A program made the position numbers and the translations under genes. From Jaenimonas drosophilae (taxonomy: Eukaryota; Euglenozoa; Kinetoplastea; Trypanosomatida; Trypanosomatidae), in contig JASAON010001645.1 of assembly GCA_030849065.1 (NCBI GenBank), positions 62,001-126,000 of the forward strand: 64,000 nucleotides of DNA, written 5' to 3'. Of this stretch, positions 1 to 64,000 are shown one piece after another. Position 1 is the first letter of the stretch; each line of letters begins with the position of its first letter. Below the pieces are notes generated by a model that saw nothing but the letters and a program-made list of their open reading frames with translations, did no database searches and was not told the DNA's origin.

Positions 1-1257
1 GTGGATGTGTGGTCCTTCTTCATTCGCAACATCGCCCACGCTACGGAGAAGTGGGGCATTCCGGTGCTCTACACCACCATCAATACAGAGGTTGGTGTGG
101 CACTTCCCTACAGCTACCGTCTGCCGTCGAAGCAGTCTATCCTCATGTTCAACAACGACATGACGGCTGTGAACGGCTCACTCACCCTGTGGAAGGTGCC
201 AACCTACTTCTCCGGCTCCCTTGACCTTGTCAAGGTGCTCCAGTGGATTCTTGAGTCCATCAGCCACTCTGCCATTGAGCGCATCAACAATGAACATGAG
301 CTCATTGACTACTTTGACAAGTACAATGACCTCACGATGCTGCCCCATGTGCTCTTCTTCACCTTGCGCAACTACACGAGCCCCGTGTACAAGATCGTCT
401 CGCAGCGCTTATCCATGAACGCCGCATTTGGTGTGGTGGTGGATGCGTTGAGCACACCCGAGAAGCGTGACATTGCTGCGCGGTACAACCTCACCAAGCC
501 CGAAGACTTCCCTGCCGTCTTGGCGCTGCACAAGCTCGGGGGAGATACCGATGATGTGCATCGCATGCCCAACGTCACCTCCGACACCACGCACGAGGAG
601 CTCACGGAGTTCTTGGCCGACGAGCTCGATGTGGAGTTCAGCTTTGAGTTCTACGAGCCATGGAACTCACGCTCCAAGTTGCAGCAGTTCCAGATGTACA
701 TGACCCAAGAAAATGATCGTCTTCAGGCTTTGTTGATGGAGGAATCGATGCAGGAGGGCGGTCAGCGCATCACCAACGTCACGACGGAGGAGGAGTGGCG
801 TGAGGGATGCCTGAAGAGCGACCGCGGCCATTGTTTGGTGATATTTGCCAACAAGAAGAAGCAGGCTGAGGTGACGGAGATCTTGCGAGACTCCGCCAAG
901 CGCATGCGTGAGCTCGCACCCGAGAACACCACGCGTCAGCAGATTGACTTTGCTATCCTCGAGCCATCACGCTCCAAGGCTATCATGAAGTTCTTCCGCT
1001 CCACCAAATCTGACTTGGTCTTGATTGAGACGGCCCCCACTTTCCGCTTTTTGCGGTACGAAGGCTCGCTCTCGTCCAGCACGGTGGCACACCTGCTCTT
1101 CACACGCACAGAAGAAAGCGCTCATGGATGGGTGGAGGCCACACTCGATGAGGTGCCGGAGCTTGGAACGGCGGCCCCACGTGAACGTCGCTCTCGCAGA
1201 GGTGCTGCGGCACGTGAGGAGCCTGCATCCCCTGGTGATGGAGAGCTAGACTTGTAA
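1..1257 (+). CDS. PDI/thioredoxin-fold protein, 5' truncated by window edge
   Basis: The frame is open from base 1, whose first codon is GTG, so the true start lies upstream. The 418 visible residues look like successive thioredoxin-like folds. Residues about 1-90 read as a thioredoxin half with the core 'ILMF' strand, 165-215 as a second, and 255-385 resemble the C-terminal domain of P5-type protein disulfide isomerases (a Cys, then CLVIF, then a long helix and FAILEPSRSK). No CxxC active site is visible, so the part seen is probably a non-catalytic or chaperone-like segment; a catalytic domain could lie upstream. The tail is acidic and basic low complexity and ends in ELDL, which resembles a KDEL/MDDL-type ER retrieval signal. 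That would fit an ER lumenal protein. Family placement is by eye and moderate; the ER location is inference. Confidence 0.55.
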   Translation: MDVWSFFIRNIAHATEKWGIPVLYTTINTEVGVALPYSYRLPSKQSILMFNNDMTAVNGSLTLWKVPTYFSGSLDLVKVLQWILESISHSAIERINNEHELIDYFDKYNDLTMLPHVLFFTLRNYTSPVYKIVSQRLSMNAAFGVVVDALSTPEKRDIAARYNLTKPEDFPAVLALHKLGGDTDDVHRMPNVTSDTTHEELTEFLADELDVEFSFEFYEPWNSRSKLQQFQMYMTQENDRLQALLMEESMQEGGQRITNVTTEEEWREGCLKSDRGHCLVIFANKKKQAEVTEILRDSAKRMRELAPENTTRQQIDFAILEPSRSKAIMKFFRSTKSDLVLIETAPTFRFLRYEGSLSSSTVAHLLFTRTEESAHGWVEATLDEVPELGTAAPRERRSRRGAAAREEPASPGDGELDL

Positions 1258-1767
1258 GTTTGTGAATCATCTTCACGAGCACTGCATCACATGGACTAGA
1301 TGAGTAAGATGAAGAGCGTGTATGTGGGGCATGTTCCTTGTACACCTGTGTGGGTGCAACCAGGGTGACTACGAAGGAAAATCACGCTGCAACCAGTTGA
1401 GGTGCAGTTGTGTAGATTATTGGTATGGGCGATGGACTGATTATTAGTGGGCATAATCCCACGGCGTACACAAGACGTGAGCTTCCAAGAGAAGTAGCAA
1501 TCTTTTCTTGGCCAAGTATGTGCGTGGTTATACACACACACACACACACACGTGCTGTCATAGGATATACATTGTGCTTGCTCTTGTTGTTGTTGTTCTG
1601 TGTTGGGCTCAAGATCTACTGCCATCATAACCACCACCAAGATTTACCTAAACCTTAGCGTACTTCCCTCCATCACCGCTGGAACCCTACTCACCACACA
1701 GCCCCTACTCCACAAGGACACAACACACAACCACACACACGTGCTATCCTCTTTTCTATCCTGACCA
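1258..1767. other. Intergenic region with (CA)n run
   Basis: No convincing gene. It holds a perfect (AC)10 run at 1532-1551 and pyrimidine-rich DNA just before the next start, as expected for 3' UTR, spliced-leader acceptor and 5' UTR of adjacent genes in a polycistron. Confidence 0.6.
1532..1551. repeat. (CA)n microsatellite
   Basis: Ten perfect AC units between the first and second genes. Confidence 0.9.
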
Positions 1768-2679
1768 ATGTTCCGACGTGGACGTCTTCTGCGCTTTAAC
1801 ACCGTTGCAGTCTGTGGCTCGGGCAACATGGGCAGCGGCATTGCTCTCGTGACGGCGCACGCCGGCATTCCCGTGACGGTGACGGGCATCTCGCAGGAGT
1901 GTTTGGAATCCTCGCGTGCTTCCATTGACAAGTACCTCCGCATCCTTGCCAAGAAGCAGTTGGAGGGCAAGTCTGCCAATGAGGTGCAGTCCTTCGTGGA
2001 TGGCACACTCAGTCGCATCACCTTCACGACGGATGTGAGCCTCGCCGCCTCGGCGGAGTTGATTGTGGAGGCGATCGTGGAGAACCTGGATGAAAAGAAG
2101 AAGCTCTTCAAGTTGCTGGATGAGCAGGCACCAAAGGAAACCGTCTTTTGCTCCAACACCTCTTCTCTGAGTGTCACAGAGATGGCCTCCGTGACGGCCC
2201 GCCCCGATCGTTTTGCCGGCCTCCACTTCTTCTCCCCCGTGGCGTTGATGAAGTTGGTGGAGGTGATCAAGACCGACCAGACCTCCCCGCAGGTGATTGC
2301 CGCCCTGATGGAGCACAGCAAGCGCATCAACAAGGTTCCCGTGCTCGCCAAGGATACGGAAGGATTCATTGCCAACCGTCTTCTTACGCCCTACATTATG
2401 GAGGCTATTCGTCTCTACGAACGTGGTGTGGCATCTATGGAGGATACCGACGTGAGTATGCGCCTGGGTTGTGGCCATCCGATGGGCCCCTTTGAGCTCG
2501 CCGACGCCATTGGCCTTGACATCGTTCTCAGCATCATCACGGGCTGGCACCACCTCCAGCCCACAAACCCCCTCTTCGAGCCTCCACAGACGCTGAAGGA
2601 GTTGGTGCGCAACGGAAAGCTGGGTAAGAAGACGCGTGAGGGCTTCTACAAGTACACCGAGACGGGGAAGCGTGCGTGA
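1768..2679 (+). CDS. 3-hydroxyacyl-CoA dehydrogenase, NAD-dependent, probably mitochondrial
   Basis: This is a 303-residue protein, the usual length of single-function HADH, which oxidises L-3-hydroxyacyl-CoA to 3-ketoacyl-CoA in fatty acid beta-oxidation. The Rossmann NAD site is GSGNMG at residues 17-22. The catalytic pair is His153 (in GLHFFSPV) with Glu165 (in MKLVEV). The family signature GFIANRLL starts at residue 199, and the C-terminal helical domain carries GHPMGPFELADAIGLD at about 236-251. The first ten residues (MFRRGRLLRF) are basic and hydrophobic without acids, which fits a mitochondrial presequence. The C terminus KRA is not a PTS1. The ATG chosen is the first in frame after a pyrimidine-rich stretch. 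All key residues are intact, so it should be active. Confidence 0.93.
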   Translation: MFRRGRLLRFNTVAVCGSGNMGSGIALVTAHAGIPVTVTGISQECLESSRASIDKYLRILAKKQLEGKSANEVQSFVDGTLSRITFTTDVSLAASAELIVEAIVENLDEKKKLFKLLDEQAPKETVFCSNTSSLSVTEMASVTARPDRFAGLHFFSPVALMKLVEVIKTDQTSPQVIAALMEHSKRINKVPVLAKDTEGFIANRLLTPYIMEAIRLYERGVASMEDTDVSMRLGCGHPMGPFELADAIGLDIVLSIITGWHHLQPTNPLFEPPQTLKELVRNGKLGKKTREGFYKYTETGKRA

Positions 2680-3501
2680 GTTGGCCTACACACACACACA
2701 CACACATGAAGCGCAACCAGTCCACGACGTCACCATACTTCTTCATTTACATTTTTTTTTTTGCGTCGCTCTTGGCCTGTTGCCTGTAAACGAGGATTTT
2801 GTTACGTTTGTTTGTTTTCTTCTTATTTGGTTCCTCAAATTCGACGCGTTCCTCCATCGTGCCACTTCACTCATCCCTACGACCTCGGTCGGTGTGGCCG
2901 TTCATACCGCCACACCACCGTTGGAAGCCCCCAGCATGAGTGAGAGATGCCATCCCAACTGGGAGAGCGGAGGAGGAGGAATCCGCCATAACAACGAAGG
3001 ATTCTTTCTTTCTTTGCACATGATGATGAAGCGCATCATTCACACTACTTGAGGGATGTTGCACATATGATTCATGCAGCATCTCGTACACGATGGTGTA
3101 GCTCATTCCGTGGACGAACATACCAGCAAATAACGTTTTTTTTTCTTCTTCTTTGCACGCGGAGGATGTGGAAGTTGAGCGTGGGATCTCCCCCTTTACA
3201 CAGAAACCATGTGTGTGCGTGTACCTACCGAACACAAGTGAAGGGGTACTACATCATAGTGACGTTGAGATTGTTCTGTGAAGGGTGGTGTTTTGATGCA
3301 CTGTTTGGTCTCTCTGTGCGTGTATGTGCGTGTGCGTGAATTTTCAGTACAACACCATCTTCACCACTTCTTCTCTTGAATGAATGAATGTAGCTGCAGG
3401 GAGCGACGGCACGGTGCATTCTCTCGTGAAGCCGTGTGGTGTGAAGGAGTTCTACACGTTCCACCCCAACACGCTTTTCTCACCATCCACGAAAGAACAA
3501 G
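2680..3501. other. Long intergenic region
   Basis: About 820 bases without a supportable gene. It starts with a (CA)n run at 2688-2706 and contains T-rich tracts near 2751-2762 and 3139-3155 and a TG-rich stretch near 3318-3340. Short open frames here have no recognisable protein character. It is best read as 3' UTR plus processing signals. Confidence 0.55.
2688..2706. repeat. (CA)n microsatellite
   Basis: About nine AC units starting just after the HADH stop codon. Confidence 0.9.
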
Positions 3502-5067
3502 ATGCACCGCAAGAATGTGCCACATGATCATGACTCACCACCGTCAGATGTGCCGCTAGACGCGAGCCCAACCTCACGCATGGTATTATCCTCCACGGAG
3601 GAGGAGAGCGAGGGTGTGGCATCGCAACAAACGCCTCGTTTCTTTATTCCCCGGCCAACAACACGTCGGTCTGACCGAAGCTCAGGATCAGCGCGGTTGA
3701 GCGCCGATGAGTGTGAGTGCACCACAAGTTCAAGCATCTCCTCCTGCCCTGATGATGCCTCGGAGGAGGCAGAGCGTTTGCGTTTGATGGAGAACTCACT
3801 CACGTTGGCCCTCAAGGCGGATGCAGAAAATGATGCGCGTACCAACGTGCCCTTCGAGATCACGGAAGAGACCTTCCCCATTCCACGCCAGTGTTGTGAC
3901 GATGATGTGGCAGGTGGGGCGGGAGGGTGGCGGCCTGGGAGCAAGTTGCGCATTGCATACCTCACCTGGAACATGGCCAGCCGTAAAGCGCAGGAGGTGG
4001 AGGTGGCGCAGCACTTTATCTTCCCCAATGCCCACATTGTGGTGGTGGCCACACAAGAGAATGGGCCATATGTTGGCTCCAACGACAAGCAGCGTGAGTG
4101 GGAAGCCATGGTGAGCAACGTGTGCCTGCGACGCAAGTACACCTGCGTGCAACAGACCTGCCTTTGTGCGCTGCACTTGATGGTCTTTGTGCGTAAGGTG
4201 GATGTGCTGCCCTACATCACCCGTGTGGAGGTGGGGTCGGTCAAGACTGGATTCCGTGGGATGCTTGGCAACAAGGGTGGTGTTGCCGTGGCCTTCTCCA
4301 TGGAGGTCCGTGCACCCGGTCGAGCCACCTCCTCCATCAGCATCTTGTGCATCAACGCCCACCTCGCTGCGCACCAGTCGCACGTTTCACAGCGCAATGA
4401 CGATTATAGCAAGATCGTGGAAGATATGAAGGTGGGCCGTCAAGGAGAGCACTACGCCTTCTTCAAGGGGTGCCCCAACGGTGGTGGAGGTGGTGGGGCA
4501 TCCTCCCCGGTGTCATCCACCTTGCCACGAGCCACACCGAGTGAGGATGGTGTGGCCTTGATGAGGCTCCCATCCAGCCCAACTCCGGCAAGCAGCCCCA
4601 ACTTCATCACGGGTCGCGATGTTACGACGGAGTTCGACGTCGTCTTCTTTGGTGGCGATCTCAACTACCGCCTCAATGGCACCACACACGCATTGCAGCA
4701 CATCCTGAACAACGAGTTGGCCGTGCGGTCGGTGCTGACCTTGCATGATCAGCTCAACCTGGAACGTGCCCGGGGCCTCGTCTTCCGCGGTTTTACGGAA
4801 GGGCAGCTCCACTTCAGGCCCACGTACAAGTATGAGGTCCAGGAAATACGCAAAGGTTATAAACGCACCCTCAACACCTATGTGAACTCCATCACAAAGC
4901 CACGACTGCCATCTTACTGCGACCGTGTGTTGTTTCGGTGCAACCACGCTCAGGAGCACCTCTCGTTGCTGTTGTATACCGATGTACCTCAGGTACGAAC
5001 AAGCGACCACCGCCCCGTGGCGGCGCTCTTTGAACTGACTACGAACAGCTTTGTGGAGAGAGCCTAA
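3502..5067 (+). CDS. Inositol polyphosphate 5-phosphatase
   Basis: A 521-residue protein with a disordered, Ser-rich N terminus (1-150) followed by a complete IPPc catalytic domain that removes the 5-phosphate of inositol phosphates or phosphoinositides. Motifs in order: W156-N157 opening the domain, Q185-E186 (metal-binding Glu), GNKGGVAV at 256-263, NAHLAAH from 285, the GGDLNYR signature at 384-390, PSYCDRVL near 473, and TSDHRPV at 500-506 containing the catalytic Asp/His. A Gly/Ser-rich insert (about 325-375) lies between NAHLAAH and GGDLNYR. No membrane segment or CAAX box is visible, so membrane targeting is unknown. Substrate specificity cannot be read from sequence. Start ATG 3502 follows a pyrimidine-rich leader. 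Confidence 0.93.
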   Translation: MHRKNVPHDHDSPPSDVPLDASPTSRMVLSSTEEESEGVASQQTPRFFIPRPTTRRSDRSSGSARLSADECECTTSSSISSCPDDASEEAERLRLMENSLTLALKADAENDARTNVPFEITEETFPIPRQCCDDDVAGGAGGWRPGSKLRIAYLTWNMASRKAQEVEVAQHFIFPNAHIVVVATQENGPYVGSNDKQREWEAMVSNVCLRRKYTCVQQTCLCALHLMVFVRKVDVLPYITRVEVGSVKTGFRGMLGNKGGVAVAFSMEVRAPGRATSSISILCINAHLAAHQSHVSQRNDDYSKIVEDMKVGRQGEHYAFFKGCPNGGGGGGASSPVSSTLPRATPSEDGVALMRLPSSPTPASSPNFITGRDVTTEFDVVFFGGDLNYRLNGTTHALQHILNNELAVRSVLTLHDQLNLERARGLVFRGFTEGQLHFRPTYKYEVQEIRKGYKRTLNTYVNSITKPRLPSYCDRVLFRCNHAQEHLSLLLYTDVPQVRTSDHRPVAALFELTTNSFVERA

Positions 5068-5386
5068 AGATGAAGCCCACATGTTGTTGCCATGTGTTGT
5101 TGGCTCCGATAGTAGGTGCATGTCGTTGAGCACTCGTGAACTTGATGTTCACGCGCTCCCCCCCCCCTTTGCTTTGCTTGCGCCACTTCAGGGGGAAAGA
5201 AACTGACTGGTGGGCCTAGCTCCCCCCCCCCCCTCTCCATGAACCGTTGGAGGTACGGATGATGAACATGGTTGCTCCCTCCACATACACCATCATCATC
5301 ATCATCATCATCACCCTCTTCGTAGGACCACTAACACAACCGCCGTTTAGGCAGTTCGTAGTCAGCTTCACAACCTCTCTGAACGA
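5068..5386. repeat. Intergenic region with poly(C) runs and (CAT)n
   Basis: About 320 bases, no gene. It contains a C-run near 5157-5167, a second C-run near 5222-5234 and a (CAT) microsatellite of about seven to eight units at 5290-5312. A pyrimidine-rich stretch precedes the next gene. Confidence 0.6.
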
Positions 5387-6364
5387 ATGGCCTACACGCG
5401 TACTGCCTCACATGCTGGGCCCAACGGAACTGGTTGGTATGAGGCCACACCAACACTATTGAAGGAGCATGTGGATGCGTTGTGGCGAACGTCTTCCTCG
5501 TCTCCCACCATCCCGGAGGGAACGCGGATGATGGGGCTCATTGCTCCTCACGCCGGCATTACATACTCAGGCCGCATTGCTTCCGCCGCCTACAACACAC
5601 TCCGTAACTATCTCTTCGGCCACCGACGGGGGTTGCGTGTGGAGCGCGTGTTTGTGTTGGGGCCATCTCACACGAAGGGCTTCAACGGCATCGAGCTCTC
5701 CTCTGCCGTTGCCTACCAGAGCCCATTTGGTGATGTGCCCGTGGATGTGGCGGCGGTGGCTGCCGTGCGCGCTGCCTTTGAAGGTGCATCGCTGCCCGTA
5801 GGCATGACGACGCGGCGAACCGATGAAGATGAACACTCCATTGAGATGCAAATGCCATTTTTGGCACACATGATTGCCTTCCCACCACAACTCAACGGCC
5901 ACACATCATCCTCATCACCACCGCGTCGGCTGCAGCTGGTGCCCATCATTTGTGGATGGGCAGAGCCCGAGATGGAAGCACGCATGGCGGAGGTGATGAT
6001 GCCCTTCTTTGAAGATGAACGCAACCTCTTCATTTTTAGTAGCGACTTCAGCCACTGGGGCAAGCGCTTTCGCTACACCTACCACTATGAACCATCAACC
6101 TACCCAGACTTGCAGGACTCCGTCGTTGCCATGAACCACAAAGCCATGGAAATCCTGGAAGCCACCAATCCACGTGCGTGGTATGAGTACCTGGATAAGA
6201 CGCAAAACACCATTTGCGGGCGGCACCCCATCAGCGTGGGGCTGCCGTTTTGGAGCAAAGTTGGCGCCCAGGTGAAGTTTGTGGGCTACGGGGAGTCAAG
6301 TCGCTTGCAGAGTATGGCGGATTCCTCGGTGAGCTATGCTGCCGCCATCATCACTCAGCAATGA
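5387..6364 (+). CDS. MEMO1: MEMO1-family metal-binding protein
   Basis: A 325-residue protein aligning end to end by motif with the MEMO1 family (about 300 residues in animals), relatives of non-haem dioxygenases. The metal-site residues are all recognisable: His55 in APHAG, His95 in GPSH, Asp220 and His223 in SSDFSHWG, and Cys277 in TICGRHP. The EDEHSIEMQMPFL block is at 147-159. In animals the protein acts in cell motility and copper/iron redox handling; the role in a flagellate is unknown. A Ser-rich insert at 173-180 is the only visible oddity. The start ATG lies after a pyrimidine-rich stretch. Confidence 0.92.
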   Translation: MAYTRTASHAGPNGTGWYEATPTLLKEHVDALWRTSSSSPTIPEGTRMMGLIAPHAGITYSGRIASAAYNTLRNYLFGHRRGLRVERVFVLGPSHTKGFNGIELSSAVAYQSPFGDVPVDVAAVAAVRAAFEGASLPVGMTTRRTDEDEHSIEMQMPFLAHMIAFPPQLNGHTSSSSPPRRLQLVPIICGWAEPEMEARMAEVMMPFFEDERNLFIFSSDFSHWGKRFRYTYHYEPSTYPDLQDSVVAMNHKAMEILEATNPRAWYEYLDKTQNTICGRHPISVGLPFWSKVGAQVKFVGYGESSRLQSMADSSVSYAAAIITQQ

Positions 6365-7215
6365 GCTCCTGACGCATCATCCCTTCTCTTTTTTTCTTGT
6401 GTGGATGATGCACGCGGCCCACAGTTCATTCCCCCCCCCCTCTCCATCCTATCGCGATGCGCAGGTTTTTTGCGCGCTAATTTGATGTGCTTGACTTATT
6501 TTTCTTCGGCTTTGTGCACAACGTCATCTCTCCACCCATGGATGTGTGGAGAGATGAACGTCGTTGGCCAAAACGTTCGTGATACAACAAGCCGTGAACT
6601 TACCACTCTACACAAACGCACGCACACGCACACACAGGCACCTAAACACACAGATAGGCCAACTGAAGTGTGCCACACAAGGGCCCCTATGACTGAAGTC
6701 CTCATCAATGAAATGTTGTTGTTGCGGATGGCCTTCTCCTGCTCTGCCTCCTTTCTGAAGCATCACGATGCGTAGCCCATCTACCATCCACTTTGCTGCA
6801 ATACGCTGTGCATCTTCCCCCTTCATCATGACTCCTATGCCCATGCTTCTGCAAAAAAAAAACTTGCCAGAAACCAAACACCATCCATGGTGGAGTTGGC
6901 CTGTATGATGATCTTCATGTATATTCTCTGCTTGCAAACTTCTTTTTTTGGTTCAATTGTTTGGTATACATCTTCTGGCAGTTGTGGTAGTTAGAGCTCA
7001 TCCGTCATTCATGTAGGTTGGCCGACCACACCTCCATCTTACCGCGAATGCTGTAGTACACGTTACACGCAAGTTGATCCAAACCTTTCATCATTGCTCG
7101 CCAAGCCAGCTATTCCATCATTTGTTTGATCCATTCAGAAGAGGAACACAACATCTTCTTCACACCCACACAAACACACACACACGCCCGCACACTATCA
7201 TCATTGGTATTCATC
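6365..7215. other. Long intergenic region
   Basis: About 850 bases with no supportable gene. It holds CA-rich DNA near 6608-6650 and 7161-7196, a C-run near 6431-6440 and A/T homopolymers near 6854 and 6941. The CA-rich part directly before ATG 7216 is probably 5' UTR; a frame reading through it to an ATG at 7126 would encode a Thr/His stretch that is unlikely to be translated. Confidence 0.55.
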
Positions 7216-8958
7216 ATGAAGAGCCGCAAGCGTCTTCAGCTGGCCTTGAATGCCGCCACCGACCAGGTTCCCTTTGATTATGCCTTGATGAGCAATCTAT
7301 ACGTGCACAGCGACGGCAACGATGTGCTTGACTTTGGTGGTTGCACGCAAAAGGAGTCCAAGCGTGTGGTGCAGGACCTCTTGGTGAATGAAAGCTTCGC
7401 TACGAGCAACGGCACCGCTGCTGGGCAACGCCCCACGACGCTGCTCCACATCCAAGTGGATCCGGAAGATCGATCGCCCATGGCACCAACCCACGCCGCC
7501 GACCCACCACCGCCCACCTCGCATCTCGTGAGTATGGAAGACTCCTCGACGCACATTTGGATCATGACCCAGCCCGATGAAGAACACGCTCCCTGTGCAC
7601 GCATGTTTCACTCTGTGGTGGCCTTGAAGAAGTTCATTCAACGCCGCAACCTCATCCTGCCAGAGCCGATGGAGGAGAGTGAGAGCGACTCCAGCTCCTC
7701 CAGCTCCTCGGAGAGCCCCCGCTTGGATGCCACACGTGGTTTGCCACTGGCGCACTGGATTGATATTCAAGCCGATAGCTCTTGTGGCCGCTTCAGCTCC
7801 ATCGTCTCCGAGGTGTTGGCCATGTTCCCCCTTGATACCGAGACCGTGGATCGCTGCACCTACCTCGGTGGCTACGACGTCATTGATACCAACCACCTCA
7901 CCGCCGATGCGGGAAGTTATGTCTTTGTGAATCTTCTCTGCACCCCCATCATTTCCTCCACCTCCGTGGAGCCCTTTGACGAGGGCAGTGAGGTGGGGAG
8001 CTCAACGGCGTCCAACGCGCCCATCAACGGCAACAAGAAGAGTGTGATGGAGATGCGCTTCGATGCGATGCGCAAAGGCAAGCCTACCAAGTCCATCCCG
8101 GAGCCGGTGGCGGTGGCCATCATTATGTTTCGCGATTGGATGGTCACCATTCACGAACGTGCCTTTGCAGAGTTTGATGATTTGCTGCGTCTTGTGCAGG
8201 CCCGATGTGCACCCGTGGCGACGGCCCCATCACCGGTGCAGCGTGGAACCGGCAAGCTCTTTTCCGTTCTGGATAGCAGCTACGTGGAGCACCTTCGCTT
8301 CACGACGGCAAGTATCTTTGTTATGCTCATTCAGATTGCCGTGGGCCACAACCTTGACACGGTGCAGCTCGCTGGTGTGGTGGATGAGCTCGGGGATGCC
8401 ATCTTTGAACTCCCCGACTGCACCAAGCCGATGGAGGATGATGTCATTGAAACCATCACGACCATTCGGCGATGCTTTGGTGAGTGTGGGGCTGAGGTTA
8501 CGCGGCGGGAGAACATCGTCACGACCCTTCTTCAGCCCCACCTCTCAAGCAACTTCCTGATGAAGGATGCCTACCTCCGCCAGCAACTCTTGAACGTGCA
8601 GGCACACCTTCTCCGTGTTCAGCACGAACTCGCCGACTGCAGAGATACGGTGGCCATGTCCAACTGGCATCACAATGTGGTGCTGCAGTATTCGTTGCTA
8701 CGTCGCAACAATCGAACCGTGCGCATGGTGCTGCTGCTGAGTGAGATGGCCAACATCATGTACCCCGTCATGATGATCCAAACTTTGTACGCCATGAATC
8801 TTAAGGACCCCTACGAGGCGGATGTGGAGCCCCCGCTCACCTCACTTGGACCTTTCTTCATCATTGCTGGATGCATCTGCGCCTACCTTCTTCTCTGCGC
8901 CAGACCTCTTGCGGCCATGATTCGGCGTCGCCCCTTCGAAACACGCCTCCTCGCATAG
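7216..8958 (+). CDS. CorA-like divalent cation transporter with YAMN instead of YGMN
   Basis: A 580-residue protein with the CorA/Mrs2/ALR layout: a large cytosolic N-terminal domain, long helices, and two C-terminal membrane segments (about 499-523 and 543-566). A CorA-typical strand block (IIMFRDWMVTIHERAFAEFDDLLR) spans about 298-321, and the long coiled helix (RQQLLNVQAHLLRVQHELADCRD) precedes TM1. The pore-mouth motif after TM1, normally YGMN, reads YAMN at 525-528. A Ser-rich acidic patch lies near residues 155-168. I chose ATG 7216 because the upstream in-frame ATG at 7126 would include translated CA-repeat. Function in Mg2+ uptake is inferred from family; the Gly-to-Ala change makes transport uncertain. 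Confidence 0.75.
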   Translation: MKSRKRLQLALNAATDQVPFDYALMSNLYVHSDGNDVLDFGGCTQKESKRVVQDLLVNESFATSNGTAAGQRPTTLLHIQVDPEDRSPMAPTHAADPPPPTSHLVSMEDSSTHIWIMTQPDEEHAPCARMFHSVVALKKFIQRRNLILPEPMEESESDSSSSSSSESPRLDATRGLPLAHWIDIQADSSCGRFSSIVSEVLAMFPLDTETVDRCTYLGGYDVIDTNHLTADAGSYVFVNLLCTPIISSTSVEPFDEGSEVGSSTASNAPINGNKKSVMEMRFDAMRKGKPTKSIPEPVAVAIIMFRDWMVTIHERAFAEFDDLLRLVQARCAPVATAPSPVQRGTGKLFSVLDSSYVEHLRFTTASIFVMLIQIAVGHNLDTVQLAGVVDELGDAIFELPDCTKPMEDDVIETITTIRRCFGECGAEVTRRENIVTTLLQPHLSSNFLMKDAYLRQQLLNVQAHLLRVQHELADCRDTVAMSNWHHNVVLQYSLLRRNNRTVRMVLLLSEMANIMYPVMMIQTLYAMNLKDPYEADVEPPLTSLGPFFIIAGCICAYLLLCARPLAAMIRRRPFETRLLA

Positions 8959-9462
8959 CCCACATGGCCCCCATTTGTGTGTTTCCCCTTACCTTTGTTC
9001 TTTTATCAGCAACAACAATCCGTTGCTGGATGACCTTCGCGGTGATGATGTGGAAGCATCCTGCGACACACCCAAACACGCCCTCCTCTCCTCTCTGAAG
9101 GATCGGGTGCGTGAGTTTGGTAAGTGGAGCACAGTAAATCGCTCCAAATACTTCTTCACGACCCTCCCATCTCCTGCCTGCTACTTCCACGCATGCATAC
9201 ACACTGAGCCCACCAACCTCTATCATTATAATAACTCCTCCCGTTCCCCCTGCTCATCTTTCTTCAACACGTGTGTAGCGACGTTGGCACATTGGCCAAT
9301 CATATACGCCATACAAGAACATCAATACGCACATCGTCACAGATCTCCTCACTCTTCCCCATATTAGACCTGAACAACAACAACAACAAAAAAACGGAAG
9401 TTGGGTGAGCAACAATAACAAGCTATATTACACGCTGTTCCACGACTAGATTCATACAAGAG
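8959..9462. other. Intergenic region, nothing recognised
   Basis: About 500 bases, pyrimidine-rich in its second half (near 9225-9270 and 9340-9360), ending in a CAA-rich stretch before the next ATG. No gene or RNA recognised. Confidence 0.5.
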
Positions 9463-10335
9463 ATGCTACGCTTCACCACACCCTGTGCTGCACGCAGTGC
9501 TGTGGCCTTCTTCAACATGAAGCACTTCCAAGTGAAGCAAAAACTACTCCTCTCGCCCGAAAACGTGCACGAGGTCTTCAGCAGCCGCCTCCACGGCCAC
9601 GATCGCCTTCTCCGTCAGTCCCGTGTTGGTAGTGGCTCCACGCGTTTGTTGGTGGTGGATCGCAAACAGTGTGTGAAGGGGGTGTACTACCCAATGTTGT
9701 GCCTGCCGCACCCGGTCACGATCAATAGCACCAACGTCCTGGGCCTGACCATTGACGAGTTCATGCAGGCTGCCAAGGGAGGGGCCAAGGCGATTCAGCC
9801 CACTGTGGGTGTGGTGGTCGCACACCCGCATGGGGTGGCGATTGGAGTTTTTGGCGCAGATGGATCCATGCGCCTCCCCGTGAAGAACTTTAGCACGGAT
9901 ACCGCCAACGCGGAGGAGGCCGCCACGAGCCACGCTCATGTTGGCATGGCAACCAAGTTGATTGAGTACATGAACCAATACTTTGATGAACACTTTACAC
10001 ACACCTTGACGATGTACTTCGTCGCCAGAGACCCACAAGTGAGTCTGTCACTGCAGATGCTCCAGGCGATGGAGCGTGGCGAGGATTCTCACCTCGAAGG
10101 CCTCCCCACACCACAACTGCGCTTTAACGATAAAAGGTGGATCTCCCTGACCGACCTGATTCTGCAGCAGCAACGGCCAGACGCTCCCTTGTACGCACGA
10201 GACCCCATCAGCCGGAACAAGATCGTCTCTCCATCGGGGCTGTTGCAGGCAATAACAATGGGAAGGCTGGACTTGGATACCCGTAAAGGGGAAGCCGTTG
10301 CAGAGACGGTCCCAGTGGAGCAGGCTGAGAAGTGA
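9463..10335 (+). CDS. Conserved-looking protein of unknown function, possibly mitochondrial
   Basis: A 290-residue frame with codon use like its neighbours. I do not recognise the family. The N terminus (MLRFTTPCAARSAVAFFNMKH) is rich in Arg, Ser, Ala and aromatic residues without acids, which fits a mitochondrial presequence. The core at about 60-200 looks like a compact alpha/beta domain, with beta-like segments (TRLLVVDRKQCVKGVYYP, TVGVVVAHPHGVAIGVFG, LTMYFVARDP) separated by helices. The C-terminal 90 residues look helical and polar. No catalytic motif is evident. ATG 9463 is the first in frame after an intergenic stretch. It lies head to tail with another small protein that also has a presequence-like N terminus. 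Confidence 0.6.
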   Translation: MLRFTTPCAARSAVAFFNMKHFQVKQKLLLSPENVHEVFSSRLHGHDRLLRQSRVGSGSTRLLVVDRKQCVKGVYYPMLCLPHPVTINSTNVLGLTIDEFMQAAKGGAKAIQPTVGVVVAHPHGVAIGVFGADGSMRLPVKNFSTDTANAEEAATSHAHVGMATKLIEYMNQYFDEHFTHTLTMYFVARDPQVSLSLQMLQAMERGEDSHLEGLPTPQLRFNDKRWISLTDLILQQQRPDAPLYARDPISRNKIVSPSGLLQAITMGRLDLDTRKGEAVAETVPVEQAEK

Positions 10336-10577
10336 GTTCAACAATGCAGGAGGATTGCGACCCAACTTTTCTTCAGAGTACTTTCGAGATTTATTGTTTT
10401 TTTGGATGATGTTATTCTCATGCAAGTGATTGATTTTCCTTCCGTCATCATTATTCACATGTGAAGACGTACAGGTGGATTCACACACACACACACGTCC
10501 ATACTGCACGTAGTACCTACCCCCAAACACACAGTTATACACCTTCACTAGGAAACAAATAGCAATATCAACCAGAG
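10336..10577. repeat. Intergenic region with (CA)n run
   Basis: Short spacer with a T-run near 10397 and a (CA)n run at 10482-10496 close to the next gene's start. No gene seen. Confidence 0.5.
10482..10496. repeat. (CA)n microsatellite
   Basis: About seven CA units in the spacer before the small gene at 10578. Confidence 0.85.
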
Positions 10578-11021
10578 ATGCTTAGGTACGTTAGCAAAGT
10601 TGGGGTGCGTCGAGGTACCTCGACCCCCTCCAATCTGGTTCCTGTAGCTCTCGTGATGCCCTGCCGTACCATCATCGCATGCAAGGGTGTGGTCGAGACG
10701 CGCATCACGAAACACTACTCCAACCATACGGTGGAGCAGGCCAAGAACGAACGTGAAGCCGCCATCAACCAAGCCCGCCACCCCAACCCTAGGAACCGCA
10801 AGGAGGAGCTCAGCCACTTGACGCAACAGTGCAATTACGAGTACATCCCTGAATTTCAGCGCTGGTCCAACGATATGATGGCCATTTATAGCGACCCGCA
10901 GGAGTACGGTCATGATATGGCCTACCACTACCACCGCATTTGGAAGGCGAAGAGCCTCACGCGACGTGGCATCGAGGACGGCAGCGGTGCCTTTGATGTG
11001 TGCAAGATTCACCCACAGTAA
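10578..11021 (+). CDS. Small protein of unknown function, possibly mitochondrial
   Basis: A 147-residue protein starting at ATG 10578. The first 40 residues (MLRYVSKVGVRRGTSTPSN and following) are basic and free of acids, resembling a mitochondrial presequence. The rest is charged and probably helical, with aromatic-rich segments (YIPEFQRWSNDMMAIYSD and MAYHYHRIWKAKSL). It has the look of a small nucleus-encoded subunit of a kinetoplastid respiratory or ribosomal complex, but I do not recognise which, and this is only an impression. Size, composition and codon use support a real gene. Confidence 0.55.
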   Translation: MLRYVSKVGVRRGTSTPSNLVPVALVMPCRTIIACKGVVETRITKHYSNHTVEQAKNEREAAINQARHPNPRNRKEELSHLTQQCNYEYIPEFQRWSNDMMAIYSDPQEYGHDMAYHYHRIWKAKSLTRRGIEDGSGAFDVCKIHPQ

Positions 11022-11257
11022 GTCTAGGGGATGATTGTGGTGTAGGTAGTGGATAGCGACCGACGGAGAGGCCTAGTGTTGCCCGTTTTTTTGTTTCCCG
11101 TCCTGTGCGCGTACGTGTTGAACCAAAAGCTAATGATTGCGTGGGCAATGACGTTGATATATTCTGATCTTGATGAATTCCTTCTACGTGAACGTTCCAT
11201 CTTTCATTCCTTCTTACTCTCCTAGAAAAGCGTGGCTACCCATACTCTGCTGTGGAT

Positions 11258-11962
11258 ATGAGTAGCTCACGTAGTAGTCAGGCATATCAGTCATTCCTGC
11301 AACAGCAGGATGATGATGCGGTTGTGTGTGCCTTCGGCCCAGACTACTTTCACGGCGCTCGTGATGGCTCTGGTGTGGGTGCCATCTTCACCTCCACATG
11401 CAGCTATCTTTCATACCGAAGACTGCGACGCGATCAGCGCAGTGGTGATGATGAGGCCAGCGCCAACAAGTGGGCCGGACGACGTGCGCGTACGTGGTCG
11501 TCGGGGTCGAGGTGGGTTGTGTGGCGGGGCTTCCACACACAACCCACTTTAGCACTTGGCTGCACTGCTCTGGCCATCACGAGCATCCTAAAGGTGGGCA
11601 AATGCTACTTGGCCCAACGTCGATGCCGTGAATTCGAGATGGATGACCTGGACTTTGATATGCTGCAGCAGCTCAGCACACAGGATGAGGAGGTGGCCGC
11701 CCTTCTTACCAAGATGAGTGCAGATCGTAGCCCACCCACTACAGCGTCAACCGCAACACCGCCACGGAGTGCTGCAGGAGCGGGTCGTGGCTCAGTGAAT
11801 CGTCTCCTTGTTCAAGATGCAGGACGAGACGCCTCCAACTGGCGGCGGCCGCCAACCTACGCCGATGGTATTGCCGTGGGCCTGTTGGGCTCCATCATGG
11901 ATTGCTTCCTGCCCATGCATGCCGTACCCTACTACTACTACATGCGATGTGGTAGGTTCTAG
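11258..11962 (+). CDS. Protein of unknown function with one possible membrane segment
   Basis: The open frame can be extended two codons to a GTG at 11252, but the first ATG is 11258, giving 234 residues. The N-terminal half is Arg/Ser-rich. A hydrophobic stretch near residues 96-119 (LALGCTALAITSILKVGKCYLA) may be a membrane segment. An acidic patch follows (EMDDLDFDMLQQL, then DEEVAALL), and then a Ser/Thr/Pro-rich linker. The C terminus (GIAVGLLGSIMDCFLPMHAVPYYYYM) is again hydrophobic with a run of tyrosines. I do not recognise a family. It could be a small membrane-associated protein with two hydrophobic segments. Confidence 0.5.
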   Translation: MSSSRSSQAYQSFLQQQDDDAVVCAFGPDYFHGARDGSGVGAIFTSTCSYLSYRRLRRDQRSGDDEASANKWAGRRARTWSSGSRWVVWRGFHTQPTLALGCTALAITSILKVGKCYLAQRRCREFEMDDLDFDMLQQLSTQDEEVAALLTKMSADRSPPTTASTATPPRSAAGAGRGSVNRLLVQDAGRDASNWRRPPTYADGIAVGLLGSIMDCFLPMHAVPYYYYMRCGRF

Positions 11963-12137
11963 GTCTGGTGAAGGGAAACTCTGGTTAAGACTTGTTCATG
12001 TGCATCCTTATATTGTATCTTCTCAGTGAGCAAATACCCTCAGCATGCACCCTCCTCTCCCAATCTTCACCTGTTTTTTGTTGTTGCTGTTGTTGTTGTT
12101 GTTGTGTGTTTGTCAAGCATAGCTCGTGTGTGCAAAC

Positions 12138-13775
12138 ATGTCTCTTCACTCGATTCGAGTGACGAGCGGGTCACCCACGGTGGGGCCTCGGCCGGTTTCA
12201 TTTTCACGCTTGACCGCCTCGGAGGAAACTTTCAGCGATAGCCGCCGCAGTGGCCACTTTGCGCGGCACCGCGCTGTAGAAGATCGCCGACGTCATTCAC
12301 GCGCCGGTGGTGAGAACGAAGGCCTCGTCGTAACCTTCGCCCAGCCCAGCGATGGCAGCTCACGCAGTGAGTACGCCGCCGTGGGTGGGAGCTTCCCCAA
12401 CTCCTCGCAGAATCGTCAATCCTCCGCCGACACGGAGCGGAGTGGCGTGAATTTTCAGGCCCGCCTGCTCGGCACCTCGGGACCACGCATGGTGTGGTTC
12501 CTTAGCCGTGCCACGGGCAACCGTGAAGATTCGGAGCCCTACGAGGCCTTGCGCTCCTCCTTGCAGGGTGTGGCACACAACAGCCAATTTCTGCCCGACC
12601 CCGTTGTGGCAGAGGCAGCGGGCGTTGCCGCCTCACCCAGCGACTTCCGTCCGGCCTCCTACTTCCCTTCGGTACGCACGTTTTGCTTTCGTGACAACGT
12701 GCCCTTTCACTCCCTCTCCTCGCTGCAAATGAACAACCCTGAGCGGGTCAACGTGTGCTCGGCTAGCCAGTGGCCCGAGGCCCACACACGCGCAGTGGTG
12801 AACGAGCTGGAGCAGCTGCCACCTCTGGAGGATTTCGTCCTTGCACAACCCCCAGAGAGCCCAACCAATCAGTTCTTCTGCTACGTGCGTGCCATTGACG
12901 ATGGTAGTACGCCCGATCCCTCTCCACGGGAGTGTGCCTACAGTGTTCCCACGAGCAGGCTCTTTGATAGTGGGTCGATGGGCTACGGATCAAGCCGCAT
13001 CACCTCACCCGATGCACGTGCTGCCGGCGGAGTAGATCGGTCACCCACACCGACCGCGATGCCCGACGTCTTCCTCCTCGTGAGTCCCTCGAGCGGCACG
13101 ATGCCCATCTCACTTAGCCCGAAGGATGAGCCAACCTCCATGGAGGTGGATGATGATATCACGTACAACAACACGGTGGAGTTTGGGCACCTCAATCACA
13201 CCAACGACACCACCGAAGGCATGACGGAGCGACGCATTTCGAACCCACTGACCGAGGATTTGGCAAGTCAGCTCATCATTGCCATGATGGAGGAACGCTA
13301 CGGAGTAGAACGAGAGGAGGGCCGCGAGCGGGAACACCTTCGTGGCCGCGAGGTCTCTCACGCCCTCTTCGTCTTCAATGAATCCCGTCGGCAGGTGAAT
13401 ATTATGCAGTACGCCCAACGCTTCACTTACGCAGAGCTCGATAAGAAGGAGCGCCGCTACCTCGTGGAGGGCCTCAACAAGCGCATGTTGCGGCAGGAGC
13501 AGGACTACCAACGGGACATAAAATCCATCGCAACATCCCTGCCCACCAAACTCTCGCCACGCAGCATCAAGTTGCCATCGATTCAACGTTCAGGTGCCAA
13601 CGGCCAGAGATGCTCCATCTCCTCCGGCTCTATACCATCCTTGCAGGGGACGCGTTCTGCCACCGATGCCTTATCACCTGCCGGGCATGCGGAGTACGAG
13701 CGGCAGACGAACGTTCTGCGTGCACAGGCACAGCCCTTGATTGGCCACTACCGCTTCTTCCAAGACTTCCTCTAG
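12138..13775 (+). CDS. Large protein of unknown function, disordered with helical C terminus
   Basis: ATG 12138 is the first in-frame ATG; a GTG four codons upstream is not a likely eukaryotic start. A pyrimidine-rich and TTG-rich tract near 12070-12118 precedes it. The 545 residues are Ser/Arg/Pro-rich for the first two thirds, with islands of order (PRMVWFLSRATGNREDSEPYEALRSSL near 115; SYFPSVRTFCFRDNVPFHSL near 178). The last third is strongly helical and charged: residues about 370-475 contain RRISNPLTEDLASQLIIAMM, a Glu/Arg stretch, and VNIMQYAQRFTYAELDKKERRYLVEGLNKRMLR. It looks like a cytoskeletal or scaffold protein, but no family is recognised. Confidence 0.55.
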   Translation: MSLHSIRVTSGSPTVGPRPVSFSRLTASEETFSDSRRSGHFARHRAVEDRRRHSRAGGENEGLVVTFAQPSDGSSRSEYAAVGGSFPNSSQNRQSSADTERSGVNFQARLLGTSGPRMVWFLSRATGNREDSEPYEALRSSLQGVAHNSQFLPDPVVAEAAGVAASPSDFRPASYFPSVRTFCFRDNVPFHSLSSLQMNNPERVNVCSASQWPEAHTRAVVNELEQLPPLEDFVLAQPPESPTNQFFCYVRAIDDGSTPDPSPRECAYSVPTSRLFDSGSMGYGSSRITSPDARAAGGVDRSPTPTAMPDVFLLVSPSSGTMPISLSPKDEPTSMEVDDDITYNNTVEFGHLNHTNDTTEGMTERRISNPLTEDLASQLIIAMMEERYGVEREEGREREHLRGREVSHALFVFNESRRQVNIMQYAQRFTYAELDKKERRYLVEGLNKRMLRQEQDYQRDIKSIATSLPTKLSPRSIKLPSIQRSGANGQRCSISSGSIPSLQGTRSATDALSPAGHAEYERQTNVLRAQAQPLIGHYRFFQDFL

Positions 13776-13804
13776 ACTGCCAACCCCTGCCGATGCATGT
13801 ACAT

Positions 13805-13865
13805 ACACACACACACACACCATGAGGCATTGATGCCTTCACCCCCCCCCACACACACACACACA
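13805..13865. repeat. Paired (CA)n runs flanking a poly(C) tract
   Basis: (AC)8 at 13805-13820, a C9 run ending at 13850 and a second (CA)n run at 13850-13865, all inside the short spacer between two genes. Confidence 0.8.
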
Positions 13866-13959
13866 ACTTCACACATGCGATTTTCGTGTGCTTCGTGTTC
13901 ATCATGATTGGCTACGTCAGCTTGTGGCGTACGCTCTTCATCCGTAGCTTCACGTTCAT

Positions 13960-13989
13960 CTTTTGCTTCTTGTTCTTTGTTTCGTTTAG
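13960..13989 (+). promoter_or_regulatory. Predicted spliced-leader acceptor for the PP2C-like gene
   Basis: A T/C-rich tract (CATCTTTTGCTTCTTGTTC and on) ends in TTTAG with AG at 13988-13989, 28 bases before ATG 14018. This argues that the long hydrophobic N-terminal extension open upstream in this frame is not translated. Confidence 0.6.
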
Positions 13990-14017
13990 GCATGGTGCGT
14001 TGCCAGGATCGTTTACG

Positions 14018-15607
14018 ATGAACATCTTCCCCCTCCAGCACAAGAAGATGCAGCGGCTCACGCTGCCCTACCTCCGCGTGGGCAGCTGCGAGATGATGAA
14101 CACCGCCACCGCCAACCACATGGACTCCTTCTACGTGATGAATCACAAGAACCGTTCGGTCTACCAACACCCACACAGGCACCACCTGCCCTTCCTTGGT
14201 GATGTGGTTGGTGGAGGTATTGTGGATGGCTACACCGGAGGTGAGGTCTCTGCCCACATTGCAAGCCGTCTGGCACGTGCGCTGAGTTTGCACACGGTGG
14301 TGCCAGCGGAGCTCAAGGCACTGCGGGCGGAGTTCCCGAATGAGCCGCTCTTGGAGGTGATGATGGCCTCGCGCAGCCGTGCGCACGCGCTTCACGCCCA
14401 CTCCGACGCCAAGACAAACACAATGAATCTTGTGACGGAGTTTGATGCGCAGCAGTACGCCATGGCTGCCGATGCCAGTTTTTTCGCGGCGTGCAAGGAA
14501 CAGTGCAAGAGGCCCCTCTCCCTCTTTGGGGCATCAACGGAGGATAGCCCCGCGAAGACCAACGATGTTCGTGAAAGCGGGTGCCGAGCGATTTGGTTTG
14601 CGGCAAGTGTCATGCCGTCAGAGGCTTCCATCGATGCTCCGCCTTCCAGTGGTGAATCACAGCCTGCCTTTGGCTTGGATCTTCTCGTTAGTGGTGTTGG
14701 GAGCAGTCGCGGCTTTGGCATTGCACGTGGTACCTCAAAGCGCGCCCCATCACCGCTGCAGCCACGCAGGGAGGTGGTTGTGCCGTTAAGTTGCGATCAC
14801 ACACCACTGCGTTCGGAGGAGTACCGCCGCATCGTCAAGGCGGGTGGCCGCGTCAATTTCGATGCCGGCAATGTGTTGGATGGCAACCCCTACATGAACG
14901 TCTCGCGGAGCTTTGGGCACTGGTCCATGAAGAACAACCCGAAGCTCTCCCCCGTGGATCAAAAGATGATCCCCCTTCCAACCTCCATTCGTTGGGCGAT
15001 GGAGCCTGGTGACGTGCTCGTGCTGTGCAATCACGCCATCTCTGAGACAAGGCACACGGAGGAGAGCTCCGTGGATGAGCTCGCCACGGTTGTGGCGCGC
15101 ACGTTGGACGCTGGAAAGGGCCCGGAGGAGGCGGCGGCGGCGCTCTGCGACTTTGCCTTGCGCTTTGGCGCCGATCATTCGCTCCAGGCGATGGTGGCGG
15201 TGGCAACGCCCTCGCCACCAACACCTGCGGAGGCATCGATGGAGGTGGTGCCCACGGAGTACGATGAGTGGGTGGATGCAGGGCCGATGTACGTAGAGGC
15301 CTTCCGATCGAAGAAGTACTGTGCAGCGCTTCAGGCAGATTGCCAGCGTTGTGGGCTCAGTCTGGCGGAGCTTCTGGAGCGTCGGTGGCGACGCGTTCAG
15401 CCGCTTCTGCACCAACGCCATCATCTCGCCTTGCTTCCCTACTACTCCAGAGAGTGTGGCATCCTTCAGCAGGCAATGGACGAGGAGGCATACCTCTTCG
15501 ACCTCCCCGAGCTGAAGAAGGATGCCAGCGCATTGAGGAAGGAGGACGTGTGTGCCGTCTTCACAAAAATGGCCGCGCAGCTCATGAACCGCACTCGTGG
15601 AGGATGA
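14018..15607 (+). CDS. PP2C-like protein, probable pseudophosphatase
   Basis: From ATG 14018 the protein has 529 residues. The layout is that of PPM/PP2C Ser/Thr phosphatases: GDVVGGGIVDGYTGG at about 61-75 in the place of the GVFDGHGG motif, VPLSCDHTPLRSEEYRRIVKAGG near 253-275, VSRSFGHWSMK near 295-305, MEPGDVLVLCNHAISE near 327-342 in place of the DGVWD motif, and GADHSLQAMVAVA near 384-396 in place of the DNxT motif. The metal ligands of active PP2C (Asp of DGxxD/DGVWD and of GDN) are replaced at two sites, so I infer a catalytically weak or dead enzyme. A long insert (about 110-240) separates the first two motifs. A helical C-terminal extension of about 130 residues is unrecognised. Frames extending to GTG 13886 would add residues coded by the polypyrimidine tract. 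Confidence 0.7.
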   Translation: MNIFPLQHKKMQRLTLPYLRVGSCEMMNTATANHMDSFYVMNHKNRSVYQHPHRHHLPFLGDVVGGGIVDGYTGGEVSAHIASRLARALSLHTVVPAELKALRAEFPNEPLLEVMMASRSRAHALHAHSDAKTNTMNLVTEFDAQQYAMAADASFFAACKEQCKRPLSLFGASTEDSPAKTNDVRESGCRAIWFAASVMPSEASIDAPPSSGESQPAFGLDLLVSGVGSSRGFGIARGTSKRAPSPLQPRREVVVPLSCDHTPLRSEEYRRIVKAGGRVNFDAGNVLDGNPYMNVSRSFGHWSMKNNPKLSPVDQKMIPLPTSIRWAMEPGDVLVLCNHAISETRHTEESSVDELATVVARTLDAGKGPEEAAAALCDFALRFGADHSLQAMVAVATPSPPTPAEASMEVVPTEYDEWVDAGPMYVEAFRSKKYCAALQADCQRCGLSLAELLERRWRRVQPLLHQRHHLALLPYYSRECGILQQAMDEEAYLFDLPELKKDASALRKEDVCAVFTKMAAQLMNRTRGG

Positions 15608-15837
15608 TTATGCCTGATGTGTATCGCACCAGACAGATGCATCCATCATGGTTGACGTGTGTTCTTTGGAGCTTAAACTTTCACAACAACCTCAAGCAGT
15701 GGTAGCATGTTGCCACTTGATCTCTTCTTTGCTTGTTCTGACTCGCACAACACGTGCTCCGCTTCCTGTTTGTTCATCATCATCACACTTAAGTACATCC
15801 CCACACGTGATTGGGGAGCTAGCCACTGTACACACCC

Positions 15838-17781
15838 ATGAAGGACTTCTCCTTTAGAAGTGTGGTCCGCGCTAGCAGCGACCTTGTTAGTAGCACATCC
15901 AACCTTAACAACCACCGCGCCTTGCGGCAGATTTTCGTCTATGCCGCCCAGAAGAAGCACAGCGCGGTGGAGGTGATTAGTGATGCCTTTACGGGCGGCA
16001 TCGTGGCCTCCTTCCGAGATCGAAACAGCCGTATTCTCAACGCGGTGTTGCTGCCCTCCCCAAAGAGCATGGCCGCACTGGCGCCCCTCATCGCGTCGGG
16101 CTTCTTTGTGCCAAGCTCCAGCCGCAGCACGGAATCCACCTTTGAGGTGTGGACCCCGCTCTCGGAGTGTATGTGGCGGGATGCCTTCACCATGACGGTG
16201 CTCCTCTTCCCTGACTGCTTTGCTGATGGTGTGCAGTCCGCCTCCGATGAGGAGGACGAGGGCTACTACTCACTCAGGGTTCGTCAGGCAGAGAAGTCAC
16301 CGGTGCCGTCGAGCAGCACCGCCTCCCTCAGCTACGTTGTGGAGAACAGCGAGGCCAATCATCATCGCAGCCACAATACTCCGGTGCGGGATTCCCCGAG
16401 CCTCTCACGCCAGCCGAGCGAAGGCCAAGCCAACCCCACCACCACGCCGCGGCACCTCACAACCTGCTCCATGGCCTCCATGTCCGGCCTCACCACGATG
16501 AGTGGTGGGGAGGTGCCGTCTATGGCCTCTGCCGATGTGGTGGGCATGCACGCCATCCGCTTGCAGACAGCTGTCCAGCTCCTCTCCACCCTCAACGATG
16601 CATTGCATGATGTGCAATGCCGCTTGATGGCGCTGGACTACCAAGGCGGCACCTCCTCCTCCCCTGCGAGTGGTTCCTCCACCTGGGCCCCAAGGAGCAG
16701 CCGTGCGTGCCTGAACGAGATGAGTGGGTGCCTCATGCGCACCAAGATGCTTCTTCTGTGTTGTGTAGCGGCTACAGAGGCCGCTTACCGCCCACACAGC
16801 GCCATGCCCGCCCCAGGTGAGTTGGTGAAGCACGAGGAGCATCCATGGGTGCTACCCCGCCAGACGTTGATGGAGCTGGTCGGGGAGCTGTGCAATGACC
16901 CCATTGAGCGTTGGCCGTGTGGCACCGTGCAGGAGACGGAGGAGTGGTACGACGCGCTGCTGGAACGGCTCTCCGCAACCTACTTGACCATTGATGGACG
17001 TCTGTGTGCCTCCTTTGATGCCTTTGTGCAATCCATTGCTTGGGATGGCCAACACGGCGCACGGCAGCTCACACGTCTGCCCAAGATGGTCCTGAATCGA
17101 CCAAACGACGGCAAGCCGGCGGTGGTGCTTGGCATTCATCACCACCTCCCACGCCCCAAGCTTCCCGTCATGCCGCTGCAGGCAGGGGAGCTTCAGTTCC
17201 TCACCCGCTCCGCCGATGGTGTCTTGTTGTTTGATGGCGCGCCGAGCCCCGTGGCCGACTTCTTTCGCCTCTGTAGCACCAGCAGATGGAGTGATGCCCA
17301 GGCGGAGGAGGTAAATCACTTCTTGGCCACCCCATTTGCATCTTATACGCATCCCGAGCAGATCATCATGCGCAACTTACTGTGCCGAGACAGCTACCTG
17401 GAGCAGTTCCTCTCCACCAACGCCTCCGTCTTGGCCCGGGTCGTGATGTGGGTTGGGGATGCCACAGCATCAGGGACGGCAGATTCCCTCATCGCCACCA
17501 TGGCCAAGGAGATGATTAGCAACGTACAGCAGATTGTGCTGCTCCGTTGCAAGTTTAGCGTCTGTGTGGTGCAATACCTTCACGAGCTGCTCTCCAGCAG
17601 TCGGCTGGACAAGGACACCTTTCTTCAATGGATTGACCACTGCTGCGCCCACACCGCCGACGTACGCTCACACATTGCCGTTATTGATGCCCTGGTTGAT
17701 TTTGCCGCGGCAAGACAGGAGTGGCAGCTGGAGGGTGACCTGCGCTTGAGGTTTGCAGAGCTTAAGCTCCAGCGAACATAG
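15838..17781 (+). CDS. Large protein of unknown function
   Basis: A 647-residue protein from ATG 15838. Residues about 1-130 look globular (LRQIFVYAAQKKHSAVEVISDAFTGGIVASFRD, then a hydrophobic stretch MAALAPLIASGFFVPSS). Residues 135-220 are Ser/Pro/Thr-rich and disordered. The remainder is mostly helical with conserved-looking blocks (LQTAVQLLSTLNDALHDVQCRLMALD near 240; LPRQTLMELVGELCNDPIERWPCG near 340; VNHFLATPFASYTHPEQIIMRNLLCRDSYLEQFL near 490). No catalytic motif, membrane segment or signal peptide is clear. Codon use matches neighbours, so it is a real gene; I do not recognise the family. Confidence 0.55.
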   Translation: MKDFSFRSVVRASSDLVSSTSNLNNHRALRQIFVYAAQKKHSAVEVISDAFTGGIVASFRDRNSRILNAVLLPSPKSMAALAPLIASGFFVPSSSRSTESTFEVWTPLSECMWRDAFTMTVLLFPDCFADGVQSASDEEDEGYYSLRVRQAEKSPVPSSSTASLSYVVENSEANHHRSHNTPVRDSPSLSRQPSEGQANPTTTPRHLTTCSMASMSGLTTMSGGEVPSMASADVVGMHAIRLQTAVQLLSTLNDALHDVQCRLMALDYQGGTSSSPASGSSTWAPRSSRACLNEMSGCLMRTKMLLLCCVAATEAAYRPHSAMPAPGELVKHEEHPWVLPRQTLMELVGELCNDPIERWPCGTVQETEEWYDALLERLSATYLTIDGRLCASFDAFVQSIAWDGQHGARQLTRLPKMVLNRPNDGKPAVVLGIHHHLPRPKLPVMPLQAGELQFLTRSADGVLLFDGAPSPVADFFRLCSTSRWSDAQAEEVNHFLATPFASYTHPEQIIMRNLLCRDSYLEQFLSTNASVLARVVMWVGDATASGTADSLIATMAKEMISNVQQIVLLRCKFSVCVVQYLHELLSSSRLDKDTFLQWIDHCCAHTADVRSHIAVIDALVDFAAARQEWQLEGDLRLRFAELKLQRT

Positions 17782-18342
17782 CACGAAGAAGACGAAGGTG
17801 TTGTGGCCTCACATGATCATGATGGAGGGGAAAAAATGCACATGATGATGATCCTTCTCGTCTGTGCCTTCATCGCCTTCCGTCTTGTCTTCTTGATTCT
17901 TTGTTGTTGCGTTGATGCACCACATCTATCACAGACACACACCTTCTCCCTCGCCTACAGACTCGCACCACCTCCCCTTCTGCAATATGAATGAAGTGTC
18001 TGGTGGGAACCCGATGATGGCGCAGGCATCCACCCACTACTGATCTACCCACACACCTTCATTCAATGACTTACATCTCCTTCACCCCCCAACCCGACTC
18101 CTCTTCCCCACTCCCACGGGTCCGTAAAACACACACACACACACGATTGGATGATGCCCTCGCATTTGTCTGCATCATCTGTACACAAGCTTTGCTGCAC
18201 CCTGCATACATGTATGTATGTACTGCGTGTATGTGTGTGATCACACACACTCGTACTCACTTGTCTTTGTTCCTTCCTACTCCACACTTCTTTCCACATT
18301 TGTACTACACATTGTAGGGTCCACTATCTTCGTTAGGGAATC
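17782..18342. other. Intergenic region upstream of the ribosomal protein gene
   Basis: About 560 bases, no gene. It contains a (CA)n run at 18129-18144 and pyrimidine-rich tracts near 18258-18300. AG acceptor candidates occur at 18316-18317 and 18335-18336, just before ATG 18343. Confidence 0.55.
18129..18144. repeat. (CA)n microsatellite
   Basis: Eight AC units in the spacer upstream of the RPS9 gene. Confidence 0.9.
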
Positions 18343-18915
18343 ATGCGCAACTACAACAACTTCAACCGTGTGTGGAAGGCGCCTCGCCGTCCGTTCGAGA
18401 AGGAACGTCTCGACCGTGAGATGAAGCTCTGCGGCCAGTACGGCCTTCGCTGCAAGCGTGAGATCTGGCGCGTCAACATGACCCTCTCCAAGATGCGCCG
18501 TACCGCCCGTCTTCTTCTCACCCTCCCCGAGAACCACCCCCGCCGTCTGTTGGAGGGTGCCGCGATGATGCGCCGCTGCCACGAGTACGGCTTCCTCGAG
18601 GAGGAGAAGGACAAGCTCGATTACGTGCTCTCCCTCACCGTGCCCGACATTCTCGAGCGCCGCCTCCAGACCATCGTCTTCAAGGCCGGTCTCGCCAAGT
18701 CCGTGCACCACGCCCGCGTGCTCATTCAGCAGCGCCACATCGCCGTGGCCAAGCAGATCGTGACGATCCCCTCCTTCATTGTGCGCATCAGCAGCGAGCG
18801 CCACATCACCTTCGCCGACGCCTCTCCCTTCGGAAACGGCCGCCTCGGTCGCGTCAAGCGCAGCCGCGTCAAGGCCTCCAAGAAGAAGGCCGCCGGTGGT
18901 GATGATGATGAGTAA
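18343..18915 (+). CDS. RPS9: 40S ribosomal protein S9 (uS4)
   Basis: A 190-residue protein, normal length for eukaryotic S9. It is a primary rRNA-binding protein of the small subunit. The sequence is typical: basic N terminus ([24 protein letters not shown]), the [10 protein letters not shown] block, [14 protein letters not shown] [18 protein letters not shown], and the S4 RNA-binding domain ([32 protein letters not shown]) near 104-140, ending in a basic tail and DDDE. The gene is strongly biased to C- and G-ending codons, as are the aldolase genes that follow, which fits high expression. The start is the first ATG after the predicted splice acceptor. Confidence 0.97.
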
Positions 18916-19199
18916 GACCCCCATCGAATGATTGAACCCCAATGTGTGCCGCCCTCGGTGGTACTGATTTTCTTGATGATTTTCCACTAAATCCAAAATC
19001 CCCAACTCATTCTGGCACAACAGGGCCAGTCTACGTGGCAGCTCGGCACTTCATCCTGCACATGGAACCCACCCAAGATGTGAGCACATTCACTACTATC
19101 ATCCTCCCTTTCTTCCATCTTTTTAACCCTCATTTATGCACACTCGTGCTGCTCCACAGTTTGTCCTCAACAGCAACACTACCAACAACACTTTCCTAT

Positions 19200-20335
19200 C
19201 GAAACCATGACCCGCGTCGAAGTTCTGCAGAGCCAGCTGCCCTCCTACAACCGCATCAAGACCCCCTATGAGGCGGAGCTGATCCAGACGGTGAAGAAGA
19301 TGACCGCCCGCGGCAAGGGCCTCCTCGCCGCCGACGAGTCCATCGGCTCCTGCGTGAAGCGCTTCAAGACCATTGGCCTCAGCAACACCGAGGAGCACCG
19401 CCGCCAGTACCGCGCGCTCATGCTTGAGTGCGAGGGTATGGAGCAGTACATCAGCGGTGTCATCCTCCATGATGAGACTGTGGGCCAGAAGGCTGGCAAC
19501 GGCCAGACCTTCCCCGAGTACCTTGCGTCCAAGGGCGTGGTCCCCGGCATCAAGACCGACATGGGTCTTCACCCCCTTCTGGAGGGTGCCGAGGGTGAGC
19601 AGATGACGGAGGGTCTTGACGGCTACGTGAAGCGTGCCTCCAACTACTACAAGAAGGGCTGCCGCTTCTGCAAGTGGCGCAACGTGTACGCCATCCAGAA
19701 CGGCACCGTGTCTGAGTCTGCCGTGCGCTTCAACGCCGAGACCCTTGCCCGCTACGCCATCCTCTCCCAGATGAGCGGCCTCGTCCCCATTGTGGAGCCC
19801 GAGGTGATGATTGATGGCACCCATGACATGGAGACCTGCCAGCGTGTGTCTCAGCACGTGTGGTCCGAGGTGACGGCCGCCCTTCAGCGCCACGGCGTCA
19901 TTTGGGAGGGCTGCCTGCTCAAGCCCAACATGGTTGTGCCCGGCGCCAACTCCGGCAAGACCGCCACCCCCGAGGAGGTTGCCCGCTACACCGTCACGAC
20001 CCTCGGCCGTGCCATGCCCGCCGCCCTTCCCGGCGTGACCTTCCTCTCCGGTGGTCTGAGCGAGGTTCAGGCCTCTGAGTACCTCAACGCCATGAACCGC
20101 AGCCCCCTTCCCCGCCCGTGGAACCTCAGCTTCTCCTACGCCCGTGCCCTTCAGAGCTCCGCCCTGAAGGCCTGGGGTGGCAAGGAGAGCGGTGTTGCCG
20201 CTGGTCGCCGCGCCTTCATGCACCGCGCCAAGATGAACTCCCTCGCTCAGGTTGGCAAGTACGTGCGTGCTCAGGATGACAAGGAGAGCCAGTCCCTCTA
20301 CGTCAAGGGCAACAGCTACTAGTGTGTCACGGCTA
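19200..20335. repeat. Direct repeat, copy 1 (aldolase unit)
   Basis: This 1,136-base segment recurs at 20950-22085, exactly 1,750 bases on. The lines I compared show no differences. Identity begins seven bases before the ATG and ends 13 bases after the stop codon. Confidence 0.9.
19207..20322 (+). CDS. ALD: Fructose-bisphosphate aldolase, class I, glycosomal (copy 1)
   Basis: A 371-residue class I aldolase that cleaves fructose-1,6-bisphosphate to DHAP and glyceraldehyde-3-phosphate. Visible landmarks: [10 protein letters not shown] near 37-46, the CKWRN block near 155-160, [13 protein letters not shown] near 196-208, and [10 protein letters not shown] near 236-245 containing the Schiff-base Lys, followed by TFLSGGLSE. 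The start of the protein carries R-V-E-V-L-Q-S-Q-L (residues 3-11), which fits the PTS2 consensus (R/K)(L/V/I)x5(H/Q)(L/A), so import into glycosomes is expected as for trypanosome aldolase. The C terminus NSY is not a PTS1. A pyrimidine-rich tract (19101-19125) and AG at 19158-19159 lie upstream. Codon use is strongly biased. Confidence 0.96.
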
Positions 20336-20949
20336 CTCTCCCCACCTTACGTCGGTGTGGACCTTCTTTGAAAGTCTCTCAACGACGGAGTTTGTGCAGG
20401 CAATACGTTCAAAAGTTTTGTTTCTTATTTTGTTTTTTTCTTTCCTTTTGCCCGCAAACTCCATCATTGGGATGGCGCTGGAAGTAAATTCGTGTGTGTT
20501 CCACCTTGTTCTCGCTACCTCTCACAACCTCCATGGCACACATACACAGTGTGGCGAGTGGTTTTGTGGGGGACGTGACGGGTGGCAGCATCCGAGGACA
20601 AATGTAGTAGCCTCTTTTTGTTTGGCTTACGGTAGCGCAGCAGGCGGCCACCACGTCACCACGTTTTTTTACTGTTCCTTCTTCACTGGAAGTTTGATTG
20701 ACATCATTGCACTGCCAGTCATCCCCTCATTTCTCACTCACTAGCTACTGGACGAGCAGTAAACGTATCCTGGAACAACATACCCCCTACTCTCTCTTCT
20801 ACGTGTGGTTCTTCCATCTGTACCCTGTGATTGTATGATACTCAGTACACCTACTTCTTTCCCTCCCATTGTTTATTCCTTGTTGTATGACTCGTACACA
20901 GATTCCTTTGCTCCGCCTTAGTGCTACCCAAACCCAAACTTATCGTTAA
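20336..20949. other. Spacer between the two aldolase genes
   Basis: About 610 bases with no gene. It separates the two identical coding units and shares no obvious sequence with the DNA after copy 2. Candidate splice acceptors for copy 2 are AG at 20900-20901 and 20920-20921 after a T/C-rich tract (about 20848-20882). Confidence 0.6.
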
Positions 20950-22085
20950 CGAAACCATGACCCGCGTCGAAGTTCTGCAGAGCCAGCTGCCCTCCTACAA
21001 CCGCATCAAGACCCCCTATGAGGCGGAGCTGATCCAGACGGTGAAGAAGATGACCGCCCGCGGCAAGGGCCTCCTCGCCGCCGACGAGTCCATCGGCTCC
21101 TGCGTGAAGCGCTTCAAGACCATTGGCCTCAGCAACACCGAGGAGCACCGCCGCCAGTACCGCGCGCTCATGCTTGAGTGCGAGGGTATGGAGCAGTACA
21201 TCAGCGGTGTCATCCTCCATGATGAGACTGTGGGCCAGAAGGCTGGCAACGGCCAGACCTTCCCCGAGTACCTTGCGTCCAAGGGCGTGGTCCCCGGCAT
21301 CAAGACCGACATGGGTCTTCACCCCCTTCTGGAGGGTGCCGAGGGTGAGCAGATGACGGAGGGTCTTGACGGCTACGTGAAGCGTGCCTCCAACTACTAC
21401 AAGAAGGGCTGCCGCTTCTGCAAGTGGCGCAACGTGTACGCCATCCAGAACGGCACCGTGTCTGAGTCTGCCGTGCGCTTCAACGCCGAGACCCTTGCCC
21501 GCTACGCCATCCTCTCCCAGATGAGCGGCCTCGTCCCCATTGTGGAGCCCGAGGTGATGATTGATGGCACCCATGACATGGAGACCTGCCAGCGTGTGTC
21601 TCAGCACGTGTGGTCCGAGGTGACGGCCGCCCTTCAGCGCCACGGCGTCATTTGGGAGGGCTGCCTGCTCAAGCCCAACATGGTTGTGCCCGGCGCCAAC
21701 TCCGGCAAGACCGCCACCCCCGAGGAGGTTGCCCGCTACACCGTCACGACCCTCGGCCGTGCCATGCCCGCCGCCCTTCCCGGCGTGACCTTCCTCTCCG
21801 GTGGTCTGAGCGAGGTTCAGGCCTCTGAGTACCTCAACGCCATGAACCGCAGCCCCCTTCCCCGCCCGTGGAACCTCAGCTTCTCCTACGCCCGTGCCCT
21901 TCAGAGCTCCGCCCTGAAGGCCTGGGGTGGCAAGGAGAGCGGTGTTGCCGCTGGTCGCCGCGCCTTCATGCACCGCGCCAAGATGAACTCCCTCGCTCAG
22001 GTTGGCAAGTACGTGCGTGCTCAGGATGACAAGGAGAGCCAGTCCCTCTACGTCAAGGGCAACAGCTACTAGTGTGTCACGGCTA
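20950..22085. repeat. Direct repeat, copy 2 (aldolase unit)
   Basis: Second copy of the 1,136-base unit at 19200-20335. Flanking bases diverge at once on both sides (A versus T before 20950, T versus C after 22085). Confidence 0.9.
20957..22072 (+). CDS. ALD: Fructose-bisphosphate aldolase, class I, glycosomal (copy 2)
   Basis: This copy encodes the same 371-residue protein as the gene at 19207-20322. The frame remains open 12 codons upstream to a GTG (20921), but ATG 20957 corresponds to the copy 1 start and puts the PTS2 (R3 to L11) at the N terminus; the longer version would bury it. Because coding DNA is identical while both UTRs differ, the two genes can only be told apart by UTR sequence, and any difference in regulation would have to come from there. 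Recent duplication or ongoing gene conversion is the likely cause. Tandem glycolytic genes are common in kinetoplastids as a way to raise mRNA dose in the absence of promoter control. Confidence 0.96.
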
Positions 22086-22616
22086 TAACAACACATGTAT
22101 GGGCGGGGGTGTAGGACCACGTGGGTGGTCCAACACCCCAGTGCTCCCTCCTTCTCAGTTTAGGGGCGAGGGTAGGGTCACACACCTCTACTCCTTGTTT
22201 ATCTCATTATATACCTTCTTTTACGTCATTTTTCATTTTTTGGTGGCTTTGTTGGTGGCACCCATGTTTCCTGCGTTGTTGGTGGAATCGTAAGGGAAGC
22301 CAAGCCAGCTTCTATAAAAAGAGCAGAAGTGTGGGCGGTGAAGGTCATCCTCCTCCTTGCTGTGGCGGTGAGACATACGCTGGGCTGCATCACACCGGGA
22401 GTGGTGGCGATGTTACTGAGGTACCGACTCGTTTCAGGATCACGAAATTGATGTAAACTCAAGCGTCCTTGAGTAGTTCATGCGGAAGTGTGATTCCCGT
22501 GATGATGCGTAGTCAAGCCAAATCATCTTGTCATGTATTTGTTCTCCCTTCTTTCTTCTTTTTTTGGATGTGGTAGCATCTCGGAACATCACCCGTGAGC
22601 CCACAAGTTGTTGGCC
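22086..22616. other. Intergenic region, nothing recognised
   Basis: About 530 bases with no supportable gene. A T/C-rich tract at about 22540-22566 precedes the next gene and is the likely trans-splicing signal. Confidence 0.5.
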
Positions 22617-23171
22617 ATGACCAAGGATGACAACTACGATGGGAAGTCCTCCCAAATGACGAAGGAGGAGATGGAGAAACACTTAGCTCGCGTGACGGCC
22701 CCGCACCAGCCGGTGGAGCGCCGCGACCCCTTTCCCGTCTGCCCCACCATCACGCTTCCCTCGGAGGAGATTGATAAGATGACGGAGCGGCTCTACACGC
22801 AATCCATTGAGCAGAAGAAGGAAAGCATGAAGGAGCTTGATACCCGCACCTATCAGGCGCCGAAGAAGCAGACGTTGACCTTCACGGAGCTGTGTGAGTC
22901 GGTGGAGCGGCTCTACACCCAGTCCATTGAGAAGAAGAACGCCAACTTAGAAGAATCCCGCCGACGCTATCTGCATCACCGGGAGGAAAACACCACCAAG
23001 GTGCCCCTGAAGCAATACGTTCAGGACATGTACACCAACCAAATCGAGGCGCAAAAGAAGAAGGAACAGCGCCTCCATGACAAGTACATCGCACCAACTG
23101 ACATCCCCAAAACATCCCTCTCGCGCTCACGCATCTCCGCCGCCAGCGACCGACTCTCCACGAAGGGTTAA
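22617..23171 (+). CDS. Small charged protein with three YTQSIE-type repeats
   Basis: From ATG 22617 the protein has 184 residues; the frame extends three codons to a TTG that is not a likely start. It contains three related helical repeats: MTERLYTQSIEQKKESM (about 59-75), VERLYTQSIEKKNANLEE (about 100-117) and VQDMYTNQIEAQKKKEQ (about 137-153), each followed by a basic or charged helix and spaced roughly 40 residues apart. There are no Cys clusters, membrane segments or signal peptide. The repeats could be short docking motifs for a larger complex, perhaps cytoskeletal, but I do not recognise a named family. Codon use supports a real gene. Confidence 0.6.
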   Translation: MTKDDNYDGKSSQMTKEEMEKHLARVTAPHQPVERRDPFPVCPTITLPSEEIDKMTERLYTQSIEQKKESMKELDTRTYQAPKKQTLTFTELCESVERLYTQSIEKKNANLEESRRRYLHHREENTTKVPLKQYVQDMYTNQIEAQKKKEQRLHDKYIAPTDIPKTSLSRSRISAASDRLSTKG

Positions 23172-23332
23172 GTTGTTGCAATGGAGGTGCGCTCACTCCG
23201 TCTACATGTACATCATTGGTCGATGCAGTTGAAGTATGTGCTTGTACCCACAATAGCGGGGTAACCTCCTGTGCTACGCAGAGGAGCATGTCTGAGACCA
23301 TCTTCACACATACACGCATCCAAGTCATGTGT

Positions 23333-23378
23333 TGTTGTTGTTTTTTTTTTTGCTTCTTCTTCATCTTCTTGTGTTAAG
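23333..23378 (+). promoter_or_regulatory. Polypyrimidine tract and candidate splice acceptor
   Basis: A long T/C tract (T-run, then CTTCTTCTTCATCTTCTTG) ends with AG at 23377-23378, 42 bases before ATG 23420. Confidence 0.6.
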
Positions 23379-23419
23379 ATTAGGTGGAGTAGGCACCAAG
23401 GCTTGGCTCCCTCTACACC

Positions 23420-24673
23420 ATGGACGATGACGTGGATGCCTATCTGAAGCGTGCGGCATCGCTTCAGCACTCGCACTTTGGCAAGCGTGGTTTTGTGGTT
23501 GCCACACCCACGGCAGAGGTGGCGGGCCAGTCTCGCGGCGCCCCCGTCATGATCAACACCAGCAGCTCCACACGTGTGCCAACACTTCCCATGAAGCGCA
23601 AGCGCTCTCGTCAGGATGACGCAGCTCCATCACCACCCCAACAGCAACAACAACAACAACAACAGCCAAACAAGGAGCCCGCTGCCACTGTGAGTGATGC
23701 TCCACGAGCGACGGTCAGTCTTCTTGACAAGTGGTTCCCCGGCATCACCCTGAAGGAGGCCACCTTGGCCCCGTCGCAGGCCCCATCGGCGGCCTACGTC
23801 AACGCCATCGTCTCGGCCATGACAGTGTTGCGTGAGCGCATGATCGCCCTGCGCTCCGACGTGGAGGACGTTGATGGCATCCTGCGAGCGTCAGCCTCTG
23901 AAGACGATCATGATGATGCGGCAAGCCTCGTCACGTCGGCCAACTGGGAGGGCGTGCGCGATGTGCTTGTGCCACTGCCCCGTGCCGGGCCCCTTCGTAC
24001 CTTGGCAGCCACGCGACGTGCCGCGGCGGGCTTCATGACGATGAAGCGCGACGTTCTCGTCAAGATGGATCGTCCGTGGACGGTCAACGCGCATGCGTGG
24101 CATGTCTTTTTGGATGCCAACGGGCCCGAAACGGACAAGGCCCCGACCCTCTCCGTGTTTGCGTGGATGAGCTCCGCCAGCACCGTTACCCTCTTCACCG
24201 TCCTGGTGCAACGGCTGCTGCGTCGATGGAAGATCGCCGCGTCGGGCGCTGACGGGGGCGAAGGCCAGACCAAGGGTCAGCACGATCTCTTGTGCTTTCT
24301 GCGACTCTTGATGCCTTGCCAAGCATCAACATCATCATCAGCATCATCATCTTGTGGCTATGGAGTGTGGTTGTTTCACTGTTTGGCCATGCTGGACATC
24401 CCTCTGGATGCAGATACAGACCGACTTGTGCATGAGCTGTTCCGCACGCTCTGCGATCAGGTGCGGGTGATGGGTGAGTGGCGAGCCAGTGTGGGGGATG
24501 AACGTGGCGCCCTCACCAACTCCTTCACCCTCATGGCGTTGAATGCCACGTCCAGGAAGAGCTACGATGACATGTCGCAGATTGACCGCGTGGATGTGTG
24601 TGCCCTGCACTCGCTGGTGGTGGTGCTGGCCAAATTCTTCCGGCAAAACCAAAACCGGCTGATTCCATTGTAA
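23420..24673 (+). CDS. Gemin2/SIP1-like protein (SMN complex)
   Basis: A 417-residue protein. The C-terminal part matches the pattern of Gemin2: LSVFAWMSSASTVTLFTVLVQRLLRRW corresponds to the human LS-RMNQATVTSVLEYLSNWF helix; YGVWLFHCLAMLDIPLDADTDRLVHELFRTL corresponds to [27 protein letters not shown]; and VDVCALHSLVVVLAKFFRQNQ corresponds to the last helix (ALNLLICLVSRYFDQ). The N-terminal 90 residues carry a basic NLS-like MKRKRSR and a run of nine Gln (about 75-83). Gemin2 helps SMN load Sm proteins onto spliceosomal snRNAs, which kinetoplastids need for trans-splicing. Insertions at about 275-305 (Ser-rich) and 345-380 are larger than in animals. Identification is by eye and needs a profile search. 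Confidence 0.72.
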   Translation: MDDDVDAYLKRAASLQHSHFGKRGFVVATPTAEVAGQSRGAPVMINTSSSTRVPTLPMKRKRSRQDDAAPSPPQQQQQQQQQPNKEPAATVSDAPRATVSLLDKWFPGITLKEATLAPSQAPSAAYVNAIVSAMTVLRERMIALRSDVEDVDGILRASASEDDHDDAASLVTSANWEGVRDVLVPLPRAGPLRTLAATRRAAAGFMTMKRDVLVKMDRPWTVNAHAWHVFLDANGPETDKAPTLSVFAWMSSASTVTLFTVLVQRLLRRWKIAASGADGGEGQTKGQHDLLCFLRLLMPCQASTSSSASSSCGYGVWLFHCLAMLDIPLDADTDRLVHELFRTLCDQVRVMGEWRASVGDERGALTNSFTLMALNATSRKSYDDMSQIDRVDVCALHSLVVVLAKFFRQNQNRLIPL

Positions 24674-24866
24674 CGGACACACACGGTTTATGGCCTTCAC
24701 CAACAACACACGAGGGGGAGTGGGAGTGCATCACCCGTCGTTGCTGTCCTCCAACAGCATGTGTGGTTGTTCTTGTACCAAACACAGCAATGAACACACT
24801 TCTTCATCATCTTCATCTTGTGCTTAGTTGAATAAGGTACACAAGCGTGTTGGGTGTGTTGGGACG

Positions 24867-25649
24867 ATGTTCACCATCTTGTGCTGTGCAGATGTGTGCC
24901 GGGAGAAGGTGAATCTCGAGGTACGTCTAAGCCGATCCCCACAACACGTGAGTGACGTTCTGCGCGAGGTGCAGGACGTCTTCTCCGAGGAAATGGCAAC
25001 CATGTCGGCGGCACGTCGTCACGACCGCCTGACGACCACACGTGACGCCAATCGCTTCATCATTCATCGCATGGTCATCTACAATGACTATGGCAATCAG
25101 TGGGAGCCACTGGAGTCGCTCGCGCAGCTCCACGAGCTCGATCAGCTCTACGCCTTCCAGCCCCCAGACGCATGTGTGGAGGTGCAACAAGACCTCCCGC
25201 CGCCACGTCTACCTGTGCTCTATCAGCGACAGCCCTCGTCCTCTCCACCTCGACGCAACTACACCATCACCAACAACAACAACAACGTGAGCGGCATGAG
25301 TCAGCCGCGCTACAACGACGTCGTAGACCGTCCAGTGGGATCCCAATCCACCGAGGCAAAGCTACAGCAGCAACACGATGAGGAAGCGGGCCTTCTTGAA
25401 CGCCTGGCGAGCCTTCGCAATGAGCGCGACGCGTTGGAGAAGGTGGCGGCGGTGGAGGCGGAGGAGGATATCCGACGTCGCGTGGCACACACCGATCAAC
25501 GCATTCATGACAAGGAGGAGGAGTTGTGGCGGCAGCGTGCGGTGCTGCGCCAGGCGGAGGAGGACTTTGACGCGTTGTTGGCAGAGAAGAAGCGGCTCGT
25601 GGCGCAGGCCTCGGCGCTGCGGACGAGCTTTGCACCACGTGCAGCGTGA
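24867..25649 (+). CDS. BILBO1 N-terminal-domain-like coiled-coil protein
   Basis: A TTG 13 codons upstream opens the frame, but AG at 24826-24827 after a T/C-rich tract makes ATG 24867 the better start, giving 260 residues. Residues 1-105 resemble the ubiquitin-like N-terminal domain of trypanosome BILBO1, the flagellar pocket collar protein: an ADVCREKVNLEVRL opening strand, VFSEEM helix, IIHRMVIYNDYGNQWEPL and the ending LDQLYAFQPPD with a following Pro-rich PPPRLP. A disordered Pro/Asn linker follows (110-170). Residues about 185-250 are a coiled coil rich in Glu/Arg (LLERLASLRNERDALEKVAAVEAEEDI). BILBO1 itself is longer and has EF-hands, which are absent here. It probably belongs to the flagellar base cytoskeleton. 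Confidence 0.6.
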   Translation: MFTILCCADVCREKVNLEVRLSRSPQHVSDVLREVQDVFSEEMATMSAARRHDRLTTTRDANRFIIHRMVIYNDYGNQWEPLESLAQLHELDQLYAFQPPDACVEVQQDLPPPRLPVLYQRQPSSSPPRRNYTITNNNNNVSGMSQPRYNDVVDRPVGSQSTEAKLQQQHDEEAGLLERLASLRNERDALEKVAAVEAEEDIRRRVAHTDQRIHDKEEELWRQRAVLRQAEEDFDALLAEKKRLVAQASALRTSFAPRAA

Positions 25650-25804
25650 TGATGATGATGATGATGATGCGTGTGTCTGTGCTCAACTAGATTAGATCCG
25701 TACACACATTCAAGTGATTGGTGCTGTTGATATTGGCATGATGATGAATGAGGTTGGCACAAGTGTGTTGTGTGATGTGACTGACATACATGTTTGTGTG
25801 TGTG

Positions 25805-25838
25805 TGTTCTTCTCTGCTCGTGTTTTGTTTGTACCTAG
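25805..25838 (+). promoter_or_regulatory. Predicted spliced-leader acceptor for the DnaJ gene
   Basis: A T/C-rich tract ends in GTACCTAG with AG at 25837-25838, 20 bases before ATG 25859. An earlier in-frame ATG at 25790 would translate the tract itself and is unlikely to be used. Confidence 0.6.
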
Positions 25839-25858
25839 TTGAAGACGCACACACAACA

Positions 25859-26830
25859 ATGCGACGATTTGCCCACCAATCGAGGCTTCTAGGTAGGCCG
25901 CTACTGCTTCATTCTCATGCAGTCTTCTCAACCTGTGTTGGTGGTCAACGCCAACACCACATTGACGGAATCTGTTGGACTGTGCGACGTCACGCAAGTA
26001 GTAGCACCAACAGCCAGGGCCCCTCAACAGATGACGGATTCTCGGCAGAAGATCGTGCCTTTGCGCAGAGTTGCAAGTGGCAATCGTCCATCTTCCCTGA
26101 GCGACTTGGATTTACACAAGGTGAGAGTATGTCGGAGGAGGAGCTGCGACGTCGCTATCGTGTCTTGGCACGCTTCTACCATCCAGACGCACACACCGCT
26201 GCTGGTGTTGATGCCACAGCCTTTCAGAACATCAAGGAGGCGTATGAGGTGTTGCTGAGCAACACCAAGAGCCAAACAAGTGGTGGTGCCGATGGTGCCC
26301 CCCACTTCCACTTCTCCGATGAGGCACGTCGACGTGCGCAGATTCGTGCCATGGGCGATGGCGTCATAACCTTCTTGTTCCTCACCTGCTTCTTCATCTT
26401 TGTGGTGATGCGCCACAACAAGGAGCGGCTGGAGGCACGCTACCTCAGCCACTTCATTGGCATCTTCTTCGTTATTCAGCTGTTTCCACGACTTCTCTCT
26501 GCTGCCATTTTGTTTGCGTGGCATGCTGGCTCACTCGTGAGTATCGCGGAGCTCCGCGAACGGGCCTCCGTCACGTGCCTTGTGGAGAAGCAGCCGAGAC
26601 ACTACGTGGTGCAATTGATTGGCATCAAGGACGCCGCCAACACCATCACCACAGTGGAGATGATGCATGGCACAGGTCAGCCCTCCACCACAACGACGTA
26701 CCCGCGAGGAACCACTTCATTTGATGTTCCTCGGCCAACCTCGGCGAGCACGCCCGTCACGTGCCGTATTTCCGCCAAGGACGAGCATCGCCGTTTTCTG
26801 GTGGCGGAACACACGGTGGAGCTTCCATAA
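25859..26830 (+). CDS. Membrane-anchored DnaJ-like protein, probably mitochondrial
   Basis: A 323-residue protein from ATG 25859. The N terminus (MRRFAHQSRLLGRPLLLHSH) is a good mitochondrial presequence by composition. A J domain follows at about 80-135, with helix II/III flanking the HPD tripeptide in RFYHPDAH (about residue 108) and FQNIKEAYEVLLS. After a short Gly-rich linker come two hydrophobic segments (VITFLFLTCFFIFVVM, about 168-183; and FIGIFFVIQLFPRLLSAAILFAWHAG, about 199-224). The C-terminal 100 residues are predicted beta-rich. The HPD motif should recruit an Hsp70. The layout is a J domain on one side of a membrane with a two-pass anchor. Which compartment it faces cannot be decided here. 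Confidence 0.8.
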   Translation: MRRFAHQSRLLGRPLLLHSHAVFSTCVGGQRQHHIDGICWTVRRHASSSTNSQGPSTDDGFSAEDRAFAQSCKWQSSIFPERLGFTQGESMSEEELRRRYRVLARFYHPDAHTAAGVDATAFQNIKEAYEVLLSNTKSQTSGGADGAPHFHFSDEARRRAQIRAMGDGVITFLFLTCFFIFVVMRHNKERLEARYLSHFIGIFFVIQLFPRLLSAAILFAWHAGSLVSIAELRERASVTCLVEKQPRHYVVQLIGIKDAANTITTVEMMHGTGQPSTTTTYPRGTTSFDVPRPTSASTPVTCRISAKDEHRRFLVAEHTVELP

Positions 26831-27061
26831 AGGAGCCCCCTTCTTCTACTCTCTTCATGCATGTGTTGTTGTGTACCTGAATTGTTGTTGTTGTTGTCAC
26901 TCATGGATTGGGCCTCACACTTCTACTCTTCTCTTCTCTTCACTGTGGTAGTGACGTACACGTCATTGCTCTCTAACGCGCGCAGGCGTAGAGGATAGGC
27001 AGCACATCCACGTCCTTGTGTGCAAAACCATCATCATTGTCATCATCGTCCACCAACCATC

Positions 27062-29206
27062 ATGGCCCCCAACGATGTTCTTCCGCCCAACTTGCAGCGC
27101 TTCTTTGACAAGATGGGCAAAGACTTTGACAATCGCGAGTACGCCAAGTGCATTCGTGCGGCGGACTCCATCCTGAGTGTGGTGCCCGACCACGCCGACA
27201 GCATCGCCATGAAGGGCCTCTCCCTCTTCCACCAAGACTCCCGTGAGGCGGGCTTGGACCTCATCAAGCATGCCATCAGCCTCTGCCCCAAATCCACCAT
27301 TGCGTGGCACTCACTCGGCATGTGCCGCCGCGTAGAGAACAACTTCGCCGACGCCCTGCGGGCCTTCAAGGTGGCCGCCTCCACCGACGCCGTCAACACC
27401 AACATTCTGCGCGACGTGAGCACCACCTGCGTGCAGGTACGTGACTGGGAGGAGTTCCTCAAGGCACGAGAGTCCATGCTGACCTTGAAGCCAACGGTCC
27501 GGGCCAACTGGGTCGCACTGGCCTGCGCCCACCGCGTCATTGGCCACCCAAAGCTGGCGGCGGCACTCATGGACGTGATGGCAGATATCATGAGCGCCGG
27601 GGATAATGCCGTGGCCGTCTCCGAGGCCCACCTCTTCCGCGTGGAGTTGTACCTTGAGAGCCGTGAGCCACAACGTGCGCTGGAGATTCTCAAGGCGCAC
27701 CAGTCAGACATCAAGGATGACTACTTCCGCGTTCTCCTTCGGGCCAAGGCCCACGTTATGCTCGGTCGCAAGGCCGATGCAGAGAAGGCCTACATGGAGC
27801 TCATCACCATGGGCCTCAGTGAGGGCGACAGCATCGCCGCCATGGCACAGCTGCGGAAGATCCCTCTAGACGCCTTCATGCGCCCCAAACACCAACATGA
27901 CAAGTACGTGCAGCTCCTGGATGAGGTGCTCTCTGCCGCCCCCAGGTGTGACTACGCAAGGCGGCACTACCTAGACTGTGTCCCGCTGGACGGGTTCAAG
28001 GAGCGTCTGGCCTCCTTCGCCAAGCTCTACATCACCAAGATGATCCCCTCCCTCTTCAGCGTGCTCAAGTCGCTCTACATGGATGCGGCCCGTGTGGCCA
28101 TGATTGAGGAGGTCTTTCATCAGTGGGAGTCTGAGTTGGTGGCGGGCCGCTTTGACTGCTTTGGGACGGAGCGCAATCCATGCTACATCCTCTGGATCTG
28201 GACCTTCCTCGCCTCGCACTACCGTCGGACAGGGGACTACGTCAAGGCCCACGCCTACATCACCAAGGCCATTGACCACACACCCACCCTGGAGTTGCTC
28301 TACGTGGAGAAGGCCCGTATCTTCGCCCGCCAAGGCAAGACCGCCGAGGCCGCGGAGCAGGCGGACTTCGCCCGACGCCTCGATCTTCAGGATAAGTACC
28401 TCAATAGCAAAGCCGCCAAGTACTACTTTCGCAACAATGAGGTGGATAAGGGCGAGGAAACCATGCAGATCTTCTTCAAGGACGTCACCGTGCCTGGAGA
28501 GACCTACTTGACGATTCTGGAGTCGCAGTGTAGTTGGTATGAGCGTGAGGTGGGAGAGGCTTTCCTGCGCCGCGGGGACGTCTACGCCGCCCTGCAGAAG
28601 CTCCTCATGTTTGAGGTGCATCACCGCCACAACCACAATGAGATGTCCGACTTTCACAACTACGTCTTCCGCATGAACACGATGCGGACCTGGTTCGATG
28701 TCATTGACTGCGACGACCACATGGGCCGCAACAAGTACTTCCTCCGCTTCTGCCCAGGCCTCGTGCGGGCCTACCTGAAGGTGGAGGAGATGGGCGAGGA
28801 GGCGGTGCGGGCTGCACACACGCCCATTCCCCCACTGAACCTGGAGGGGCAGAGCCCCGAAGAGGTGAAGCGTCTGACGAAGCTCCAGGAGGATTACCAC
28901 CTGGCCCAGCTTGACCTGAGTGAGCCGCTGGAGAAGGCGAAGCGCTACCTCGGCTACCTCCTTGAGTACCGCCCCAACCTTGCCGAGACCCACAGACTGG
29001 CCGTGGCCTTTTACACTAAGACGGAGAAGCCCCTCCTCGTGGCCCGTGCCCTCCTCGCGTGGAAGAAGGTCACCAATGCCAACGTGGAGGAGGTGGCCAG
29101 CGCCACCAGGGACTTTGAGCTGGGGCTTTACGCCCAATCCGCATCACACATGAACGGTCGCGTGAAGGCAGTCGTGGATGAGCTCCTTCGCCTGACCAAG
29201 TTGTAG
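27062..29206 (+). CDS. NAA15: N-terminal acetyltransferase A auxiliary subunit (NAA15/NAT1)
   Basis: From ATG 27062 the protein is 714 residues; the upstream extension to a GTG at 27020 codes for a His-rich stretch and was not used. It consists of helical TPR-type repeats along its whole length, with family-typical text: ILSVVPDHADSIAMKGLSLF (about 36-55), STIAWHSLGMCRRVENNFADALRAFKVAAS, a TPR at TLELLYVEKARIFARQGKTAEAAEQADFARRLDLQDKYLNSKAAKY, and FDVIDCDDHMGRNKYFLRF. NAA15 is the ribosome-anchoring scaffold that holds the catalytic NAA10 to acetylate Ser/Ala/Thr N termini after Met removal. Length is at the short end for the family (human 866). The last three residues are TKL, a chance match to PTS1 in a cytosolic protein. 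Confidence 0.93.
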   Translation: MAPNDVLPPNLQRFFDKMGKDFDNREYAKCIRAADSILSVVPDHADSIAMKGLSLFHQDSREAGLDLIKHAISLCPKSTIAWHSLGMCRRVENNFADALRAFKVAASTDAVNTNILRDVSTTCVQVRDWEEFLKARESMLTLKPTVRANWVALACAHRVIGHPKLAAALMDVMADIMSAGDNAVAVSEAHLFRVELYLESREPQRALEILKAHQSDIKDDYFRVLLRAKAHVMLGRKADAEKAYMELITMGLSEGDSIAAMAQLRKIPLDAFMRPKHQHDKYVQLLDEVLSAAPRCDYARRHYLDCVPLDGFKERLASFAKLYITKMIPSLFSVLKSLYMDAARVAMIEEVFHQWESELVAGRFDCFGTERNPCYILWIWTFLASHYRRTGDYVKAHAYITKAIDHTPTLELLYVEKARIFARQGKTAEAAEQADFARRLDLQDKYLNSKAAKYYFRNNEVDKGEETMQIFFKDVTVPGETYLTILESQCSWYEREVGEAFLRRGDVYAALQKLLMFEVHHRHNHNEMSDFHNYVFRMNTMRTWFDVIDCDDHMGRNKYFLRFCPGLVRAYLKVEEMGEEAVRAAHTPIPPLNLEGQSPEEVKRLTKLQEDYHLAQLDLSEPLEKAKRYLGYLLEYRPNLAETHRLAVAFYTKTEKPLLVARALLAWKKVTNANVEEVASATRDFELGLYAQSASHMNGRVKAVVDELLRLTKL

Positions 29207-29429
29207 ACGTCGTGCGAGGAGGCGGAGGCCGCACACACATCATCATCGTCCAGTTTCATAACATAATCTGAATCCTGGGTAGTAAAGGAGGTGGATTCTG
29301 GTATCGTGGAGGAGGGGGAGGCACCTCAACGTTCGTCCTCCTTCCTTCATTCCTTCTATAACCCCTTCGTCCGACAATGCAGGAACAATAGCTCACCCAA
29401 GGTGTGATGTTGTGCTGCTGCATCCCACT

Positions 29430-29476
29430 CTACTTCTCCTTTGTTTTTATCTTCGTATCTCCCATTCTCTGTGTAG
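29430..29476 (+). promoter_or_regulatory. Predicted spliced-leader acceptor for the PARP-finger/PBZ gene
   Basis: A long T/C-rich tract (CTACTTCTCCTTTGTTTTT and on) ends in GTGTAG with AG at 29475-29476, 17 bases before ATG 29494. The upstream in-frame ATG 29407 would encode a false hydrophobic signal-like leader from this tract. Confidence 0.65.
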
Positions 29477-29493
29477 AAGGCCGCTCATTCATC

Positions 29494-30138
29494 ATGCCCA
29501 AGTTGATGGTGGAGTACGCCAAGTCGGGCCGGGCCAAGTGTGCCTGCGGCAAGGCCATTGCCAAGCATGAGGTGCGAATTGGCACTGAGGTGATTCTCCC
29601 CTACAGCGATGAAGGAACCTCGTCGTGGAAGTGGAGGCACCTCTGCTGCTTCACGGACCGGCAGCTGAAGAACGCCACCACCTCAGGTGACCTGGAATCC
29701 ATCGACGGCCTAGAGAGTCTCGCACCAGCCGATAAAGTGCTGGTGCAGCAAATGACGACGGGGGCGTTGGTGGGCAAGACGGACATCATTGGCCGCGTTG
29801 GTGATGTGCAGAACGCCCCCATCAGCGGAGAGCTGTTGGCGAAGGCTGCACCGGCCAAGCGTACGCCAAAGGAGGGGGCAGCGAAGAAGACGCGGGCGCC
29901 AAAGGCAGCCAAGCTAAAGGCGGAGGAGGAAATAGATTCCGATGCGACGGAGGAGTACGAGGTTGAGCTGGAGGCCGTCACCGCGAAGCAGAAGTGCCCG
30001 TATGGGGCCTCGTGCTTCCGCACCAATCCCGAACACTTTGCGCAGTTTTCCCACGACGATGGTGACGAGGATCTCGGATCTGCGACCTCCATGAAACCGG
30101 TTCTTCGTGGGAAAAAGAAGGCCAGGGTGGAAGGCTGA
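29494..30138 (+). CDS. PARP-type zinc finger plus PBZ zinc finger protein
   Basis: From ATG 29494 the protein is 214 residues. Residues 5-55 are a PARP-type zinc finger, a DNA nick/break-binding module: EYAKSGRAKCACGKAIAKHEVRIG with ligands Cys16, Cys18 and then His49 and Cys52 in WRHLCCF. The first ligand pair is CxC rather than the usual CxxC. Residues 168-187 are a PBZ (poly-ADP-ribose-binding) finger: CPYGASCFRTNPEHFAQFSH, fitting C-x5-C-x6-H-x5-H with Cys168, Cys174, His181 and His187. A basic and acidic linker (Lys/Ala-rich, then a Glu/Asp-rich stretch) joins them. There is no PARP catalytic domain. A protein that senses DNA ends and reads poly-ADP-ribose is expected to act in DNA repair in the nucleus. 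Confidence 0.88.
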   Translation: MPKLMVEYAKSGRAKCACGKAIAKHEVRIGTEVILPYSDEGTSSWKWRHLCCFTDRQLKNATTSGDLESIDGLESLAPADKVLVQQMTTGALVGKTDIIGRVGDVQNAPISGELLAKAAPAKRTPKEGAAKKTRAPKAAKLKAEEEIDSDATEEYEVELEAVTAKQKCPYGASCFRTNPEHFAQFSHDDGDEDLGSATSMKPVLRGKKKARVEG

Positions 30139-30172
30139 GCTCCCCTACCCAACACCTCCCCTCGCTCTCTAC

Positions 30173-30194
30173 CACACACACACACACACACACA
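30173..30194. repeat. (CA)n microsatellite
   Basis: Eleven CA units just downstream of a stop codon at 30138. A T/C-rich tract with AG at 30282-30283 follows and is the likely splice acceptor of the next gene. Confidence 0.85.
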
Positions 30195-30309
30195 ACAACA
30201 CTCTGCTGCTCATCACACATTCACTTCATGCCTTCGTCACATCCTTGTACTCTTCTTCTTCACCTTCTCTCCTTTGTGTGTAGGTGGCTGAGAGAGAGAA
30301 TCACAGAAC

Positions 30310-31164
30310 ATGGGCTGCACAGAATCTGCTGATATTCCCCACAAGCGAACGCTGACGCAGCTCCGCAGCCTTCAGGACACCATTGTCGTGTTGCGTGAAC
30401 GCATATCGGCCACACTCCAGTGCTCTGAGAAGCTGATTGACAGCATCCGCATTTCAGTGAACCGGTACAACCAGCTAGGTGCGACGAACTTTGCCGCCAT
30501 CAAGCGGTACAGGGGTGATGTGCCACACACCAACATCAACCGACAGCTTGCCGCGAATGTTCAGAATTCCATGGAAATTGTGACCACCGACGAGGCCCCC
30601 CGCTTCCGGGCCATCAACACCAAGTTGTTAGAGCAGCTGGAGGAGTTGAATAGCGACCGCAGGGCCATCGAGGCACGGTTCAAGAGCCTCAGTCGGCTCA
30701 TCGAGTCAAGGCAATCGGCAGAGATGTCGCTACGCAGCGCCCAGGAGAAAGGGACAACCACAGACAAGGAACGTGAGAAGCTCGATGAGCTCAATCGAAA
30801 GGTGGCACACCTTCAAGCAGAATCCAAGGACAGCGAGGAGCGGCGTATGAGGGAACTGGAAATGCTCCAGGCNAGCGAGGCTTCACCAGTGGGCAAAGAA
30901 GCATCATTCCGCAATTCGTCATCCTGCCCCGACGCCGGCCCCGTGAGCAACAATCCTCCGTTCAACAGCTGTACGGCAGACCTACCGCCATCACAGGACG
31001 ACCAACAGGCTCCCGCCACCAAGATTTCCGTGGGTCGAACACAGACATCCGAGGCTGCGTGGGGGTTTGATTCTGCTGCACGGGTCTCACCCGCCCCGCA
31101 GGAGCCAGTGGATGGGGAAGACATCTACAATATGCAGCCACCCACACAACGGGCAACCGTGTAG
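30310..31164 (+). CDS. Coiled-coil protein with N-terminal MGC dual-acylation motif
   Basis: A 284-residue protein starting MGCTES. Gly2 with Ser6 fits N-myristoylation, and Cys3 fits palmitoylation, so it should be membrane-attached; in kinetoplastids this pattern is typical of flagellar and pellicular membrane proteins. Residues about 15-190 are helical and coiled-coil-forming (LRSLQDTIVVLRERISATLQ; LEQLEELNSDRRAIEARFKSL; EREKLDELNRKVAHLQAES). The C-terminal 95 residues are disordered and Pro/Ser-rich. The sequence has one undetermined base at 30873, the third position of a GCN codon, so residue 188 is Ala whatever the base. It is the last gene before the tRNA cluster. No named family recognised. 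Confidence 0.65.
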   Translation: MGCTESADIPHKRTLTQLRSLQDTIVVLRERISATLQCSEKLIDSIRISVNRYNQLGATNFAAIKRYRGDVPHTNINRQLAANVQNSMEIVTTDEAPRFRAINTKLLEQLEELNSDRRAIEARFKSLSRLIESRQSAEMSLRSAQEKGTTTDKEREKLDELNRKVAHLQAESKDSEERRMRELEMLQXSEASPVGKEASFRNSSSCPDAGPVSNNPPFNSCTADLPPSQDDQQAPATKISVGRTQTSEAAWGFDSAARVSPAPQEPVDGEDIYNMQPPTQRATV

Positions 31165-31342
31165 GACGTTAACATCACCCAGTTGCAGCAGAAAATAGAT
31201 TTTAGCTTCATTAATCGTAACCAAACCCATGCCTTCGCTCTTGATAAGACCTGCGCTGCGCTGCTCCTCAATGGTTGCATCACCCCCCTCCTTAAATAGA
31301 TCCACCGAAGCTGATTCAAATCAAGGCGAATCAGGCGAGGGC

Positions 31343-31348
31343 AAAAAA
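31343..31348 (-). terminator. Pol III terminator of tRNA-Arg
   Basis: On the - strand a T6 run begins two bases after the tRNA-Arg discriminator base. Confidence 0.8.
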
Positions 31349-31349
31349 T

Positions 31350-31421
31350 CATCCGTGACAGGATTCGAACCTGCAACCCTCTGATCCGTAGTCAGATGCT
31401 CTTCCATTGAGCCACACGGAC
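31350..31421 (-). tRNA. tRNA-Arg (anticodon ACG)
   Basis: Read on the - strand, a full 72-base cloverleaf: acceptor GTCCGTG pairing with CACGGAT (first pair G-U), D stem GCTC/GAGC, anticodon stem TCTGA/TCAGA with loop CTACGGA (anticodon ACG, codon CGU and, with inosine, CGC/CGA), and T arm GCAGG-TTCGAAT-CCTGT. Internal A and B boxes are intact and a T-run follows. Confidence 0.95.
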
Positions 31422-31479
31422 ACATTAACAAACAAAAGATGAAAATTGCAAATATTATTGATTTCTGGATGAAAAGGAA

Positions 31480-31563
31480 TCCTTCCGGCCGGAATCGAAC
31501 CAGCGACCCTGTGATACCTGCTATCTCTACAGTCACATGCTCTACCAATTGAGCTACAGAAGG
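31480..31563 (-). tRNA. tRNA-Tyr (anticodon GUA) with an 11-nt intron
   Basis: Read on the - strand: acceptor CCTTCTG/CGGAAGG, D stem GCTC/GAGC, anticodon stem TGTGA/TCACA, T arm GCTGG-TTCGATT-CCGGC. Between the anticodon stem halves are 18 bases (starting CTGTA) instead of 7, so an 11-base intron lies just 3' of the GTA anticodon. This matches trypanosome tRNA-Tyr, known as the intron-containing tRNA of these organisms. It ends with an A discriminator. Confidence 0.95.
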
Positions 31564-31636
31564 TTCTGAAAAACCTGTTTTTTGGAATTATTTAAACAGA
31601 ACTTCTTGTGATTATTCAGCAAACTGTGCTTATGTG

Positions 31637-31708
31637 TTCTCGGTAGTATAGTGGTTAGTATACCCGCCTGTCACGCGGGTGACCCGGGTTCAATTCCCGG
31701 CCGGGAAG
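31637..31708 (+). tRNA. tRNA-Asp (anticodon GUC)
   Basis: A 72-base cloverleaf on the + strand: acceptor TTCTCGG/CCGGGAA with one G-U pair, anticodon stem CCCGC/GCGGG with loop CTGTCAC (anticodon GTC), and T arm CCGGG-TTCAATT-CCCGG, with discriminator G. It is divergent from tRNA-Tyr, 73 bases away. Confidence 0.96.
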
Positions 31709-31709
31709 C

Positions 31710-31715
31710 TTTTTT
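31710..31715 (+). terminator. Pol III terminator of tRNA-Asp
   Basis: A T6 run starting two bases after the discriminator base of tRNA-Asp. Confidence 0.85.
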
Positions 31716-33060
31716 AACTACTCCGAATTTCTGCCCCTCCCACCGCGTCTAAATTAAGAGGTGTGCCGCGGAACGGTCCCGGGCGTAACCCCCACCCGTT
31801 CGTGTTTCACCCCCTCGGGAAAACAAGACGCGAATTCCATACATTGCAACGGTGGGTTTGTTAATGGCCTTGGATTTCCACCAAGAAGTTGGTGGCCAGC
31901 AATTGGCCTTTCGCCACCCGCGAAGCCGCAAGGAACAACCATTCGAAACAATACGCAGCTGGAATGATATGCGTCGCGAATTTAAGAAGAACTACAACTC
32001 TTCCGCGGAGTTGTTTTGGTAATGCTTTTCGTGGTGAGACCCAATTCCTCCCAAACAATCCCGGGAATCCGGGCCACCCCCCCCCAAGGCAGCCATCAGA
32101 AGCCGAACCCCGCCAGGGGAATTGAAGACCGCCAGCGCAAGCGCAGAAGCATTCCCCGACAAGCCCGCCGGCTGTTAAACAAACGAACGGCCTTTGCAAA
32201 TCACATAGCAGCGTAACTTTCCTCGATGCCCCTGGATCCCGCAACCGAGAATGCTTTCCAGCCGCGCGGGGCGGGTTTTCTATGTTCTACAGAATCCGCG
32301 CCAGGTCCGCTTTGGGGTGGTGGGGTTTTCGATTTCCGCGTTGCGGAACGTTCGCGCCGCCCCATGCTTGGGCACCAACAAATCCCGCATAGTTGGCGTT
32401 GGCGGTGTGGTTGCAATGCGGCGCGCTTTGGGGGTTTGGCGGCCCCCCCAATCCCCCATTTCAGATTTGCGTTGGGAAGGCGCGTCGGCCGTTTAATTTC
32501 GAGGTTTCGTGCGCGCGCGCGGGGGGGGGGGTTGATTCCGGCGGAAAAGCTTTTTTCACCGGGCCCGTTCCGCGTTTGGAGGATGGATTGCCCCCGATCC
32601 TCTTCGGCAAAATCGTGCGCAAACTGGGCGGGTCCTTGGTTTGGCGCGGGGGTATGCGGCCCCCCCCCTGTTCAATGTTTTTGTGGGTGTGTATATTGGG
32701 GGGGGGGGGGTTATCCATGGTGTGCGATTCCCGTTTCTTGGCGTTTCGTGGCTGCGAACCCCCCTCGGGGGGGGGGGGGGGGGTTGTGCTTCTCTTTTTG
32801 CGGGCGGCGGGTTGTGTTTTTTCGACGATTTGGATTTCCACTTCTTCCCGGTTCCAGAATAGGGCAACCCCCGCAAACAAGACGAGGAGCCCATGCAACC
32901 CCGAAGCAATATCCCACGCACGCTTGGTTCGCCGGGCGAATTTGTGATGTCTGTTTGGTGCTTCGCTGGCGGTGCTTGCCATTGGTGGTGAGCTCCGTAG
33001 GCATTGGGTGGTGATATTGATGCCGCGGAGCATTCTCTGTGTCCTGAATTGTGTTTTGCG
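31716..33060. other. Homopolymer-rich, probably unreliable sequence
   Basis: No gene is supportable. The segment is crowded with G and C homopolymers found nowhere else at this density: C9 at 32077-32085, G11 at 32521-32531, C9 near 32660, G13 at 32698-32710 and G17 at 32767-32783. Doubled short motifs are also frequent. It reads like low-quality base calls or a poorly resolved repeat. Open frames of 120-260 codons here are composition artefacts. Confidence 0.6.
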
Positions 33061-33756
33061 TCAGGTGATAATGCTGATGGCTATTTGCGTGAGGGTTCCC
33101 GTATTGTAACTGATGCAGTAGAATCGCCTGCTAAGTGAATTCCGATCGCTCTTGGTAGATTTGAGGGTAGGGCATTTCTGTTCTTTTTTTTTTCTGACTG
33201 TCAGCAGTGGCTCTTGTGAGCTTTGTTGTTTATTCTCATGGAGCACGCAGAGATTGGAATGGGATTGATACAGTGTGATGAAGGCCCGTTCTCTCTGCCT
33301 TGGGGATTCTGCAGTTTGCTTGACCATCAGCTGCTTTCTTCGTCTGTTTTCTTGTGGGGGATATGCTGCGCTGATCCTTTCTCAAGGATTGCCTTCCTCC
33401 CTGCGCAAGCTGTTGGGATCCATTGAGAAAAGTTGTCATTGTTCCCCGACAGCAGTGAACTTAGCTACGCACATCTCCCTAATCCACTCTCTCTGAGTCA
33501 AGCCGACTAGTGGTTACTTTGAGGGGAGCTCCCACGTGACATCTGTGGAGTACCCAAAGGAAATGCAGCGAAGTTACTCTTGGTTTCAATCATCTTGCAC
33601 ACACTAACAACCTTCCCAGTTAGTGAACGATTGCTTCAGGGTCCATGCACGCCAAAACATTTTAAAATAAGCCAAATGAAATTATGGAAGGCTTAGCGTT
33701 TCCAAAATCATGTACCGGATAGCTCTCGGTTCCAACACATTGTCAAGTCAATGATC

Positions 33757-33809
33757 GCACATCCAGCATTTGGATGTCATGGATCATGACTGGGATGCTG
33801 GAGATGTGC
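33757..33809. other. Long near-perfect hairpin (possible structural RNA)
   Basis: Outer arms GCACATCCAGCAT (33757-33769) and ATGCTGG-AG-ATGTGC (33795-33809) pair over 13 bp with a two-base bulge. Inner arms GTCATG (33776-33781) and CATGAC (33785-33790) pair over 6 bp around a three-base loop. An AGA follows the 3' arm directly. It could be a small non-coding RNA or only a palindrome. Confidence 0.45.
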
Positions 33810-34365
33810 AGAGTGACCCTGGTCTGGAATTCTTGTAACTTTTTCGGTGACCTCTGCAGCGGTCGTCTGAGAGACTGATGATCAATGTGGTTCGAGTTGT
33901 AAATCGCAACATGGTTTCTGTTGCTGTTCTCTTACCCGTTCCACTCTGAGCGCTTACTGTTCTTATTCAGAGGCTCACAATCTGAGCGATGATATTTTTG
34001 CGGAATGGCAAGTGTGTTCGGGCAAACTTGAACCCTACAGGGTGGCTTGCTTCACTCGAGAGTCGTTTCTTTGGTTATCGTCGATCGATTTTGCAGTTGA
34101 TAAGCAGAGGGAAAAAAACTCGTTACGCAAGGCAGTTTTGATTGGGTCTATTTCTTATGCGGGATTGGAAGTTTCTCACTTGGAGAAATTGTCAACCCGC
34201 TCGATTGCTCACTAAGCATACTCAGCTCAGCTGTCACAAGCTCAAATACGTTTATCCTTCTCTGAGAAGTTCCCTCTACGCTCAGGGTGTTATAACTGAC
34301 CGCGGCGCCAAACCGCCGAAGTGGTGATATCGTGAGCGAGAGACGAAAAAGACTGGCGGCCAGAC

Positions 34366-34387
34366 AGAGAGAGAGAGAGAGAGAGAG
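34366..34387. repeat. (GA)n microsatellite
   Basis: Eleven AG units in the gene-free spacer. Confidence 0.9.
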
Positions 34388-35189
34388 TGAACGAAAAGAG
34401 CTAAACGAGCAAAATTGTTTTCCTCGCGCTTGGATTCTGCAGCAATACCACATTCTTCATCTCTACCCGCCACCGATAGCAAAAAGCAACTTTGAATCTC
34501 GGTGATTTACCGACCTGTATATCGATTGCAGGCGCTGGTTAATATTATCTCCACTGTGCCTTTGCGCGTTTGCGGTGGACGTTTGAACCATATGGAGGCT
34601 CCTCAAAGCTATCGATGCGTCTGACAGAGCAGTTCTAATCTTTGGCTCGATCCTCTTTCTAACTGGCTACACTGGTACACTAAGCGTTATTTATTTCATA
34701 CTTAAATGGTGGATTATGCGAGACCACAGAATTGAGCTTCTGTTTGCGCTAGTGCGTCATGTTGGGAACAGAAGCCGTACGCTAATTTTTGTTCAGGTTG
34801 TACGAAGACTGTGGCGTTTCCTCGTTGTTGATCCAACATGCTGTGTGCTTGTATCTCCATCTCAATCGTCCCTCCTGCCGTCTCACCTCTTTGACTCAGT
34901 CCATCAAATAGTTACTTTTCCAGATACATTGGAGCACTCTATTCAGCCACCAGGGGTAACGATTCGTTTCAAGCTGAAGACTACGACACTTGAATGTTTA
35001 TACGCTGAGACGACTACTGACTGCGATTTCACGTGCTTTAATCCTCCCATCCCAAAATTTTGGAACAAGGTGGAGATTTTTTTTCGTTGTGAATTCTCCT
35101 TTTGTCATACCACCATTGATCTTTGTTGATCCACATATAGTTCTTGTTTTGTCTGCTCTCTGCGTGAATTTTGCGCGTTCACGATACTT

Positions 35190-35220
35190 CCCACTCCTTC
35201 GTTGCTGCACTGTGACACAG
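35190..35220 (+). promoter_or_regulatory. Candidate splice acceptor of the giant gene
   Basis: A T/C-rich stretch (CCCACTCCTTCGTTGCTGC) ends in GACACAG with AG at 35219-35220, 20 bases before ATG 35241. Confidence 0.5.
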
Positions 35221-35240
35221 GCAAAAGAACTCTCCTTCCC

Positions 35241-38200
35241 ATGCGGATTCACATCAAGTTTGGTGACACGAACCATGTGGTAGAGATCTCAACAGATGCA
35301 ACCCTCGGAGATTTGAGAGAGAAAGTTCGAGATGCTACCAGGGTACTTCCGCCGATGCAGAAACTGCTGGGAAAGCCAAACCTTCAAACAAAACCGGAAG
35401 ATTCTCTATTATCAGAGTTGGGAATTCGTGATGGGACAAAACTTATGCTAATCGGAAACCAAGTTGCGGATGTGGTGGAGGCAAATCGTGCATCGGCAGT
35501 TGAGCAGCAGCATGAATCCAAACAAGTTCAGCTTCGGCTTCGCCTTCCTCATCACGTATGGATGCTTTCTCCGTACGCTTCTGCTCTTGCGGATGCGTAT
35601 GTTGATGGCCGTGGCGCCCCTTTGGAAGGAGGTGGTCATCTCCTCTCCCTCCTTGCCCTCGACCTTATTTTGACGCGCATCAATCGACTGGGGGTTGCTT
35701 CGACAGCGGGCTCCGCCCAGCTCCTTGCTGCTATGGGGAATGAGGGGGCAGCACAGATTCGTCATCCATTTCTGGCTTCTTTTTCCGATCAGCACAGCGT
35801 TGCCCTCCAGTACGTACACCGTATTGTTCGACGGTGCTATGAATTTACCGCCGCTGCTACCGGTGCTCAGGAGCCTGGGGCCATTCGAGAGGTGGTGGAT
35901 CGTTGCATCCGTGATATTGATAGTCTCTCGGTGGGAGAGTGGCTGTTGCTTCCTGCGGGATGGGTTGGTCAAACGTCGTCCAACTACTGTTTTTTGTTAT
36001 TGCATCGCGTGACATCCGAAAAATACACAGTTGTCGTGATGAATCGTGGACGTGATGGACAAGAGTACCATCCGCGGTGGGCAACCGCTGAGAAGATCCG
36101 AGTATCCCCAATTCTTCACGTTGATGGGGTGCACCGGGAACGTGTTGTTGATCACGGATTCTGGCTTACACTCCTATCTCTCTGGATGCGTGGCAACGAT
36201 CCACAGGATCAATCCGAGTTTATTCGTGCTGAAGTGTTTTACGATGTTTTGCTCCCCTGGCTTGTTGAGCATGGAGCTCATCAGGAAAATTTTGAAACGA
36301 GAGGAGCTTCCGAGGCGCTCTTTCCATGGGCAGCGGATGCAACCGCCACTGCAGCTCCCTATCCGAAATCAGTTACCCAGCAGGGATGTAGCACCATTTG
36401 CAGTGCGTCTAGCGCAATGAAAGGAGCAATGACAGCAGCTTGCTTTCTCGCAGGCCGGCTAGGAGAGATGACTCCTGCAGAAGTGAAGCAGCTGAAGTTT
36501 GCTCTCAAGTACGAGCTGTTCGTCCGTGCAGCGGAGGATGTGCACAACTACGCCAAGCGATTTGTGGTCAATGAGTCGCTCTCTTTCCCCAGCCGCGTGA
36601 AGTCCGTCCCAGGGTCGTTGACTCAGGATGGTGCATCCAACGTGGTGGACCAGCAGCGATTATGTCGAGCGATGTCATCATTAGTGGCTGCAGGGGTAAA
36701 AGATACCGCCTCTGGTATAAACCTACGAGATGTCTTATCAGCTGCTGGCGAACAAGGCGTCGTTCTCACGCAAGCTAATCATGTACTGCTCTCCACTGAT
36801 TCCTTGATGAACAAAATGGTGTTCGTCTATATCGGTTCTCTCTCTGTGCCTGAATGTGCTACCTTCACTGCGCTGGTAGCTGATGTGGTACCCTGTTTGG
36901 CCCGTGCTGTGCTGCGTGGAGCCCCACCCGTGGAGATTCTATTTGTGAGCGCCGACCAAACTCGGGAACTCTATGACCAGCATGCGGCGATGCTTCCGTG
37001 CTCACGGGCGGGCTTTTCTCCAGTTGCTCTCATTCAATCTCTGGATTGCTCCAAGGTACCTGAAATGATTGCCTTTGGCCCAGATGGGGCATTACTGCAC
37101 CGAGATGGGGTTCAGGCTCTACGAGCTGACCCAGAGGCACTTCTTTTCCCTCATGGACCGTGGAGGGCAGCCAACCCCCTCTCCGCCACAGACGTGCGCA
37201 TGTTAGAGGTAAGTTCAGCACAGCTAGCCCATCACACCAACCGCCGCCTATCAAACGGCGCGATCACTGAGGATGTTGGCCAGCAGATACTACGCCTCGT
37301 TGAGGCGGTGAAAGACGTGGTGGACGCGTTGCCTCAAGATGACATCCGCGACTGGACATCAACCTCAGCAACAGGTCGACCCAACGACGCCCACAAATCT
37401 CACGGGAGCAGCGACTGCATCGAATCTCAAGATCCAACTTCGCTCGACACTTTGCTCACTTCCACTGTGCTTAACAGTAGGGACAATGGGTACCCTGAAT
37501 GCAGTCTACTCCCAACTGTGTCTACAGCACGTTACTGTGGGAACCTATTTCACACAACTCCAGGCACTGCTGATGACCTAACTGAGCTTACAATTCCTCA
37601 GAGTTTGCGCGACCTGCATAGAGTGCTGGTGCATTGCAAAATGATTGTTTCACGTCTGTGGGCTCGTGCCGGAGATAGCGGCACCTCCTCGCGCGTAGCA
37701 GTTGAGATGCAGCTAATCGAGTTCATTTCGTGGGCCTTTATGGAACTTATACCCGTTCCCGGGGTGGGCACGGGGGCAACTGTAGGAGCCGACCCCCTTG
37801 GCTCGGCTACCAGGTCCGTTAGCGCCGACTTCTATGAAACCGATAGCTTCGAGTGGGCTCAGCTAAGTGCGGAAGAAGACCCGCAATTGGAGACACTCGC
37901 TGCGATACACTACTTACTGCTCTCTTTCGGGAATGCCTGGCAGGCAGTGGAGACCCCATCCCGCAGTGCCGATGCCGAGCGATGCTTGGTTTCCATGGAG
38001 ATGCTCCTCGTCTTTGACGCCGTTGTTCGTCAGGTGAATGGCAGTCGTGGGGGTCAGCAGCTGGCGCTGCTGCTAGCCAGTGACGGGGGCTACTATCTGT
38101 CCACCACATTAGGAAAACGCAATCTACCCTTCGCGACGGTAGCAGCCTCACTGGAGCTGACCCGCCCACGCTTGCTTCTGGTGCGGGCCTGTATGCTGCG

Positions 38201-41200
38201 CTATATTAACCACCAACATGCTTGCTTTCAGCACGAGCTCTACGATCTCCGAATGCCTGACAAACTTGAAATTCGTCGAGGCAGTCGAACCATTACTTTT
38301 CTTCGAACATTCATGGATAATCTTGGATATTCTATTGATGATGCCGGTGGCCAGCGCGGGGCTCAGGGCTCAGAAATGGAGAAGTTGATGGAATGGCTGT
38401 GCTCTGATCGGACGCCCCTTGCCTCAAAGAATCCTGAGTTTCTTCTCGTTCGAGATGTCGTGCTTTTGGCTAAGTTTTTGGGGACGATGGAGCGGCGCGA
38501 GGCGCAGCTTCTAAACAGGCGGAAGGAACTTGATCACTTTGCGAGCTGGCGCATCTGCTTTGAGGAAGACACACCCGGTCGTCAAATGAGTGCGGGATGG
38601 CGCACTAGTCCCACTTCGTTACAATGGGAGTGTTTGATGGTGCGAGGTCGGGATTTGGATGTGGCAGATATTACGGTGCATGGCTTCGGGAGACGTGAGC
38701 TTCTCTATGGAGAGGGTCTGGTTCTGTGCTCCCCGATTGATGTTGGTCGTCTACTGGGGATTGACCGGCCCACAGAGGATGATGTGCTACACGCTCGTCA
38801 GCTCCCCAACTTGGGAGGTGGTACGATGAATATAGAGGAGGTGGAGGTGGTGTTAAGCTGCTTGACTACCCCCTATCTCCGTATACCACTTCTGCTCGAC
38901 TTCTTCAGCACGCAGGACCGTCACACCTACTTGTTTCTCCCTCCAGTTCAGGCTCTCTTGCGGGCGGTGCTCTTTGAGCCCGCTGACTTTGTGCTCCCCG
39001 AACGCTTGCTGCAGGCTGACCCGAGAGAGGTTCCAATGCGCCTTAGCGCTGCGCAGCGAGAGGAGATAGAGCGACAGCACCTCCACGGGGACTTCCATCG
39101 CCATATTGATGAGGATTGCCTGGGCACTACCTATGGCTTGCTCCTGAACGAACTGGCCAATGCTCCTTCAACGGTACTACAGCCTGTGTCACGATTAGTG
39201 GATTCAGTGAAGGAGCTAGGCCCAAGCTCTGTTTACAGCGCCAATGCTAGCTACGTTCTCTTTGTGGTGGAACTGGTGACGGGGGTACTGAACTTCGTTC
39301 GATTTTCTGTAGAGCACCGCACCTCGTCCGAAGTGAGTACAATGCATCACTTCCATACGGAGCTGCTTCAGTCCCTAGAATCCGTTGTGCTGCCTCTACT
39401 GACCGCATGGCTGGAGGAGAGTGTGGGAAATCTTGATACCCCATCGCAGTGCGTGGTCTATGCCTACCAGAGTATGGTAGTGCGAGCGCTGTGGAAGGGA
39501 GCCGTGCTGAACCTGGGTGGGACCTCTTCTTGGGGAGACGCCTCCAACCTTCCCACTGTTGCTCGTCACATAACGCGCTTGCTTCGGTGCAGCGCCTTTG
39601 TTCGTGCACGCCACGGCTTTGGCATGGGCATGCAGCGAACTCAGTTGGCGGCGCAGGAGGGTGACAACGAGCTGAGCGCGGAGGACAAGCTGCTTCGATT
39701 TCTCCAAGCGCATGGACTCAATACTTCACGTGCCACACCTCAGCTCTTGGAACAAGGCAAGCAGCTCATGATGAGCGGCGGCCGTCGCCGCGCGGTTTTC
39801 TTACAAATTATAGGCCAGCATACACGTGATACGGTTCGCTTGCCCAATCTCTTCCGAAGTGATCCCAGCAGCACGACGGAGTCCAAGCGCCTCAAGCTTC
39901 CTCCAGCTGACCTCCCCGAGCTTGAGCTTTTCCAGGTGTTACACGAGGATCACAGAGATATCATGTCGTGGATGGAGGGCCTATCATCCGAGGACTTGTC
40001 GACTTTGCTCAGCAGTGTGGTACAGACTGTTCTCTGTGATGTGGACGGTTCCAGCCCCACCAGTTCAGGGCACCTCACCAGTCACGGCAGCTCCTCTGGT
40101 TTTGCACATTTTGACGCCACTGCAGAGGAACTATGGACGCGTGAGCAACCTGGCTGCTACGCGAGCAGCTCTAGAAGCGGCCTTGCATTCCATCTTCAGA
40201 GTTGCGAGCTGTTTTGGCATCATGATGAATTGCGACCTGTGCCTGATAGCATGTCTCACTTCACGGATTTTGAGAATATTTTGGGCAAAGACCTTCTCCA
40301 GTGTGGCCTAGTTAGCCGTCACGAGCACCGCCATTGGGTCCATATTGTTGGAACACCATATGACGTTGTGGAGTGGACCTCTCCACCAGAAGCAACCGAC
40401 CAGGGCGTCCATCATCCCATCATTCTAAGCGGGGACTGGCCGGGAGAGATGGCTCGTAGTGCGGCCTTCGAGGGCGACATTTTTGACCGACCGGTGGAAG
40501 TTATGAGCCCCGATCCATGGCCGGTGAGGGCGGAGCGGTGGGCGGTCGAGCTGGTGAAGTGTGTATATGCGGCATCCTACCCACATGGTGTTCAATTCGC
40601 TCCACTTGCGATGGCCCTCCCCGAGGATACGACAGGGGCAACGGAGACTGAATGCGATGAGATGCATTTTCTGTACAACGATGCACCGCAGTACCCCAGG
40701 AATCCAGAGAATGCCACGTGGAAGGAGATCGTCGCTTATCGGCGCCCACAACCACACTTTCATGTTTTCAACCTGGTTCCACATGCCCGAAAGATGTATC
40801 GCTCTTTGGTCTACAGCACCAATCAGCGATTGTGCTTGCACAGCCTGGCTTTGATGGGACGGGAGCGGCGGCGCGATGCACTTCAATCGACCGCCTTCGT
40901 TGCGGGTGAACTGAAGCGTCGCATTAGCGTTGATACCACTCTTGAAATCCACAGGCATAATGCAACTCTCGGTGGCCGGGAGACGTACGTACCTGCAGCT
41001 CTGTTGCAAGGGTTGGTGCCAAGTGCGCTTCTCGAGGCTTTTTATATTTGGCAGGGCGACGACGATCTCTTGCGTGGATATCATATGCCGCAACAGCGCA
41101 ACGCCTTGTCCGACGCCGCGCTTAGTGCACCTGAGAGTGAGGAGCACGATCACTGGTTCAATTACAGCGTTGAAATCCACTTGCGGGGAACGGGTGAAGC

Positions 41201-44200
41201 ACAGAGCCTTTCGCATTGTACTGTGGTTCGCCGCAACGATCGCAGTTATACCCCAATTTCTCAGCTCGGAAATAGCACAGAAGGGGTTGTTGGCGCAACT
41301 TCGTCCATGAGTGAAGAGGCCGCTGACCCAGCTCTCATTGCACTGTTACACCGTGCCATGCCGCACATTCCGCAGGCTGTCTGCGCGGCCATTCTTGAGC
41401 GCAGTAAGGCGATGGACATCGCCGGGGCCATCGCTTGGGCGCGAAGCTCCGATCACCAGGCGGAGGTGGAGGCCTTAGTTAGTGATCATCGTCTTCCCGA
41501 AGGTGCCAATCACGTGGCGGCAGCACCAGGAACCAGGGCTGATGACCTCATCTTGGTTAATCTCCTCCAGTGGCCGCACCTCGCCCCCTTGTTGGCAATC
41601 CTCACTCAACTCGAAGACTGCTCGCATGTGTTAGTGTGGGCACGACGATGTGCGTCCCTCTCTCTGGGCGATCAATTGTCAAAGACAGTGGTGACGTCGG
41701 ATGAATCCGGTGGGGAGGGAAATCTATACATTGACCACATTGATCTCCCCCGTCTTCGTGCACGCTTTGAAGTGCGTCGAGATGGTGCAAATTCTCGGCT
41801 TCGGATGTTCCTTGCTGACCAGCCAGGCTGGCGGTTGGCAGAGGCCGATGATGCTGGTGCGTGGTCAGCACCTCGTCTCAATGTACTTCGAGCACCCTTT
41901 CAACAGTGTGTGGTTCTGGTGAACAGCACGCATGAGACGACGCTGCTCGTTCCCAACCACGACTTCTCGCCTGTGGAAGTGCGAGAGGACCCGTTCTGCC
42001 CATTGCTGCTATTCGACCGGTCGTCCTTCACCTGGCGCGAGGCAGTGCCATCTCCCTTTTACCTCTACCCCGTACATCCCAGCCACGGCTTCCTTCAGCC
42101 GCCAACTCTGGCTGCGTCGCTGTACTACGCTGTCATGCAGTGTGCAACGCAGCACTACGTGGGCGCCATTCGTACATTGGAGGCGTGCTACACCGACTGC
42201 CCATTTTCTGCAGAAGAAGCCTTTATGGCTGCACTCTTCGAGCGGACGATGACGGACCGATTTCCCGATGCCCATGCTGTGCGCCTCAAGCTTGCCCATG
42301 CTGTCCAGTACAGCACCAACACATATGAATGGCCTCTTGTGGCTGAGCTTCACGGATACCTCGAAAAGAAGCGCCACGTTCGGGCGGATTGCCGACTATC
42401 GCGAAGTGAGCTGGTGGAGGTGCTCAAGCGCTGCGATAAGTCATCACCGCTCCCTAAAGCACAGTTGGAGCTATTGGCGGCTTTGATCCGGGCAGAGAGC
42501 GCGGCGCGGCGAGTGGATGGAGATATTCCAACCTCCTGCACAGCCATCATTGGTACCCCATCGCTGCAGCGCTGCGGTCATCCATGGGAGCAACTGCTGG
42601 TCACCCGCTGGGAACATATATCGCCGCAGAAATTGAAGCGGCTGACGTTTCGGTTTGATCCCAGCCAGTTGGAGGATGACGCGTTGGTGAGCTTTATTTG
42701 GGGAGACAAGCTTTTGTCGGATGAGGAGAACGGCGGCAACCGCAAGCTCGGCTTCTACTTCTTGTATGCTCTGCACAAGCAGCACGTTTCCCTCCGTCTC
42801 GGTGAGGCTGACGTCACCTCCACATTGTCGCAGTTGTGGAGTCGTTGGTTCCATCTTCGGCACGCACGATGGGGTCGAGAGGCCGCAGCGGGCAATGGAA
42901 GCAGCTCCGAAGACTCGACGGTACCACCGTCATGGAGTGCAACTGTGCTTCAGTTGATGGAGCTCTTCCCCACTGCAGCATGGCCCGCCATGGCCCCACC
43001 ACAGGAGCAGTTTGTATTGGCGAACGGTATCAATCTTCAAGCCTCTGCAATGGATCGCGATGGCCATCCGATTCAGAATTTGCAATTTGCCCAGGCCCGC
43101 CGAAGCACGTTCCCTGACCTTTTCGAGGCGATCCATCATGTGGCACGAGAGCTTCATACAATTAGCTCATTCACTGAGATGCGCCGGGTACAGATACAGG
43201 CAAGCTGGAGGCGTATCCCAACAGAACGCGATATGGCGGTGCACATGTATGATCATGTACGAGGCCGAGTGCTACCCCAAAACTCCGCGCTGACCTCCGT
43301 GAGCTTGGGGGAAGCCTCGCTGGGCCACTCCTCTCTGGGCCAGCTTCTGGGGCAGCGACCAGGCGGACTGGGCCAAACCCTGATTGCGCTGTGCGAGGAG
43401 CCCATGGGGGAGCTTCAGCTCCTTGGGCCTGTTATTCATGTTAGCATGCCGGAAGCCGTGAATGAGGAGGAGAGCGGGCAAGACGGTAGCGAGCCCTTGC
43501 CATTTGATTTGCGGCGGCACCACCTTGCTCGACCTCCCCTCGCCCAGGGCATGCTTGACCGTCTCTCAGAGGATGCTGCTCGGTACCAACACGAGCAGCG
43601 TCACACGGTACGCTATACCCTTTGCTGCCTCTCTGAGAAGGCTGTTGAGTCTCTCCTTACGAGCCCACAGGACAGTGAGGTGCAGGATGCCCTAGCGGAG
43701 GCGTGGACCGCTGTCCAGGAGATCGTTGATCGCTGCACACAATTGGGCAAGATGGATTCTGAGGCCGTCGAGGTCGCCACGCGCTCTGTCTTGTCAATGG
43801 CCAACCGTCCTGCTTCCACGGAGGAAGCTGACGCTTTGAGTGTGCTGCGCCATCGTCTGCAAGTGGTTTCCAAGGACTGCACTAACGTCACACTGGAGTG
43901 GCTGTGTGGGGCAGCGCTGAGCACCGAGCTCGGCTCTGATCTCAATGCCATTAATCCCCACCACGGGCCGGTGGAGGCTCTTCGAATGGAGTTAGTCATG
44001 CTGATGTTGCTCAGCAACCGCGTCTACTTCTGTGAGCAGAGTGTGGCCGCGGCTCAGAGCCTCCTCCTGTTTTTGGAGCTCTGCGGACTTCTCCGTGGCC
44101 ACAGAATCCCTTCCGAGGCATCACGTGATGAAGAGTCGGAAGCTGGATTCCGTGTGGGGCTCCGCCAACGTGTTCACGAGCTCGTCCAGCATTTCTCGCT

Positions 44201-47200
44201 GGAACTAGCACCAGATGACCTCCTGCAAGCGGATGGGAGCATCCTCTCTCTCCCGCAGAAAGTGGTGGAACTGCTGACGAGTAGATTGCATCAGCTGCAG
44301 CAGGTATTGATGGATGTGCTCACAGCTAGGCGTCACTATAGCGCGAAGGAGGCAGAACATGTTGTGGCAACCACGACACCGGCAGGAGTGGTGGAAGCTG
44401 TTTCCCGCACTGTGGACCCCAGATTTGTGCTTTTCGAGTTCGTCTTCAACATCATGCTACGTGCCAGACAAGTGGAAATGGTACGCTGGTTTGTTGCTAA
44501 CCTACAACAGGGCCAGTCACGGGTGCAGCAGATGATCATGGGACAAGGAAAGACCACTGTGGTGGGACCGTTGCTGGCCCTCATTTTGGCAGATGGAAAG
44601 CAGCTCGTGACGCAGGTCATGCCAACTGCTCTTCTGGAGCAAACCCGCGGCATCTTACGCCGGTGCTTTAGTGCGGTCCTCGTCAAACACATCTACACGC
44701 TCCAGTTTGATCGGAGTATGACCGATGGTGGCGCTGCGGGAGGCGGAGAGGATGGAATTCATCTTCTCTTTCACAAGCTGAAGTCAGCGGAAGAGGATGG
44801 CTCCGTCGTGATCGCTGCTCCTGAGTGCATCAAGGCAGTCTTCTTGAAGTGCATGGAGCAGCTTCACCTCCTTGAGTCTGTTTCCACTTCCGATCTCGAG
44901 GCTACCTTCGCCGTGGATGAACGTGATTCCTCGCACCGCGTCGCCCTGCGGGAGACAACAGTGGAACGAGGGCGGGTTGCCGACGCCATCTTCCCCATCC
45001 TGGATCTGTGGCGCCGCGGTGTCTTGATGATGGATGAAGTGGATGTTCTCTTGCATCCTCTGCGGTCCGAGCTCAATTTCCCCATTGGCATGCGCCATCC
45101 CATGGACATGAGCGGGCCGCGATGGCGTCTCCCCATGCATCTGCTAGATGCGATGTTTTTCTCAAAGCGCGGACGTGCTTGCGAAGATCCTCAGCGGCAC
45201 CTCACAGGAAGTCCGGGTGGAGATTGGGAGATGGGCAGCTCAGAGGACCCTCAGCGGCAAGAACTCCGGACTGCCACTCTCCGTCGCATATCAGAGGTGA
45301 TTGACGAGGGCTTTGCGTGTCGAGCACTTCAGCGAGAGCCACACTTGGTATTGCTCGACCCTCAGTTCTACCATGATCGTTTGCTCCCCGCGCTGTTGCC
45401 GTGGGTGCAGCTGTGGCTATACGAGTACTATGATTCGGAACTACCTAAGCAGGTGGCTGCTCGCTCGGGGATCTGCACGTGGGAGGTGTTTCGCAGCCAC
45501 ACGGACGAGTTCCTCACACAGCCTCGCATTTGTGGAGGTACTCCAGTTGCAACGTACTTGAACCTTCACCTCCCCGCTGATGTCCTGAAGTTACTCGTGC
45601 TTGCCCATGACTGGCTGCACCGACTTCTTCCTCACGTGATCGCCAAAATTGACCGCGTCAGCTTTGGTGTGCTGCAGCCCACAGACCTCGCCATGACGGA
45701 GTCGGCCACTGATGGATCTATGCCCTATAGCCGTCGCATGATGGCAGTCCCCTTCGTTGCCAAGGATGTGCCCAGTCGTTCATCCGAGTTTGCTCATCCC
45801 GATGTTGTTCTCGGTCTCACTATCCTCGCATTTCGTTATGAGGGCCTCAGGAAGTTGGATGTGCATGCGCTGTTGGTGCAGCTCAAGCAAGACTTTTCCC
45901 GTCAGTCAGGCCCCAAGGCTCATCGACCAGCTGCCAAGTTGTATCAGCACTGGCTGCGGCTGAGCTCATTGGAAGCTCTGCCCGTTGATGAGCACGGAGC
46001 TTCGCATCGACTAGAGCAAGCTGGAGTTCCACTCTCTCAGCTTCAGTTGTCAGATCACGAACAGATGGATTCCTTGTGGCACTTGCTGCGCCGGGTGCCA
46101 GAAGTTGTACATTACTATCTCTGCTCCTGTGTCTTCCCACGAACCATGAACTTTCAGCATCTCAAGGTGAGTGCCTGTGGGCATGAACTTGGCAGCTCGT
46201 TGTTGTTTACGAGGAGACTGGGCTTCAGTGGTACACCAAGTAGCTTGCTGCCCATCGACTTGGGTGAATGCCTGTACGAACCTGGGAGTGATGGCCGCGT
46301 TCTCTCCGTTCTCACGAACCCACACGTGGTGCAGGTGCAGGACCTCCCTGAGCAGTGGACGCCGCTCCACCTCCTGGACCGCATCGCTGCCGCCCAACCG
46401 TCCTTCTCTGCCCTCATTGACGCTGGTGCCCTCATCACGAACATGCGCAATGATGAAGTTGCCCGATACCTCTTGGCACGCCTCCCGAGCGCCTCCTTTG
46501 ATGGCGTGACGTACCTGGATAACCAAGATCGCCAAATGATTGTGCTGCGTGCACATGGTCTCGTGGTACCTGTGGCACAGTGCGGAGTGCCACTATCACG
46601 ACGATTTACCTTTTTTGATCAAGTACATACGACAGGCACGGACGTGAAGCAGTGCGCGACAGCAACGGCGGTTCTGACCCTCGGAAAGGATCTTGTGTTC
46701 CGAGACTACGCTCAGGCAGCCTACCGCATGCGCGGTATTGGCCGCGGCCAGAAGCTCTGCCTATACCTGATACCTGAAGTCCGAACTCGAGTGGAGCAAG
46801 TCCTTGGTGAGGGCTTCCGAAGTGGGGACCTTCTGAGGGATGTTCCAGCCTGGTTGCTCCTCAATTCGATGCGTGTGGAAGGCATGCAGTTCCACAAGCT
46901 TTCCCTTCAGGAGGTGGCCAACGTGTGGCGAAAGAAGGCTCTCCGCAATTTGGTTGCGGATGCTACCTACGCTGCGTCCCACGCTGACCTCTTCAATGGA
47001 TTCCTTCGCAGTAGACGTTTTCAGCTTCCACGTCCCGCTTCTGCGGTGGTGAAGGAGGACTTTTCTTCGCTGCCTTCTGTTGCCGTACTGCAGCGCTCGA
47101 TTCAGGAGTTCCGAGAGAGCATTGACTTCCCACTGCCTTCCACGATCGCCACCCCTCCAACGCTGGCCGATCAGCTTCATCAGGGAATGGCAGAGCGACC

Positions 47201-49028
47201 GGCGGAGCTTCTGGAGGGCGATGACGCAGCCCATTCTCTGGTGCAGCGGCTGTTGGACCGCATGCTGGCGGCCGTTCACCTTTCCAGCACCACTGATGGA
47301 GAGGCTCGCCACGAGCTTGACACCATGGATCTCAACGCGGAGGTGGTTCACGAGCAAGAGGCCGAGCAGGAGCAGGAACAAGAGGCCGAGCAGGAGGAGC
47401 AGAAGGTGATGGACTTTTGCCGCGATGATGAGACCCAGATACCGTGGTCCATCAACACCTTACGCAGCTGTGGGGCTGACGCGGAAAAGACACGCCAGCC
47501 CAGCGGTGGCTCCTGCTTCTACCAACTACGCTCTATGCAAATACGCCCCACTCAACCTCAGCTTGCTGTGGATGAGCACTACCTACTCAGTGACAACTAC
47601 TTCCGCAGTCAGTGGCATGGAGTGGGCGAGAGACGCCTGAAGAATGCCTTCATCTTTGTGGAGTGGGTCCCTGTGGATGCCCTCGTTCCTCCAACTGGCG
47701 AGGCAGACGTGGCCTTGACATCCACCACAACTGGACATGTTGTGAATCGGGCTGACAACCTTCTTGCTGGTTTGGTGACGTTGGCAGAGGGAGAGACTTT
47801 GCGCTGGATGCTCCATCACAGTGCCTACGTCCGAGGAAGCCAGGGGCTCGCGCTGCGATTTGTCAGCTCCGGCAGGTATCTGGACCGCACCGCTCTTTTT
47901 GCCACCATGATTCCACACCCTAGCAGTACGCCTCTTCCTGAATCAAGAGAAGTGGCTGGGAATGTACCCACACGTCGGTCATCCTCCCTTCCCCCATCCC
48001 CCGCAGCATTGCTGTTCCGATTCCTGAATAATGACATGTACTACTCGGAAGCGGAGCTGCGGACTCTTGAAGGGGCCCTTGCTGGGGTTCCTCCTTCAGA
48101 CCGTTTGGAGTTCTTTGTGGAGTGTTTGCGTCTACGACGGCGACACCGCAACCACTGGGAGGATGCCCCCATCGCGGCACTCTTTGTGCTCCCCGAGGAC
48201 AAGCCTTTTCTGCGTCAGATCACGAGAGCAAAGCGCATGCAGCTGGTCCTGCGCGAGGCCGTGGAGGTGCTTGTTCGACCTGTGGAGAGTCTGTCGGCTG
48301 TGGAGAAGGAGCGTGCGACACGCATGGATGAGCGCCTCCACAACTTTGCTTTGCGGGTGAGTGAGGTGCGGATGCAGGGCGATGAGGAATCCGGCACGGA
48401 GGAAGTTGTCCTTGCTCGGGATCTCTCCGAGCTCCTTCTTGATTGCTTTTCCGGCATTCTTGGTGGCATGAGTTCATTTGATGTGCAGCAGGCCTTGCTT
48501 GCCGTTGCCGCCGCCGACTCGGCAGGATTGGAGGCCATCTCACTACTGAAGTTTTTTGACGCATTCCCCTCCCTCGATTCGGCACATGTAGTGGAGTGGC
48601 GTGCAGCGGCCATGTCGCTAGCCGGTGGAGCTTCCAGAGGCGCCCACTCCGCTCCTCTCCCGTGGAATTGCCCCACCTGCACATACCTGAACGATCCCTC
48701 CACCTCCATGTGCGTCATGTGCATGGTTCCACGACCAGGAGGCGCACCCAAGGAGGAAGATGGACCGTGGCAGTGCACGTCCTGCACATTTATCAATGAG
48801 AGCCGACAGATGCAACTGTGCTCTGTGTGCCTAGCCCCCAACCCAAGCCCACTTCAGCAGGAGAAGGGCACCATGGATGATTTGGGGATGGGATCGTGGA
48901 CATGTCCTGAGGGCTATTGGACCTGTGCTGTGGAACAGGGCGGCTGCAGCAAGTTCAACCTCAATTCTTTCTTTTACTGCCAGGTGTGTGAGAAGGCACG
49001 CCCAAATCTCGCGAGTATTCGTTTTTGA
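35241..49028 (+). CDS. Giant 4,595-residue protein: ubiquitin-like, tryparedoxin-like, DUF3638-type P-loop, RanBP2 zinc fingers
   Basis: The frame opens at a TTG 13 codons earlier, but ATG 35241 begins a ubiquitin-like domain (about 1-75: MRIHIKFGDTNHVVEIST, ending DGTKLMLIGN). Residues about 513-645 resemble a tryparedoxin/nucleoredoxin fold (KMVFVYIGSLSVPEC, VEILFVSADQT, PEMIAFGPDGAL, DPEALLFPHGPW) with the WCPPC active site reduced to SVPEC. About 2030-2068 looks UBA-like. The family core is at about 3060-3300: QQMIMGQGKTTVVGPLLALILADGK (Walker A, GQGKTT from 3101) and LMMDEVDVLLHP (Walker B, 3262 on), as in fungal and amoebal DUF3638/DUF3645 proteins. A Glu/Gln-rich segment lies near 4034-4058. 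Three RanBP2-type zinc fingers begin at about 4475, 4510 and 4560 (WxCxxC...CxxC). The fingers and ubiquitin-like start suggest a ubiquitin-linked ATPase; real function unknown. Confidence 0.82.
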   Translation: MRIHIKFGDTNHVVEISTDATLGDLREKVRDATRVLPPMQKLLGKPNLQTKPEDSLLSELGIRDGTKLMLIGNQVADVVEANRASAVEQQHESKQVQLRLRLPHHVWMLSPYASALADAYVDGRGAPLEGGGHLLSLLALDLILTRINRLGVASTAGSAQLLAAMGNEGAAQIRHPFLASFSDQHSVALQYVHRIVRRCYEFTAAATGAQEPGAIREVVDRCIRDIDSLSVGEWLLLPAGWVGQTSSNYCFLLLHRVTSEKYTVVVMNRGRDGQEYHPRWATAEKIRVSPILHVDGVHRERVVDHGFWLTLLSLWMRGNDPQDQSEFIRAEVFYDVLLPWLVEHGAHQENFETRGASEALFPWAADATATAAPYPKSVTQQGCSTICSASSAMKGAMTAACFLAGRLGEMTPAEVKQLKFALKYELFVRAAEDVHNYAKRFVVNESLSFPSRVKSVPGSLTQDGASNVVDQQRLCRAMSSLVAAGVKDTASGINLRDVLSAAGEQGVVLTQANHVLLSTDSLMNKMVFVYIGSLSVPECATFTALVADVVPCLARAVLRGAPPVEILFVSADQTRELYDQHAAMLPCSRAGFSPVALIQSLDCSKVPEMIAFGPDGALLHRDGVQALRADPEALLFPHGPWRAANPLSATDVRMLEVSSAQLAHHTNRRLSNGAITEDVGQQILRLVEAVKDVVDALPQDDIRDWTSTSATGRPNDAHKSHGSSDCIESQDPTSLDTLLTSTVLNSRDNGYPECSLLPTVSTARYCGNLFHTTPGTADDLTELTIPQSLRDLHRVLVHCKMIVSRLWARAGDSGTSSRVAVEMQLIEFISWAFMELIPVPGVGTGATVGADPLGSATRSVSADFYETDSFEWAQLSAEEDPQLETLAAIHYLLLSFGNAWQAVETPSRSADAERCLVSMEMLLVFDAVVRQVNGSRGGQQLALLLASDGGYYLSTTLGKRNLPFATVAASLELTRPRLLLVRACMLRYINHQHACFQHELYDLRMPDKLEIRRGSRTITFLRTFMDNLGYSIDDAGGQRGAQGSEMEKLMEWLCSDRTPLASKNPEFLLVRDVVLLAKFLGTMERREAQLLNRRKELDHFASWRICFEEDTPGRQMSAGWRTSPTSLQWECLMVRGRDLDVADITVHGFGRRELLYGEGLVLCSPIDVGRLLGIDRPTEDDVLHARQLPNLGGGTMNIEEVEVVLSCLTTPYLRIPLLLDFFSTQDRHTYLFLPPVQALLRAVLFEPADFVLPERLLQADPREVPMRLSAAQREEIERQHLHGDFHRHIDEDCLGTTYGLLLNELANAPSTVLQPVSRLVDSVKELGPSSVYSANASYVLFVVELVTGVLNFVRFSVEHRTSSEVSTMHHFHTELLQSLESVVLPLLTAWLEESVGNLDTPSQCVVYAYQSMVVRALWKGAVLNLGGTSSWGDASNLPTVARHITRLLRCSAFVRARHGFGMGMQRTQLAAQEGDNELSAEDKLLRFLQAHGLNTSRATPQLLEQGKQLMMSGGRRRAVFLQIIGQHTRDTVRLPNLFRSDPSSTTESKRLKLPPADLPELELFQVLHEDHRDIMSWMEGLSSEDLSTLLSSVVQTVLCDVDGSSPTSSGHLTSHGSSSGFAHFDATAEELWTREQPGCYASSSRSGLAFHLQSCELFWHHDELRPVPDSMSHFTDFENILGKDLLQCGLVSRHEHRHWVHIVGTPYDVVEWTSPPEATDQGVHHPIILSGDWPGEMARSAAFEGDIFDRPVEVMSPDPWPVRAERWAVELVKCVYAASYPHGVQFAPLAMALPEDTTGATETECDEMHFLYNDAPQYPRNPENATWKEIVAYRRPQPHFHVFNLVPHARKMYRSLVYSTNQRLCLHSLALMGRERRRDALQSTAFVAGELKRRISVDTTLEIHRHNATLGGRETYVPAALLQGLVPSALLEAFYIWQGDDDLLRGYHMPQQRNALSDAALSAPESEEHDHWFNYSVEIHLRGTGEAQSLSHCTVVRRNDRSYTPISQLGNSTEGVVGATSSMSEEAADPALIALLHRAMPHIPQAVCAAILERSKAMDIAGAIAWARSSDHQAEVEALVSDHRLPEGANHVAAAPGTRADDLILVNLLQWPHLAPLLAILTQLEDCSHVLVWARRCASLSLGDQLSKTVVTSDESGGEGNLYIDHIDLPRLRARFEVRRDGANSRLRMFLADQPGWRLAEADDAGAWSAPRLNVLRAPFQQCVVLVNSTHETTLLVPNHDFSPVEVREDPFCPLLLFDRSSFTWREAVPSPFYLYPVHPSHGFLQPPTLAASLYYAVMQCATQHYVGAIRTLEACYTDCPFSAEEAFMAALFERTMTDRFPDAHAVRLKLAHAVQYSTNTYEWPLVAELHGYLEKKRHVRADCRLSRSELVEVLKRCDKSSPLPKAQLELLAALIRAESAARRVDGDIPTSCTAIIGTPSLQRCGHPWEQLLVTRWEHISPQKLKRLTFRFDPSQLEDDALVSFIWGDKLLSDEENGGNRKLGFYFLYALHKQHVSLRLGEADVTSTLSQLWSRWFHLRHARWGREAAAGNGSSSEDSTVPPSWSATVLQLMELFPTAAWPAMAPPQEQFVLANGINLQASAMDRDGHPIQNLQFAQARRSTFPDLFEAIHHVARELHTISSFTEMRRVQIQASWRRIPTERDMAVHMYDHVRGRVLPQNSALTSVSLGEASLGHSSLGQLLGQRPGGLGQTLIALCEEPMGELQLLGPVIHVSMPEAVNEEESGQDGSEPLPFDLRRHHLARPPLAQGMLDRLSEDAARYQHEQRHTVRYTLCCLSEKAVESLLTSPQDSEVQDALAEAWTAVQEIVDRCTQLGKMDSEAVEVATRSVLSMANRPASTEEADALSVLRHRLQVVSKDCTNVTLEWLCGAALSTELGSDLNAINPHHGPVEALRMELVMLMLLSNRVYFCEQSVAAAQSLLLFLELCGLLRGHRIPSEASRDEESEAGFRVGLRQRVHELVQHFSLELAPDDLLQADGSILSLPQKVVELLTSRLHQLQQVLMDVLTARRHYSAKEAEHVVATTTPAGVVEAVSRTVDPRFVLFEFVFNIMLRARQVEMVRWFVANLQQGQSRVQQMIMGQGKTTVVGPLLALILADGKQLVTQVMPTALLEQTRGILRRCFSAVLVKHIYTLQFDRSMTDGGAAGGGEDGIHLLFHKLKSAEEDGSVVIAAPECIKAVFLKCMEQLHLLESVSTSDLEATFAVDERDSSHRVALRETTVERGRVADAIFPILDLWRRGVLMMDEVDVLLHPLRSELNFPIGMRHPMDMSGPRWRLPMHLLDAMFFSKRGRACEDPQRHLTGSPGGDWEMGSSEDPQRQELRTATLRRISEVIDEGFACRALQREPHLVLLDPQFYHDRLLPALLPWVQLWLYEYYDSELPKQVAARSGICTWEVFRSHTDEFLTQPRICGGTPVATYLNLHLPADVLKLLVLAHDWLHRLLPHVIAKIDRVSFGVLQPTDLAMTESATDGSMPYSRRMMAVPFVAKDVPSRSSEFAHPDVVLGLTILAFRYEGLRKLDVHALLVQLKQDFSRQSGPKAHRPAAKLYQHWLRLSSLEALPVDEHGASHRLEQAGVPLSQLQLSDHEQMDSLWHLLRRVPEVVHYYLCSCVFPRTMNFQHLKVSACGHELGSSLLFTRRLGFSGTPSSLLPIDLGECLYEPGSDGRVLSVLTNPHVVQVQDLPEQWTPLHLLDRIAAAQPSFSALIDAGALITNMRNDEVARYLLARLPSASFDGVTYLDNQDRQMIVLRAHGLVVPVAQCGVPLSRRFTFFDQVHTTGTDVKQCATATAVLTLGKDLVFRDYAQAAYRMRGIGRGQKLCLYLIPEVRTRVEQVLGEGFRSGDLLRDVPAWLLLNSMRVEGMQFHKLSLQEVANVWRKKALRNLVADATYAASHADLFNGFLRSRRFQLPRPASAVVKEDFSSLPSVAVLQRSIQEFRESIDFPLPSTIATPPTLADQLHQGMAERPAELLEGDDAAHSLVQRLLDRMLAAVHLSSTTDGEARHELDTMDLNAEVVHEQEAEQEQEQEAEQEEQKVMDFCRDDETQIPWSINTLRSCGADAEKTRQPSGGSCFYQLRSMQIRPTQPQLAVDEHYLLSDNYFRSQWHGVGERRLKNAFIFVEWVPVDALVPPTGEADVALTSTTTGHVVNRADNLLAGLVTLAEGETLRWMLHHSAYVRGSQGLALRFVSSGRYLDRTALFATMIPHPSSTPLPESREVAGNVPTRRSSSLPPSPAALLFRFLNNDMYYSEAELRTLEGALAGVPPSDRLEFFVECLRLRRRHRNHWEDAPIAALFVLPEDKPFLRQITRAKRMQLVLREAVEVLVRPVESLSAVEKERATRMDERLHNFALRVSEVRMQGDEESGTEEVVLARDLSELLLDCFSGILGGMSSFDVQQALLAVAAADSAGLEAISLLKFFDAFPSLDSAHVVEWRAAAMSLAGGASRGAHSAPLPWNCPTCTYLNDPSTSMCVMCMVPRPGGAPKEEDGPWQCTSCTFINESRQMQLCSVCLAPNPSPLQQEKGTMDDLGMGSWTCPEGYWTCAVEQGGCSKFNLNSFFYCQVCEKARPNLASIRF

Positions 49029-49242
49029 TCAATCCTCCCCTCCCTGTCCAACAATGTCGATGTGGAAAACACTATTTTTTTTTGCCATGCCAGAATCTTC
49101 ATTACCACAACTGATGCCAAAAGGGCGTTACCTTTACCAGCGAACTTGGGTTGCACACGTCATCTTCCCTCTTTCTTCCGTTGTATCTTGACACTTACGT
49201 AGATCACATTCACATTCTACACCATCACAACCCCACTTAACG

Positions 49243-50178
49243 ATGCCTGCGAAATCTGCGCAGCCAAAGTTGGGCTTCATTGGCCTCGGCAAAATGGGAG
49301 CGGCGATGGCGACCAATTTGGTGAAGGCGGGATTCCCCGTGACGGTGTACAACCGCACCTTCTCCGCGACTGAGCCGCTCACTGCTCTGGGTGCCACTGC
49401 CGTCAAGACTCCACAGGAGCTTGCTGGAGTGGATGTCCTCTTCACAATGCTGGTCAATCATGAAGCCATGGAAAGCTGCGTCGTGAAGAGTGGCCTCCTT
49501 GCCGCTATGGCGAGTGCCAGCAAGGCCCATGGCGGTGCGAAGCCCATTCACGTGAGCTGCACCACCCTCCCCGTGAAGTTCGTGCAGGAGATGGTCGAGC
49601 AGCACACGGCCAACGGAGTGGACTACGTGGCCCTGCCAGTTATGGGCCGCCCAGATGCAGCGGCAGCGGCCAAGCTACACCTCCTCTTCGCCGGTGATGC
49701 GGCGCTCCTGCCCCGCCTGAACCCTATCCTCGTGCCGCACATGGGTCAGTCCCTTCGGAACTTTGGAACCGCTCCTGAGAAGGCCAATGTCATGAAGATT
49801 GCCTTCAACATGATGATCGCCTGCTCTATTGAAGCCATCTCCGAAGGATGTGCATTGGTGCAGCGCTACGATATGGAGCCTGAGCAGTTCACCTCCACCA
49901 TCGCTGAGACGTTGTTCGATTGTACCGTGTTCCGCGGTTATGGGGATATCATTGCCAACCGCCGTTTTGTTCCTGCTGGAGCCTCTCTGACTGGTGTTGG
50001 CCTCAAGGACAACCGACTTGCGCTGGCGGCTGGAGAGCAGGTGGGGGTTCCTCTGCCCTTTGCCTCCGCGATGCGCGACAAGTACCTCGAGGCCATCGCC
50101 AACGGCATGGGGGAGTGGGATTGGAGTGCCATCGCCGTGGTTGCGGAGCACCAGGCTGGCATCCACAAGAAGGAGTAG
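49243..50178 (+). CDS. 3-hydroxyisobutyrate dehydrogenase-family oxidoreductase
   Basis: A 311-residue beta-hydroxyacid dehydrogenase. The N-terminal Rossmann motif GLGKMG is at 14-19 in KLGFIGLGKMGAAMATNL. The substrate loop reads VSCTTLP near 104-110 (family pattern xSTxxP). The catalytic Lys is Lys185 with Asn189 (MKIAFN, family pattern KxxxN). The C-terminal helical domain includes LKDNRLAL, matching the family's KD-LxLA pattern. Such enzymes oxidise 3-hydroxyisobutyrate (valine breakdown) or reduce succinic semialdehyde/glyoxylate. The substrate cannot be chosen from sequence. The N terminus MPAKSAQPK is short and basic but not a clear mitochondrial signal, and there is no PTS1. Start ATG lies directly after the intergenic stretch. 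Confidence 0.88.
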   Translation: MPAKSAQPKLGFIGLGKMGAAMATNLVKAGFPVTVYNRTFSATEPLTALGATAVKTPQELAGVDVLFTMLVNHEAMESCVVKSGLLAAMASASKAHGGAKPIHVSCTTLPVKFVQEMVEQHTANGVDYVALPVMGRPDAAAAAKLHLLFAGDAALLPRLNPILVPHMGQSLRNFGTAPEKANVMKIAFNMMIACSIEAISEGCALVQRYDMEPEQFTSTIAETLFDCTVFRGYGDIIANRRFVPAGASLTGVGLKDNRLALAAGEQVGVPLPFASAMRDKYLEAIANGMGEWDWSAIAVVAEHQAGIHKKE

Positions 50179-50762
50179 TATCACAACGAGGGTGGTGGCC
50201 ATATGGATGATACCCTCTGGACTCCGTACCACGGTGGCACATACAGACTTACTAGCGCTTTTGATAATTGTTTGGTTCTGTGAGGGACGGCGGCAGCTGC
50301 TGAGTCGTTGGTTGTTGTTCAGCGTGGCAGGCACCACTCATAACCTTGCCTCTCGCGAATATCCCCCCACCTAACTACCGTAGACCTCATCATTGAAGCT
50401 GTCTCAGTTCCTATTTCTTTCCTTCATACAGGCTCCCGAATACTTCAGTTGCGTTTTTGCTGATTTCCTGTTGTAGCATGGTGGTGTTGTGCATCTATTC
50501 TTATATACAACAACCGCCCAAAACTACTACAAACGTACTACCACAATCCTGTTTCATAATCAGAACATGTAGATACTCGTTGTTTTCCTAATCGGGCTTC
50601 TTTCCACCCATCTTTTGGTTCTCCCAATCTTGTGCATGGTACACGCAAGTACAGGACCCCACCAACCCCCCATATTTGGCGGTGGGCCTCCATCTACCTT
50701 CAGAGCGGTCAGCTTGACGCTCGGCATAGATTGTATTCCATAGAACAGCTCCGCAACTTGCA
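50179..50762. other. Intergenic region, nothing recognised
   Basis: About 580 bases of relatively A/T-rich sequence without a supportable gene or RNA and without the CA repeats seen in the first half of the window. Confidence 0.5.
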
Positions 50763-53393
50763 ATGTGGGGAGCGACATCATCTACCACTGCCGCAGAGGC
50801 TAAGGTCCACGAGGATGTTAGTGACCGTAGGGAACAACAGCGCAGCTCATTTGTGATTGATTCACTTCGCATGGAGGGTGGTCAGCGTCTGCCTGTGGTT
50901 TCGCAACCGTCTTGGATGCCTTCCTCAGCCACCGTTTCCGCGCAGCTTGCTACCAGTGGCCCCCTAGACCTCCCTGATCCATGGCCCGGTGCCCATGCCT
51001 CACCATCGAGGTCAATTCACAGCGCAGACGCTGATGAATCTTGCACGACCTCACCTGAGCCATCTTCCTTAGCGCTGATGCTCGTGGCTCGTTATTCTCA
51101 TCGTGAGCTCCAACTTCAGCAGTGCTTTTCACATTGGCGGGATCGCCATGAGAGTCGAGCTCAGCGACGGAAGTGGCAGGAGCGATTGGCAGTAGAGTTT
51201 CATGGACGCCTTGTGCGCTACATCTTCTTTCGAGGATGGCAGTGGAGCTTTGAACAGCGCAAAGCCAGACGAGACCGCGCTCAGGTTGCTGCAGGTCAAC
51301 GGGCCGTTTCTCTTCAGATGAGTGTGCTACGTGTGTGGAGGACGTACACTCAGTGGCGCAAAGCGCAACGTGATGAATGTGCAGCCATCACTGACAAGGC
51401 CAACATGGAACTTAGTCGGCGTTATCTCGCACGTTGGAAACATGTTGTGCAGATACGGGCCAGAACAGAAGTGCTGGCCGAGCGGGTTCAGCAAGAGTCT
51501 AGGCGCTGGTATCTCAGGGCATGGGCGAGCACTGCCCTACAACTCAAACAAGATCGCCTGATGCAGGCTGTTCGTGCTTACTTGTCCAACCGAGAGTCAC
51601 TGGCGTGTTTGATTGCTGCACCGACGCCGTATGACCCCTCTTGTGTGGACCTTGCGAGGCAGTATTATTGGCTGCTGTGGCTTCGATACACCAACGCTCA
51701 ACGTGGAAGGCGGTTAGGCCGACATGCCACAGCGTTGCGCCAGCTCGAGCTGAGCGTGGAATCCGTTCGGCGCATTCGGTGCTGGCAGCGATGGACCAGC
51801 TGCACACTCAGCACGCACCAGAACAAGGCCCAATGCGAAGCGTTGATGTCGAGGTACTACTCCCGATGGAAGAGTATGGCGATGGCTAGTGTGGAGAGCC
51901 ACATGGTGCGTTCGCGGGCCAACGCACGGGACATGATACTGATTCTTCGCCACTGGAATACAAGGGCGTCGAGCAGAGCCTCCCACCGTCAGCGCTGGCA
52001 GGTGGCGCTGGAATTCGAGGAGCAGAAGTCATACCAGCGCCGTGGTCGATGTGCCCTGCGGCTGTGGCGGGCTGCCTTTCACAGATCACGTCAGGCTGAT
52101 CAATGCCGAGCAGCGGTGGCACCCGCTCGCGCTGCTCTTCTCCAGCACATTGCTCTCCGCCGACTGGTGGATGGGGTTCTCGCCACTAGTCCCAGCACCA
52201 ACTCACGCGATGGCTTCCGTGGCTCGACCATGAGTGCTGAGAGGAACCGAAGCACCACTGCTGCGCGCGTAGAATGGAAGATGGATCGATGCCCATCGTT
52301 GACGCCGCCCATTCCACTGTCTCGAGATCCACCGCACCTGACAAGGATGAAGTCGGAAATACAGCAGCACAGCTCACGACCACCGAGCTCCTGCGGTGGA
52401 GAGGCACTCGCAACACGGAGCATCTGCACCCAGACCTCACCCGTGATGGTGCGCAGTCCGCCAGCCGCGGAAGCGCCCATGCGGAGTGATGTGGCCCCTT
52501 CCCCGCCTGCCATGGTCTACGTTCCCATCTACACACCAAGCGTGGCTCCATCTGTCGTACCACCCGCGTCTGTTTCTGTTTCGGCTGTTTCTCATCCAGC
52601 GCACCCGTTGCCCACCATGGCCTCAGCCCCTTCTCAGGGACTCGAGGCCCCCTCGTATCCTTCCGTCTTCTACGGCTTTGACATCCCCCGTCATGCCGAT
52701 CCCCTCCACCTCGTTGCGGAAAGATCCCCAGAAACGGCATCTTTGGTGGCTCCACCTGCCATTGGCAGTACTCCTGCTGCTGTGCCGCCTCTCCCTCTGG
52801 CGCCGCGATCGGTCGTGGTACCCCAGACGGTGAGTGAGGTTGGCATCGATGCACAATCACGTTCGGCACCTCTTCAGCACGCGATGGAGAGCTGGAGGAG
52901 GTTGAAGACGGAGCGAGTACGCTCGACAGCTCCACACTCTGCGTCTGTGCGACCGCCAACACCCACAATGTCAAGCCGGGGGCGCCACACTCCTCGCCCT
53001 ACTTCAGGAAGTGCTCCGGCACTCTGGCTCCAGACGTCAACGCAGGAGGAGATCAGTCGTCGTGGTCCCGCGCTGTTGCGTGAGTATCGCGAGCTCAGAA
53101 AGTTGGCTGCAGCAGAGGAGGATGAGATGCAGGCTATTGAGGATGAGCTAGGTCTCGTCGAGATGGTCCTGGCGACCTCTTTTGTGGAGAGCACCGAGGA
53201 AGAGACGAATCGCCTTGTTCGGGTGCAGGAGCTCCAGAAGAGGTATGCGGTGCTGCTTCAGCAGTGTATGCGGCGCCGCCAGAAGGAGGCGGAGGTCCGG
53301 CAGTTGACCTGTGTTCTCCAAGAGCGCTTTGGCGTGACGATGCGGGGGAGTGGCCTCTCGTGCGCCTCCTCTGAGTACAGCTTCACAACATGA
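50763..53393 (+). CDS. SFI1-like protein with Trp-centred helical repeats
   Basis: An 876-residue protein. Residues about 100-450 carry a series of roughly 30-residue helical repeats with a central Trp and flanking Leu/Arg: LQQCFSHWRDRHE, YIFFRGWQWSFEQRK, SVLRVWRTYTQWRK, YLARWKHVVQI, YLRAWASTALQL, WLLWLRYTNAQR, RCWQRWTSCTL, YYSRWKSMAM, LILRHWNTRAS and CALRLWRAAFH. This pattern matches SFI1-type centrin-binding repeats, so the protein probably binds centrin at basal bodies. Residues about 450-745 are Pro/Ser-rich and disordered. A coiled coil (about 765-860: LLREYRELRKLAAAEEDEMQAIEDELGLVEM) ends the protein. The start ATG 50763 is the first in frame after a stretch with no other signal; the upstream leader is not strongly pyrimidine-rich. 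Confidence 0.82.
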   Translation: MWGATSSTTAAEAKVHEDVSDRREQQRSSFVIDSLRMEGGQRLPVVSQPSWMPSSATVSAQLATSGPLDLPDPWPGAHASPSRSIHSADADESCTTSPEPSSLALMLVARYSHRELQLQQCFSHWRDRHESRAQRRKWQERLAVEFHGRLVRYIFFRGWQWSFEQRKARRDRAQVAAGQRAVSLQMSVLRVWRTYTQWRKAQRDECAAITDKANMELSRRYLARWKHVVQIRARTEVLAERVQQESRRWYLRAWASTALQLKQDRLMQAVRAYLSNRESLACLIAAPTPYDPSCVDLARQYYWLLWLRYTNAQRGRRLGRHATALRQLELSVESVRRIRCWQRWTSCTLSTHQNKAQCEALMSRYYSRWKSMAMASVESHMVRSRANARDMILILRHWNTRASSRASHRQRWQVALEFEEQKSYQRRGRCALRLWRAAFHRSRQADQCRAAVAPARAALLQHIALRRLVDGVLATSPSTNSRDGFRGSTMSAERNRSTTAARVEWKMDRCPSLTPPIPLSRDPPHLTRMKSEIQQHSSRPPSSCGGEALATRSICTQTSPVMVRSPPAAEAPMRSDVAPSPPAMVYVPIYTPSVAPSVVPPASVSVSAVSHPAHPLPTMASAPSQGLEAPSYPSVFYGFDIPRHADPLHLVAERSPETASLVAPPAIGSTPAAVPPLPLAPRSVVVPQTVSEVGIDAQSRSAPLQHAMESWRRLKTERVRSTAPHSASVRPPTPTMSSRGRHTPRPTSGSAPALWLQTSTQEEISRRGPALLREYRELRKLAAAEEDEMQAIEDELGLVEMVLATSFVESTEEETNRLVRVQELQKRYAVLLQQCMRRRQKEAEVRQLTCVLQERFGVTMRGSGLSCASSEYSFTT

Positions 53394-53603
53394 AGCGTCC
53401 ATACACTTTTCATCTTGCGGAAGATGGCCATTGTGCCGTACCTATGAAGAGGTCAACTGGCTGAGGTCCAAAGTGTTGCAACGTATGTACATCTCACTTC
53501 ATCTTATCGTGATCCTATCATTGCCATTTGTTTGTCTGCCCCAAACCCTTACCAGGCGATCTCTCCATCGCATTAAGAGCTAGTTCAAGCAATCTCCACT
53601 GAA

Positions 53604-54554
53604 ATGTGCTGTGGCTGGTGCTGCGCGGGCCACAACCTGCGGTATGCCACCCCAGACCGCACCCCGCCCGATCCCTCCCTCTTCCCCAACTATATGCAGA
53701 ACCGCGAGGGCCTATGGCTGCGCTTCACGTCGTGGTGGCCGCGGGGCGAGTATGCCGCCAACGGCCTCACCGGTGCCGTCCTCATCGTCAGCGGTTTGGG
53801 CGAACACAGTGGGCGCTACGACTCCGTTGCCGAACGCTTCAATCGCGAGGGCTTTGCCGTCTTTTCCATGGATAACCAAGGTGCGGGAGGTAGCGAAGGA
53901 GAACGTACCTACGTGGAGCGCTTCATGAATTTTGTGGATGACATTGATCAGTTCCAGGACTTGGTGCTGCAGCGTTACCACACTGAGCTCAACGGTCTGC
54001 CGCTTGTCCTGGTTGGCCATTCGATGGGCGGCCTAATTGCCTCTCATGTGGCTCTTCGCCACCCGACTCGCTACGCAGCGGTGGTGCTGAGCGGGCCTGC
54101 TTTTGCCACCCCAGATGCACCAGGCAAGTGCCTGCGAGGCCTTGTTCGTTGTCTGTCCTCGTGCCTGCCAAAGATGCCCGTTGGTCGTTTGAATGCCAGA
54201 AAGGTCAGTCGCAATCCGCCTGTCGTGGAGTTTGTGCAGCAGGATCCCTTCTACACCAACGCCCCACTCCGCGCGCGCTTCGCCGATGAGTTTCTGCTTG
54301 CCCAGGACGAAGCTTTTAACCAAATCCACAAGGCAACTTTCCCCTTCCTCATCGTTCATGGTGAGGAGGACGTCCTCTGCTGCCTCAGTCGGGCAAAGGA
54401 GTTCTATATGCTGGCTCCGTCCACCCACAAGGAGTTTCGTTCCTACCCGCGAGCTTGCCATGAGGTGCTGACGGAAGTCTGTCGGATGGAGGTTCTGCAG
54501 GATGTGATTGACTTTGTTCGAGCGCATTGCGTGGAAAAGCGAAAAGACGAGTGA
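53604..54554 (+). CDS. Monoglyceride lipase-like alpha/beta hydrolase, probably palmitoylated
   Basis: A 316-residue serine hydrolase. The nucleophile is Ser140 in GHSMGG (138-143). The acid is probably Asp256 in HGEEDVLCC, and His286 in ACHEVL completes the triad. VSGLGEHSGRYD near 56-67 and AVFSMDNQGAGGSEG near 84-98 are typical of monoglyceride lipases. The N terminus MCCGWCCAGH is Cys-rich, suggesting palmitoylation and membrane attachment. Expected reaction: hydrolysis of monoacylglycerol (or lysophospholipid) to free fatty acid. It ends RKDE, which is not a complete KDEL. Start ATG 53604 follows a pyrimidine-rich stretch at about 53515-53545. Confidence 0.88.
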   Translation: MCCGWCCAGHNLRYATPDRTPPDPSLFPNYMQNREGLWLRFTSWWPRGEYAANGLTGAVLIVSGLGEHSGRYDSVAERFNREGFAVFSMDNQGAGGSEGERTYVERFMNFVDDIDQFQDLVLQRYHTELNGLPLVLVGHSMGGLIASHVALRHPTRYAAVVLSGPAFATPDAPGKCLRGLVRCLSSCLPKMPVGRLNARKVSRNPPVVEFVQQDPFYTNAPLRARFADEFLLAQDEAFNQIHKATFPFLIVHGEEDVLCCLSRAKEFYMLAPSTHKEFRSYPRACHEVLTEVCRMEVLQDVIDFVRAHCVEKRKDE

Positions 54555-54814
54555 CGGCGTTCATCCCTATATCCCAGGATGACCCGTTGTGTGTTTTGTT
54601 CCGTTCATTCAGCGTTGCGCAAACCACTACCCTACATGAGTGTGGTACAGGCGGGACGTACGTGGGCCCTACACCCTCGCGGAATTCCACCAACTTATGA
54701 AAAACGTGTCCTCTGCTCATGTTGATGTCGCTCTGTTCTCCACATCTCCATCGGCGCACTTATACTTCTTTCTTATCTTGGTTTGTTGGTGCGAGCTCAC
54801 GGACGAGAACAACG

Positions 54815-56053
54815 ATGCCTGCAGCAACGCACAACCTGGCGCATGAGGTGGACTCATCCGTCATGGAGAGCGTTATGCGGCAGGTCGTCGTGTGGCGTCG
54901 TCACATTCACGCGCATCCCGACCTCTCCTTTGATGAAGTGCCAACGGCCAACTACATCGCCGAAGAGCTACACAAGATTGACCACTCCGACGGGAAGCCG
55001 GTCCTGAACATTTGCCGCCCCATACCAAACAGTGTGGTTGTGGATCTCTGCGGCCAGCGTGCGGGGCCAACATCGAAGGAGATCATCGCCCTCCGTGCGG
55101 ATTGCGATGCTCTACCCATTGACGAGCAGTCTGATGAACCCTTTTCCTCGACGAAGCCTGGCGTCATGCACGCCTGCGGTCACGACGCTCACACGGCATC
55201 GCTCATGGGTGCGGTGGTGCTTCTGCGCCAGCAGGTGGCACACATTTCTGGAACCGTGCGCTTCCTCTTCCAGCCCGCGGAGGAGCTCGCCCCGGGTGGG
55301 GCTCTTCAACTCATTGAGCATGGCTGCCTTGATGGCGTGTCTCTCATTTTTGGCCTCCACATGGACCCCCGCCCCCTACTTCCAACCGGAACCGTGGCGA
55401 TACGTGAGGGGGTGATGTTTGGCAGCTGTGACGACCTCTGCCTTACCTTCACGGGTCGTGGCGGCCACGCCTCCATGCCGGAGCACTGCGTGGATTTGGT
55501 TGCCCTTAGCGCACAAGTCATCACTGGTCTGCAGTACCTCGTGACACGACAACTTCCTGCCGCACATGCCCCTGTTCTTACCATTGCCGCCATTCACTCC
55601 AACACGAGCGGCTTCAACGTGCTGCCGTCGTCGGTTGAGCTGAAGGGAACCTTGCGGGCGGTGGACCCTGTTGTGCGTGATACGGCCATCGCTGCCATTG
55701 AGAGGTTGGCCACGGGGATGGCCTCCTTGGCAAAGGCTGAGTGCACCATCGACGTTAGGCCAGGCTACCCAGCCACGGTCAATCATTCACGTGCGTATCA
55801 GCTGTCCCAACAGGTGCTGAGAGAAACGTTGGGGGAAAGCCAGGTTCGTGTGCTGTCGGAGCCCAACTTCCCAGTCGAGGACTTCAGCTACTACGCCCAA
55901 AAGGTTCCGGGGAACTATTATCTGGTGGGCTGCCACAATGCTTCCAAGGGGTGCATTCACTCTCCACACAACTGCCGCTACCGATTGGATGAGGATGCCA
56001 TGGAGACGGCCGTGCGTGCGCACTACGGGCACATTCATCACATTCTCATGTAA
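54815..56053 (+). CDS. M20-family amidohydrolase (N-acyl-amino-acid/hippurate hydrolase type)
   Basis: From ATG 54815 the protein has 412 residues, the normal length of this family. Motifs: RRHIHAHPDLSFDE near 27-40, ALRADCDALPI near 92-102, the metal-binding MHACGHDAHTAS with His123 and Asp124, PAEE at 154-157 with the catalytic Glu, FGLHMDPRP near 180, and GRGGHASMPEHCVD near 212 on the lid/dimer domain. The reaction is expected to be hydrolysis of an N-acyl amino acid or aminobenzoyl/hippurate-type amide using two metal ions. An in-frame ATG at 54719 would add 32 residues, but the T/C-rich tract at about 54768-54788 followed by AG near 54794 makes 54815 the likelier start. No targeting signal is clear. 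Confidence 0.88.
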   Translation: MPAATHNLAHEVDSSVMESVMRQVVVWRRHIHAHPDLSFDEVPTANYIAEELHKIDHSDGKPVLNICRPIPNSVVVDLCGQRAGPTSKEIIALRADCDALPIDEQSDEPFSSTKPGVMHACGHDAHTASLMGAVVLLRQQVAHISGTVRFLFQPAEELAPGGALQLIEHGCLDGVSLIFGLHMDPRPLLPTGTVAIREGVMFGSCDDLCLTFTGRGGHASMPEHCVDLVALSAQVITGLQYLVTRQLPAAHAPVLTIAAIHSNTSGFNVLPSSVELKGTLRAVDPVVRDTAIAAIERLATGMASLAKAECTIDVRPGYPATVNHSRAYQLSQQVLRETLGESQVRVLSEPNFPVEDFSYYAQKVPGNYYLVGCHNASKGCIHSPHNCRYRLDEDAMETAVRAHYGHIHHILM

Positions 56054-56484
56054 ACTGGCCTCGGATGGATGGGTTAGTAGTGAGGCTGGAGAGACCACCA
56101 GCCATGCTGGCGTGTGTGGGTCTCCGGGCCGACACCAACAACAAGTGACAAAAATCAGTGCGTTTCTATTTTTGATGAATTTGCCATGGCTTAAGTACTT
56201 GTTCCTGAGGTTATTCCATCTGAACGAGATAAATGGATTGGATGCATCTGGTGCCATTACTTCACGGCCCGGATAGTCAAGTTGCAAGCACGATACGCTA
56301 CGTGCATTTGTGCAGATGGGCCTGGCAGTGGAGATGAAGGCTGCTCGTTGATGCTGGTCGATCTTATATGATGACTCGTCCTTCTCGTGGTTCTCATCGT
56401 TTGCCATGATTAGCTCAGTTTGTTGTTTCAATACCAACCACAGACACTTGTTTCTACCGTAGAGAAACGGTTGTTCTCACACTC
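56054..56484. other. Intergenic region, nothing recognised
   Basis: About 430 bases without a supportable gene. Only short, unremarkable frames occur. Confidence 0.5.
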
Positions 56485-59400
56485 ATGCCACCGAGGAGAA
56501 AGCGCACAAAGGTGGAAGCTGCCGCTCAGATTGCGTCTTCTTCCTCCTCCATCACTGTGGATGCCAGCTCCACGAGGAGCTCCGTCACGGTGGATGGCGA
56601 GGTGGAGCCCTCCCATCCAAAGTCCCCCGCCACCCTCGCCGTGGAGGTAGTTGCGTCGGATGAGGATTCAGACCACCTCTTCGAGCCACCAACCACTCGT
56701 CGGAAGCGCCAGCGCACACTTGACGGGGGAAATGCGAATACTCCACCACGGAAGGCCCCTCCCGTCCATGGACGTGGCCAAAGAGAAACGCCTCCTGCTG
56801 CTGTCACATCTTCTGGTGGCGAGCTCCTGCCATCACGAAAGACCTCTTCAACCTCTTCTCCGGCCTCATCCGCACCACTTCCCTCCTTTTCTGCAGAGGA
56901 GCTAGAGGCTGGGCTGGTACAGCAGCTGCGGCAGGCAAATCTCCTCGCTGCGCTAGACAGGCGGGACATCTTCACCACGACCTATGAGGAGTGCCTCCAT
57001 GGAGTTGATGCGGAGGATGATTCTGAGGCGGATGAGGGTGTTAGGAATCGCACTTTTCGTGCACCCCAGGCGTGGCCACAGCAGGGAGACATAGCCCACT
57101 TCAGAATGGCCTTCCCCTGTGTGCAGCGCTTCATCATTCGCGAGTGCCAACGAGTGGCACGTCGAGCCCTGGATGAGGATAATGCCACGAGTGCGATTTG
57201 CTACGCCTCTCCAGAGGACGCCGCCAGGGAGATGCTGGGCTTCTTCACCAACCTTCTCAGTGAAAATGATGGAGGGCTGATGCTGCTGCTCTTCCTCAGC
57301 TGCCCTTCGTGCCGCTGGGCAGGTGCTGAGGTGATGACGGAGATGATCGGCCTCTACGAACTCCTGGCTCGCTCTCACCGCTATGAGCCCTCTCGTCACC
57401 CGTGGCTGAAACCTGAGGATCTGATTAGTTCCTTCAGCTTCACTGGAACTCATGACGAATCATGTTCGTGCCCATTCGGGGGCTCACATAGTCTTATAGC
57501 CTCATTGCTGAGGAGTAGCATGGGCTCAGTCGTGGTGAATGTCTCCTTCGCGTCCCTCCGGGATGTGCTCCCCATGAATGAGTGTCTGGCCGTTTACAAG
57601 GAACGGGTGAATCAGCTGGATCGCATCCTGCGAAACAAGCCTCCGCCGAGGCAGTCCAAGAAGAAGTCACCTCCCGCACCACATACTCGATCCCTTTTGG
57701 CTGTGCTGGACGGCATCGTGAGTAGTGAGGAGCGACTTGAAGGTTCATCGGCATTCATCAGTTCTTCATTTGATGAGGACGTGAGGACGGTCATGGATAC
57801 CTTGGTGCGGCGGAAGATGCTCTTTGATGTGACGATCCGGGTACGTTCAGAGTGTCAGCGCTGCAGCATTCAACAGGGCTCGCTTCGGATTGATCCATGG
57901 CGGATAAACGTGGAGAGCGCCATGCTGCTAATGCATGTGGGCAATCACGTGGCGCTGTCCTTGGACCGACATCAACCACAAAGCTGCCAGTGCTCTTCCA
58001 CCCCGATGGATGTCTCCACCACCGAGGGCCGTGAGTTGTTCGCCATGATTGAGTTCCACGATGCATACCTGATGAAGCTTCGTGCATGTCGTGCTGAGAT
58101 GAACTCCATCGCCGTGGAGAGGACAGAGCATGATACGAGGCAATCCTACGCTGCAGGCTCGCATGAGCTCTTCCGCCAGCAGGCGTTGAGCGTGCAGGGG
58201 ATGACGGTTCGAGACATTGTTTCATTTGCGGCTGCGTGCAATCCTGATGCGGAGGATAATCGTGATGAAGGCTCCGTGAGGCCGCCCCCGACCATTCGTG
58301 CTTCACTTCACCCCCACCAACTGGAAAACCTGGATCAGATGCTGGCTCGCGAGGAGTTCGGCAGCACAGAGTATACGGAGATACCGGTGTGGTCCCCTCC
58401 AATGTCAATGAAGGGAGATGCCATTCAACGTGGCACCTTCTTGTACTGTGCGGCGGTGGCAGAGTGCATTTTTTTTCCCCCATTGATTCCGTCCACCCGA
58501 CGAGTTGTGGAGCTCCTCCGTGCGCCGCGGCGCGGTGGGATGCTCTGCGATGATGTTGGCCTGGGAAAGACGCTCACGGTGCTGAGTTTGTGCGCCTTGG
58601 ATCGGGCGTCGGCGGAGGAGGCAGGTGCCGTCTCCCCGACCGGTGCGGAGCGGAGTTCAGCTTCTGCTGGCTCCACATACTCATTTGCAGAGACGAGCGA
58701 TCCAGCAGCCCTTCGTCACTGGCGGGTGAGATATAAGCCGAGCTCCTATGGGGTCGCGTGCGATGTTGGCCATCTGTTTGAACGCCAGATGAGGTCGGTC
58801 TTGATGCGTGCTGAGAAGGTACCACTGCGTGTCCTTCCGCGCACAACGCTCATTGTCATGCCTGTGTCTATTGTGGGGCAATGGGCAACGGAGATTGAGC
58901 GGTTCTGCCCGGATAGCCGGTACATCATCTTCCACGGCAACAAGCGACTGAGATACACTGCGGAGGATTTTTCACAGGCGGACTTTGTCCTCACAACCTT
59001 CGAGACGCTCGGGGGGCATCTTCGTGCGGAGAGCGACCCGGTTGGATGGATGGTGGAGCAGTTCGGCCGGGAGGCAGCTGGGGTGGGAGAGGATGGGAGG
59101 CGTCACATGGATCGTTGGCGTGCGGTGCAGCACTTGGCCGAATCCATTTTTCCGTCTGTTCCTGAGATCAGCGAGGGCGGTCTTACTTTCGAGCGTATGC
59201 AAGAGGCGTCGCCTTTCGTATGGCAGATGAAGAACTCAGCCAACGGCGAAAAGATCTTCACGTGCTCGTATCTCCGTGTGCGGGTCAATCACGAAGGCCT
59301 AGGCCGACTCTCCAGACGCAACTTGCACTATTCTGGCGAGTTTCTGGATAATCTGATTGAGCTGTTGCTGGGCATCGAATCTCCAGTGGCCGACGCCATG

Positions 59401-61614
59401 ACAACCGAGGAGGAACTTTCAACGGAAGCGAGAAACAAGAGCTCGACGGTAGTGCCACTCTGGAGCGTTCTCACCCTACTAAGGGATCATGTAGCCGTCA
59501 GTGACAAGGTGCGCAAGGAGCTTGTTGGTGCGGTGGTGTTCCCACTCTTGCGCCGCTGTCTTCAGCGCTACTGGAGGGCGATGAACGTCCCTGCGGATGA
59601 TGTTCTGCGCTTTCGGCATTTTCAATTCCGCCGTCTTGTGATTGATGAAGGCCACCTCATTGGCAGCACAAGTCTGTGCCACCTCCTGCGTGCAGATCGC
59701 CGGTGGGTGCTGTCAGGCACCCCCATCGCCAACTTCAACACAACCAATCTAGCTCATCCTCTCCGCGTACTTCAGCTGCCAGCCGCTGATGCGTACTTTC
59801 GGGGTGATCGGCGCAACATGATGAACGGTGGATTTTCTCACCGCAGCCTGCACTTTCATATCATGCTGGCGAAGCAGTCTGTGTGGCGTCGCTATGGTTC
59901 TGTGCTACCCACCGATGCTGCAATTCCACCCAGTATCATGGATGCGATCCAGACTCAGGCATTCTGGCATTCGTCCATCGCCGTGCAGGATTGCCTCTGC
60001 CGGAGGTGCTGTGCCGAGCTACAGCGCAGAGGAGGTTTGGGGTTAGGGAGCCCAAGGGAGCTACCAAGCGATGTGTTGGAAGCAACGGAAGAAGCGACGC
60101 ACGGTTCCGAAAACGACATTCAGTGCCACCGTGGCGTGTTGCTCTCGATGCTTCATCAGTGGGTGATACGGCATGAGCGCTGGCAGATTGATGCTCGAAC
60201 GTTTGCCCTCCCACCCGTGGAGCACCACGCCGTTGTTGTGCAGCTTGATGCTGCAGAGCGAACCATATACGATCGCGTCGCGCCACTGATTGAGCTCGTG
60301 GGCCAACGTTGGCATCGCCAGGGTCTTCTTCAGCGTCGCATGGGGAAGTTGCTGCAGTGGATTGAGGGCCTTGCTCGACTCTGTCTTCACGCGGAGCTCG
60401 TACGTGATTCGGTTGCACGTGTGCGCACGTTGGAGGATGTCCAGGCTGCGGCACCAGTGCAACCTAGTGTGTTCGATGCCGCTGCAGCTGCTACCGAGTA
60501 TTTGGAGCGCATCACCTTCATTGAGTGCAGCCCGCAATCTGCTGTGGTCTGGGCCCAGGAGACGGAGATGGCGCTCTTGCGTGAACGGGGACGATCAAAC
60601 GCCCCGCGCCTGACAGAGTCGGTGGTGAAGGAGCTTCATGACTTGGGTGAGGTTCCACCGCTTCTCCCGTCGTGTGGGGTGTGTCTCGAGCTCATGCAGC
60701 AGCCGACGTTGCTGTCCTGCTACCACATGTTCTGCAAGGCGTGCATCCTTGGAGTGGTGGAGAACAGCTGGTCCATGCGTGGCGGGTCCCGCTGCCCGTA
60801 CTGCCGCACCGGGTTGCAAGACGCGGAAATGCGCGTGTTGCAGCTCAACTACGCGGAAGAGGGTGAGGCGGACACTGCGGAGGGAAGCAGCTCTTCAGCC
60901 TCTGATGAGGCATCTCATGCTTCCCCAAACGCAGCCGAGGTGCCGTTGGAGGTGTCATTGGAGGCGATTGGCCACGGTAGTCGAGCAAGGGCGATGGTGG
61001 AGCTCCTCCACTCCATTTGGTCATCATCACCGGAGGATGGCGTTCTCGTCTTTTGCAAGTATCCAGACATGCTGCGACGAGTTGCGGTGTACGTGGAGGC
61101 CGAATTGGGCTGCCTTCCCTGTGTGATTGATGGCACCACCACCTTGAACCGTCGGCGGAAGATTTTTGGATCCTTGCAGCCGGCCAGCGTGCGGCCACCC
61201 AATTCCGAAGGCGCCTACTCGGCACCACCAGCAAGACGTTTGCTCTTCGTGACGACGCGTGCAGCCAACTGCGGCCTCAACCTCACCTTTGCTAATCACA
61301 TCATCTTTCTTGGGCCGACGCTGAATCCAGCAGTCGAGGTCCAGGCAATTGGCCGCGTTCATCGTTTTGGGCAGACGAAGACCGTTCACGTCCACCACCT
61401 CTTCACGGAAAACACCATTGAGCAACGCATCCGGGAGCGTTCCGAACGTCTTTTATCGCAGATGGGCAGCGCACATACTACCGCCGCTACCGCTGCCACT
61501 GCCACTGCCGCAGATGGCCACCTCGACGCAGCGGAGCGGGCACGACTCACGCAATACGGAGCCATGGCCCCCACAGATATGATGCAGCTGCTCTCCTTTT
61601 CCCCACTATTATAA
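56485..61614 (+). CDS. RAD5/HLTF-type SNF2 ATPase with embedded RING finger
   Basis: A 1,709-residue protein. The N-terminal 130 residues are disordered with basic patches. SNF2 motif I is DDVGLGKT (689-696), the Walker B box is DEGH (1054-1057) rather than the usual DEAH/DEGH-type DExx, followed by RWVLSGTPIAN. A C3HC4-type RING finger sits between the two helicase lobes (first Cys at 1397: CGVCLE, CYHMFCKAC, RCPYC). The second lobe carries VLVFCKY, FVTTRAANCGLNLTFANHIIF and QAIGRVHRFGQ (from 1620). RING inside the helicase is the hallmark of RAD5, HLTF and SHPRH, which ubiquitinate PCNA and remodel stalled forks. No clear HIRAN domain is visible. Large inserts (725-780 and 850-1040) split lobe 1. 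The start ATG follows a short leader. Confidence 0.9.
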   Translation: MPPRRKRTKVEAAAQIASSSSSITVDASSTRSSVTVDGEVEPSHPKSPATLAVEVVASDEDSDHLFEPPTTRRKRQRTLDGGNANTPPRKAPPVHGRGQRETPPAAVTSSGGELLPSRKTSSTSSPASSAPLPSFSAEELEAGLVQQLRQANLLAALDRRDIFTTTYEECLHGVDAEDDSEADEGVRNRTFRAPQAWPQQGDIAHFRMAFPCVQRFIIRECQRVARRALDEDNATSAICYASPEDAAREMLGFFTNLLSENDGGLMLLLFLSCPSCRWAGAEVMTEMIGLYELLARSHRYEPSRHPWLKPEDLISSFSFTGTHDESCSCPFGGSHSLIASLLRSSMGSVVVNVSFASLRDVLPMNECLAVYKERVNQLDRILRNKPPPRQSKKKSPPAPHTRSLLAVLDGIVSSEERLEGSSAFISSSFDEDVRTVMDTLVRRKMLFDVTIRVRSECQRCSIQQGSLRIDPWRINVESAMLLMHVGNHVALSLDRHQPQSCQCSSTPMDVSTTEGRELFAMIEFHDAYLMKLRACRAEMNSIAVERTEHDTRQSYAAGSHELFRQQALSVQGMTVRDIVSFAAACNPDAEDNRDEGSVRPPPTIRASLHPHQLENLDQMLAREEFGSTEYTEIPVWSPPMSMKGDAIQRGTFLYCAAVAECIFFPPLIPSTRRVVELLRAPRRGGMLCDDVGLGKTLTVLSLCALDRASAEEAGAVSPTGAERSSASAGSTYSFAETSDPAALRHWRVRYKPSSYGVACDVGHLFERQMRSVLMRAEKVPLRVLPRTTLIVMPVSIVGQWATEIERFCPDSRYIIFHGNKRLRYTAEDFSQADFVLTTFETLGGHLRAESDPVGWMVEQFGREAAGVGEDGRRHMDRWRAVQHLAESIFPSVPEISEGGLTFERMQEASPFVWQMKNSANGEKIFTCSYLRVRVNHEGLGRLSRRNLHYSGEFLDNLIELLLGIESPVADAMTTEEELSTEARNKSSTVVPLWSVLTLLRDHVAVSDKVRKELVGAVVFPLLRRCLQRYWRAMNVPADDVLRFRHFQFRRLVIDEGHLIGSTSLCHLLRADRRWVLSGTPIANFNTTNLAHPLRVLQLPAADAYFRGDRRNMMNGGFSHRSLHFHIMLAKQSVWRRYGSVLPTDAAIPPSIMDAIQTQAFWHSSIAVQDCLCRRCCAELQRRGGLGLGSPRELPSDVLEATEEATHGSENDIQCHRGVLLSMLHQWVIRHERWQIDARTFALPPVEHHAVVVQLDAAERTIYDRVAPLIELVGQRWHRQGLLQRRMGKLLQWIEGLARLCLHAELVRDSVARVRTLEDVQAAAPVQPSVFDAAAAATEYLERITFIECSPQSAVVWAQETEMALLRERGRSNAPRLTESVVKELHDLGEVPPLLPSCGVCLELMQQPTLLSCYHMFCKACILGVVENSWSMRGGSRCPYCRTGLQDAEMRVLQLNYAEEGEADTAEGSSSSASDEASHASPNAAEVPLEVSLEAIGHGSRARAMVELLHSIWSSSPEDGVLVFCKYPDMLRRVAVYVEAELGCLPCVIDGTTTLNRRRKIFGSLQPASVRPPNSEGAYSAPPARRLLFVTTRAANCGLNLTFANHIIFLGPTLNPAVEVQAIGRVHRFGQTKTVHVHHLFTENTIEQRIRERSERLLSQMGSAHTTAATAATATAADGHLDAAERARLTQYGAMAPTDMMQLLSFSPLL

Positions 61615-61948
61615 CAGATCTGCCTCTCTCAGGTGTCTGGGGGGGGGTTGGAGGAACCGCCACGCCAGTCTTCCACGTTCCATCTCATGCACATTGACGG
61701 GGAGATGGCTTTCACCCATGCACTTCACACTCTTCATCGCTGCTGCCCGCTGTTTCATCACACAGGGGAGGGGGTCCGTGCGTATGCCTTCATCGCCCTG
61801 ATTCTCCCATGCCCAACACCCCTTGTCTTCGTCTCGTCCCACCCCTCCCACATACAAACAGCAGAGCTCAAACAACCACACAGAGAGAAGTACTTGGACT
61901 GCCCTGCACGTTGCTGCGCACCCAGGCCCTTTGTTTTCTCCATGAGTG
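61615..61948. other. Intergenic region, nothing recognised
   Basis: About 330 bases with a G-run at 61639-61646 and pyrimidine-rich sequence near 61926-61941 before the next gene. An ATG at 61942 lies out of frame with the p24 gene. Confidence 0.5.
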
Positions 61949-62566
61949 ATGCTCATCCCCGCCGTGTTCCTTCGTGTTGTCACCGCACTCCTCCTCGTCC
62001 TCCTCCTGCCGGGTGGAGAATCTCTCCTGACGAAGGTTGCTGCCGGGGAGGTCTTCATCGTCACGGAGGTGGTGCCACGTGAAACAGGGCTGACGTTTCA
62101 GTTCAACGTGCCAAATGGCCAGTTCCCTATGCAGGTGTCCCTCCGAGACCCAACGACGGGCCATCAATGGCGACGATGGACGGGCATCATTGAGGGTTCC
62201 TTCGTGCTCGAGGCTAGCAACGAGGTACAGCTGGTAGAGGTTGTCTTTGATAATTCGGCATCCTCGATGAGCCACACATCCATCAATTTCTTCTTCCGCC
62301 AACATGCGGATCCTCACTTTTCTGCGACAAAGGCCGACTTGGATCCTATTGAGCAGCGGGTGGCTGCCCTCTCCCTCTCCATGCAGCGGCTGCAGAGCGC
62401 GCAGGTGAATCTTCGTCACCACGAGAAGGAGCACCGCAGCACCGTGGAAGACTCCAACACCCGCGTTCTGGTGTGGGCTGGGCTGCAGGTTGCCACTCTC
62501 ATGACTGTTTCTCTGTTCCAGCTCTACTTGCTCAAACGCCATCTGGAGAAGAAGACCGCGATTTAG
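61949..62566 (+). CDS. p24 (emp24/gp25L) cargo receptor
   Basis: From ATG 61949 the protein has 205 residues, standard for the p24 family of ER-Golgi vesicle proteins. It has a signal peptide (about 1-24, VVTALLLVLLLPGG), a GOLD domain (about 35-120: TGLTFQFNVPNGQFPMQVSLRDPTTG, then NEVQLVEVVFDNSAS), a coiled coil (about 135-170: IEQRVAALSLSMQRLQSAQVNLRHHEKEHR), a membrane segment (about 176-197) and a short cytosolic tail KRHLEKKTAI. The tail Lys pair is at -4/-5, one off a canonical KKxx COPI signal. It probably recruits or stabilises cargo, such as GPI-anchored proteins, in COPII/COPI vesicles. A preceding GTG opens the frame one codon earlier. Confidence 0.9.
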   Translation: MLIPAVFLRVVTALLLVLLLPGGESLLTKVAAGEVFIVTEVVPRETGLTFQFNVPNGQFPMQVSLRDPTTGHQWRRWTGIIEGSFVLEASNEVQLVEVVFDNSASSMSHTSINFFFRQHADPHFSATKADLDPIEQRVAALSLSMQRLQSAQVNLRHHEKEHRSTVEDSNTRVLVWAGLQVATLMTVSLFQLYLLKRHLEKKTAI

Positions 62567-62902
62567 TGCCCGTGCAGTGCTACATGGTTCCTTCTCGTGA
62601 GTGTGCCAATGTGTGGGGCGGCCTAAATCCAATCGTCCCTGCTTGTACAGTCAGTCGTAGCTTAGCATGGCCACATGTATTACTGGATATACTGCTGGTG
62701 GCTGATACTATGCTGTCCTCATCCACTCCACCCATACTCCCCAAATACATGCTGAGATACATCCCGAGACAATGATGATCAACCACATGACATGAGTTGT
62801 TTCTTTCATCCTCACACGTGTTTTGCTCCTCATTGTTTGTATTATTATTATTATTATTCAAGCTTCATCCATAGATAGGTGTGTAGGTTGTGTGGCTTGG
62901 TC
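62567..62902. other. Intergenic region with (TTA)n
   Basis: About 335 bases. A (ATT)n stretch at about 62840-62857 is followed by AG candidates at 62873-62874 and 62877-62878 before the next ATG. No gene seen. Confidence 0.5.
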
Positions 62903-63994
62903 ATGACAGCTGCTCCAGCCTCTGCTCACTTCACAGAGGCCAAGACCTCTCTTGCACTCTTCAACGATGTATCCTGCAGAGATGCCCTTGTGAAGTGGGG
63001 CCTTCCGCCTACTCCGCGTGCGTCTGGATGGCTCGTCCAGCACTTCACTTTCTCCACGGCGGACGTGGCCCAACCATCCACTGATGCGATGGCTCTCCCT
63101 CTAACCTCCCTACGCTTCTTCCACCACGGCTTAGCGAGACCGCTGCTTCAGGCGTTTTTCGCCTCCCCAGCGGTGCGCGCTGCTCTTCGTGCGGCCGCCC
63201 CCACCCCACGCCGGCAAGCACCAGGAGGTGAGGATGTGATGGTGGATGGCCATGACGCACCGCGTGCCTGCGCCGTCACCGCAACGCCCCTTCGTCGCAC
63301 ATGGACCTCCCTCGACCCCCTTGACCGTCTGGCGGAGAAAGGTGTTGTGCGGCGAGTTCCTGCAAGCACCACCCCAACGGCAGCCCCTGACTCAGCCTAT
63401 GACGAGGACATCATCTTTGGTGGCGAACGTATGCCCATTGTGAAGTGCATGGAGAGGTCGCTCCCACAGGAGGTCCTCATTGCCGATGAGCTGCGGTCGC
63501 TCTTCCTCTCTGCCCACAGCCGATCCACCTACGGAGGGGGTGCGGAAGATGATGAGGAGGACGAGGATGGTATGGGCTACTACGGCTATGGCGGAGGTCG
63601 CGGGCTCTCCTCGAAGGAGCTTCGCAGCATCTTCAGTGATGCCGAGCGCGAGGAGGTGCTCTATCACATTCTGTGGCGTCTCATCGCTGGCGGAGGTGCC
63701 ATGAACCAGTTTGAGGATGACTTTTGCATCTACAAGGATGCAGCCCGCACGTGGATGAAGCAGTTGCTGACCTCTATCACCCCTACGAAGTTGGAGGAGG
63801 AGGATGCGGAGCTCATCCCCGTCATTCAATCTCACGTCTATCAGGTGCACTCCGTCGTGGATGAGGCAACGGGCCGTTGTGTGCTCTTTGGGGATGCAGC
63901 TGGGGATGATATGGCGCCATCCAATCTGAACTACTGCTACGTGATTGTGAGCCCGCAACAAGATCAGATGGTGTTGTGGTACCACTGCTCTTGA
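62903..63994 (+). CDS. CFAP300: CFAP300 (dynein arm assembly factor)
   Basis: The frame opens at a GTG 8 codons earlier, but ATG 62903 follows the last AG acceptor, giving 363 residues. Animal CFAP300 is about 267 residues. The matching parts are AYDEDIIFGGERMPIVKCMER near 168-188, IADELRSLFLS near 195-205, the SDAEREEVLYHILWRLIAGGGAMNQFEDD block near 250-280, and the C-terminal NYCYVIVSPQQDQMVLWYHCS, equivalent to the animal FIVDP...VLYHCY ending. Inserts include an acidic, Gly/Tyr-rich loop (about 213-240). CFAP300 acts in cytoplasmic assembly and transport of axonemal dynein arms. It ends at the window edge, with a stop at 63992. Confidence 0.88.
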   Translation: MTAAPASAHFTEAKTSLALFNDVSCRDALVKWGLPPTPRASGWLVQHFTFSTADVAQPSTDAMALPLTSLRFFHHGLARPLLQAFFASPAVRAALRAAAPTPRRQAPGGEDVMVDGHDAPRACAVTATPLRRTWTSLDPLDRLAEKGVVRRVPASTTPTAAPDSAYDEDIIFGGERMPIVKCMERSLPQEVLIADELRSLFLSAHSRSTYGGGAEDDEEDEDGMGYYGYGGGRGLSSKELRSIFSDAEREEVLYHILWRLIAGGGAMNQFEDDFCIYKDAARTWMKQLLTSITPTKLEEEDAELIPVIQSHVYQVHSVVDEATGRCVLFGDAAGDDMAPSNLNYCYVIVSPQQDQMVLWYHCS

Positions 63995-64000
63995 TAGAGG

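What the first reader, a model, noticed from the sequence alone, without database searches (positions are those of the whole stretch)
35241..49028. Giant protein combining ubiquitin-like, tryparedoxin-like, DUF3638 P-loop and RanBP2 zinc-finger domains
The order of domains seen is ubiquitin-like (1-75), thioredoxin-fold (513-645), a UBA-like stretch (about 2030-2068), Walker A/B of the DUF3638/DUF3645 core (3101 and 3262 onward), a Glu/Gln-rich spacer and three RanBP2-type fingers (4475-4585). RanBP2 fingers often bind ubiquitin and the N terminus is ubiquitin-like, so one chain may both display and read ubiquitin signals around an ATPase. I know of no function for DUF3638 proteins, and this arrangement may be undescribed. 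It is also the first gene of the second array.
Basis: partly seen in the sequence, partly recalled or inferred. Interest (0 to 1): 0.8.

Follow-up and report, generated by a model that had tools for sequence, protein, structure and literature searches.

The report
Giant ubiquitin-linked SecA-like motor protein
A 4,595-residue protein of unknown function, with relatives in many single-celled eukaryotes, looks like an ATP-driven motor similar in predicted shape to the bacterial protein pump SecA, joined to ubiquitin-type parts and to two enzyme-like domains whose active sites are lost.

The parts
35241..49028 (+). whole coding frame, 4,595 aa from ATG
   Evidence: single DUF3638 locus in the assembly
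35241..35468 (+). residues 1-76, ubiquitin-like fold, no C-terminal Gly-Gly
   Evidence: family profile (8 seeds) in 23 of 121 proteins, 22 of them at the N terminus
35541..36689 (+). residues 101-483, LegA15-like (cysteine-protease-like) domain; N268 and H277 kept, the positions of the triad His and Cys read N248 and S391
36717..37178 (+). residues 493-646, tryparedoxin-like fold, apparently inserted in the preceding domain; no CxxC (SVPEC at the site)
37185..37328 (+). residues 649-696, two helices that seem to close the LegA15-like fold after the thioredoxin insert
   Evidence: helices; LegA15 alignment spans 101..700; inference
37488..44090 (+). residues 750-2950, conserved middle of unknown fold
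   Evidence: conservation over 75 family sequences; no Pfam match here at E <= 1; no structure predicted
41346..41474 (+). residues 2036-2078, slot of the UBA domain of other lineages; not recognisable as UBA here
44328..45101 (+). residues 3030-3287, first RecA-like lobe (part of DUF3638)
44541..44555 (+). Walker A GQGKT 3101-3105
45033..45044 (+). motif II DEVD 3265-3268
45102..46148 (+). residues 3288-3636, helical insertion between motifs II and III, the position of the SecA preprotein domain; contains DUF3645
   Evidence: helices between strands 3278-3287 and 3637-3645; motif distances
45726..45821 (+). DUF3645, residues 3496-3527
46149..46829 (+). residues 3637-3863, motif III GFSGTPS and second RecA-like lobe with HTTGTD and RMRGIGRGQ
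46830..47222 (+). residues 3864-3994, long helix and helical part within the span of the SecA alignment
   Evidence: model range to 1094
47340..47405 (+). Glu/Gln-rich stretch 4034-4055, recurring in the family
48660..48740 (+). RanBP2/NZF finger 1, 4474-4500, CTY type
48759..48842 (+). NZF finger 2, 4507-4534, CTF type
48915..49004 (+). variant finger 3, 4559-4588, C-x6-C

Best explanation
The gene encodes a member of a widespread protist protein family, here in the form found in kinetoplastids, built around an SF2-type ATPase motor of SecA-like layout: two RecA lobes, a roughly 350-residue helical insertion between motifs II and III (which contains DUF3645), and a helical part after lobe 2. 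The most likely job is ubiquitin-linked handling of proteins: the fingers and the built-in UBL bring the motor to ubiquitinated clients or to ubiquitin receptors, ATP hydrolysis closes and opens the RecA lobes, and the insertion grips a polypeptide that is pulled or unfolded. The N-terminal cysteine-protease-like domain and the tryparedoxin in it have lost their catalytic residues here and would act as binding modules; in some other protists the triad or the CxxC is intact. Shown here by computation: the open frame, motifs, predicted folds, conservation and the lost residues. Inferred: ATPase activity, ubiquitin binding, and polypeptide (not nucleic acid) as substrate.
Confidence: 0.4

Rival explanations
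1. An RNA or DNA helicase/translocase (RIG-I, DEAD-box or PriA-like use of the same SF2 fold), with fingers that bind nucleic acid or link it to ubiquitin signalling.
Against: Whole-core ranking favours SecA by 3 Z units and by E-value; the large motif II-III insertion is absent in the 5 DEAD-box controls measured; ubiquitin-related domains recur in the family.
Confidence: 0.3
2. A deubiquitinase or Ub/UBL protease, as the automatic UniProt name 'ubiquitinyl hydrolase 1' says, through the LegA15-like domain.
Against: In this protein the His position reads Asn and the Cys position Ser; Cys is present in 11 of 111 relatives with a letter there. No papain- or ULP-type match in Pfam. LegA15 itself is reported as a GTPase, and its H268A change had little and N290A a mild effect (PMC9757750).
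Confidence: 0.05
3. The N-terminal domain is a nucleotide (GTP) binding or switch module, as reported for LegA15, which controls the motor.
For: Shared fold with LegA15, reported GTPase using Cys361, Gln356 and Lys367 (PMC9757750 section 11); the family keeps a Lys/Arg three residues after the Cys position (102 of 112) and the YHP His (113 of 113) although Cys is mostly lost.
Against: The Lys spacing differs (Cys+3 here, Cys+6 in LegA15); no residue-level structural alignment was available; C361S keeps binding but loses hydrolysis in LegA15, so even on this reading the domain here would not hydrolyse GTP.
Confidence: 0.1
4. A non-motor scaffold: the ATPase is inactive or structural and the chain is a large assembly platform, for example of the cell cortex.
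For: Great size, two enzyme-like domains without their sites, and a thioredoxin-like protein of Toxoplasma cortical microtubules among the fold hits (7miz).
Against: The SF2 motifs, including DEVD and the arginine-rich motif VI, are strongly conserved.
Confidence: 0.1

Closest known systems
DUF3638/DUF3645 family (Pfam PF12340/PF12359)
   Same: Both domains over cut-off; conservation runs from about residue 750 to 4300 in an alignment with 74 relatives of 3,600 aa or more.
   Different: Adds an N-terminal UBL, found at that place in 22 of 121 proteins; UBA slot degenerate; both enzyme-like sites lost.
SecA, the bacterial preprotein translocase ATPase
   Same: Best structural match of the core by two programs; insertion at the same place between motifs II and III; alignment spans the helical part after lobe 2.
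   Different: 12% identity, no significant profile match, motif II-III insert about twice as long and predicted helical, no Pfam SecA domain; embedded in a 4,600-residue chain with ubiquitin-type domains.
Legionella effectors LegA15 (AnkD in PMC9757750 and PDB 7ew8) and AnkH/LegA3: cysteine protease-like domain
   Different: 11% identity; no sequence hit among PDB chains with a 4-sequence profile; no ankyrin match in this protein; thioredoxin inserted; H and C lost here.
Tryparedoxin / nucleoredoxin
   Different: No CxxC in this protein; one Cys of the pair remains.
Second SecA-like gene of the same genome (L002)
   Same: Large frame with SecA_DEAD.
   Different: Sequence match to PF07517 and to the SecA profile (Prob 98); it is not among the DUF3638 matches of this genome.

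Membership tests
DUF3638/DUF3645 family | Pfam DUF3638 over cut-off | tested here: met
   93.3 bits against 31
DUF3638/DUF3645 family | DUF3645 downstream of DUF3638 | tested here: met
   55.3 bits against 25 at 3496-3527
SF2 ATPase | Walker A, DExD, motif III, motif V/VI in order in two RecA lobes | tested here: met
   motif positions; model and structural matches
SF2 ATPase | ATP hydrolysis | not testable with these tools
   needs purified protein
SecA | sequence match to SecA_DEAD (PF07517) or SecA profile | tested here: not met
   no Pfam match; hhalign Prob 0.5-0.8
SecA | large domain inserted between motifs II and III | tested here: met
   distance 398 residues; SecA 176-186 (59 of 66); DEAD-box 31-33 (5)
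SecA | fold of the whole motor incl. helical scaffold | tested here: met
SecA | preprotein domain fold of the insertion | not tested
   no separate model of the insertion; it is predicted helical
LegA15/AnkH cysteine protease-like domain | fold | tested here: met
LegA15/AnkH cysteine protease-like domain | His - Asn/Asp - Cys triad | tested here: not met
   window protein N248, N268, S391; met in 10 of 115 proteins with the domain
LegA15/AnkH cysteine protease-like domain | sequence similarity to the effectors | tested here: not met
   0 PDB chains at E <= 10 with profile A7 of 4 sequences
thioredoxin/tryparedoxin oxidoreductase | fold | tested here: met
thioredoxin/tryparedoxin oxidoreductase | CxxC active site | tested here: not met
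   SVPEC here; 34 of 86 proteins with the domain have a CxxC near its start
ubiquitin-like domain | beta-grasp fold | tested here: met
   Pfam below cut-off
ubiquitin-like modifier | C-terminal Gly-Gly for conjugation | tested here: not met
   sequence KLMLIGNQ
NZF (RanBP2-type) ubiquitin-binding finger | W-x-C-x2-C-(T F/Y)-x-N-...-C-x2-C | tested here: met
   fingers 1 and 2; the T-F rule is recalled
NZF (RanBP2-type) ubiquitin-binding finger | closest solved relatives are ubiquitin binders | tested here: inconclusive
   single-sequence search: TAB3, RBCK1-type, NPL4, TAB2 before Nup153; family profile: Nup358/RanBP2 and Nup153 first
NZF (RanBP2-type) ubiquitin-binding finger | binding of ubiquitin | not testable with these tools
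   needs a binding assay
UBA | profile match | tested here: not met
   no hit in P0001 with a profile of 18 UBA seeds from relatives; among 22 kinetoplastid-type proteins printed, weak hits in P0013, P0014 and P0016 (E 0.2-0.33); position matches

The most novel reading that the evidence does not exclude
DUF3638 proteins are an unrecognised, ancient eukaryotic class of SecA-type motor, a ubiquitin-guided protein translocase or unfoldase with its own ULP-like protease domain, active in some protists and dead in trypanosomatids; and the LegA15/AnkH domain, which Dot/Icm bacteria inject into protist hosts, is a copy or mimic of that N-terminal domain, so that it acts by imitating or blocking the host's DUF3638 machine.
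Probability: 0.2. Interest if true: 0.92.

Novelty: new variant of a known kind. Interest (0 to 1): 0.62.

Why it matters
A family of giant proteins (up to about 5,700 residues) with members from kinetoplastids to choanoflagellates has no function in the papers found (searches; a 2025 Tetrahymena paper calls its mechanism undefined). Reading its core as a SecA-like SF2 motor, and its N terminus as the fold of effectors of protist-dwelling bacteria, gives two direct tests: does it move polypeptide or nucleic acid, and do the bacterial effectors imitate it. A motor of this kind beside p97/Cdc48 would add to the known ways in which eukaryotes use ubiquitin.

Tried and rejected
Profile comparison of the core, with and without its insertion, with SecA (66 sequences, with and without the preprotein domain), 11 other SF2 targets and L002: nothing significant; so no sequence-based SecA claim is made. 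The names PriA-type (L102) and RecG-type (L097) are recalled from the look of the sequences, not from a call. PDB profile search with a family alignment (A5, 8 sequences) found fingers, Nup358 and Nup153 first, and no helicase or SecA. PDB profile search with the N-terminal domain: 0 hits, and 3 proteins of 293-414 aa in the protein database, so the LegA15 link is structural plus a motif pattern read in a paper. UBA in this protein: rejected by profile. NCBIfam: one hit at E 0.59, of no use.

Literature: DUF3638 in 4 papers, DUF3645 in 1 (also among the 4), accession terms in 1; passages of two were read (PMC5423893, PMC12615304), the rest seen as listings. Others: LegA15 PMC9757750 (passages; section 11), LegA7 PMC11423584 (passages), AnkH PMC6712400 (passages), PMC3482391 (passages). 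Searches returned 570, 879 and 18 papers, of which 10, 15 and 10 were listed; the rest were not seen. No claim of absence from print goes beyond this.

Limits of the counts. The 121 and 168 proteins are the listed rows of searches (120 of 224, 3, 120 of 316), so counts by lineage are no census. The tally of 86 thioredoxin-bearing proteins uses a crude rule (CxxC within about 60 residues of the hit start); for P0009 the hit starts after the active site. In the motif-distance script one relative (P0116, 1813) is an outlier kept in the 73; 7 of 66 SecA sequences lacked one of the two exact strings and were left out. Of 168 proteins, 53 had no match to the N-terminal domain; why was not examined. 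The UBL profile was built from 8 of the proteins that it then found.

Full report
What was checked. The frame 35241-49028 on the + strand encodes 4,595 aa. Pfam places DUF3638 at 3058-3304 (E 1.8e-26), DUF3645 at 3496-3527 (4e-15), Thioredoxin_8 at 524-617 (8.6e-7) and a RanBP finger at 4474-4500 (3.3e-5, under cut-off); ubiquitin-type models match within residues 1-74 below cut-off. The assembly (18.8 Mb, 370 contigs) holds one DUF3638 match; the family rings in 0 of 14 control genomes.

It is one member of a wide family. A search with residues 2950-4000 gave 224 proteins at E <= 0.001 among 1,427 scored candidates, 120 listed: Leishmania, Leptomonas, Trypanosoma, Bodo, oomycetes, Monosiga, Thecamonas, Pelomyxa, Hondaea, Durusdinium and many unnamed proteins; a second search with a distant relative gave 316, 120 listed. 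UniProt's name for many is 'ubiquitinyl hydrolase 1'. In a Pfam scan of 11 diverse relatives, DUF3638 and DUF3645 were in 11, RanBP fingers in 9, Thioredoxin_8 in 7, UBA_7 in 7, UBA in 6, at E <= 1. In an alignment of 75 family sequences conservation runs from about residue 750 to 4300 and is also seen near both ends, not only in the Pfam core.

The ubiquitin-like end. Residues 1-70 are modelled with block pLDDT of 85-94 and match the Dsk2 UBL. A profile of this UBL (8 seeds) finds it at the N terminus of 22 of 121 proteins (21 of the kinetoplastid-like group, of which the named ones are Leishmania, Leptomonas and Trypanosoma, and P0026) and inside P0048. It has no Gly-Gly end, so it is a built-in domain.

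Fingers and the Glu/Gln-rich stretch. Two NZF-type fingers with CTY and CTF and a third variant finger C-x6-C-x10-C-x2-C close the chain. Three C4 patterns were found in 18 of the 22 proteins printed that are kinetoplastid-type or P0026 (18 of 18; the first of P0015 does not look like an NZF), in P0080 three, in P0086, P0103 and P0097 two. With this protein alone the best solved finger is TAB3's, with NPL4 and TAB2 below, ubiquitin binders by recall; with a family profile Nup358/RanBP2 and Nup153 come first, so the ligand is open. The Glu/Gln-rich stretch 4034-4055 recurs in the 9 relatives printed.

Mechanism proposed. Ubiquitin-type modules recruit, the motor pulls, the enzyme-like folds without sites bind. 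ATPase, ubiquitin binding and the nature of the substrate are inferences; a nucleic-acid motor is the main rival (0.30 against 0.40; lowered from 0.42 when the result was added).

Verdict. Observation confirmed, interpretation partly supported. The gene is an ordinary member of a conserved family with a single copy here, but no function of the family was found in the library, and neither structural reading made here turned up in the searches run (of which the long lists were seen only in part). Both are testable.

Noticed in passing
L002 (G000:C7:847-1341, - strand): The same genome has one separate SecA_DEAD match in an open frame of 2,175 aa, far longer than E. coli SecA (901 aa); the contig end cuts the locus; a second, sequence-recognisable SecA-like giant protein.
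   Followed up: partly
window 56485-61614 (+): 1,709-aa SNF2-type helicase with a RING finger between the helicase lobes (Rad5/HLTF-like by recall), another ubiquitin-type SF2 protein downstream on the same strand.
   Followed up: no
window 31349-31953: tRNA genes on both strands upstream of the giant gene; ARAGORN and Rfam agree on two places (named Arg(ACG) and Asp(GTC) by ARAGORN) and differ on a third (Rfam 31480-31563, ARAGORN Ala at 31860-31953).
   Followed up: no
window 15838-17781 (+): 647-aa protein matching DUF5393, another family of unknown function, E 3.1e-36.
   Followed up: no
P0048 residues 2700-2758: A relative carries the UBL inside the chain and not at the N terminus, which suggests that the UBL was gained or moved more than once.
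   Followed up: no
P0097, P0109, P0093, P0101: In P0097 and P0109 a WCPPC thioredoxin lies before the LegA15-like domain and not after it; in P0093 (a second copy) and P0101 one lies near residues 1400-1700: the thioredoxin seems to have moved.
   Followed up: no
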